A stretch of 41,017 nucleotides of DNA, from NCBI GenBank assembly GCA_021399395.1, contig JAAFKJ010000162.1, positions 1 to 41,017 on the forward strand, given 5' to 3'. Below, piece after piece: positions 1 through 41,017 of this stretch; position 1 is the first letter of the stretch; each line of letters starts with the position of its first letter. The notes beneath the pieces were generated by a model. It did no database searches. It worked only from the letters and a program-made list of their open reading frames with translations, and was not told the origin of the DNA. This DNA comes from Candidatus Heimdallarchaeota archaeon. Lineage in GTDB: Archaea; Asgardarchaeota; Heimdallarchaeia; Heimdallarchaeales; Heimdallarchaeaceae. The position numbers and the translations under genes were made by a program.

Positions 1-338
1 AATACTGATCTTAAGTTGATATCCATCATATAATCGAATTCGTGAATTGGTGTATTCATGATATTTCCAGACCGGAGTATCCCTGCTGAGTTTACTAATA
101 CTTCTATTTTTCCAGATTCCATTACAGCATCGCCAATTACCCTCTCAGCTGCTCCTTCATCTGTAATGTCTATAGCAATAAATCGACATCCTATCTCTTT
201 TGATATTTCCTTCAATCTTGCTTCTGATCGTGCAACTATAAGAACATCCGCTCCCTTTTTGCTGAAAGCTCTTGCAGTTGCCAAGCCAATTCCTGAACTA
301 GCTCCGGTTACAATAACTGTCTTTCCTTCGAATGACAT
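1..338 (-). CDS. Short-chain dehydrogenase/reductase (SDR), truncated by window edge
   Basis: Reverse-strand translation from ATG at 338: MSFEGKTVIVTGASSGIGLATARAFSKKGADVLIVARSEARLKEISKEIG...IEVLVNSAGILRSG...; TGxxxGIG Rossmann motif and N-S-A-G motif. Runs off the left edge, so absent from the ORF track; the + strand ORF 58..363 is its antisense shadow. Confidence 0.93.
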   Translation of the reverse strand, partial: MSFEGKTVIVTGASSGIGLATARAFSKKGADVLIVARSEARLKEISKEIGCRFIAIDITDEGAAERVIGDAVMESGKIEVLVNSAGILRSGNIMNTPIHEFDYMMDINLRSV

Positions 339-417
339 GTGTAACAGGTTGACTCGGAGATAATTAATTTTTCGCAGAGTTAGGATAAAATATAAAAGAG
401 AGTAAACATTACACATC

Positions 418-639
418 TTGATAATAATGGTAGTGAAAGAATTTACCTCAGACGATTGGGTAATCAAAATTGACCACGATAAATGTACAGGTGCAGGAGA
501 TTGTGTTGATGTTTGCCCAGCAGATGTTTTCGTATTGGTTGACAGTAAATCTACTGCACCCAACGTTGATGATTGTATAGAATGTTGTGCCTGCGTAGGA
601 GCATGTCCAGTGGAAGCAATAGAACACACTAGCTGCTGA
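418..639 (+). CDS. Ferredoxin, 2x[4Fe-4S]
   Basis: Cys motifs CTGAGDCVDVCP and CIECCACVGACP. Likely start is ATG at 427 (the ORF start at 418 is TTG). AT-rich TATA-like AAAATATAAAAG lies upstream. Confidence 0.9.
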   Translation: MIIMVVKEFTSDDWVIKIDHDKCTGAGDCVDVCPADVFVLVDSKSTAPNVDDCIECCACVGACPVEAIEHTSC

Positions 640-1087
640 TCTTGATACCAGCTATCTGTTCAATTTTTTTTTTTGTAACCTTCCTAAATGTAAAGTGTCC
701 TTGAGTACATATTTGTCCATCTTTATTCTTGATATAACTTTTAACTAGAATATCCTTTTCTTTGTGTTCAGCAATTTCTCCAATTATCTCCACTTCTTCT
801 TCTACATACAATGGTTTGAAGAATTGCAGATCTACTTTGATTGTCAAACAAGCTTCCTCCAATAATGTAATTACTGTCCACCCTGATACTTCGTCCATTA
901 ACACTGTCTGAAGCCCTCCATGGACTATTTTCCCCCATCCTCCCCAAGTTTTTGGAACTAAGAAAGACGAACCTACTGACTTGTCTGATAATTTGTAAAA
1001 GGATAATTTCGCACCAATAGGATTTTCTTCTCCACAACCAAAACAAAGAGAATTGATTCCTAAATCCTTCTCAATATGTTCCTTCAT
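629..1087 (-). CDS. PaaI-like hotdog-fold thioesterase
   Basis: CFGCGEENPIGAKLSF N-terminus, central HGGLQTVLMDEVSGW hotdog motif, VDLQFFKPLYVEEEVEIIGEI strand pattern. Confidence 0.8.
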   Translation of the reverse strand: MKEHIEKDLGINSLCFGCGEENPIGAKLSFYKLSDKSVGSSFLVPKTWGGWGKIVHGGLQTVLMDEVSGWTVITLLEEACLTIKVDLQFFKPLYVEEEVEIIGEIAEHKEKDILVKSYIKNKDGQICTQGHFTFRKVTKKKIEQIAGIKISS

Positions 1088-1142
1088 GATATCTTAAAAA
1101 TGGTTATTTCCATTTTACTCTTTTGATAAGACTATTACAGCT

Positions 1143-1451
1143 CTAATCATCTTTTTCTTTAGGTGGAACTGCTAATTTGTAGGCTTTAATTCCTCCTGAT
1201 ATGAGCATAGCTATTCCGCATGCTAGTAATGGAAATAGAATCATTAGCCATCCAAGTAAAAGTGGATCTCCAACCCTTTCTTCAATAGGAATATGAACTA
1301 CACTGTTATAGAACCAAACAAAGAAACCTTCCCAACCAAGCCAAAAGCCTAGTAGAATTAGTAAAATTGCTGCACCACCAACTCCTTTGAAAAGTTGTTT
1401 AAAAAACTCTCTTTTTGTTTCTTGGTTATTTCTGAAACTCATATTCTTCAA
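1143..1451 (-). CDS. Small membrane protein with two predicted TM helices, function unknown
   Basis: Hydrophobic segments GGAAILLILLGFWLGWEGFFVWF and LLLGWLMILFPLLACGIAMLISGG. Start may be the internal Met at 1442. Confidence 0.65.
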   Translation of the reverse strand: MKNMSFRNNQETKREFFKQLFKGVGGAAILLILLGFWLGWEGFFVWFYNSVVHIPIEERVGDPLLLGWLMILFPLLACGIAMLISGGIKAYKLAVPPKEKDD

Positions 1452-1552
1452 TGTTCAGAAAAAGTTATTCTTTAAATCTTTTTTGCTCACGTATTATTTA
1501 CACGGTACTAAAAGACAAGCTTTATTTTAGTAGTCCAAATTCGATATTATCT

Positions 1553-2362
1553 ATGTCAAACACTTCTGAGGAATACAAACAGAGAGAATTATTAGATCTA
1601 AATGAATTTAGGTTCTATTACTATATGCCCAACTCAGAAGTGGTGCAAAATGATCTTGGTTACTTTGTTAAGAACAAATCAATTGAAACATACAGTTATG
1701 TTACCCCAGCTTATTTAGGTGATCTAAATTTCGATGACTTCATGAAATTCGCTTTCTCCTACTTTAATAATGGTGAGGAATATTTTGTTGTCAAAATTTT
1801 CTACAATGACACCTTTAACAGAAACTCTAAGATTCTTAGACAACAAAATTTTATTCAATACCCTGTTGATACCTCTTTAATGTCATGGTCAAAAGAGAAT
1901 GGCGATGAGCTTGTTCCTGATCCAGACCTAGAACTTGATTTACTCACATTGAAAAATGCCAAACGATGGGTTGATGTGTTCTTTGATTCGTTTAGCTATC
2001 CTCCTCATCTGAAGAAGTATATCTCTTCAATGGTTGATGAACAGTTGAATCATGGAATAGAGTTTTACGTTGGTAGAAAATTTGGTAAAGATCTCAGCTG
2101 TTTTTGTGCATTTGAGCATGAGAACTTCATAGGTTTCTATGGTGTAGGAACAAGGAAACGTTTCAGAAGGCAAGGTTATGCAAGAAAGACTATGTCTAAT
2201 TATATGTTAGATGCGATTGAGAAATCACCTGATATTCAATTCTGTTTACAAGCTCAAAACAACTCTGGGGCTGAACAACTTTATCAAAATCTAGGTTTCA
2301 AAATTCCATTTACCCAAAAAAGGTTTGACTGGGACCCTTCAACTTGTAATCTAAATCTCTAA
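1553..2362 (+). CDS. GNAT-family N-acetyltransferase
   Basis: GFYGVGTRKRFRRQGYARKTMSNYML acetyl-CoA binding motif A and SGAEQLYQNLGFK C-terminal motif. ORF opens at 1451, but MSNTSEEYK at 1553 avoids overlap with the divergent gene. Confidence 0.8.
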   Translation: MSNTSEEYKQRELLDLNEFRFYYYMPNSEVVQNDLGYFVKNKSIETYSYVTPAYLGDLNFDDFMKFAFSYFNNGEEYFVVKIFYNDTFNRNSKILRQQNFIQYPVDTSLMSWSKENGDELVPDPDLELDLLTLKNAKRWVDVFFDSFSYPPHLKKYISSMVDEQLNHGIEFYVGRKFGKDLSCFCAFEHENFIGFYGVGTRKRFRRQGYARKTMSNYMLDAIEKSPDIQFCLQAQNNSGAEQLYQNLGFKIPFTQKRFDWDPSTCNLNL

Positions 2363-3061
2363 TTACAATCCTTTCCAATCTCTTTCAGTTTCTTGAACAT
2401 CTTTTGGGTTATCTATACTTCTCCAGAAGAACCTTGGATCTATTCTGTATGCTCTGAGCTGATTTTCTTCTGCAAGTTTTACAAAAATCGTTTCTTCCAT
2501 CTGTCCTTTTTCAGGAAATCTGTCTAGAATATCTTCAGCAAAGATATCTACACCTGCATGAATCCAATGATTGAGAATTGGTTTTTCTTTGAACTCAATA
2601 ATATCGTCACTATCAGTCGTTTCTACTATACCAAATGGACTCTTCATCTTAGCTATTGCGATTGAACCGTTTTTCTTATCCTGTTTGTATCTAGCAATCA
2701 TTTCCTTTAAGTTGAAATTAGTTATAATATCGCCATTCATAATGAGGACATCTGAACTGGTAACAAAGTTTTTTGCAAGTTTGACAGCCCCTCCAGAGCC
2801 AAGTTTTTCATGTTCTCTACTATAACTTACGCTAATCTCTCCATATCCTGTCTCGTAGGTGTTACCAAACTGTTCTTCTATATAAGCTGCGAGATGTCTA
2901 ACTGCTAATATGGCGTGTTCAACTCCATGCTTCTTCAACCAAGTCATCTCCCATTCTAAAATAGTTTTTCCACTGATTTCTACCATAGCTTTTGGATAAC
3001 TATCTTTAGTAACAGTTCTAATACGGGTACCAAGCCCACCACAAAGGATAATTGCGTCCAT
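2363..3061 (-). CDS. NDP-sugar nucleotidyltransferase (RmlA/mannose-1-phosphate guanylyltransferase-like)
   Basis: MDAIILCGGLGTRIRTVTKDSYPKAMVEISGKTILEWEM; VLIMNGDIITNF; FKEKP. ORF opens at 3160 but the family N-terminus starts at 3061. Confidence 0.88.
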   Translation of the reverse strand: MDAIILCGGLGTRIRTVTKDSYPKAMVEISGKTILEWEMTWLKKHGVEHAILAVRHLAAYIEEQFGNTYETGYGEISVSYSREHEKLGSGGAVKLAKNFVTSSDVLIMNGDIITNFNLKEMIARYKQDKKNGSIAIAKMKSPFGIVETTDSDDIIEFKEKPILNHWIHAGVDIFAEDILDRFPEKGQMEETIFVKLAEENQLRAYRIDPRFFWRSIDNPKDVQETERDWKGL

Positions 3062-3161
3062 AATGTAGAGGTTTTGAGTGGTAGGATAATAAGTTTTTGC
3101 CAATGTTGGTGATTCCTTGGACACAAGATTAATATTATTGAATAAGAAAGTGTTAGACAAT

Positions 3162-3737
3162 ATGTCCGAGACTGAAAAAACACCTTTAGAAGAGTTTATC
3201 GAGCTTTATGCACATATTAAAGACAAATTTGCAGAATTACCTTCTGTCCTAACTAGACTTTCCAGCTTTTCTGATGATATAGTTAAGGAGAATAACGACA
3301 TAAAAATAAAATTGAAGGAAATAGAGGGCAAATTCACTCAGCTGAAACAAGAGTATGAAACAAAAGACTCTAAAGCTGAAGAAGCTCTTAAGGAAGCAAA
3401 TTCATACAAAACCCAACTTGAAAGCGTTGAAAGTCAACTTTCAGGATTGCGCAAAATGTATGAAGAAATGACACAAGAAAAAGATGAAGAACTCAATTTG
3501 CAAGAATTACTTGAGATATATACCATCCTTTTCGAGAAGGTTTTTGCAGCAAATCCTCATACAAAGATTCTCTTACTTCTCCAAGGAGTTAATAAGGAAG
3601 AATGGACGAGAGATGAACTGGTAAAAACAACTGGATTCTCTCCAGCAGCTATAATTAAAGCTCTTCATGATTTAAGGAATAACGGTATTATTGAAACTGA
3701 TGATTCCGCAACTATGGCAAAATTGGCTCCAAAATAA
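3162..3737 (+). CDS. Coiled-coil protein with C-terminal winged-helix-like domain
   Basis: MSETEKT start; heptad-rich Lys/Glu region (IKIKLKEIEGKFTQLKQEYETKDSKAEEALKE) followed by HTH-like WTRDELVKTTGFSPAAIIKALHDLRNNGIIE. Confidence 0.65.
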   Translation: MSETEKTPLEEFIELYAHIKDKFAELPSVLTRLSSFSDDIVKENNDIKIKLKEIEGKFTQLKQEYETKDSKAEEALKEANSYKTQLESVESQLSGLRKMYEEMTQEKDEELNLQELLEIYTILFEKVFAANPHTKILLLLQGVNKEEWTRDELVKTTGFSPAAIIKALHDLRNNGIIETDDSATMAKLAPK

Positions 3738-3766
3738 ACTTAACTGGAGAAATTGAAAGGAAAAGA

Positions 3767-4717
3767 TTATTTCTCCACATTTTTCTTATTTTCTTCTTCA
3801 CTTTCATTTTCTGTTTCTGAATTTTTGATATTCACAGCTGCTTTTACATATACAAGATCTGCTAGATAAGCTTTCAGAGGTACAATAATCAACCCCATCA
3901 GGTAAACTATTCCTCCAATTACTGAAAGTGTAATCCATAATGCCCCTCCTTGTATGAAAATAGGTGCTAACATTAGTCCTAATAGAGCAAATATTAATGA
4001 CCCTAAAGTATAATTCCAGACAATAGTCATGGTTTTCACAGGTCGTTTAATCTCAAAAGCTCTGTATAACCAATTTGAACTTACATAATAGATACCAAAA
4101 AAAGGAGCAGATAATAAAAACGCACCACCAATCGCACCTGCTATAATAGGAAAGACGAGATATTGGAAGAATGCCATTCCTATTGAGAATATCACTACCC
4201 CCATAGCAATAAGAGCTAATGCAATACCAAAAGCTTCTACGACCGAACTTAAAATATTAGATGTGGGTAAAGGACCTCCTAAAAATCCTAATATGCGTAC
4301 TTTACTATAAGTATAATTCAGTTTTTTCGGTTCATAAGTTGGTTCTTTATCCAGGTATTCGGTGTTAGGACTTAGTCTAGGTCTGGGTCTTGCTTGAGAT
4401 AAATATCTGGATTCCGATACCGGAGGCCATACAACTAACTTTTGTTCTTTTTCTTCAAGATCTAAATAATCTTGAACCATATCTTTCTTCCCAGCTTTTG
4501 CGTCAGAATCTTCTGTCACGTCGTTATAACTCTCTACTACATCGATTGCCTTAATATCTGTACCGCACTCACTGCAGTAAGCATCATCTTTTTTGTTTAC
4601 TGTCGAACATTCAGGACATAATTTTAGAGTTGATCCACAAAATTTACAGAATTTGGACGATGGTTTAATTTTCCTATAGCATATTGGACAATCTTGAGTA
4701 CCACTCATTATATTCAA
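3767..4717 (-). CDS. Zinc-ribbon multi-pass membrane protein (Yip1-like topology)
   Basis: Two N-terminal zinc ribbons (CPICYRKIKPSSKFCKFCG, CPECSTVNKKDDAYCSECG) then about 5 hydrophobic segments. Alternative ATG at 4708. Confidence 0.7.
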   Translation of the reverse strand: MNIMSGTQDCPICYRKIKPSSKFCKFCGSTLKLCPECSTVNKKDDAYCSECGTDIKAIDVVESYNDVTEDSDAKAGKKDMVQDYLDLEEKEQKLVVWPPVSESRYLSQARPRPRLSPNTEYLDKEPTYEPKKLNYTYSKVRILGFLGGPLPTSNILSSVVEAFGIALALIAMGVVIFSIGMAFFQYLVFPIIAGAIGGAFLLSAPFFGIYYVSSNWLYRAFEIKRPVKTMTIVWNYTLGSLIFALLGLMLAPIFIQGGALWITLSVIGGIVYLMGLIIVPLKAYLADLVYVKAAVNIKNSETENESEEENKKNVEK

Positions 4718-4788
4718 AATAAGAAAAGTTCGTATCTTTATATCAATTTGGATGTATAAAAAATGAAAAAAAGAGTAAGGTTTAACCC

Positions 4789-5928
4789 TTAATCTATTTG
4801 TAGATGTGCTTGTCTGAGCTTCTCTTCAGATTCTAGAACCTTTTTTCGACTGTCTCTTCCTTTCTCAAGCACTTCCCAAAACCTTCCTACATAATCAGGA
4901 TGAATACCTGTTAGCACTCCTCTTATAGTTAGAATAGGTTCATCAATGGAATTGAGTGATGCTTTGATATCTCCTCGTTCAAATTTCTTTACAATTTTCC
5001 TTGTTTCGAAAGTGGATTGATATGTTGTTGGAGATGATATTGCTAAGAACCCTAATTTTGCTCTAGTAATATCAGCTGTTAGACTTGAACACTCATCTAT
5101 TTCATTGAAAAACAGATCAGAAAATCTTATGCTTTGAGCTTGTTCAAGGGTTTCATATTCTTTATCCAGAGAGACGATAACTCCCAATCCTCTTGCTTCT
5201 TCAGTGAAAGAATGAAAGAAATCTGTTAAACCTGCGTTGAACTCTTCATGAACACTCTCTTGTAATGCTGCAAGTATCGTTGTGGTGAGAGAATCAGCTA
5301 GGAATTCATTGCTTTTTTCCAATGCAACTTCAATCGATTCTTCTTTGAAAAGTCTCAAAAGTTTATCATTGTCAAACAAAATTATTGGACATTTTGGTCC
5401 TTGAAAATCAAACCCTAAATAATAGAGAGCTCTTGCAGAGTTATATTGAACTAGTGATGGCTCATTTTTTTCAGGTATAACAAAGACCACTGTAGGTGGG
5501 GTTCCAGTTAATTCTGCTATGATTTTACTTATCTTCATAGCTCCGGCACTGCCTGTTCCACCTCCACTACCAACAATTAAGTGAAGAGCTAAATCTTCTT
5601 CATCTCTTCTCTCATGTTTCTTGTAGAAAAGTACCTTTTCGATTTGGTCTCTTAGTTGGGATTCATTTTGCGACAATTCTTTGAATACTTTTTCTAAATC
5701 ATAATCAGAAGACTGAATATCTTTTGACCCGAACCAGTAATGGTCAGAGAAGTTGTTTACTTTAGGAGCGAAATTGTCTGTCAGATTTACAGCAAGTGAT
5801 TTTACTGTTATCCTGCTCTCTCTTAGAAGATGGATGAGTCTATCACCAATGCGACATCCTGCATTCCCTACTCCTATAACTGCGATGGATATTTTCTTGC
5901 GAAATAGTTTTTTCTTAAGCCAACTCAT
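4789..5928 (-). CDS. FtsZ/tubulin-superfamily GTPase, divergent from canonical FtsZ
   Basis: N-terminal ISIAVIGVGNAGCRIGDRL nucleotide loop; tubulin signature-like LIVGSGGGTGSAGAMK; PTVVFVIPEKNEPSLVQYNSARALYYL; FNAGLTDFF near the T7-like position. Confidence 0.85.
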   Translation of the reverse strand: MSWLKKKLFRKKISIAVIGVGNAGCRIGDRLIHLLRESRITVKSLAVNLTDNFAPKVNNFSDHYWFGSKDIQSSDYDLEKVFKELSQNESQLRDQIEKVLFYKKHERRDEEDLALHLIVGSGGGTGSAGAMKISKIIAELTGTPPTVVFVIPEKNEPSLVQYNSARALYYLGFDFQGPKCPIILFDNDKLLRLFKEESIEVALEKSNEFLADSLTTTILAALQESVHEEFNAGLTDFFHSFTEEARGLGVIVSLDKEYETLEQAQSIRFSDLFFNEIDECSSLTADITRAKLGFLAISSPTTYQSTFETRKIVKKFERGDIKASLNSIDEPILTIRGVLTGIHPDYVGRFWEVLEKGRDSRKKVLESEEKLRQAHLQID

Positions 5929-7289
5929 TATGTACCAACTCCTACAGATTTTATGATTTTGAAGATATTAGCTACCCATAGTGCTATGGCCATTATTGTT
6001 CTGAAGATTTTTTGTGTAGATATTGGAAACGTTCTCATAGATGCTACAAATTCTCGTAACTGTAACATCGTAACATTTTCTTGTTTAGCTTCCTCATTGT
6101 ATTTTTCACCAAATTCAACAACATTAGCAAAAATATAATTGTCTAATTCCATGAGGGCTTTAATCTTGAATTTTTTTGCCTTGGCGTTAAAACCAATAAG
6201 AGGGATGAAAATAAATAAAACCATCAACGCAGCAACCAGAGCAGAGATTGTTACAATAAAAATTGTCAAAGGTTGATCTTTGTTAAGGAACAAGAAGTCA
6301 ACAATGTTGTTTGGCATTCCCTCATTCAACCCATAAACTAATTCGTTAGCATTACCCATACCCATTGCTATTATGATGATTAAGGTAGATAAGATGCCTG
6401 CTGTAGGGATATTTTCTAACTGACTAATAGACCTCCCTTTTGACCATTTATCCCCTAAGGACCAGATCATATCATAATTGTCCCTTTTCAAGAGAGTTCC
6501 ATATTCATTCAAGTATGTATTCATTCTATCTTTGAAAGGTTTAAGCGCTTTAGCATATATTCTTGTGTTGAGTATCATGAAATAAACAGCTATAAAGAAT
6601 ATATAGAATAGAAGTGGGTTGAAGATGCAAGCCAAAACCCCAAAAACTGCTGCTACAGTGTATCCATATGTAAAGGCTAATTGCAGCATAGGAATTTGGA
6701 TACCTATTCCTGCAGCTAGTGACATTAATATTATCAATGGATTTCTTGGTAAGTGCCTATCATAGTATTTCGAATAATATTCTCTTACAGGCTTTTCTAC
6801 AAATTCAACTCGTTTTGCTTGAATTAAACCGAGAAAACCATCATGAGTATATTTCAGATAGAATAAAGATAGCAGTATTGCTATAAGAATAGGTGTACCT
6901 ACATTGAAAAGTATATCAGATATCCACCTAAGTACAGTCTTGCCACCATCAGTTACAAACGCTTTTTCCAAAGGAATGATTGTGAAAAATATTGTAGGGA
7001 TGAAGAGTATTGTAACATATATCCACAGTTTTAGATATTCCTTCCATCTTAAAGAAAGAATTGTGTTTAATTTTAATCCAAAAAGAGCAACTGGTAAGAG
7101 ATAAAACCTTCTGAAAGGTTGTTTTAATGCTCTAACAAACCTTGGTTTTTCAATCATTTCAGCTGTTCTTGGAAACCTCTTATAATGTTCATTTATCATT
7201 TCTTCAAAGTCAAAATTTGGTAATTCAACATCATCCGGAATAACATTTTTTGCTTTAACAGAAATTGATTTTGGAGAACTCGATTCCAT
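5928..7289 (-). CDS. Multi-pass integral membrane protein, function unknown
   Basis: Many hydrophobic segments (IYVTILFIPTIFFTIIPL, LIAILLSLFYLKY, AVFGVLACIFNPLLFYIFFIAVYFMIL, LIIIIAMGMG, IFIVTISALVAALMVLFIFIPLIGF). Stop overlaps the start of the tubulin-like gene (TAATG). Confidence 0.75.
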   Translation of the reverse strand: MESSSPKSISVKAKNVIPDDVELPNFDFEEMINEHYKRFPRTAEMIEKPRFVRALKQPFRRFYLLPVALFGLKLNTILSLRWKEYLKLWIYVTILFIPTIFFTIIPLEKAFVTDGGKTVLRWISDILFNVGTPILIAILLSLFYLKYTHDGFLGLIQAKRVEFVEKPVREYYSKYYDRHLPRNPLIILMSLAAGIGIQIPMLQLAFTYGYTVAAVFGVLACIFNPLLFYIFFIAVYFMILNTRIYAKALKPFKDRMNTYLNEYGTLLKRDNYDMIWSLGDKWSKGRSISQLENIPTAGILSTLIIIIAMGMGNANELVYGLNEGMPNNIVDFLFLNKDQPLTIFIVTISALVAALMVLFIFIPLIGFNAKAKKFKIKALMELDNYIFANVVEFGEKYNEEAKQENVTMLQLREFVASMRTFPISTQKIFRTIMAIALWVANIFKIIKSVGVGT

Positions 7290-7375
7290 GACAGTTTTCT
7301 ATATAGTCTGCTTACTTTTAATCGTTTCGTAAGAGGTTCCCCTAAACACTTTAATGTGACCTAATCATATTTTAC

Positions 7376-8803
7376 TTGATAACGTTGAGATTAACAAAGA
7401 TAGTTAGTACCATTGGACCTGCTAGCAATTCTCCTGAAATTCTTAAGAAAATGATTGATTCAGGTATGGATGTTGCTCGTTTAAATTTCTCCCATGGAAA
7501 TCATCAAAGTCATGAGCAAGTTTTTGAATCAATCAGGAATATTTGTGATGATGTTGCTGTTGGAATAGATATCAGTGGTCCTAAAATCAGACTTGGTAAT
7601 CTAGAAGGTAAGATTGAACTTCAGAGTAATAATGTGGTTACACTAACATCAAAAGATGTTGTGGGGAGCAATGAAATTGTCCCGGTTAATTATCCAACAT
7701 TTTCAAAAGAGGTATCCACTGGTAATTCTATCTTTATCAATGATGGGCTTGTAAGATTAGAGGTCAAAGAAATCAAAAATGATGATGTGATTTGTACTGT
7801 TATTGACGGTGGAGAAATTTCTTCAAGAAAGGGAGTAAACTTACCAGATGCTAATCTGTCACTTAGGGTTCCAACACCCAAAGATGTAAAAGATTTGGAA
7901 AAAGCATGCGAACTTGGAACTGATATGCTTTTCATATCTTTTATCAGGGGAGTGGATGATCTCAAGAAAATCAACGAGATAGTGGAATCCCGTACAAACA
8001 AAAATATCCTTCTTATTGCTAAGATTGAACACAGAGATCCTTTAGATAGTATTCAAGATATCATTGAATTTAGCGATGGATTAATGGTCGCTAGAGGGGA
8101 TCTTGCGATAGAAGTGGGTCCAGCTAGAGTACCTGTTTTACAAAAGGAACTTATCAAGTTAGGTATGATACACGCTAAACCCATCATTGTAGCAACACAG
8201 ATGTTAGAGTCGATGACTAAAGAAGCTCTTCCTACAAGAGCAGAAGCAAGTGATGTTGCCCACGCAGTATTTGATGGTGCAGATGCACTTATGCTGTCAG
8301 CTGAAACAGCAACTGGAAAACATCCCCTACAGGTACTGAAGATAATGCAAGAAATCATCTGTGAGGCTGAGAAGAATATATCTGTGATTGTACCTTCAAC
8401 AGCTGGTTCTCCTGTTAATATTGGAAAAGAAATAGGTATCTCTGCAGTTCGATTAGCAGAACGAATGTCTGCTAAAGCAATTCTCGCTCTTACTCGAACT
8501 GGATATTCTGCTAGTATGGCTTCAAGGAACAGAAAAAACATTCCTATTTTTGCTGTTACCCCCAATCAAGACACTAAACGTACTACACGTCTATATTGGG
8601 GAGTCAAACCTTTCTACCATGAGTTTGAAAAAGACTATGATTCGCTAGTTTATAATGTAATAAAAGAAATGAATGAGCAGAATTATCTCGAAAAAACAGA
8701 TAATGTAGTTATCATTGCAGGTTCAATGGTTGGAATATCTGGAAAAACCCATACTATTCAGCTTCTAAATGTAAACGAAACTCTATCAGATAAGAAAAAA
8801 TAA
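7376..8803 (+). CDS. pyk: Pyruvate kinase
   Basis: TKIVSTIGPASNSPEILKKMIDSGMDVARLNFSHGNH; LIAKIEHRDPLDSI; VARGDLAIEVG; ATQMLESM...PTRAEASDVAHAVFDGADALMLSAETATGKHP. Confidence 0.97.
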   Translation: MITLRLTKIVSTIGPASNSPEILKKMIDSGMDVARLNFSHGNHQSHEQVFESIRNICDDVAVGIDISGPKIRLGNLEGKIELQSNNVVTLTSKDVVGSNEIVPVNYPTFSKEVSTGNSIFINDGLVRLEVKEIKNDDVICTVIDGGEISSRKGVNLPDANLSLRVPTPKDVKDLEKACELGTDMLFISFIRGVDDLKKINEIVESRTNKNILLIAKIEHRDPLDSIQDIIEFSDGLMVARGDLAIEVGPARVPVLQKELIKLGMIHAKPIIVATQMLESMTKEALPTRAEASDVAHAVFDGADALMLSAETATGKHPLQVLKIMQEIICEAEKNISVIVPSTAGSPVNIGKEIGISAVRLAERMSAKAILALTRTGYSASMASRNRKNIPIFAVTPNQDTKRTTRLYWGVKPFYHEFEKDYDSLVYNVIKEMNEQNYLEKTDNVVIIAGSMVGISGKTHTIQLLNVNETLSDKKK

Positions 8804-8824
8804 GAAAAATAAAAGAAGAATAGT

Positions 8825-11800
8825 CTAAAGATCTTCTTTTGGTTTTGTTCTTTGTAGAACTACAGAAGCTATAACAAATCCAACAGTAATTAAGAACATT
8901 GCACCAAATGCTCCACCAGTTCTGGAAGCATCTGCAGCTTTGATCTGGTTAAGGAACTCTTCTTTGATATCTTCATAGAATATTTCTGTTGCTTTATGAA
9001 CATCTTCTTGCCAGAAGAGAGTACCCATTTTACCAGTCAAACCTGGGAATGTTGTATGCCAAGTTGGATAGAAGTGGAAAGGTTCTAAATCTGTTTTTGG
9101 ATTAAAAAACTCTTCATTTAATCCAAATTTGAAAGGATCAAGATAATCGTAGAATTCTAGATAATCTGTTGCAAACGTATTATATTGTACTCTATCTCGT
9201 CTCTCAACTACAGATCCAGTTACCGGTTCAACAAACATCTCGTGCATATGGAATTGATCTCTTGGTTGTCCTGGGAAGGAGAGAGTTATGAAAAAGTCAT
9301 CAACATTAAAATCAAAAGTGTATTCTTGATTCCACATTCCTGCATAGATGTAGCTGGAATTTATGAAGTTTGCATCATGCATCCAATATAGTTCATATTC
9401 TTCCATTTGACGATAAGGAATTTGATATTCTGCTTTGTAGTAATATACAATTTCATCAAAGAAAAGTGCAGTATCTGTTTCAGATGTGTAAGAGAAAGGT
9501 CTCAAAAATGTATCTGACCATTGTAATCTCAGCCCTTTTTCAATACCTGGATATGTGGAGTATGAGGAATATGTTTTATTGAAAGCTATTCTCTCAATCT
9601 GAGCTGTTGGCCCAAGATCCCAACCACCAAACTGAACTTTACTGTTTCTATTCCATTGTTCAGAGAATGTGTGAAGTTGGTCATTGGTCATGTAAATGAT
9701 ATTTGATCCTTGTTTTGTTAAATGCACTAATCCTTCTGTATAATCTGCTAAGTAGATATCATTGCCAATTGCATATACACCGAGTGCTGTACCTTTATGT
9801 TCAATACCTGAAAAAGTAGAATCTTCTACAGGACTGGATTTAGTGCTGATATCTACAACAACTAAACCATCCTCTCCAAGTGTAAGATACACCAAATTAT
9901 TATCAATATCTACATGCATATCGATGAAAGGTGTTCCTGGAGGAAAGGCATATTGTCCGACTAAAGAGTCTATTACTCCAGCTACAATTCCTAACTGGAA
10001 TATCAACAATCCTTCAACTTCATCCAAAACATACAGATTGTATTCTTCTACTTGGACATCTATAACATTAGTAAGTTCTGGGAAGTCCAATGAATTATAA
10101 TGATTTGCTAGAGTTATGATATCGGATCCTACAGCATCGATGGTAAAGGTGTTGATTCCATCAGGTCCTAAAGCTGCGTAAGCTGCATATGAGGTTTCAT
10201 TGGTTACATCAATTGCATAAACTGTCCCATCAGCTGATTCTGCCCAGATATTGTCTGATGGTAAACCTGTTGCAGAATCGATTTCTATAATATCTACTCC
10301 GTATATTCCATTGGCTAAAATTAGTGAAGCATTTGCACCATTTTCTGCAAAATAAACAGTATCTACATCATACATATCGTCGAACCCATAATAACTCCAT
10401 TGACTGCGTTCTTCTAAATACATTGGATTTCTAGCATCAATTATCTCCATTCCATTGGTACCTTCAACCACATAGATATAACCATTACAAACATCAAATG
10501 ATTCGATTATTCCATTGTGATCTCCATATTGACCAACTGCTAGGAAGAGAGGACTGTCGTTTTGAACTATTTTTATTTCGTTACCTTCTAGAACGTATGA
10601 GTAGTTACCTAAAACTACAACATCACTTGATTCTTCATATTCGTAGTATGGTAAATTAGCAATACCAATTATTTCGTGAGTGTCTTTGTAGTCATTTACA
10701 CCGAGTTTCTCTGCATAGTAAATATCTGTGTTCCAATTAATACTAGCACTTGTAAGAGTTTCATTCTTAACTAGTGGGAAGCTTTCTCCTAAGAGTGGGT
10801 CTTCAATTCCTATAACCCATTCCATAGCAGTTCTGGGACAAACATATGAAATTTTATTGTCGTAAAGCCAGTCTAAACATGGTTCGTCCAAGAAGTAGTT
10901 CAAATAAGCAGCGAGTGACATTGCGGCTAGTCTTTCTGAATCTGTGTCTATACCATAGATGTCAGCTAGAAGCTGAACAGGATCAATTATGATATCTGCT
11001 GGGTCATAATATAATCCTCTAACTAAATCAAGGAAGTATTTCTGTGAGCCACTTTCTCCTGTTATTAGCGAGTAGTCATGGCCATTGTAAGTTGAGTTAA
11101 ATAATATCTTGTAACTTGTTGCTGCATCAAAGTCTAAATCTTTGTAAGCAGGACGTACGCTTATCCAATTGTGAGGAAGATAAATTCCTAAATCTACAAT
11201 TCCTTCTGATTCTGCATATACTCTGTTAAGAGTTGCAAAAGCTACATCGGCATCAGTCCATCCTTTGAGATTCTTAATTATTTCAAGTTCTGAATTTATA
11301 AGATAGGACGCGATATAAGCTTGGAACCCATATTCGGATCCATTTCCAAAGTTCTCAATGTAATAAGGCCACATATAATTGAAATTCAAAACAGTTTCAT
11401 TTCCAAATAAAGTTGAAGCTGATGAGTTAAATCTGTATTGTGTTCGTTCTGCATAGACTACATAATCTCCTTCAGGACTATCATCGTAATCAATGATTGT
11501 TTTATTGATTATTATATCAAAAACAAGTTCTCCTTGAACGAAGTAGTATGATACCGGCGTGTTATAGTCAAGATACCCTCTACGATCGGATACATTGAAG
11601 AATTCAAAGAAAGCTTGATCATAGACTTTTGAACCTTCATCAGACATATCGGTAAACATCCAAGGTGAAGGGGTTTCTCCTGTTCCTTCTCTAACGAAAT
11701 CATCCTCGACTGTTAATTGACCAAAGTCACGTAATCTCGAGTTGATGTCATCCATTTGTACAATAGAATTTTGGGGAAGAATAATACCAATGGCTAAACC

Positions 11801-11860
11801 TGAACCAATCATAACCACTAAAATTAAAGTACCTATTAAAACTCGAAGTCTTTTATCCAT
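8825..11860 (-). CDS. Large secreted/membrane-anchored beta-propeller (LVIVD-repeat-like) protein
   Basis: N-terminal TM/signal (LRVLIGTLILVVMIGSGLAIGII), C-terminal TM (GGAFGAMFLITVGFVIASVVLQR then KPKEDL), central repeats such as ESFDVCNGYIYVVEGTNGMEIIDARNP, MHVDIDNNLVYLTLGEDGLVVVDISTKSSP, LGVYAIGNDIYLADYTEGLVHL. Confidence 0.75.
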   Translation of the reverse strand: MDKRLRVLIGTLILVVMIGSGLAIGIILPQNSIVQMDDINSRLRDFGQLTVEDDFVREGTGETPSPWMFTDMSDEGSKVYDQAFFEFFNVSDRRGYLDYNTPVSYYFVQGELVFDIIINKTIIDYDDSPEGDYVVYAERTQYRFNSSASTLFGNETVLNFNYMWPYYIENFGNGSEYGFQAYIASYLINSELEIIKNLKGWTDADVAFATLNRVYAESEGIVDLGIYLPHNWISVRPAYKDLDFDAATSYKILFNSTYNGHDYSLITGESGSQKYFLDLVRGLYYDPADIIIDPVQLLADIYGIDTDSERLAAMSLAAYLNYFLDEPCLDWLYDNKISYVCPRTAMEWVIGIEDPLLGESFPLVKNETLTSASINWNTDIYYAEKLGVNDYKDTHEIIGIANLPYYEYEESSDVVVLGNYSYVLEGNEIKIVQNDSPLFLAVGQYGDHNGIIESFDVCNGYIYVVEGTNGMEIIDARNPMYLEERSQWSYYGFDDMYDVDTVYFAENGANASLILANGIYGVDIIEIDSATGLPSDNIWAESADGTVYAIDVTNETSYAAYAALGPDGINTFTIDAVGSDIITLANHYNSLDFPELTNVIDVQVEEYNLYVLDEVEGLLIFQLGIVAGVIDSLVGQYAFPPGTPFIDMHVDIDNNLVYLTLGEDGLVVVDISTKSSPVEDSTFSGIEHKGTALGVYAIGNDIYLADYTEGLVHLTKQGSNIIYMTNDQLHTFSEQWNRNSKVQFGGWDLGPTAQIERIAFNKTYSSYSTYPGIEKGLRLQWSDTFLRPFSYTSETDTALFFDEIVYYYKAEYQIPYRQMEEYELYWMHDANFINSSYIYAGMWNQEYTFDFNVDDFFITLSFPGQPRDQFHMHEMFVEPVTGSVVERRDRVQYNTFATDYLEFYDYLDPFKFGLNEEFFNPKTDLEPFHFYPTWHTTFPGLTGKMGTLFWQEDVHKATEIFYEDIKEEFLNQIKAADASRTGGAFGAMFLITVGFVIASVVLQRTKPKEDL

Positions 11861-12013
11861 AGTAAATCCTCAATTTACTTTTAGTGTCTCGATTTAGGAT
11901 AGATATTTAAAGTTAATGACAACTACCTATCTTTAGAGACCCTTACTTAAGAGGAAGAAGGTAGAATATTAATATATTTTATGGTTCATCTTCAGAGTTT
12001 TTTTCACTCAATT

Positions 12014-13276
12014 TCATGCTTTGTTTTTTGTATCATCAATTATTTCCAATTCGAATTTTTCAGCACTCAAAACATGTTCAAACAGATTTTGTTTATTAAA
12101 AACTATTATTTTATGTTCCGAATCGTATAATACTGCTGCAATTTTATCTAATTTGGAATATCTATCTGTCAAAATTTTAGGTGTAGAAATATAACTAAAA
12201 ATACCTCTGACTATAGCACCATTGGTCCTTCTGTTCAAGATTGATAGGATGATATCTGAATTTCCATAATACTCTCTAATGTTTTGATAAGCGTCTGTTC
12301 TCAATCCCTCTGGTCCAGGTTGAATAACGACATATCCTCTGGTTGGGAGTTCCTTGCTTGCATAACTGGTTGATTTTCTACCGTGTTTGAAAAGGACTGA
12401 TAAATCTGGTTTGTTGTCATAAATATCTAAACTAAAAAGTTGGCATATACCCTTTGTATTCTCAAAGATTCTGGTGAAATTACTATGATCAGTTTGGTAG
12501 AATTCTGATTTCATTAAAGTTCCTATTAGAATATCAGCTACTACATTAGCTTCTCTTTGCAGAGTTAAATTTGGTAATTCTTCGTTAGAAACATTTGAGT
12601 TCAATTTGACAGAATATTTCTCATCTACCAATATAATAGGAACATCAAATTTAGTTTCCTTTTTCAGAAGATTATAAATAAATACAAGGGCTGAAAACTC
12701 CTCTAAAATTTTACTCTCATCTAATGGTAGATGTACGAACAATACTGGCTGAACCTTCATCTCCTTGATATATTCAATTACTTTTTCCATTAAACCAAGA
12801 ATAAATGGGTTATTATCGAGAAAGATAAATGCTGATGACCTGTTTTTGATCGTCTTATCGATATAAGATTTAATTCTATTCTCATTTTCTTGATACCATC
12901 TTTTTCCGAACAAGAAAGAATTAACTTCTCTATTCTCTTCTGGTAATTCGATGTTTGATATATCTGATATATTAGTCAAGTTGGAGCTGAATCCAAGGAT
13001 TACTGATGAAGGTAGTGAGTTCTTAAACCTATCTTGAAGACCGTTTAAAATTCTTTGACCATGATCACCTGTAAAAATTAAGCCTATAGGCGTATCGAGC
13101 TTATCAGCTTCTAAGTATAATGTATCTGAATATTCGCATCCAACTAATGGATTTTCTTCCGATTTACTGTTTGAAATTATACCTTTATGGTTAAATTCTA
13201 AGAAACCGTTGTATTTTTTTGGAGAGTCTTCTTCCTTATTTTTTCCTCGTTTAAGAATTGATTTCATCTTTGACAC
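12014..13276 (-). CDS. Putative degenerate tubulin/FtsZ-like protein without canonical GTP-binding glycine loop
   Basis: By-eye alignment to the 4789..5928 product: IGLIFTGDHGQRILNGLQDRF...NLTN vs IAVIGVGNAGCRIGDRLIHLL...NLTD; QPVLFVHLPLDESKILEEFSALVFIYNLL..VPIILVDEKY vs PTVVFVIPEKNEPSLVQYNSARALYYL..CPIILFDNDKL; the GGGTGS loop is replaced by IFLDNNPFILG. Confidence 0.5.
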   Translation of the reverse strand: MSKMKSILKRGKNKEEDSPKKYNGFLEFNHKGIISNSKSEENPLVGCEYSDTLYLEADKLDTPIGLIFTGDHGQRILNGLQDRFKNSLPSSVILGFSSNLTNISDISNIELPEENREVNSFLFGKRWYQENENRIKSYIDKTIKNRSSAFIFLDNNPFILGLMEKVIEYIKEMKVQPVLFVHLPLDESKILEEFSALVFIYNLLKKETKFDVPIILVDEKYSVKLNSNVSNEELPNLTLQREANVVADILIGTLMKSEFYQTDHSNFTRIFENTKGICQLFSLDIYDNKPDLSVLFKHGRKSTSYASKELPTRGYVVIQPGPEGLRTDAYQNIREYYGNSDIILSILNRRTNGAIVRGIFSYISTPKILTDRYSKLDKIAAVLYDSEHKIIVFNKQNLFEHVLSAEKFELEIIDDTKNKA

Positions 13277-13346
13277 CAGTGCCTAAATTAAGATGCTATT
13301 TAATGATTTTAAGATTTTTCTATAGCAGTTGCCGATAAAATCCAAC

Positions 13347-13354
13347 TTTAAATA
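13347..13354 (+). promoter_or_regulatory. Candidate TATA box upstream of the giant topVIB gene
   Basis: TTTAAATA about 94 nt upstream of the GTG start; an SD-like GAGGT sits at ~13436-13440. Confidence 0.35.
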
Positions 13355-13447
13355 TGCATATGGAGTAATATAGCTAAATTAAGCTTATTCCGACATTATT
13401 CTTACATATAATTTAGGGGTAAGATTTCAATCGAAGAGGTAACAAAC

Positions 13448-16400
13448 GTGTCTGATAATTCTGTTACAAAAAAGATGTCTGCGGCAGCATTTTTCAATGA
13501 TAACCGAGCTATTGCTGGCTTTGGAAATTCCATGAGAGCTGTTTTTACTAGTATTAGAGAATTAGTTGAAAATGGTTTGGATGCTGCTGAAAGAAGAGGG
13601 ATAAACCCCGTTATAGAAGTCGATTTAAGAAAACTGTCCAGTAGAGAAATAAATGAGTTATTGGATGTTACACAGTACAAAAAATTAGAAAAGCATCTTG
13701 ATTTTCTTCAGCTTACTTGTAGAGATAATGGTACTGGTGTTCCTGGACATCAAATCGCAGACTTATTTGGACGAGTATTAACTGGTACAAAATATGGCGT
13801 TATTCAGACACGAGGACGTTTTGGTCTAGGTGCCAAAATGTGCTTATTATACTCTATGTCTTCTGTTGATTTACCCGCAAGAATCAAATCTCGTTATTTT
13901 ATGGATGATATAACAAATGAAATGCATTTAATGATAAATCTTGAAAAGAATGAACCAATTATCATGGAACAAAGAGAATATCTTCCTGGAGATCCCAATT
14001 ACCTAGACGAACCAGGTGTTGAAATCAGTATAACTTTTACTGGCGCTTGGAGTCTTGCTAAAAACAGTGTAAAAGAGTATTTCAGACAATTAGCAATAAT
14101 CACACCTTATTCTACTTTTAATCTCAAAATTCCCGCAGACAAAGAAGGTGAATATGATGAGCTGATTTATGAGAGTGTAGTAGATGACATGCCTGACCCT
14201 CCTGAATATGTTAAAATTCATCCTTGGGGATGTGATATCACACAGTTCAAAGCTGAATTAGGAGCTAATAAAAATAAGAAACTCAAAGGCTTTCTTGCTG
14301 ACCATTTTATGGGAGTAACTGAAGAAATCGCAGAAGATTTCTTCCAACTTCTAGAGATTGACCCTAATAAAAACCCTAAGGATCTTTCTTCAAAAGAAAT
14401 CAGAAGAATTGTACATGAAGGTTTTGTAAAGGCCTATCAAGAAGCTAAAGACATCAAAAGGAAACGGGATAGAGTCTTTCAATTTGATAGTCCGAAAGGT
14501 ACTTCTCTATCCCCATTAGGCGCTGGAAGATTGAGAAAAGGTTTAGAAAAAGAGCTCAATCCAAAATTCGTTGAAGCAATATCAAGACCTGCAAAAGCAT
14601 ATTCTGGTCACCCCTTTATCATTGAAGCAGCTTTAGGTTATGGAGGAGGAGTAAGCGAAGCTGCCCAAACTCGAGGCACTACCGTTCAAGATAACAAAAT
14701 TATTTATAGATACGCTAACCGTATCCCACTTGTTTTCGGTGCAGGAAATGACGTTATAACTCACGTTACTTCCTCTATTAGGTGGAATGAATACGGTCTT
14801 ACCCGCCAATCAGATCCCTTGGCAATTGCTGTTTCCTTGGTAAGCACAAAAATACCTTTTCCCGAAACTAGTAAAGAATATATCTCAATAGTTCCTGAGA
14901 TTGAAGAAGAGATAAGATTAGCACTGATGCAGCTAGGTAGAAGACTTAAAACCTTCCTTAGCAGAGCTAAAAGGAAACGAAGGGAACATGCACGTCTTTC
15001 TCGATTTGTTAAATCAGCTCCTGTCATCGTTGATAATTTAGCTCAAATTTTAGAGGATGAAAATCTTCCCTTAACTGATTTCAGATTTGAGAAAAACAGA
15101 ATAGCTTCTGCACTAGCTCATGGGACGTCGAAAAAGGCAAAACTATTCATGCCTCTGAGTAAAAGGTTATTTGGTTTAAATATCTGGTGTCCTACACCCA
15201 TCCAAAACACTTTGAAATCACGTGGAATTATCTCTATATCTGATTTTCTACTAACACCTACTGAGGACCTGGCTAAGATTCTTGAGATGTCACTTGTTCA
15301 GGTATATAACATCAAACTGAGAACTATCTATGAACTTGATAAAGAAGGATTAAGTCCTGGTTTAGATTCTAAGATTTTTGTTACTAGAGCAATTGAGAGA
15401 AGATTCGATACAAGTGAAAGCAAGCCTTTAATCTCTCTAAAAGATGCTTTAAACAGACGCTGGATTCAAAATAGTTATCACTTCCTAGCAACAGATTATA
15501 GAAAACTTCATTCTGTTTCCGGTTTTGTAGAGAAATTATTTGAGAGCAAGAAAGATGACCTAATAAATCAACTTTTACTAAAGAATAGAAAATCAGATGG
15601 GTCAATCAGAGCAAGTCCATCTTTGAGCGAAATCAACAAACTTACAGGTATCACTCAACTTAAGATAAAACATCTCTTCCCAACCTTCAAAGAATTAAAG
15701 CAGAAGTCTAGTGGCCATCTTTCAGCAGATATGTCAATTGAAGAATTCTTTTATCAGACTCTTCATCCTGGAGAAATAAACTACCAACAAGAAGTTACTG
15801 TTGTACTTGTTGAACATCTAAAATCTGTATTCACTGCACTTTCAAACAAGTTCCCTAACTTCAAGAACACAAGCTTAACCAAAATGAAACCAGATTGGAC
15901 TGATGGATATACAAAAAATGCTTTTCATAGAAGGAAAATAAAGATAGTTGACGATTTTATTACAGGAAATACTGATGACCTAATACTAATTAAAGAAATG
16001 GAGAGACTTCTCTATTCAACATATCTAAAAATGCTTGTTAAGGAATCACCCTCTTCCAAATTGTCAGATTTTGTAATATTTCCACTAAACGAAATGAAGC
16101 CAAAAGAAAGCGAGTTGATTAAGAATCTGATTGCAAAGGGTATCACCACTTTAGCTAAGTTAGTCTATTATACTGCAGACCAGGTAAATCAAACTAAAAT
16201 AAAACAATTAATACCTCTACTATTAGAAGAATCGAAAAGAAAATTAAAACAATCATTAATTGAAAAAGAACATGAACACAGTAGTTCTCATATCAAGATT
16301 ATTCCTGTAAATTTGGAAAAAGAGCTTCTCAAAAATCAAATTTTTAATGCATCAGCATTTCTTGCTTACTCATCTCCTGCTCTAAGAAAAATGGGTTTGA

Positions 16401-19400
16401 AGAAACGTGATGTTGAACGTATGAAGAAAGCACTTGGAACACCTATACCAAATTGGTTAGAACATCAAGAATTAATCAAGAAACTGGGTATAAATACACT
16501 TGAAGAGTTTTTCTTCAACTCTCCTGATGCATATTCTATGACTGCAGATGAGACAAAGAAATATCTAGATATGAGTGTTTTCTTACGTTCCCCAATTACC
16601 TTTAATTTCCCACATCTACGAAATATATCTCACTTAGTAAGAGAAGTTGGACTAAATTGTATTGGGAGATTTGCAATCTGGCCAAATAAAGAATTAGTAG
16701 AAATACTGGAAGTTTCAGAAAACAAGATAAAATCAATGAAAGAAAGTATTTCTATTGCAGATTATCAGACGAATAAAGAGAAGTATGGAATAGATTTCAA
16801 ACAGCTTAAAGGTATTTATCCAAAACTTGTAGAATATTTCGGAAATACAGAACCTACAATTCAAGATCTGTTTTATCTTTATCCCTCTGAAAAACTTCAT
16901 TTCACAAAAGGCTATTGGATTAAAATCGAAAATATAAGCGATCTTTCGCAAATGGAGATCATTGAGTTATCACATTTGTTTGACAAGAATCCCAAGCAAC
17001 TTCCAGCACTAAAAGAAGCACTACTAAGATTAAAAGCACGGAACACAGTCACAATTAAACAATTTTTAGATTTGATTCCTGAGATTATTGAATCAGAACT
17101 AACCAATATTCCTCAAAGAAATGCAGCTCTTGAACTGCATAGAATGTTAAAGACCAGAAAAATAGAAGAAGAAGACGAATTTAGCAAACAAATTCTACTA
17201 ATATGTGAGTTTGATGATTTTCAAAGCGCTCTTGCACTACCCATATCAAGAGTTTCAAAGTTATCCCTTTCAGATTATGAAACCCTAAGGAGTAAGGGCA
17301 TAATTGCAGTTCATCAGCTGTTTGAATACCTTCCAAAGGAGATAGCTACAATTCTAGAAAAAGAAGAACAAGAAATGATTAATCTCTTGAATGATTTCCA
17401 ACTTGAACAACAAGGAACAAACTTCTTTGAGAAAATAGACAGAAATAGGTTTAAATCATTAGTATCTTTTGACTTTGAAGAGTCTGAAAGATTCTCCTCT
17501 CATGAAATTCTATCTTTAGTCCTTGCTGGTTATAATACTGTTGACAAAATCTTCTATCTCGCACAACCAATGATTTTCTCAGCCCCTCTAGTAAATTGGA
17601 ATGTTGTTGATAAATTCAGAAAGTTACTGAGATCACCTTTAACGTTAGTTACTTGGGAGAAAAAGGTAAAGAAGACCATACAAATTGAAGGAGAAGAAGG
17701 AACAAAAACAGTTGAAGAAGATCAAATAACAACTCTCTCAACTGAACAGTTAAGCACACTGCAAAATAACGGTATAACTAGAATAATTGATCTGCTTGTA
17801 AGTCAAGCTGAGAATATTTCTTCCTATCTCGGAATTGGTTTGGATGAAGCAAGGAGCTTCCAGAAGAACATTAGAATTAGTGATACAGGAACTGATATTT
17901 CTGAACTTGACTTATTCAAGACTGAGGTTGTTAAGGCGCTTGAACTATCCAATATTTACACTTTAGAAGATCTTTATTTCTCATCCACTGAAAATAAATG
18001 GGACCATACAATATTACCATGGAGAACAGTGGAGGCATTCAAACAAGTTCTGAATTTACCTCTAAATCACATATCTGATATGCTTGATGCTGAGTTAATT
18101 ACAGCTTTACAAGAAGTAAATGTTCTGACACTTCTTGGATTTATGCTCAGTTCCCCAGAAAGTCTGATGGAAAGGACTGGTATTCCTGATGAACGAATAG
18201 AAAACATAAAACGAGGTCTAGATTTATCAGATATTCTAAGTTATTTCTCTCTACCAAGTTACTTCCTACCCAATCTTACGTTCGAACAAACAGAAATACT
18301 AAGAGATAACAAAATCCAAACAATTGCGGATTTCATATTGAGTTCAAATCAAAAACTTACCAAATTACTCTCGATTCCATCAAAACAATTAGATGAAATA
18401 AAGGCATCCTTAACAGCTCAGAAAATAGTTGAAGTATATGAAGATAAAGGCATATTTGCATTTGAAACAAAGTTATTTGATAAAATGGAACAAAAACAAC
18501 TGAGTAGAGATTCTATCTTCCAATTTGAGAGATTTCAAACAATTCAAGAGTTGTTCTATGAAAGTGATCCTGCATTTTATCAACTAAACCCTGAATTATG
18601 GCCAAAAATATCTGCAGTTCAAAAAATACTAGCTCTTCCACTAAGAATCTTTACAGAGATTTCAGAATATTCTCTGGATGTTTGGGAGCAAAATAATATC
18701 AAGAATGTCTTTCAGTTACTATTCATTCCTGATGAAGATATCACAGATCCTTTACTATATAGATCGGTTTCTTCTAATTCTTCAAAAATGTTAGAAATGA
18801 GATCTTTCCATTTCTTCTCAAAATTACCTTCATCTGTCTATAATAGTTCTTTCTTTGAAAATATTGTTCAAGATTTCGAAAATAAGACATTATCAGATGT
18901 CATAACTGATCCTAAAGTTATATCTCATCTCCTTTCCAAGGATAAACGCTATCAAGCAGAGAATTATAATCTCACGCTAATAAGATCTCTTTTGGAATTA
19001 CCTCTCAGAATCACTCCATTCTTCACACGAATCAAGAAAATTCAGCGCGAAGAGTATACCAATACTAAGATAGGTGACGTGTTTGACATTGATTTAACAG
19101 AACATTCTGGTTTATCTCCCTTCTATAAGAAACTCATGGAAGTTGATTCTTTCAATAGTTTAGTAAAAGACGTTGCAGTACCAATTTCATCTATCGGTCT
19201 TCCTCGAGAAATGGCTCTCAAATTGAGCAAATCATCTGTTAACACATTGATCGATTTCTTCTCTGTACCTGCTCAAGTTCTTTCAGAAATTACTGGATTA
19301 TCCATGAGATATATCAGAGAGATACGAAATAGTCTAAACTACCAGCTGATAGTATCCTTTAGAGCAGAGAAATCACACAAGGTTCTTGAATCTTCAATTA

Positions 19401-22400
19401 TTACACAAAAACAGATTGATCAACTAGCAACATTAGGTTTGACAGATATAGAATCTATTTACTATTCAGCTGACACTCAGCGTATTTCCGACATACTACC
19501 TGTTCAGAACTATCAAAAGATAATGGAAATTCTCTCTGGATCAATTAGGTTTATTGGTTTTCTATCATTTGACGAAATTAAGCGTCTAGAGTTTTATGAA
19601 ATTAACTCTATCATTGATCTGGCTTTGTTAGATAAAAAAGAACTCTTCCATATCACACAAAATCCTATTTACAAAGAATTTCATGCCTTAGATATTCTAT
19701 CTTTGGATGAATTAGTAGATAAGAGAATTGAAGCAGCAATCCCAATCACACTATTGCCCTCTATTGAAGAAGATTATTTAGAGAAAATCAACAAACTTGG
19801 AATCTATTCCATCCAAGATTTTAATTCAAGAATGGCTGAAATAAGAGAATCACACCCCCATCTTGTTAAATTAGATGTTTTCCGCGAAGTACAAATGTAT
19901 CTCGCATCAGTTGCTTTCATAGGATTAACCAATCAACAAGTACAGAAGTTAATCTACTCTGGAGTTGGTGATATTCTCTCCTTTATAACCGAAGATGTTT
20001 CTACAATTGCTCTTATACTAGATATAAGCGAGAAGGATGTAAGAAAGCATATTGATAGGATAGAACCTCTTGCACTTGCACAAGAAGTTAGAAGAAAAGG
20101 AGTAAAAATTGAAGAATTTCCAGTTCTGAAGAAGTCAACTATTAATTATCTCTTAAAATCGGATAAAGAATATGTTCAAGATGTTTATAGTCATTATTAC
20201 CAAGCATTTACAATCACCAATGTCTCTGATGAAGTAATCAAAGATTTCCTTGGAAATTGTAACATTTCGATTTATAGAATAAAAGAAATATCGACTGAAA
20301 CAAAATTACAATTGTCACAAATGGGTGTTCTAAGAATAATAGATTTCCTTTGTGTAAATGATAGTGAATTGAAGAAGGCTTTTGATGGATCTATCCCCAA
20401 AGAAATATCTGAAATAAGAAAAGGGCAGTTTAGTTTAGATAGAGGTACACCTCTGTTACTAAATGAACCAATCAAAGATCTTCTAAGAGACCTCTATTTT
20501 GATCCAGATAAAAAGACTGTAGAGGACCTATTTGGATTTGTTCCTGAACACCTGCTACAGTTTTCAGAATTCGAAAGAATTGAGAAAATCTCAAATATCT
20601 CCTTCGTTGAGCAACTTGTAAGTTTTCTAAGTTTGAGTGTCTTTTCTCTCCCCTATTTTGACATGGATACTAAAGTTGCTCTAAGAAGAAATGGTGTCCA
20701 TCATGTAATTGAGCTGATTTCTACCAAAGTTCAAATGCTGGAAAATTCGAATTCTGAGATAAATAAAAATATTCGTGAATTTCAGAGCAACTTCAATTTG
20801 ACCAAAAGAATGTCTGAAACCTTCAGTCCTCATCTCAACCAAACACTCAATTTATCTAAGAAAATGAGTGAACAGTTCCGAAGTTATGGTTTAACAACAG
20901 GTCTTTTCCTCTTTGATTTTGTTCAGCATCCCCTATTCAATTTTTCAGATAAAGAACAGAAGGTTATCTCGGATATTACCTTTAATTTCTTCCGACCTGT
21001 TTCTTGGTTGTATGATGTTATCGGTTTAGATGTTAAAAATTTCAATCGGTTGATAAGTAGGCAAACAACTAACATTCTATCAGCTCATTTGCTTCTAACA
21101 GAATCAAAATCCAAACCCGAAATTGTAGCATTCCCTTCAAATATCATCTCCAAGTTCAATAAAACTCTCAATGAAGAATTGATTAGTCTCAAACCCCCAG
21201 CTTGGGCTATCAGACTTGACGAGATGAAATTGATTACTGATAGTAAATTCTTGAAGAGACTCAAATCAAGGAAAATAGTATATATTGATGAGTTGATCGC
21301 ATCAGATAGTTTAGTGAATTCAGATACTAAAATTGCACAAGAAATCAGACCTATACTTTACTCTCTCAAGAATTTCAATATCTCTACACTAGACGGATTA
21401 ACTTCTACACAAACCCAAAAACTAATTCAGAATGGTGTTCGTAATGTTCTCCATTATCTCTCACTTCCCGCACCTATGCTAGCCAAAATTACAGGGCAAT
21501 CAGTTGAATCAATTAGAGCAATTATTACTAAAATAGATTTAAACGTTTTAGAAGGAAGTGTCCGATTAGTAGGACTAGATATAGATTTATTCACAGAAAT
21601 TTCTGATAATGTTAAGAATCTTCTGAAGGAATATGGTTGTGTTTCACTCACTCAAGCAGCGAATCTGAATCTTGATCAACTACCAATTTCACATGAAGAT
21701 AGGAAAAGTTTAACACAATTGGTATCTATGCTCTTGACTCCAATTACAATTATTGGGAAAGTATTAAAATTAAGTAAGAAAGAAATTGATGAGCTTCTTT
21801 CTAATAATGTCTTAACTTATACTGACCTTTTAGAAGTTCCTCAACAGAAGTGGTCAGCTAGCATAAAACGGTTGATTTCAAGACAGAAAACAGACCCCAA
21901 TTACTTGATTAAAAGACTACATGATATTGAAAAGTTTGGTGTGTCTATTCAGAAAATAGGTTTAACAAAAGCAGTTACAGAATCATTAATCTCTGCTGGA
22001 ATAACAACAGTAGATCATCTACTTTACCTACCTTCAACACATGTTTCTTCGATAACTAAACTGAAGGAAGATGAACTTGAAGATTTATTAATAAAACTGA
22101 ACTCAAGTCCAAGTCTAATTCCAGGATTTTCAAAAAATATTTTGGTCTATATCTACAGTAAACCTCATTATTCAATAGCAGACTTATTGGTCAATTTCCA
22201 TAACATCTCAAAAGAGAATTTGAAGATAATTCTAGATGGTGTTGACAAAGTAAAGAATGTCGAGGAATTGAAGTTCAAAGATCCTCTTACCACAACTGAA
22301 AAATATATTATTGGAAAAGAGTTCCACTCATATACATCACTTATAACTTCAAAGAAATTTATTGAAGATAAAAAGATATTTTCAAGAGTTGCTCCTTACT

Positions 22401-25400
22401 TACTTGCTAATATTAGGTATCTTGGGTTAGATAATAAAATCGAAGCCGCACTTAAGAGAGCAGGGATTACAACAGTTGCAGATTTACTTATCCTTTCTCC
22501 GAAAACTATAGCGACTCAAGCAAGAACAAGTATTCAGAAAATACAGGAAATTATTATGGCAATCAATGTAGATGATATAAATTCAAAAGTTATTATGAAT
22601 CAGGATTTACATCTCAGAGATGCATTCTTTTTAACTGACAGAGACAAAGAGTTCCTAAAATCAATTGGTGTTTTCAACTTAAACGATTTGAAAGAATACT
22701 CTGTATACTCCTGGATTGTATCTGAAAGCAGGATTGAAACAATAAGGGGAAGAATAGGCTCTATACTTCAAACTCCAATCCTATACTACAAGGAAACTTT
22801 GAAACGACCATTCTATGAAATAGAGAACAACTATCTGTTAAAGGAAATTCATTCTGTTCAAGAGCTAATAACAATTTCAAACCAAAAAGAAGTGGATAAC
22901 ATTACCGAATTTCTTAGAACCTTTTCTGCTTCTACTGAAAAGATAAAAGAGGATTTTGTAACAATTGAGCAAGTATTCAGCGAAGTTGAACTTACTGCTC
23001 TGAACAAAGATCTCAAGATTAAGAAATTAACCTTGTTTAACGAGCTTCTACTTGAAATGTATATTAATTACAAGAAGCTTAGTCCAGAAATTCTCAAGAT
23101 GCTTCAAGTTCTGAAACATCCTCTTTCAGCTTCATCCAAATTTAGTACAAGTGATATTCAAAGCTTGAATTCCAAGAATATTTACACATATATTGATCTT
23201 TTAATTAAACCGATAAGTTACTGGCCTACATTTGCGCCAATCAAACTTAAAACAAAGATAAAAGAGTTAATACCAACTCTTACACTCAAGAAAATTAAAA
23301 GTGATATGACAAAGAGAACTAAGATTTCTTCAACTAAAATCTTTAATCCGAATGTAAAGAAAGTGTTGGGTTCAGCTTACCAAACAGTAGATGAATTAAT
23401 TTTTGAAATAATGGTTGAGAATTATCGCGTTTCTAAATCTGTAATTAACTCGGTTCAAAAAACTTTGACAACTTCTGTTTTATTGGTAAAAATTCCAAAA
23501 ATACCATTAAAAGCATGGAAGAAAACAACCAGCAGTCTAAAGGAAATTGGGGACTTGTATAAGTTATCAAACAAAGATCTTGGATCTATGCTTTCACTAC
23601 CACCTAATGATGCTACAAAGACTATTGATAATTTGACACCAGAAAATATCCTTAACCCACCTATGGTAAAAGCTAACAAAATCTTGTCTTTGAAGGATGT
23701 TGAATTTTTCCATAGTCTTGGAATAAGAAACTTCATTCAGCTGTTGGATGCTATGAAAGTGTCAAATACAATTCCTAAGAACTTGAAGGAGAAAATCAAT
23801 ACTTTAGTTAAACTTGATGTTAAGAAATTAGAACCCAAAATAAATGAATCACTAACATTGATGGAACTACTGTTCTTAAATCCTAATTTATCAACCCTAG
23901 CTATTACTAAATCGCAGAAAGATATTCTTCAAAGAACAGCTGATTTCATGTTCTCTAGAGGAACAGAACTTTGTACTGTTCTAAATGTAGATATGTCCAA
24001 TCGTAAAATCAAATGTCCAGATTTATCTTTAGAGTATCTCTTATTGTTACATAAGTTTGATACCAAATTATATACCTCGATTCTAGGTAATCTTCCTGAA
24101 GAATATTATTCCCAAATAAAAGAGCTCTTTGGATATCTTGAAAGATCACCTGTTATTCTCTCTAAACCAACGTTGGAAAATATCGATCAAATTGCCTCTC
24201 AAGAATTTGAAACAATTTCAGAGATGTTGCTTGAACCCAAAAAATCCCTCTTTAGTGTAGTAACAGATAATACTTTGCAGAGAAATATAAGAAATATCTC
24301 TCTTACCCTTCTCAAGGAACTCAAGAACAACTTCTTAGAATTTCCAGCAAAATTATTTGCTGCAAGTGAATTGAACACTTTGAAACGATCTTCAATCTAC
24401 ACAGTAGAAGAAGCTCTTCTGTTTAATAAGAAATCTAAATCAAAAATTTCAAAAGAATGGGAACTTTGTTCCAAACTAAAAAACATAATGTCGATGGAAC
24501 TGAATGATTTGCCAGCAATGATTGAAAATAAAGAAGCTTTCAATTATGCTGCTAAAAATAAACTAAAGACAATCTATGATTTGTTAGCACACTGTAAGCA
24601 TGGTGCTAGTTCTGAAGTAATATGTCAGGAAATATTACCTACAATAAGATTCGATTTACTCGCTGATTTGATAACTAAAGAGCAACGAAGACTCTCAAAT
24701 TTTGTAAAGGGAACAGAGCTGAATACTATCTTAAAGAAGCATAAGTTGAGCACATTTGGTTCCTTATTTAATTTCATTGAGAAAACAGAATTACAGAATA
24801 TGGAATCAGATTTTGAAAAGCTTCTATCAATCCTCAGAGCTCCTGTATCAATTTTAACAAGTGATAAATCTTTATCAGTAAAACTAAATAAACTTGGATA
24901 CAATCAGGTACTTGATCTCTTACTACCTGCAAATATTAGTAGCATACTCTCTAGAAGCAAATTAACTGATAGGCAGTTAGCTTCAGCAAAGGAAATAGTA
25001 AAGAAACTTAATTTTGTTACCATAAACAGCATTATTACAGCTGACTGTTATCCAATAACTAGTGTTAGTTTTATTGATGACAATATTAAGAAATTATTAC
25101 TAAGAGCAGGATATTCAACAATAACTCATCTAAATATTTCTGATGAAATTCTGATGAAAACATCTGGACTAACAGCGTTGCCACTATCTAGAATTAAGAA
25201 GATATTAATGACACCTTTCTATTATCTTTCAGACTTAACAAGAGAAAATCCTTCAAGCTTGTTTATCTTGTATAACAAGGGGATAAGCATAGTCAGAGAT
25301 ATATTCGTCTCTAACTGTAAGCAACTCTCAAGTCAGTTAGGAATACCTGAAAGACAAATGAAATCCCTTCTTTCCACACTTACAGATCAGTCCATAAAGC

Positions 25401-26020
25401 TAGCTCAAAAGGATGAAACAGATCTGAAACCATCTATGCCGTTTATTGGGAATCAAGAAATTCAAAAACTTGAAGAAGCAAGTATTACCTCGGTTCAAGA
25501 GATAATTTTCCCGACTAATAAAGCCAAGAAATCTTCAGCTCTTACATTGGTTAAAGTTGCTAAATTTGTGCAACATCTAGATAAGAAAATTGAAGAGCTG
25601 GATGTTAAAGCAGGTGTTTTAGTTCAAATAAAACAACTTGGTATAAACAATTTCAAAGAATTTATACTCTATCCGTCAGCTGTTTTGGACAGCAAAGTTG
25701 ACTTAAGTTATATGGCTATTAAAGGTCTAAAAAACAGACTTCCTTTAACTAGCACAAAGTCTTCAGCTGCAAAGAAACCACCATCTAAAGCTAAACCAAC
25801 ACCGAAAGCATCAACTACTAAGAAGACCACTTCTTCAGCATCCAAACCCAAGACTAGCTCTGCAAAAAAACCACCAACAAAGAAACCAGAGCCTAAGACA
25901 GCAAGTTCGAAGGGTACCAAACAAACAACCTTACTAGATATGGGTTCTGATAAAAAGAAGAAAACGTCATCTTCGTCTAAAAGCTCTTCAAAGAGCAAAA
26001 AAAGGAGTAGTGGAAAATGA
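13448..26020 (+). CDS. top6B: Giant type II DNA topoisomerase VI subunit B with ~3,550-aa HhH-like repeat extension
   Basis: 4190 aa, one open frame. GHKL ATPase motifs RELVENGLDAAERR, CRDNGTGVPGHQIADLFGRVLTGTKYGVIQTRGRFGLGAKMCLLYS; transducer-like HPFIIEAALGYGGG...RIPLVFGAGNDVITHV. C-terminal to ~residue 535 are many repeats of the form L...GI.ti.dLL....., ending in a Lys/Ser/Pro-rich tail. GTG start. Confidence 0.95.
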   Translation: MSDNSVTKKMSAAAFFNDNRAIAGFGNSMRAVFTSIRELVENGLDAAERRGINPVIEVDLRKLSSREINELLDVTQYKKLEKHLDFLQLTCRDNGTGVPGHQIADLFGRVLTGTKYGVIQTRGRFGLGAKMCLLYSMSSVDLPARIKSRYFMDDITNEMHLMINLEKNEPIIMEQREYLPGDPNYLDEPGVEISITFTGAWSLAKNSVKEYFRQLAIITPYSTFNLKIPADKEGEYDELIYESVVDDMPDPPEYVKIHPWGCDITQFKAELGANKNKKLKGFLADHFMGVTEEIAEDFFQLLEIDPNKNPKDLSSKEIRRIVHEGFVKAYQEAKDIKRKRDRVFQFDSPKGTSLSPLGAGRLRKGLEKELNPKFVEAISRPAKAYSGHPFIIEAALGYGGGVSEAAQTRGTTVQDNKIIYRYANRIPLVFGAGNDVITHVTSSIRWNEYGLTRQSDPLAIAVSLVSTKIPFPETSKEYISIVPEIEEEIRLALMQLGRRLKTFLSRAKRKRREHARLSRFVKSAPVIVDNLAQILEDENLPLTDFRFEKNRIASALAHGTSKKAKLFMPLSKRLFGLNIWCPTPIQNTLKSRGIISISDFLLTPTEDLAKILEMSLVQVYNIKLRTIYELDKEGLSPGLDSKIFVTRAIERRFDTSESKPLISLKDALNRRWIQNSYHFLATDYRKLHSVSGFVEKLFESKKDDLINQLLLKNRKSDGSIRASPSLSEINKLTGITQLKIKHLFPTFKELKQKSSGHLSADMSIEEFFYQTLHPGEINYQQEVTVVLVEHLKSVFTALSNKFPNFKNTSLTKMKPDWTDGYTKNAFHRRKIKIVDDFITGNTDDLILIKEMERLLYSTYLKMLVKESPSSKLSDFVIFPLNEMKPKESELIKNLIAKGITTLAKLVYYTADQVNQTKIKQLIPLLLEESKRKLKQSLIEKEHEHSSSHIKIIPVNLEKELLKNQIFNASAFLAYSSPALRKMGLKKRDVERMKKALGTPIPNWLEHQELIKKLGINTLEEFFFNSPDAYSMTADETKKYLDMSVFLRSPITFNFPHLRNISHLVREVGLNCIGRFAIWPNKELVEILEVSENKIKSMKESISIADYQTNKEKYGIDFKQLKGIYPKLVEYFGNTEPTIQDLFYLYPSEKLHFTKGYWIKIENISDLSQMEIIELSHLFDKNPKQLPALKEALLRLKARNTVTIKQFLDLIPEIIESELTNIPQRNAALELHRMLKTRKIEEEDEFSKQILLICEFDDFQSALALPISRVSKLSLSDYETLRSKGIIAVHQLFEYLPKEIATILEKEEQEMINLLNDFQLEQQGTNFFEKIDRNRFKSLVSFDFEESERFSSHEILSLVLAGYNTVDKIFYLAQPMIFSAPLVNWNVVDKFRKLLRSPLTLVTWEKKVKKTIQIEGEEGTKTVEEDQITTLSTEQLSTLQNNGITRIIDLLVSQAENISSYLGIGLDEARSFQKNIRISDTGTDISELDLFKTEVVKALELSNIYTLEDLYFSSTENKWDHTILPWRTVEAFKQVLNLPLNHISDMLDAELITALQEVNVLTLLGFMLSSPESLMERTGIPDERIENIKRGLDLSDILSYFSLPSYFLPNLTFEQTEILRDNKIQTIADFILSSNQKLTKLLSIPSKQLDEIKASLTAQKIVEVYEDKGIFAFETKLFDKMEQKQLSRDSIFQFERFQTIQELFYESDPAFYQLNPELWPKISAVQKILALPLRIFTEISEYSLDVWEQNNIKNVFQLLFIPDEDITDPLLYRSVSSNSSKMLEMRSFHFFSKLPSSVYNSSFFENIVQDFENKTLSDVITDPKVISHLLSKDKRYQAENYNLTLIRSLLELPLRITPFFTRIKKIQREEYTNTKIGDVFDIDLTEHSGLSPFYKKLMEVDSFNSLVKDVAVPISSIGLPREMALKLSKSSVNTLIDFFSVPAQVLSEITGLSMRYIREIRNSLNYQLIVSFRAEKSHKVLESSIITQKQIDQLATLGLTDIESIYYSADTQRISDILPVQNYQKIMEILSGSIRFIGFLSFDEIKRLEFYEINSIIDLALLDKKELFHITQNPIYKEFHALDILSLDELVDKRIEAAIPITLLPSIEEDYLEKINKLGIYSIQDFNSRMAEIRESHPHLVKLDVFREVQMYLASVAFIGLTNQQVQKLIYSGVGDILSFITEDVSTIALILDISEKDVRKHIDRIEPLALAQEVRRKGVKIEEFPVLKKSTINYLLKSDKEYVQDVYSHYYQAFTITNVSDEVIKDFLGNCNISIYRIKEISTETKLQLSQMGVLRIIDFLCVNDSELKKAFDGSIPKEISEIRKGQFSLDRGTPLLLNEPIKDLLRDLYFDPDKKTVEDLFGFVPEHLLQFSEFERIEKISNISFVEQLVSFLSLSVFSLPYFDMDTKVALRRNGVHHVIELISTKVQMLENSNSEINKNIREFQSNFNLTKRMSETFSPHLNQTLNLSKKMSEQFRSYGLTTGLFLFDFVQHPLFNFSDKEQKVISDITFNFFRPVSWLYDVIGLDVKNFNRLISRQTTNILSAHLLLTESKSKPEIVAFPSNIISKFNKTLNEELISLKPPAWAIRLDEMKLITDSKFLKRLKSRKIVYIDELIASDSLVNSDTKIAQEIRPILYSLKNFNISTLDGLTSTQTQKLIQNGVRNVLHYLSLPAPMLAKITGQSVESIRAIITKIDLNVLEGSVRLVGLDIDLFTEISDNVKNLLKEYGCVSLTQAANLNLDQLPISHEDRKSLTQLVSMLLTPITIIGKVLKLSKKEIDELLSNNVLTYTDLLEVPQQKWSASIKRLISRQKTDPNYLIKRLHDIEKFGVSIQKIGLTKAVTESLISAGITTVDHLLYLPSTHVSSITKLKEDELEDLLIKLNSSPSLIPGFSKNILVYIYSKPHYSIADLLVNFHNISKENLKIILDGVDKVKNVEELKFKDPLTTTEKYIIGKEFHSYTSLITSKKFIEDKKIFSRVAPYLLANIRYLGLDNKIEAALKRAGITTVADLLILSPKTIATQARTSIQKIQEIIMAINVDDINSKVIMNQDLHLRDAFFLTDRDKEFLKSIGVFNLNDLKEYSVYSWIVSESRIETIRGRIGSILQTPILYYKETLKRPFYEIENNYLLKEIHSVQELITISNQKEVDNITEFLRTFSASTEKIKEDFVTIEQVFSEVELTALNKDLKIKKLTLFNELLLEMYINYKKLSPEILKMLQVLKHPLSASSKFSTSDIQSLNSKNIYTYIDLLIKPISYWPTFAPIKLKTKIKELIPTLTLKKIKSDMTKRTKISSTKIFNPNVKKVLGSAYQTVDELIFEIMVENYRVSKSVINSVQKTLTTSVLLVKIPKIPLKAWKKTTSSLKEIGDLYKLSNKDLGSMLSLPPNDATKTIDNLTPENILNPPMVKANKILSLKDVEFFHSLGIRNFIQLLDAMKVSNTIPKNLKEKINTLVKLDVKKLEPKINESLTLMELLFLNPNLSTLAITKSQKDILQRTADFMFSRGTELCTVLNVDMSNRKIKCPDLSLEYLLLLHKFDTKLYTSILGNLPEEYYSQIKELFGYLERSPVILSKPTLENIDQIASQEFETISEMLLEPKKSLFSVVTDNTLQRNIRNISLTLLKELKNNFLEFPAKLFAASELNTLKRSSIYTVEEALLFNKKSKSKISKEWELCSKLKNIMSMELNDLPAMIENKEAFNYAAKNKLKTIYDLLAHCKHGASSEVICQEILPTIRFDLLADLITKEQRRLSNFVKGTELNTILKKHKLSTFGSLFNFIEKTELQNMESDFEKLLSILRAPVSILTSDKSLSVKLNKLGYNQVLDLLLPANISSILSRSKLTDRQLASAKEIVKKLNFVTINSIITADCYPITSVSFIDDNIKKLLLRAGYSTITHLNISDEILMKTSGLTALPLSRIKKILMTPFYYLSDLTRENPSSLFILYNKGISIVRDIFVSNCKQLSSQLGIPERQMKSLLSTLTDQSIKLAQKDETDLKPSMPFIGNQEIQKLEEASITSVQEIIFPTNKAKKSSALTLVKVAKFVQHLDKKIEELDVKAGVLVQIKQLGINNFKEFILYPSAVLDSKVDLSYMAIKGLKNRLPLTSTKSSAAKKPPSKAKPTPKASTTKKTTSSASKPKTSSAKKPPTKKPEPKTASSKGTKQTTLLDMGSDKKKKTSSSSKSSSKSKKRSSGK
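15110..25750 (+). repeat. Protein-level tandem HhH-like repeat array within Top6B
   Basis: At least two dozen recognisable units by eye, e.g. IQNTLKSRGIISISDFLLTPTEDLAKILEMSLVQVYNIK; TQKLIQNGVRNVLHYLSLPAPMLAKITGQSVESIRAIITKI; VTESLISAGITTVDHLLYLPSTHVSSITKLKEDELEDLLIKL; IEAALKRAGITTVADLLILSPKTIATQARTSIQKIQEIIMAI. Not conspicuous as a nucleotide repeat. Boundaries approximate. Confidence 0.8.
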
Positions 26021-27426
26021 CAGACCAAAATAATTTTACATTCATAAATTCTACAGTATTGCCTGCAACAGAGCGTGAAGCAAGTTTCGATAAAGATATT
26101 CTTACACGTGAGATGTATAACTGGGCAAGAGACACTTTTGATTTGAAAAGAGGTACATATATACTCTTTCTTAGAAGTTCAAAGAAATGGTATCAGCTAG
26201 AGCCAACTAAGAAACTCTCACGCTATCCACTCGAAAAGCAAAAAATGAAAGTTAGTGTCAAGCAAACCGTTCAATTAGATAAAATTGAAGCTTTAAAGGC
26301 TGAACTATTACATAAAAAAGAATTTTTCATGCCATATGGTGTAACTAATGTTGAAACAAAAAATTCACAGGAAACCAATAATCTTCTCGTTGAATATGCT
26401 CTAGATTTCCTTCAGCAAGCAATGGTAAATCCTGCAGATGCTTCCTTCTATATCCCTTCTAGAGGTGGAACTAATGTGGGCTTTGATGAAGAACAAGAGC
26501 TTGTTTTGATAGGTAGACAGATGATTGAAAGACAATTCAGAAGTTTATCTTCTGTAAGTTCTGTTGAACAGATGACTATCATAATGAAGCTAATACACGA
26601 CTTGCTCTCAAGAGATATACATAGTACAAAAAGAGATATTTTCTATATGGATGTAAATTCATTTGAGAAACAGTCTGTCTCTGATTCTCTTGTAGAAGAT
26701 CTTGGTGCTATGTTACAGGTTACTCGCTCTTCCCTAAATGTAAGTGCTTCATCCAAAGGAATTGTTGTTGGAAGAATGAGTTTTAGAGAAAAAGGAGACT
26801 TTATTGACTGCAGTGCTATTGGGGCTGGTAAAGCAATTTCACCCAATATCGACGATATTGAGGATTTTGATACAGATGCGGAAATGTGTCTTGTCATTGA
26901 GAAGGACGCTGTCTTTAACAGATTAGCTGAGGATCAATTTTATGATTATGTTCCTAGTATCCTGATTACAGCAAAAGGACAACCTGATGTAGCAACACGA
27001 CAATTTCTAAAGAAGATAAATGATGATCTTAGTATACCTATTTTTGCCATTATGGATGCTGATCCATATGGATTTGAAATTATGAGGGTGTATAGTGTAG
27101 GAAGTAAAGCTTTGAGTTTTGAATCGAGCCATCTTGCTGTTCCTAATATCAAATGGTTAGGTCTTCTTCCAAGTGATCTTTCAACTGACAGTGGTTTTGA
27201 TATTCCACGAAGTGCTTTACTCAAATTAACTTCTAAAGATATTCACAGATCGAAACTAATGTTAGAAGAAGAATTTGTTCAACGAAAACCAAAATGGAAA
27301 GAACAACTTCAAATTCAGTTAGATAGTGGTTTTAAAGCGGAAATACAAGCTTTGAATGCACGTGATCCTCAATATATTACTAACTTCTATTTACCACATA
27401 AAATAGAGTCTGGGGATTTTATTTAA
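26017..27426 (+). CDS. top6A: Type II DNA topoisomerase VI subunit A (Spo11-like)
   Basis: Catalytic Tyr motif STKRDIFYMDVNSFEKQ; Toprim LVIEKDAVFNRL and FAIMDADPYGFEIMRVY; SHLAVPNIKWLGLLPSDL. Overlaps top6B by 4 nt. Confidence 0.95.
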   Translation: MTDQNNFTFINSTVLPATEREASFDKDILTREMYNWARDTFDLKRGTYILFLRSSKKWYQLEPTKKLSRYPLEKQKMKVSVKQTVQLDKIEALKAELLHKKEFFMPYGVTNVETKNSQETNNLLVEYALDFLQQAMVNPADASFYIPSRGGTNVGFDEEQELVLIGRQMIERQFRSLSSVSSVEQMTIIMKLIHDLLSRDIHSTKRDIFYMDVNSFEKQSVSDSLVEDLGAMLQVTRSSLNVSASSKGIVVGRMSFREKGDFIDCSAIGAGKAISPNIDDIEDFDTDAEMCLVIEKDAVFNRLAEDQFYDYVPSILITAKGQPDVATRQFLKKINDDLSIPIFAIMDADPYGFEIMRVYSVGSKALSFESSHLAVPNIKWLGLLPSDLSTDSGFDIPRSALLKLTSKDIHRSKLMLEEEFVQRKPKWKEQLQIQLDSGFKAEIQALNARDPQYITNFYLPHKIESGDFI

Positions 27427-27495
27427 ACCTAAAATTCACAGTGTTCATCAATTTATATGAAAAAAATCGGAAAAGTGAGTTACTCTAACTATTTA

Positions 27496-27858
27496 TCACT
27501 TGACTTTTTTCAAGATTATTTCAACTGTTGAGACTGTTTTTGGTGGGATTCCTTCTTCATCTGACTTTATCTCTTCGGAACCGATTATAACATCAGTAAC
27601 TTCAACCATATCTTGTAGAAATTTTCTTCTAGTTATCTCTGCAACATCTACAGCTTTAGAAATTTGTCTTCCACGAGCTTGTATGGAACATTCGTCACTT
27701 TTGTTCAGGATAGTTACTGCAACCAAAACATAGCTAATTGTGTTCTTTTTACCTATGTAGATAATTTGGCTTTGGATTTCGGGTTTCTTCTTTGGAGTAG
27801 TCTTTTTAGCAGGAGCTTTTTTCTTAGTTTTTTCAACTTTAGCTTCTTCTTCACTCAT
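27496..27858 (-). CDS. albA: Alba-family chromatin protein with Lys-rich N-terminal tail
   Basis: IIYIGKKNTISYVLVAVTILNKSDECSIQARGRQISKAVDVAEITRRKFL matches the Alba fold. The ORF opens at 27867, but ATG 27858 has an SD-like GGTGAG upstream. Confidence 0.88.
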   Translation of the reverse strand: MSEEEAKVEKTKKKAPAKKTTPKKKPEIQSQIIYIGKKNTISYVLVAVTILNKSDECSIQARGRQISKAVDVAEITRRKFLQDMVEVTDVIIGSEEIKSDEEGIPPKTVSTVEIILKKVK

Positions 27859-28055
27859 ATTTCTCACCTGTAGTATGTATGTGTAATGTGTTAAGAGTAA
27901 GTAGTAAAAATCATGCGCCCATGCTTAAAAATTTTTCCTTGAACATTTTAGCACAAATATACTGAATAATAAGTTAAAATCGAATGAAACATACTTATAA
28001 ATATCTAAATGTTGAGGTTGCATAAGAATATTCTCAAAGAGAAAGAGTAGATAAT

Positions 28056-29789
28056 ATGCACAAAAAGAGATTAGCTTTCGATTCTTTGTTCATTTTTCTT
28101 AGCATTTCTCTATTTAGTGTAATCAGAGTCATTTTCGAGCGCTCACTTCCCATAAACGAATTGAATCAAGGTTCCATATTACCGGGGTTTTCTATTACTT
28201 ACTCTATATTCTTATACATTGGAATAATTATCATTTTCTTATTATATGGGTGGACACTTAGAAGATGGTTTCTAAAAAAAGAGTTAGAGAAAAATGATTA
28301 TACCTTAAAGCATATTTATGTAATTTTCATCGTTGTGTTTCTAATAATTATTGTCAATTTCATTACAATTTATCTCCTTCCTCTAGCACCAACAAACTTC
28401 TATGTACAATTTACTACTGCCGTTTTTGAAATTCTGCAATTAGTCGCGATTAGTACTACTTTTGGAATTTTACTCTATCCTCAAATAGAGGAGAAACTAG
28501 GATTATTGTTATTCAAAGAGATTCTACAAGCTGATGAGACCAAACTAGGTTTAGGTTCAGTTCAAAAGCAAGTAAGATTCTATTCCAAGAAATACTGGAA
28601 AATTCTGATGGTCGTAATGGGATTAGTTATAATTTTCTCAAACCTCTTACTTTTCATCATCTATCCTTCTATTCCAGTAGCAGCTAATGAGGGGTTGAAT
28701 ATTTTCTATCCAAATTTTGGATATACTTATGATCCTAGCACAGGTTTTAGACAAAAGTTCTTTGACTACACAACTATTCCATCATCTGTTCTTGTTGATT
28801 GGAAATTAGTTCAATCTATTATGAGTCTGATAATACTCGCTTTTATTGCTTTGATAATCTATTTGCCATCTAAACCTGAATCTAAACCAAAATCAGAAGT
28901 AAAAGAGATAAAGGAATCACCAAAAGACGAGTCTTCACAAGAAAACATAGCCTACAATGTCCTTTCTCCTTCTGTAGAACTCAAGGATTATAGTCCCTCT
29001 CATCAGATTAACTCCAAATCAGAGAGGAGAGCAAGCAAGATTTTTTCAAAAGCGCTTGAAAGTGATTTAATTGGTGTGATGGGATTATTGTGTTTTAACT
29101 TTGCACTTTCAATGTTAATTATTTTCATTTTTCAGAACATGGGTATCATAACAACAATCTCCCTACAGTTGGATGAACTATATGATAATTTATACATAAA
29201 TCTTTCAAATCTATTCTGGGCTGGTTTTGCAGAAGAGATGATATTCCGTTGGTTAATTTTTGGATTACCGCTATTCGTAATCTATGGTATTATCTATCTT
29301 ATTCTACGTATCATTAAGTTCAAATCTCAACAAAAATCAATCAAACAAGAATCTAAAAAACCTCCACGATTTCTGGAAAAAATCAAAACAACTAATCCAC
29401 TTCTCTATCTTATAGGGGGATGGAAACGAGTTGATTTTATCGGGATAATTTTTCTTATATTTTCATCATTTGCTTTTGGATATGTTCATTATGCTAATGG
29501 TTGGGGTGCATGGAAAATTTTCCAAGCAGGAGTTGCTGGAGCAGTTTTTGGTTATGCTTACATTAAATATGGATTTCATGCTGCTATTTTCTTACATGCT
29601 GCTAATAACTTCATAATTGGTTATCTAATAACACCCAATTACGGTTTGATAATAAATGGCCAATTCATGTTTTTGGTTTTAACATTCCTTGGCGCGTTCA
29701 TACTACTAAATTTCACCATGATAGTACTTTCTAAATTCTTTAAAGGGATGAATATACTGTTTGGTAGATATAACAAAGAGCTTAGTTAA
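28056..29789 (+). CDS. CPBP-family (CAAX protease/Rce1-like) intramembrane metalloprotease
   Basis: Multi-pass membrane protein with FWAGFAEEMIFRWLIFG (EExxxR), FAFGYVHYANGWGAWKIFQAGVAGAVFGYAY and HAAIFLHAANNF motifs. Confidence 0.85.
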   Translation: MHKKRLAFDSLFIFLSISLFSVIRVIFERSLPINELNQGSILPGFSITYSIFLYIGIIIIFLLYGWTLRRWFLKKELEKNDYTLKHIYVIFIVVFLIIIVNFITIYLLPLAPTNFYVQFTTAVFEILQLVAISTTFGILLYPQIEEKLGLLLFKEILQADETKLGLGSVQKQVRFYSKKYWKILMVVMGLVIIFSNLLLFIIYPSIPVAANEGLNIFYPNFGYTYDPSTGFRQKFFDYTTIPSSVLVDWKLVQSIMSLIILAFIALIIYLPSKPESKPKSEVKEIKESPKDESSQENIAYNVLSPSVELKDYSPSHQINSKSERRASKIFSKALESDLIGVMGLLCFNFALSMLIIFIFQNMGIITTISLQLDELYDNLYINLSNLFWAGFAEEMIFRWLIFGLPLFVIYGIIYLILRIIKFKSQQKSIKQESKKPPRFLEKIKTTNPLLYLIGGWKRVDFIGIIFLIFSSFAFGYVHYANGWGAWKIFQAGVAGAVFGYAYIKYGFHAAIFLHAANNFIIGYLITPNYGLIINGQFMFLVLTFLGAFILLNFTMIVLSKFFKGMNILFGRYNKELS

Positions 29790-29804
29790 TTCTACGCATC
29801 AGAA

Positions 29805-30404
29805 GTGGTCAATTTGAGTTATAGAGAAAAATTATTTCTTAAGGTTATACTTGCGGGTGAAGCAGGAGTCGGTAAAACAAGTTTGAGAAGGGCATATTTA
29901 GGAGAAGGGTTTGTTACTGAACATTTGCAAACTATTGGGGCGGATTTCGCATCTCTTACGAAAAAAATTCAAGACTATTCTGTACTCTTTCAGATTTGGG
30001 ATATTGCAGGTCAAGATGTTTTTGAGAATGTGAGGATGATGTATTATAAGGGCGCACTTGGTGCTCTGATGGTTTTTGATGCAAAAAAACTCTCTACCTT
30101 AAAAGTTCTTGATAAGTGGGTAAATGAGCTAGTAAAAGGAACTGAACGAGGCGTAGTGCCATTTTCGTTCTTAGGTAATAAAATGGATTTAGTCACCGAG
30201 AGCGCTAGGAATAAAATAAGAACTCAGGTTAAGGGTATAATTACCAATCTTAACAAAAAATATGCAGATAAAGGATTCAAAGTAGATTATTTCGAAACAT
30301 CTGCAAAAACTAGTGAAAATGTAAGCGATGCTTTTGAAAGCCTTGGAACAAAAATTATTGAGTATATTGAATATAGGAAGGAAATGAGGAGGAAAGGAGT
30401 TTGA
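29805..30404 (+). CDS. Ras/Rab-like small GTPase
   Basis: G1 GEAGVGKTS, switch-region T (TIGADF), G3 WDIAGQ, G4 NKMD, G5 ETSAK. GTG start. Confidence 0.95.
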   Translation: MVNLSYREKLFLKVILAGEAGVGKTSLRRAYLGEGFVTEHLQTIGADFASLTKKIQDYSVLFQIWDIAGQDVFENVRMMYYKGALGALMVFDAKKLSTLKVLDKWVNELVKGTERGVVPFSFLGNKMDLVTESARNKIRTQVKGIITNLNKKYADKGFKVDYFETSAKTSENVSDAFESLGTKIIEYIEYRKEMRRKGV

Positions 30405-32755
30405 GTAGAGAGCAAATTCAAGAGTATCTACAGACCAATAAAACTGATAGAATCAATCTGAGTAATATTAAGGAACTCCATCAACTTATCTCATTTATGG
30501 CTGATAAAGAAGAAAGGATTAGAAAGAAGTCAGCTCAACTTGTCTTTAGTAGCGCTTATATCCCTACAGACAAAATTCTAGATTATTACATCACAGATCC
30601 CCATCCATTTGTTAAACAAGTTATTATTGAACAACTTCACTACTTTATTCCAATTCTTTCGAAGTACTTAACCAAAGATTCAAGTTTTGAGAAGATAAAT
30701 GATTTATTAGCAACTCAAAAAGCTGAAAATTTCTTTAAATCCCTGGAGAAATCCTATGAAATTGTTCCTGTTTTAACTACTTTAGCTGAAATTGCTTTGA
30801 GAACCTGTGATTCATCCATCTCTAATATGGAAGAAACTTTCATCGATTTCCACTTCATTTCTACACAAACTAAAGAGATTAAGAAAATTCTCAATTTCCG
30901 AATCAAACAATCGGATCCGGTTTACACTGAATTAACACTTTTTACACTTACAAAATTTCCTGAACTTACAAATCTGATTATTAAAGAAGTAAGAAACATT
31001 ATCCTTAAAGAAAAAATAGAATCACACATCAAATATGCAGCCTTAGCATTAATGCAAATTGATAACCCTAAAAATGCTGATGTTCTGATTAATAGATTAA
31101 AGAACTTTAACGATTCAGTAGACACTCAACTTGCAATAATTGAATCTTTGGGAACATTGGGTAACAAAAGCGCAAGTGAAATCTTAATATCTCAATTCGA
31201 TAAGGGAGAACCTTTAGCTTATTATTCTGCACGATCTATGGCACTACTTGGGGATTCAGTTCTTCCTGATCTTGTCAACGCCTTAGAAGATGATAGTAGG
31301 GTTCCTTACATCATTGAAACAATGAAAAGGATTGGAGATATCAGTTATGAATATCTAATGTCTGCGCTTCAAAAGGGTAACAAGAATATTAGAAAAAATG
31401 TTGCACAATGTCTCACATTGGTTATGAGCGAAAAGCATGGTTATGAAGGTGCAATTAGATTATTAACAACACAATTAGCAGGAAAGAATCCTTCTGTGAT
31501 TGAAGCGATAACTGAGGCATTATTGACCTTGGGGACACCTTCAATCAAAGTACTTATTGAGGAATTAACTGAAGATGATTTAAGGCTCAGGAAAAACGCT
31601 ATTGACGTCCTTCATTATTTTGGCGAAAATAATATTGAATTAGCTTTAGATGGGATTCTGGATATAGATACACCTTTAGCTGTCAATCTAGGTTTAATTT
31701 TACACCTTTACTATCCTAATGAAGATTTGAAAAAACTTGGTTACTCTTTTGCATTCTCCTCAAGTAAATTGCGCATAAAAAATAATCAGATATTTGAACT
31801 TGCATTAAAATCACTCAAAGAAATAGATCCTGATATAAGGGTAAGAAGTAGCACATTACTTCATCAATTTGGGGCCAAAGCTGTTCCACATCTAAATAAT
31901 ATGTTAACCGATCCAAATATCCAAGTTCGAAGGAAAGCAATTGAATCTCTCAGAAAGATTAAGAGTAAAAGAGCCTTAATTATACTAACAAGGGCAGCAA
32001 AAGATCCTGATGATACTATTGCTGAAATCTCAACAAGAGCTCTAGGCGATTTGAAAGATCCTGGTGTAATTGATGTGATAATCCACAATATGAGAAGACC
32101 TAAAAAACTTGTTAGAGAAGCAGCAATTGATGCAGCAGTAAATATAGGGGCTCCAGTAGCAAAGAAACTTCTTGCACAATTGAATGCACCAAATGCTAAT
32201 CTTGTGAGTTCAACCATAGAAGCATTAGGTCAAATGGATTATAACATACTGAATCTCAGTACTCCTTTTCTGAAAACAGCTGATGAGAAATGGTTTAAGA
32301 ATTTACAAAAAACTGTTACCAAAATGGGAACTGGAGCTAAAACAGTTCTCTTGAAGATTTATAATTCATCAAAGAATCAAAAATCAAAAGATAGACTCTT
32401 AATCCTCCTCTCTATTGTTAAGGAAGGTTCTATTATTAACGATACAATTAAGAAAATCAACTCAGAAGAGCATAAATTGGGAGTTTTAGTTTTTAATAAT
32501 ATTGGAGAAACATCAGTTAAGATTCTTACTAGAGAACTTAAGAAACTTACAAAGAAAGCAAGAGCCGATTTCAGTCTTTACAGTAAAGGAATAAACGCTG
32601 AAATTCTAATTCCCCTACTAGAAAAATCAGTAAGTGATTCAAAGCTGAAGGATATAACACAGTCTTTGTTAAAAAATCATATGCGAACAATAAGAAGATA
32701 CTGTCAGAGCGTAGGAAAGAACTATAACGATTATGTAAGCCAATTTAAAGAATAA
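30401..32755 (+). CDS. HEAT-repeat protein
   Basis: Helical repeats such as AVPHLNNMLTDPNIQVRRKAIESLRKIKSKRALIILTRAAKDPDDTIAEISTRALGDLKDPGVIDVIIHNMRRPKKLVREAAIDAAVNIGA. TTG start overlapping the GTPase stop by 4 nt. Confidence 0.88.
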   Translation: MSREQIQEYLQTNKTDRINLSNIKELHQLISFMADKEERIRKKSAQLVFSSAYIPTDKILDYYITDPHPFVKQVIIEQLHYFIPILSKYLTKDSSFEKINDLLATQKAENFFKSLEKSYEIVPVLTTLAEIALRTCDSSISNMEETFIDFHFISTQTKEIKKILNFRIKQSDPVYTELTLFTLTKFPELTNLIIKEVRNIILKEKIESHIKYAALALMQIDNPKNADVLINRLKNFNDSVDTQLAIIESLGTLGNKSASEILISQFDKGEPLAYYSARSMALLGDSVLPDLVNALEDDSRVPYIIETMKRIGDISYEYLMSALQKGNKNIRKNVAQCLTLVMSEKHGYEGAIRLLTTQLAGKNPSVIEAITEALLTLGTPSIKVLIEELTEDDLRLRKNAIDVLHYFGENNIELALDGILDIDTPLAVNLGLILHLYYPNEDLKKLGYSFAFSSSKLRIKNNQIFELALKSLKEIDPDIRVRSSTLLHQFGAKAVPHLNNMLTDPNIQVRRKAIESLRKIKSKRALIILTRAAKDPDDTIAEISTRALGDLKDPGVIDVIIHNMRRPKKLVREAAIDAAVNIGAPVAKKLLAQLNAPNANLVSSTIEALGQMDYNILNLSTPFLKTADEKWFKNLQKTVTKMGTGAKTVLLKIYNSSKNQKSKDRLLILLSIVKEGSIINDTIKKINSEEHKLGVLVFNNIGETSVKILTRELKKLTKKARADFSLYSKGINAEILIPLLEKSVSDSKLKDITQSLLKNHMRTIRRYCQSVGKNYNDYVSQFKE

Positions 32756-32761
32756 TTCCTG

Positions 32762-33826
32762 TCACTTCTCAAAGATTTTGAAAATTGCTTTTGGTTGTTT
32801 TAAGATCTCTAATTTTTCATCGTTTAACCGTGCAATCCTATCTGAAACTAAAGGACTTAACGAGAGTTCGAAATGTGGTGGAATATTTAGGTAGAAAATC
32901 TCTTTGTCATTCATATAACCTAAGCTGTTATCTATTGTGTTTATTGTATCCAGTTTCTTATAACTTGCATCTAATATTTCCAATTTTCCAGAAAATGAGA
33001 AAATGTCATCAAAATCACTTTCAATACTTTCTAGACTTTCTCTCTTTTTGTCAGACGATCGGAAAATGTGGAAATAACCCGCTTCTTCAAGCCACATAAA
33101 AGATGCAGTAGATGCATCAAATAGATTTATTTTCGGAAATCTTTCAAATATGGGTGTAATGACCTTTACAAGGTTACTTGTACGCAGTTCTGTTGGGTGT
33201 TGATTATAATTCGAGGTTGTAAAAACTAAATCTCTCCCAGAATAATCTGTAGAAGCAGTTGATAATATTCTCTTATTTTTGATACTAATTCTTTCTTTTT
33301 CTCGGATGATATATACATCATTTTCTTCAGCAAGTTTTTGAAAGGAAGTAAATAAATCAAAAGGATTTGAACAAGTGTAAGAATTATGAATTTCAGTTAA
33401 ATGGATCTCTTTTTCTGTTTTGATGAATGGAAAATAACTTTCTGTCTCTTCCAAATTTAAGTTCTTATGACTAATAGTACTGCCTTCTAATTTCTCTTGA
33501 TGCAAATTCATCTTAGCAATAGAGTTTTTATCTCGATAGAGCAGAACTAATGGATTCTGAGAAAACTCAAAATCTTTTGTGATTGTGTTCAATTCTTCTA
33601 GAATAGTAATGTTTCTTTGAAAAATAGCACTCATTAGTGAATCTGGTAACTGGAAAATTGGTAGTATGATTCCAGGGTTAAAATGAGATAAATTAAGTCC
33701 TTTTTGTTCTCTAAGAACCAAATTTATACTCGAATCTGTTTTATATTTAGACAGAAAATAAGCTAAGGCAACTGCGGTAATCCCTTCACCTTCTACCAGA
33801 ATGTCACTCTCAATCTTCTCTACCAT
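32762..33826 (-). CDS. Divergent FAD-dependent oxidoreductase (DAO-like)
   Basis: N-terminal ESDILVEGEGITAVALAYFLSKY resembles a weakened GxGxxG Rossmann motif; overall DAO-like pattern (NPFDLFTSFQKLAEENDVYII). Family assignment tentative. Confidence 0.45.
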   Translation of the reverse strand: MVEKIESDILVEGEGITAVALAYFLSKYKTDSSINLVLREQKGLNLSHFNPGIILPIFQLPDSLMSAIFQRNITILEELNTITKDFEFSQNPLVLLYRDKNSIAKMNLHQEKLEGSTISHKNLNLEETESYFPFIKTEKEIHLTEIHNSYTCSNPFDLFTSFQKLAEENDVYIIREKERISIKNKRILSTASTDYSGRDLVFTTSNYNQHPTELRTSNLVKVITPIFERFPKINLFDASTASFMWLEEAGYFHIFRSSDKKRESLESIESDFDDIFSFSGKLEILDASYKKLDTINTIDNSLGYMNDKEIFYLNIPPHFELSLSPLVSDRIARLNDEKLEILKQPKAIFKIFEK

Positions 33827-33876
33827 ACCATACTATAGGGGAATAGATATTTAAACTTTGAAGGAAAGAAAGTGCC

Positions 33877-34146
33877 ATGGCATACAATATTGTGTTGAAA
33901 GTAATTAAGCAAGAAGGATCTTGTGCAGCTGGTCACAAAGTTGGAGATGAAATTTTGATAAGTTTTGACAAAAATGAAATGAAAGGAAAAATCTGTCTTC
34001 ACGCTCTCTACTCTGTCCTACCAAAAGTTTATGCTATGGCATATGGAGCGGAGTTTCCTTGGTTAGAAGATGGTGATGTCTCTACTCATGCATGCCCTGA
34101 TGCACACAATCCACTTGTTTACGAAGTAAAAAGAATAAGGGAGTAA
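33877..34146 (+). CDS. TIGR04076-like small conserved protein
   Basis: MAYNIVLKVIKQEGSCAAGHKVGDEILI...ICLHALYSVLPKVYAMAYGAEFPW...DVSTHACPDAHNPLVYEVKRI. Confidence 0.75.
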   Translation: MAYNIVLKVIKQEGSCAAGHKVGDEILISFDKNEMKGKICLHALYSVLPKVYAMAYGAEFPWLEDGDVSTHACPDAHNPLVYEVKRIRE

Positions 34147-34148
34147 GA

Positions 34149-35096
34149 CTACACCCCAATTATCAGAAAAATTATTTTATCTATAATAAACAACAGTAGG
34201 AATACTAAGTATAGAATTAGCAGTATCTCTTTGGTTGTGTAAGCCCATTTAGGTTTTTGATTGAACAGGATTGCTATAGCTAAAAATGTTGCAATAGGTA
34301 ATACGAGAACATATCCTGCAATTCCACTGGCAAGATAGTTGAGCCCTAAGAAAATTGCCGTAAAACCTCCTGAAATCAAAACCCACAGAAACAGCGATGC
34401 GATTATAGCTGTTATCTTTGGTCCATACTTAACAGCTATAGTTCTTACCCCAGCTTCCCTATCACCTTCAATATCCGGCAGTCCTTTGATTATCTCTCTT
34501 CCTACATTTCCTGATCCTGCTGCTACACCAACAACAATTGGAATCCAAGCAAATTTGAAACCAGGTATCTCTTTGAAAACTAGAAATGAATGTAGCGAAC
34601 CATAGAGGAACAACGCTAGAACATTAATACCAATGGTAAGATTTCCCCAAAAACCTAGTTTCTTAAGTTTGAAGTCATACAACACCAAGGATCCTCCGAA
34701 GATTAATGCTGTAGCAAAACTTAGTCCATATAAGCCTCTAAAAAAATCAATGGCAAGAGCGGTACCTAAAGCAAGACCAACGAAAATGAAACCATATATT
34801 TTCGCTGCTTTTACAGATATTTTTCCTGTAGGAATAGGTCTATGTGGTGCATTTATTGCATCTTCTTCTCTATCTGCAATATCATTAAAAATCATAGCTT
34901 GACAGGATACAAACATTCCAGCAACAATAACTAAAACTACTGTAATATAATCAGCTGCAGTTAAAGTGATTCCATCGGGGAAAGATAGTACAACTCCAAA
35001 TGCTGCTGCAGCTCCTGCTACCAAGCCGTTAACTAATCTAAGAATTTTGATATATGCTATAACAATCTCTTTTCTAGAAAACTGATTAGCCGTCAT
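34149..35096 (-). CDS. UbiA-family prenyltransferase, probable (S)-2,3-di-O-geranylgeranylglyceryl phosphate synthase
   Basis: Asp motifs NDIADREEDAINAPHRPIPTGKIS and LPDIEGDREAGVRTIAVKYG; multi-pass; archaeal lipid family. Confidence 0.85.
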   Translation of the reverse strand: MTANQFSRKEIVIAYIKILRLVNGLVAGAAAAFGVVLSFPDGITLTAADYITVVLVIVAGMFVSCQAMIFNDIADREEDAINAPHRPIPTGKISVKAAKIYGFIFVGLALGTALAIDFFRGLYGLSFATALIFGGSLVLYDFKLKKLGFWGNLTIGINVLALFLYGSLHSFLVFKEIPGFKFAWIPIVVGVAAGSGNVGREIIKGLPDIEGDREAGVRTIAVKYGPKITAIIASLFLWVLISGGFTAIFLGLNYLASGIAGYVLVLPIATFLAIAILFNQKPKWAYTTKEILLILYLVFLLLFIIDKIIFLIIGV

Positions 35097-35143
35097 ACGG
35101 ACATAAAGGTAAAGAGTTGGTTTTAAAATTTGTTACTCAGCCT

Positions 35144-35308
35144 TCACTCAGTTTTCTCAATTTTGATTTGTATAGTATGAATGTTCTCTAAGTCAATACC
35201 TTTGAGAGTTTCGACAATTCCCCAATTAATATTGGTGAATATTTTTGTAAGAAAATTATTCAAAGGAACTTCTTCATCATCAATTTTTAACAAAACTTCT
35301 GTATTCAT
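35144..35308 (-). CDS. Small conserved-looking 54-aa protein, function unknown
   Basis: Manual translation MNTEVLLKIDDEEVPLNNFLTKIFTNINWGIVETLKGIDLENIHTIQIKIEKTE*. TATA-like TTTAAA ~30 nt upstream on the minus strand. Below the ORF-track cut-off. Confidence 0.65.
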   Translation of the reverse strand: MNTEVLLKIDDEEVPLNNFLTKIFTNINWGIVETLKGIDLENIHTIQIKIEKTE

Positions 35309-35506
35309 TATTCTCACTACCACTTATTTCATGCTCATTTTAAACTTTGTTCAGTCAATTAGTATCGATTTCATCTTTGGATTGCAGTTGCTGTTATGTT
35401 ATTTTCCTCATACATAGTGTTTTTGGGATAAAGACGAAAACGTGAAAAGAAGATTAAACTTGCAGAAATAAATTAAAAAAATAGGAAATAGAAAGAAATG
35501 TTTCTT

Positions 35507-36304
35507 CTATTTTAGCTTGATAGTTGGGTTCGGATCATCCTTACCATGCATTTCTATTTCAACTAAACCAGCTGATTCCAACATTTGAACATATCTCAGA
35601 ATGGCATGTGTTGAAGATCCTGTTGACATTGCTAATCTTTTGAGCTCAATTACTCTAAATTTTTCCAAAGTTGAGAGCCAACCGTAAGAGGGATCTGATT
35701 CAGCTATAATTTGGAACCTTCTCAAGGCTTCCTCTTTATCTCTTAAATCAGTCTTGATTTGCTCTAATCTTGAAGAATCGGTCAATAATTCATTGTATTT
35801 ATTCTCAATTGTAGCCTTCTCATCCTTTACTTGTTCAAATTGAGCTTCAATTTCGGTTTTTGCACTCTCTAGTTCGCTCATGCTCTCTCGTAGCTTGTCA
35901 ATTGTATGTTGCTTGTCTTGATACCCTTCACTTTGCTCGTCCATTTCTCTTGTTATATTGGCAAAATCTGTATCTTTCGTCATAGCTTCATTTTTGAGAT
36001 CTTGAACCTCTGTATTCAAATTCTCTTTCTCTTCTTTGAGATTTGCATTTTCATCTTTGAGAGTATTAACTTCATTCTCAAGATTTGTTTTAGTTGTCTC
36101 TAATTCACTGAATCCTTCTGCTTTTATTTTGAGTTCATCAAGTTCAGTTTGCAGGGCATTCTTCTTCTCTGTTAACTCATTATTAGCAGTTTCAAGTTCA
36201 TCAACCTTTGTTTGTAGATTTTGAGCTTTGTTTTCTAACTCAGTGATTTTTATAGCATCACTAACTGAAATACTTCCATCTTCTTCTGTCAAATTATTCA
36301 CCAA
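35507..36304 (-). CDS. Long coiled-coil protein with C-terminal winged-helix-like domain
   Basis: About 180 aa of heptads (LENEVNTLKDENANLKEEKENLNTEVQDLKNEA) then FRVIELKRLAMSTGSSTHAILRYVQMLESAGLVEIEM. Confidence 0.7.
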   Translation of the reverse strand: MVNNLTEEDGSISVSDAIKITELENKAQNLQTKVDELETANNELTEKKNALQTELDELKIKAEGFSELETTKTNLENEVNTLKDENANLKEEKENLNTEVQDLKNEAMTKDTDFANITREMDEQSEGYQDKQHTIDKLRESMSELESAKTEIEAQFEQVKDEKATIENKYNELLTDSSRLEQIKTDLRDKEEALRRFQIIAESDPSYGWLSTLEKFRVIELKRLAMSTGSSTHAILRYVQMLESAGLVEIEMHGKDDPNPTIKLK

Positions 36305-36376
36305 TTTAATAATGGAAAGACTAAATGTTTCTAAAGAACAGAAACATGAATATCTTACTTAAAGTTTATGAAAGTT

Positions 36377-37519
36377 TTAACTTTCACCTACATCGAGTAT
36401 CCCGTCTTGTCCTATCATGAAAACGGTTTCAATTTCTGGGATATGTGGACTGTCAATTACTCTTGCTATTCTCTTCTCTCCTTTACCTTTCCTTAGAAAA
36501 ACTCTAGTTGTACAAGAATGGGCAACGATATGACCTCCAATTGGAAAAACTGTCTCACCATATAATACATCAGGCTTTGAAAGGACTTGATTAGTCGCTA
36601 CTACAGCTATATCATATACTTCTGCTAATCTTAGGAGTTGATGCAAGAACTTGTTTAGTTTTTGCTGCCTCTCGAGTAAGGAATTTCTTCCTGTGAATTC
36701 AGCTCTAAAATGGCTTGTTAAGGAGTCAATAATCATCAATTTTACATTCCCCTCCTTTATAAATTTTGGACTTTCCAAAACTAGAACCATCTGATGATCA
36801 GAATTATATGCTCTACCGACATTGATACGACTTAAGACTTCCTCAGCAGGAGCATTAAATCTGTTACATATTTGCACGATTCTCTCTGGTCTAAACGTTC
36901 CTTCAGTATCTATGTAAATTACTCCAGATTCAAGTCCACCAAGACTTTTTTCCATGGCAGTTGTAACACACAGTTGGAAACAAATCTGAGTTTTACCTGT
37001 TCGAAATTCACCAGAAAATTCAGTCAAAGAACTGGTTTCGATACCCCCCGCAAGAAGAGTATCAAGAGCTTCACTCCCTGTTGATATTTTTACCAATTTA
37101 TTTCGAATTTTTAGAAGCTCTTTTGCACTTTTGAATCCAATACCAATCTGGCTTCGAGATGCTGAAATAAGTCTTTTTGCGGTTTGTTCTCCTATCTCAC
37201 AATGTTCTGCAAGTTCTATAGGTGATGCATGCGCTACTGCTGCTAATGTTAGATATCCCGATGACATCAATTTTTCAGCTACTGCTGGACCAATCCCTGG
37301 AATCTGGTTTACTGCAACATCGCTTAAATCTTCAGTCTTTGGTTTTTTAGCCTGGGTTTTTTTCTGTTTTGGTAATATCTCTTCAATCCAATCTTCTGGC
37401 TCTTTTTTAGGTTTAGCTGTTTTACTAACCTCGTCCTTTGCTTTGGTTGTTGTAGTTGTTTTCTTAACCTCAAGTTGCTTTTCTTTTTTAGGTTTTGGAG
37501 TTTCTTCCTTTTTTGACAT
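36377..37519 (-). CDS. radA: RadA/Rad51 recombinase with Lys-rich N-terminal tail
   Basis: HhH NTD IPGIGPAVAEKLMSSGYLTLAAVA; Walker A GEFRTGKTQ; YIDTEGTFRPERI; LMIIDSLTSHFRAEF; VVATNQV. No intein at Walker A. Confidence 0.96.
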   Translation of the reverse strand: MSKKEETPKPKKEKQLEVKKTTTTTKAKDEVSKTAKPKKEPEDWIEEILPKQKKTQAKKPKTEDLSDVAVNQIPGIGPAVAEKLMSSGYLTLAAVAHASPIELAEHCEIGEQTAKRLISASRSQIGIGFKSAKELLKIRNKLVKISTGSEALDTLLAGGIETSSLTEFSGEFRTGKTQICFQLCVTTAMEKSLGGLESGVIYIDTEGTFRPERIVQICNRFNAPAEEVLSRINVGRAYNSDHQMVLVLESPKFIKEGNVKLMIIDSLTSHFRAEFTGRNSLLERQQKLNKFLHQLLRLAEVYDIAVVATNQVLSKPDVLYGETVFPIGGHIVAHSCTTRVFLRKGKGEKRIARVIDSPHIPEIETVFMIGQDGILDVGES

Positions 37520-37624
37520 AACTTCACTTTTCCAACTGCTGATTAATTATCAAGATTTGTATATTTAAGAAGTGCTATTAAAATGTTAAATTTACTTGCT
37601 TTTTAAATTTAATAGTTTACTCAT

Positions 37625-38101
37625 TTACTTCTCGTTTTGATATGTTCCTGAATAGCCTTCATCTAGCTTTTCTTGTGTCTTAATAAATACAATTTGAGCA
37701 ATCCTAGCTCCCTCAAATACTGTAATCTTGGCATTGACTATTAAAAGACCAATCCCTCTTCCTTTATATCCTGGATCCCAGACTGCAGAACAGAGCATAG
37801 CTCCAATTCTCATCAAACTTGATCTAGGGAGAACTATACCAATTGCGTTTAATGGAACTTCTACTATTTCATTATATCTGACTAAATATCCACCTGGTTC
37901 AAGAATCCACTTTTTGTTTTGCGGTTCCAGAATTTTATGTTCGGGAATGAATCTTTCGGAATTATCAAAGTCAATAATTCCTCCATCTTCTAGAATCATA
38001 ATATCTTTAGCTGTTAAATCAAAACCAGCAATCTGTGTCTGTGTATCCGCATCTAGGTATTCTTTAATTATATTATCTTTAAATGGAGGTAGCATAGCCA
38101 T
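37625..38101 (-). CDS. dCTP deaminase/dUTPase family protein
   Basis: IVLPRSSLMRIGAMLCSAVWDPGYKGRGIGLLIV and GARIAQIVF motifs. Confidence 0.85.
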   Translation of the reverse strand: MAMLPPFKDNIIKEYLDADTQTQIAGFDLTAKDIMILEDGGIIDFDNSERFIPEHKILEPQNKKWILEPGGYLVRYNEIVEVPLNAIGIVLPRSSLMRIGAMLCSAVWDPGYKGRGIGLLIVNAKITVFEGARIAQIVFIKTQEKLDEGYSGTYQNEK

Positions 38102-38136
38102 ATCTATAAAATATCGAAACCACTTTTAACTTTTTA

Positions 38137-39048
38137 CTAATCTTGTTGAAACATTCTTGCGACAAGTTTTTTACGACAGTTTGGGCATTGTGGTTTAACT
38201 TTTATCCATTCAACAATGTGTGCATAATGAGAAGGAATTTCACAGAAAGGACATCTAACAAAACTTTCTCCTGCTTTAATCGGAGACATACAAACACTAC
38301 ATCTGTCATCTAATTCAGCAGTAGCTGATTTCAGCCTTTGTTTCTTAGGCAACTTAGATACCTTCTCTTTGATTACTACAGGTTTAACCTCTTCCTTCTT
38401 CTCTACAGTTTTTTCTTGCTGTTCAATTGTTTCAGCAGCAATTTCCTCTAGTTCTTCCAAAGTTTTTTCTTCTTCTAGTTCTAAAGATTGATCTATAGCA
38501 GCGACTTCAACTACACCTAGTGGAGCGATGTCTTCCACTGATTTTCCTATTGTTGCTAAAACAGCATCAGCTTCTTCCTCGAGACCTTTTTCATAAAGTA
38601 TGTATGCAGAAATTTCTGTTTCTCCACTATCATAGAAGTATCTTGATAGGTTTCGAACCATCTCTTCTTCTCTTTCTGGCGCATATCTAGATATAATTTG
38701 AATTGAATCAGTAACAAATTCTCTTCCTTTTGCAGCTACAGATTTTGCTGCACCAAATACTCTCCCTGTTTTTAGATATTCTTCTTTTGCTCTATCGAAC
38801 ATTCCTGCTCGGAAGTATTCATCTGCACTTGCATATGCGGCACGAGAATCTGAATTTGGGCTTGTTGTATAAGCGGATCTATCATTAGGTGGACTGGATC
38901 TAGGCGTTTGTGTTTGAGTTACTGGTTGGTATGGCTTGTATCTTCTTTTCGGAGTATCCTTCTTTTTCTTGTTTCTTGCTACAGCTCTTGCTATCACTAT
39001 CACGGAAATTGAAAGAAAAACTAAGAAAATAAGTAATCCGTAATCCAT
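38137..39048 (-). CDS. Membrane-anchored protein with C-terminal RING-like zinc finger
   Basis: N-terminal TM (YGLLIFLVFLSISVIVIARAVA), alpha-helical repeat-like middle (ADEYFRAGMFDRAKEEYLKTGRV), C-terminal CSVCMSPIKAGESFVRCPFCEIPSHYAHIVEWIKVKPQCPNCRKKL. Confidence 0.7.
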   Translation of the reverse strand: MDYGLLIFLVFLSISVIVIARAVARNKKKKDTPKRRYKPYQPVTQTQTPRSSPPNDRSAYTTSPNSDSRAAYASADEYFRAGMFDRAKEEYLKTGRVFGAAKSVAAKGREFVTDSIQIISRYAPEREEEMVRNLSRYFYDSGETEISAYILYEKGLEEEADAVLATIGKSVEDIAPLGVVEVAAIDQSLELEEEKTLEELEEIAAETIEQQEKTVEKKEEVKPVVIKEKVSKLPKKQRLKSATAELDDRCSVCMSPIKAGESFVRCPFCEIPSHYAHIVEWIKVKPQCPNCRKKLVARMFQQD

Positions 39049-39054
39049 GATTTA

Positions 39055-40797
39055 TCATCCGTGTATATAATTCATCTTAATTTGGTTGTTAATTTTATTA
39101 ACTTTTGTATATCCAAACCTCTCAAGTTGAACAATTTCTCCGATATTTAAATCAGTTAGATTGTTTTCGCCTAAACCTTGAATATACTTCATGCTATCTT
39201 TGTTTATACGCTTATTTAAATATAACATTTCTGGCTTGATGATTTCAACTTCTACAGGTTCTGAAACCCATTGCAGCTTTGGAAAATTTGGGTTTACTTC
39301 TTCACCTATTATTGTTGCAACTAATTCTTTCTCAGATTTTTTCTCTTGAATTTGAATATTGAATAAATCTTTCAGTCTGACTACTGAATTAATATCAAGA
39401 TGCTCTTGATCTGTTCCACTAAGATAAATAATGTCATTAACATTGATTTTTCTTGACCCTAGTTCTTTATTATGGGGGTGTAAATCAATTTCAACAGTCT
39501 TCTTCTTAGGATTCGAAATTGAAATCTTTATAGGGTTTTCAACAAAATAATAATGTTTCACTTTAGGTTCTATGATTTTTCTATTTATTGAAAAAATCAA
39601 AGAAAAATCTATATTGGTTGAAGATTTTGTTGCACCTACTCGTCTTATTATTTCTGAAAATACTTGTGGCTGAATCCCTCTTCTTTTCAGAGCTTGATAA
39701 GTAACTAGACGATAGTCGTCCCATCCTGTAACAATTTTCTCTTCTACTAATTCTCTGATAACTCTACCTTGTGTAGGCGCACCAATGATATTGTATCTTT
39801 GGTATTCCATAAATTCTGGAACATTGAGTTTTAATCTCTTTGCAATAGTTTTTTGTAACTCTTCCCTCATCTTTCCAAATTCCATGCTTCTTAGAATATG
39901 AGTAACCTTAGTTAGATCTTCCATAATTGGTGATTCAAAATCATACATGGGCCACAAAATGTATTTATCTCCTTGAATACAATGTGTATGATTTGATAAT
40001 CGTAAAAGCACGGGATCTCTCATTACAGAATTGGGCGATTTCATATCTCCTCTTAATCTTACTACCGCTTCTCCTGGTGCATATTTACCCTCAAGTATCT
40101 CTTCGAAAAGTTGAAGATTAAATTCTACAGTGTTTTCTAGATTGCACTTGCATGCTTTCTGTTCATTTCGTAGTTGTGTGAATAAATCTCTCTCACAGCG
40201 ACAGATAAAAGCATCATTCTTCAGAATAAGTTCTTTTGCTTTTTCATAATAAAGTTTCATGTGATCGGATGCCAGTACTTCTTCGTCGACTTGCAGATCC
40301 AACCAAGCTAATACTTCTCTAAAGCTGTCATAAAATTCTGATTGAACCTTTTCAGGATTAGTATCATCAAAACGTAAGACTGTTTTACCTTCAAATCTCT
40401 CTGCTATTAGATGGTTTATGCAGAACGATAACATCTGACCGATATGAGGGTGTTTAGAAGGTTCTGGAGGATAACGTACTTTTACCTTCCCATGTGTTGC
40501 ATTTACTATTTCAGGTAGATAGTCTCTTTCTTTTGTTTCTTCCACTATACTTTCTGGATATTTTTCTTCTACTATCTTCTCGATATCCTCTCTTGGTAGA
40601 TTATTGACTTCCTCAACAATCCTTTTCAAAATCTGCTGGATTTCTTTTGCTTTACTCCTAAGTTCTGGGTAGCCTGACATAATTTTCTTCATAACAATAT
40701 TAACATCAGCTGAACCATATTTGTAAGCATTAACCATGGTTTCTTTGTAGACTATGTCCTCAGAATCAGTCATATTAAATTCCACTGTATTTTTCAA
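39055..40797 (-). CDS. gltX: Glutamyl-tRNA synthetase, archaeal/eukaryotic type
   Basis: VRYPPEPSKHPHIGQMLSFCINHLIAERFEGKTVLRFDDTNPEKVQSEF (HIGH-like motif), WPMYDFESPIMEDLTKVTHILRSMEF, C-terminal anticodon-binding region. Confidence 0.92.
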   Translation of the reverse strand: MKNTVEFNMTDSEDIVYKETMVNAYKYGSADVNIVMKKIMSGYPELRSKAKEIQQILKRIVEEVNNLPREDIEKIVEEKYPESIVEETKERDYLPEIVNATHGKVKVRYPPEPSKHPHIGQMLSFCINHLIAERFEGKTVLRFDDTNPEKVQSEFYDSFREVLAWLDLQVDEEVLASDHMKLYYEKAKELILKNDAFICRCERDLFTQLRNEQKACKCNLENTVEFNLQLFEEILEGKYAPGEAVVRLRGDMKSPNSVMRDPVLLRLSNHTHCIQGDKYILWPMYDFESPIMEDLTKVTHILRSMEFGKMREELQKTIAKRLKLNVPEFMEYQRYNIIGAPTQGRVIRELVEEKIVTGWDDYRLVTYQALKRRGIQPQVFSEIIRRVGATKSSTNIDFSLIFSINRKIIEPKVKHYYFVENPIKISISNPKKKTVEIDLHPHNKELGSRKINVNDIIYLSGTDQEHLDINSVVRLKDLFNIQIQEKKSEKELVATIIGEEVNPNFPKLQWVSEPVEVEIIKPEMLYLNKRINKDSMKYIQGLGENNLTDLNIGEIVQLERFGYTKVNKINNQIKMNYIHG

Positions 40798-40948
40798 TTT
40801 AAATACATGTTTATCTCTAATAAAACCTACCGTAAACTACTGAGGATTAAAGTCTTATCCAATCTTGCCAGAAGCGCTTTGGCGAATATACAATACTATT
40901 TGGGGAGAACATGTGCACCTTCTTCTTAAACAAACATTTTTCTACGAG

Positions 40949-40956
40949 TTTAAATA
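40949..40956 (+). promoter_or_regulatory. Candidate TATA box for a transcript at the right edge
   Basis: TTTAAATA ~25-30 nt upstream of a hairpin-forming, non-coding-looking sequence. Confidence 0.4.
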
Positions 40957-40975
40957 TGAAAGTAAGGATATATAG

Positions 40976-41017
40976 GTAGTGCTAGGTGAATACTCACCTT
41001 TCCTATGGTTCGCAGGT
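40976..41017 (+). ncRNA. Possible 5' end of a structured RNA, truncated by window edge
   Basis: Perfect 6-bp hairpin AGGTGA-ATAC-TCACCT (40984..40999) located where a transcript from the upstream TATA would begin; no start codon/ORF recognised. Confidence 0.3.

Follow-up and report, generated by a model that had tools for sequence, protein, structure and literature searches.

Asgard archaea are the archaea closest to eukaryotes. Topoisomerase VI (Topo VI) is regarded as the ancestral type II topoisomerase of archaea and is related to the SPO11 machinery of eukaryotic meiosis. In the stretch of DNA analysed here (41,017 nucleotides from a Candidatus Heimdallarchaeota archaeon, hereafter the window), the gene encoding the B subunit of this enzyme continues for thousands of codons beyond its recognizable catalytic part. 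The locus thus raises the question of whether so long a frame is real and, if so, what the additional protein is and what it may be doing on a topoisomerase.

The reading frame and its Top6B core

The top6B frame lies at 13448–26020 on the forward strand. It has a GTG start, preceded 8 bases upstream by a candidate ribosome-binding site (GAGG, 13436–13439, forward strand), and runs for 4190 codons without interruption, so that a single protein of 4190 aa with a calculated mass of 478.9 kDa is encoded. Residues 1–544 (13448–15079, forward strand) form the Top6B core, a GHKL ATPase and a transducer, as defined by family-profile, Pfam and PDB matches. Residues 7–544 match both the Top6B equivalog NF003218 (440 bits, against a cut-off of 274) and TIGR01052 (385 bits, against a cut-off of 381); the transducer (Topo-VIb_trans) is located at residues 349–515 (177 bits, E = 3e-52), and the PDB match to the core is a solved Top6B, 2zbk_B (E = 5e-82). 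The GHKL boxes are intact, with ENGLDA at residue 41, DNGTGVP at 93 and GRFGLGAK at 123, as is the lysine loop STKIPF at 466. The original prediction had described one unbroken 4190-aa frame with a Top6B ATPase and transducer in its first ~530 aa and had proposed a search of the N-terminal part against Top6B family HMMs; the description holds, and both profiles score above their cut-offs.

Directly 3' of this frame, and overlapping it by 4 bp, is top6A (26017–27426, forward strand). Its 469-aa product contains Toprim and TP6A_N domains (TOP6A-Spo11_Toprim, E = 1.6e-58), and both the tyrosine motif TKRDIFY and the Toprim motif DADPYG are present. The same adjacency is seen in nearly all long-armed loci that are not cut by a contig end. 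No further Top6B or Top6A match was detected in the window genome, which is 82% complete. On the strength of these sequence features, 13448–26020 encodes the B subunit of a genuine, specialised and probably active Topo VI. An A2B2 holoenzyme would have a computed mass of ~1.06 MDa, the B subunit alone accounting for nearly half a million daltons, a size in keeping with the very large Topo VI machine that had been predicted.

An Alba gene (27496–27867) lies just past top6A on the opposite strand, convergent with it. Genes for a Ras-family GTPase and a HEAT-repeat protein (29805–32755) overlap by 4 bp, an arrangement typical of Asgard small-GTPase operons. A 379-aa tubulin/FtsZ-family protein is encoded at 4789–5928. 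The gene at 38137–39048, which adjoins dCTP deaminase and tRNA synthetase genes, encodes a protein of 303 aa whose C-terminal region weakly matches a RING finger.

The window genome is a MAG-like assembly (2.8 Mb in 201 contigs), and it might be supposed that a giant frame in so fragmented a source is an artefact of assembly or annotation. The chance of this is negligible. The core is matched in 23 of the 24 genomes of the same family (f1, in the anonymous family labels f1–f29 used here), and the nearest named relatives, with 83–92% core identity, are mostly Candidatus Heimdallarchaeota MAGs, including AB_125. A frame of 4140–4305 aa is present in 15 f1 genomes, complete at both ends in 13 and running off the contig in two, and the f1 frames shorter than 4140 aa all come from fragmented assemblies. 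One f1 genome, G003, carries a 4305-aa frame on a single 3.33-Mb contig. The recurrence of a colinear frame among many independently assembled genomes, as well as in this single-contig one, the continuation of repeats throughout the extension and the position of top6A directly 3' of the frame all argue against an artefact, and a chance frame, a misassembly or a frame break, the last two having been raised as concerns with the original prediction, are rejected on the evidence of these relatives. Expression as separate proteins was another such concern, and no f1 sequence is split in a way that would suggest it. A single frameshift occurs in one MAG from another family (G033, locus L108), where it separates the core (a 629-aa frame) from the extension (a 3018-aa frame); a sequencing error or recent lesion is the likely cause.

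The 13 complete f1 sequences can be aligned with gaps of 0–2% per 100-residue bin within the genus, and 11% in the tail. Within the genus, identity is about 90% in the core but drops to 31–79% along the array, with 31–54% in the C-terminal half. In comparison with the closest relative, the dN/dS ratio is 0.035 for the core, 0.04–0.09 for the array and 0.29 for the tail, values that are rough because dS is near saturation. Since indels are few despite the falling identity, and dN/dS is low, the array is held in register by selection on the protein, and the extension is, as judged from these alignments, under purifying selection.

The tandem array and the basic tail

The extension (residues 545–4100; 15080–25747, forward strand) consists of ~121-aa modules arranged in tandem, each made up of two helix-hairpin-helix (HhH) units that resemble the RAD51 N-terminal domain. 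When the extension profile is compared with itself, off-diagonal matches are found with E = 9e-33 over 2240 columns, and the profile autocorrelation peaks at a period of 121–122 residues. An iterated module HMM detects 25 modules in the window protein and 25–29 in each relative (E < 0.01); it finds no matches in 50 shuffles or in the reversed sequence, and none in the Top6B core, RadA, a tRNA synthetase, a HEAT protein or Top6A. At this threshold the modules span 2450 of the 3555 extension residues, and their spacing suggests that the window protein may hold about 29 in all. The most regular stretch identified by the module HMM (19223–21001, forward strand) consists of five consecutive modules, at residues 1926–2033, 2048–2155, 2168–2276, 2289–2385 and 2412–2518. 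The two units within a module are related, with the pattern LxxxGIxTIxDhhxxP...LxxhhxhsxxxIxxIKxxL, and the two unit types alternate along the array. The predicted fusion of a Top6B core to ~3,550 aa can therefore be refined to a core followed by ~25–29 double HhH modules and a basic tail.

Pfam matches in the extension include RAD51D_N (89.5 bits, against a cut-off of 27.3) and RNA_pol_A_CTD (26.2 bits, against 23.8). An AlphaFold2 (AF2) model of residues 1425–1670 (17720–18457, forward strand) is confident and nearly all helical, with a pLDDT of 83.9 and a pTM of 0.70. RAD51-family N-terminal domains are among its best Foldseek matches, several with probabilities of 0.96–0.99, although no E-value is below 0.2 and the fold call thus rests on agreement with the Pfam match. 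The model matches 8xbw_L over 56 columns at 1.9 A, and entries for topoisomerase V (Topo V) occur lower in the list, with low probability. A larger model, covering 1001 residues, was not reliable enough (pLDDT 55), and a Foldseek search with it gave no significant match. Nothing significant was found in a viral fold library, and a two-module profile detected no relative among PDB sequences. An Ig-like C-terminal domain of the Methanosarcina mazei type, a beta-sandwich of ~100 residues, was also considered and is rejected: the extension is ~3,550 aa of HhH modules, the modelled segment is nearly all helical and a Pfam search of the window protein returned no Ig-family match.

The net charge of the array is about zero in f1 (+0.5 per 100 aa in the window protein), and the array is acidic in most of the other long-armed families (most of f2–f5; pI mostly 5.1–6.2). 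In per-module statistics, the sole conserved basic feature is one lysine-preferring position per unit, occupied by lysine in 90–97% of cases in f26 and decayed to 35–39% in the longest arms; apart from it, no conserved basic surface was found. The G-h-G hairpin glycines are also largely lost in the longest arms. These properties divide the original prediction of a DNA-binding or tethering scaffold: the conserved ~3,550-residue fusion stands, but DNA binding in the form proposed is not supported by an array that is neutral to acidic. Processive or loop-organising action, also raised in that prediction, would be conjectural.

Beyond the array is a Lys/Ser/Thr-rich basic tail (residues 4101–4190; 25748–26017, forward strand) with a net charge of +24. 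It contains the sequence KQTTLLDM (residues 4158–4165; 25919–25942, forward strand), which is conserved and similar to a PIP box without the aromatic residue. The [KR]QxTL portion is kept in all 13 complete f1 sequences, 22–39 residues from the end, and is followed by [LM][DE][MLIV] in 12 of them; elsewhere in the same proteins it occurs once in 52,740 residues. By these counts, [KR]QxTL is a conserved short motif resembling a PIP box. It is not a canonical PCNA-binding PIP box, given that the aromatic missing from the tail is retained by FEN1 (QKSLDSFFG) and RFC-L (QxSLxxF) encoded in the same genomes. Docking to histone tails was considered because of 8xbw, the title of which describes binding of the H4 tail by the RAD51 N-terminal lobe; a search for the Pfam Histone family found no match in the 82% complete window genome.

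Distribution of long Top6Bs and their companion enzymes

Among the 232 genomes of the Asgard phylum that were surveyed, long Top6Bs are confined to f1–f7 and f26. Their lengths are family-specific: about 4200 aa in f1, at least 4244 in f2, about 3570 in f3, about 3480 in f4, 2312–2324 in f5, about 2290 in f26 and about 1120 in f7. Contig ends truncate several of the f4 frames and both of those in f6. Whether giant lengths might prove common for Top6B had been a further concern; within the phylum they are not, most other Top6Bs being about 500–700 aa. Some reach 1000–1250 aa because of internal insertions, without array modules. In f15, f16 and f18–f20 (loci L088–L093), large insertions are located between the GHKL domain and the transducer, and those of f15 and f16 contain repeated GIGKxTL-like stretches.

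In a tree built from the core, all 18 long sequences fall in one clade (SH-aLRT 99), to which the 547-aa Top6B of f27 is sister. In its first half, the f1 array is colinear for long stretches with those of f2–f5 and f26; modules are matched only weakly in the f7 extension. The simplest reading of these comparisons would be a single origin with stepwise growth of the array. A well-conserved 596-aa stretch of the array has matches in 52 of the 232 genomes, almost always within a long top6B frame or contig-cut pieces of one, and a stand-alone array protein is rejected on this basis. A second place matching the stretch is present in the one-contig assembly G050. A phage origin was considered as well; no phage record matches the Top6B core.

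Matches to gyrA are present in 24 of 24 f1 genomes, in all genomes of f2, f3, f5 and f6, and in eight of nine f4 genomes, the exception (G036) being 80% complete. In f5, gyrA is located directly before top6B. No gyrA match was found in f7 genomes, and no gyrB in those of f26, two of which, ~100% complete, have no gyrA match either. Both of these families carry a second, short Top6B beside the long one, and a second Top6A was found in all six f7/f26 genomes tested (375–390 aa where complete). In G057, G058, G181 and G182, for example, from the same two families, a long-armed Topo VI set is found together with a canonical one, and each set includes a separate Top6A. The Top6A beside a long Top6B has ~110 extra N-terminal residues (26017–26346 in the window), with frame lengths of 466–501 aa in f1–f5 as compared with the shorter canonical second Top6A, and it is possible that this N-terminal extension is a contact for the Top6B arm.

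Since either gyrA or a second Topo VI is present, the giant Topo VI is accompanied by another type II topoisomerase where tested, and we infer from these draft genomes that it is never the sole enzyme of this type there. Gyrase is neither necessary nor sufficient for the array, as f26 and f7 lack gyrase, and f18–f20 have gyrase and a Top6B without array modules. The published idea that gyrase drives Top6B extension (PMC9348778) would accordingly need modifying, and f26 and f7 rule out gyrase as its sole driver. The GyrA match at G000:C45:3981-6737 and those in other f1 genomes are split by an in-frame insert of ~430 aa after profile position ~116, and in some genomes also after ~66, the pattern expected of an intein in the active-site region of gyrA.

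Possible roles of the arm and relation to known systems

The reading that we favour, with a probability of about 0.45, is that a specialised Topo VI carries the array as an arm for tethering or recruitment, with a basic anchor. Two such arms, each of ~3,650 aa, would project from the transducer ends of an A2B2 holoenzyme and act as long tethers built from modules, and the many small HhH/SAM-like surfaces of these modules could dock partners or other DNA-bound proteins; such docking is proposed by analogy with the fold class only. The basic tail and [KR]QxTL would fasten the end of the arm to DNA, to chromatin or to a protein of replication or segregation. Held in this way, the strand-passage core might stay close to the appropriate duplexes and be biased toward decatenation and chromosome segregation, with bulk supercoiling left to gyrase or, where gyrase is lacking, to the second, canonical Topo VI. 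Topo VI is described as preferring decatenation (PMC8837201), which makes it plausible that such an arm would hold the enzyme close to sister duplexes. A stronger form, in which a megadalton Topo VI with repeat arms would serve as a chromosome-scale tether or scaffold for sister-chromosome separation, with a condensin- or axis-like role apart from supercoiling by gyrase or the second Topo VI, is improbable.

The main rival, and the one nearest to the idea of the original prediction, is a processivity track like that of Topo V, in which the HhH modules would wrap or line DNA, keeping Topo VI attached to its substrate. Modules of the same class occur in tandem on a topoisomerase in both cases, and those of Topo V wrap around DNA, apparently serving as a processivity factor (PMC9489208); the lysine-preferring position, so well kept in f26, the basic tail and the low-probability Topo V entries in the fold search would also fit. 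A net charge of about zero in f1, and an acidic array in most other families, would not be expected of such a track, nor would the loss of G-h-G glycines and the decay of the lysine in the longest arms. It is nevertheless a contender, if a somewhat doubtful one, because Topo V itself surrounds DNA with few direct contacts and a slightly positive cavity (PMC9489208), and by analogy a neutral net charge may be compatible with DNA binding.

It has also been proposed that an extension could separate Topo VI from gyrase (PMC9348778), whether by avoidance or by sequestration. The gyrA matches throughout the tested genomes of f1, f2, f3, f5 and f6 and in most of f4, and the gyrA gene directly before top6B in f5, are what such a function would predict. 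However, the ~2290-aa Top6B of f26 and the ~1120-aa Top6B of f7 occur without gyrase matches, which refutes this as the sole cause, and other families with gyrase have Top6Bs of 1000–1250 aa without modules; as the main explanation it is quite improbable. The possibility that the array is a mere spacer, produced by neutral tandem duplication of a dispensable tail, gains something from the fast-diverging C-terminal half and from poorly conserved module surfaces, but a dispensable tail of 3,550 aa should have gained indels and stops. Instead, length and register are fixed in each family with indels nearly absent, dN/dS in the array is low, and the tail motif is invariably kept, so that neutral expansion is very improbable.

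A clade of Heimdallarchaeota-related Asgards has thus rebuilt Topo VI, and the product should rank among the largest topoisomerases known. The confinement of the long forms to one clade, their stepwise lengths and the constant presence of a second type II enzyme make Topo VI specialisation testable. No Top6B with an HhH array was described in the literature covered by a full-text search (most subscription papers and all preprints fall outside it), although two published surveys come close. Villain 2022 (PMC9348778) likewise reports Asgard Top6Bs with a C-terminal extension accompanying gyrase, and describes such extensions in gyrase-encoding archaea as a globular domain; its text contains no giant length or HhH array, and in f26 and f7 the extension is found without gyrase. 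Wu 2022 (PMC8813620, Extended Data Fig. 7) likewise shows proteins of more than 3000 aa in selected Asgard archaea, with their CDD domains, and the giant Top6B or a relative may be plotted there. The passages of that paper dealing with giant genes concern those of mobile elements (aloposons) and do not mention a topoisomerase.

With the archaeal Topo VI of S. shibatae (2zbk) and M. mazei (2q2e), the enzyme described here shares the GHKL and transducer core, the catalytic boxes and the operon with Top6A, but the giant Top6B alone adds about 3,550 C-terminal residues of tandem HhH modules, whereas in known Top6Bs the last element is a helix or an Ig-like domain (PMC9348778). In unit pattern, and probably in fold class, the modules are like the (HhH)2 N-terminal domain of RAD51/RadA (Pfam RAD51D_N, HHH_5), which occurs as a single copy before the RecA core rather than in tens of copies of two alternating unit types. 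The closest architecture is that of the type IC enzyme Topo V of Methanopyrus kandleri, in which a topoisomerase domain is followed by tandem (HhH)2 domains (PMC9489208), 12 in number as compared with ~25–29 double modules in the giant Top6B. The catalytic domain of Topo V is unrelated to that of Top6B, however, and no Topo V sequence match was found by PDB sequence or module-profile searches; with a catalytic part that is Top6B, identity with Topo V is rejected. The giant Top6B belongs with Topo VI B as a variant, not with Topo V and, as a second, apparently independent topoisomerase with a tandem HhH extension, it offers a way to learn the function of such arrays.
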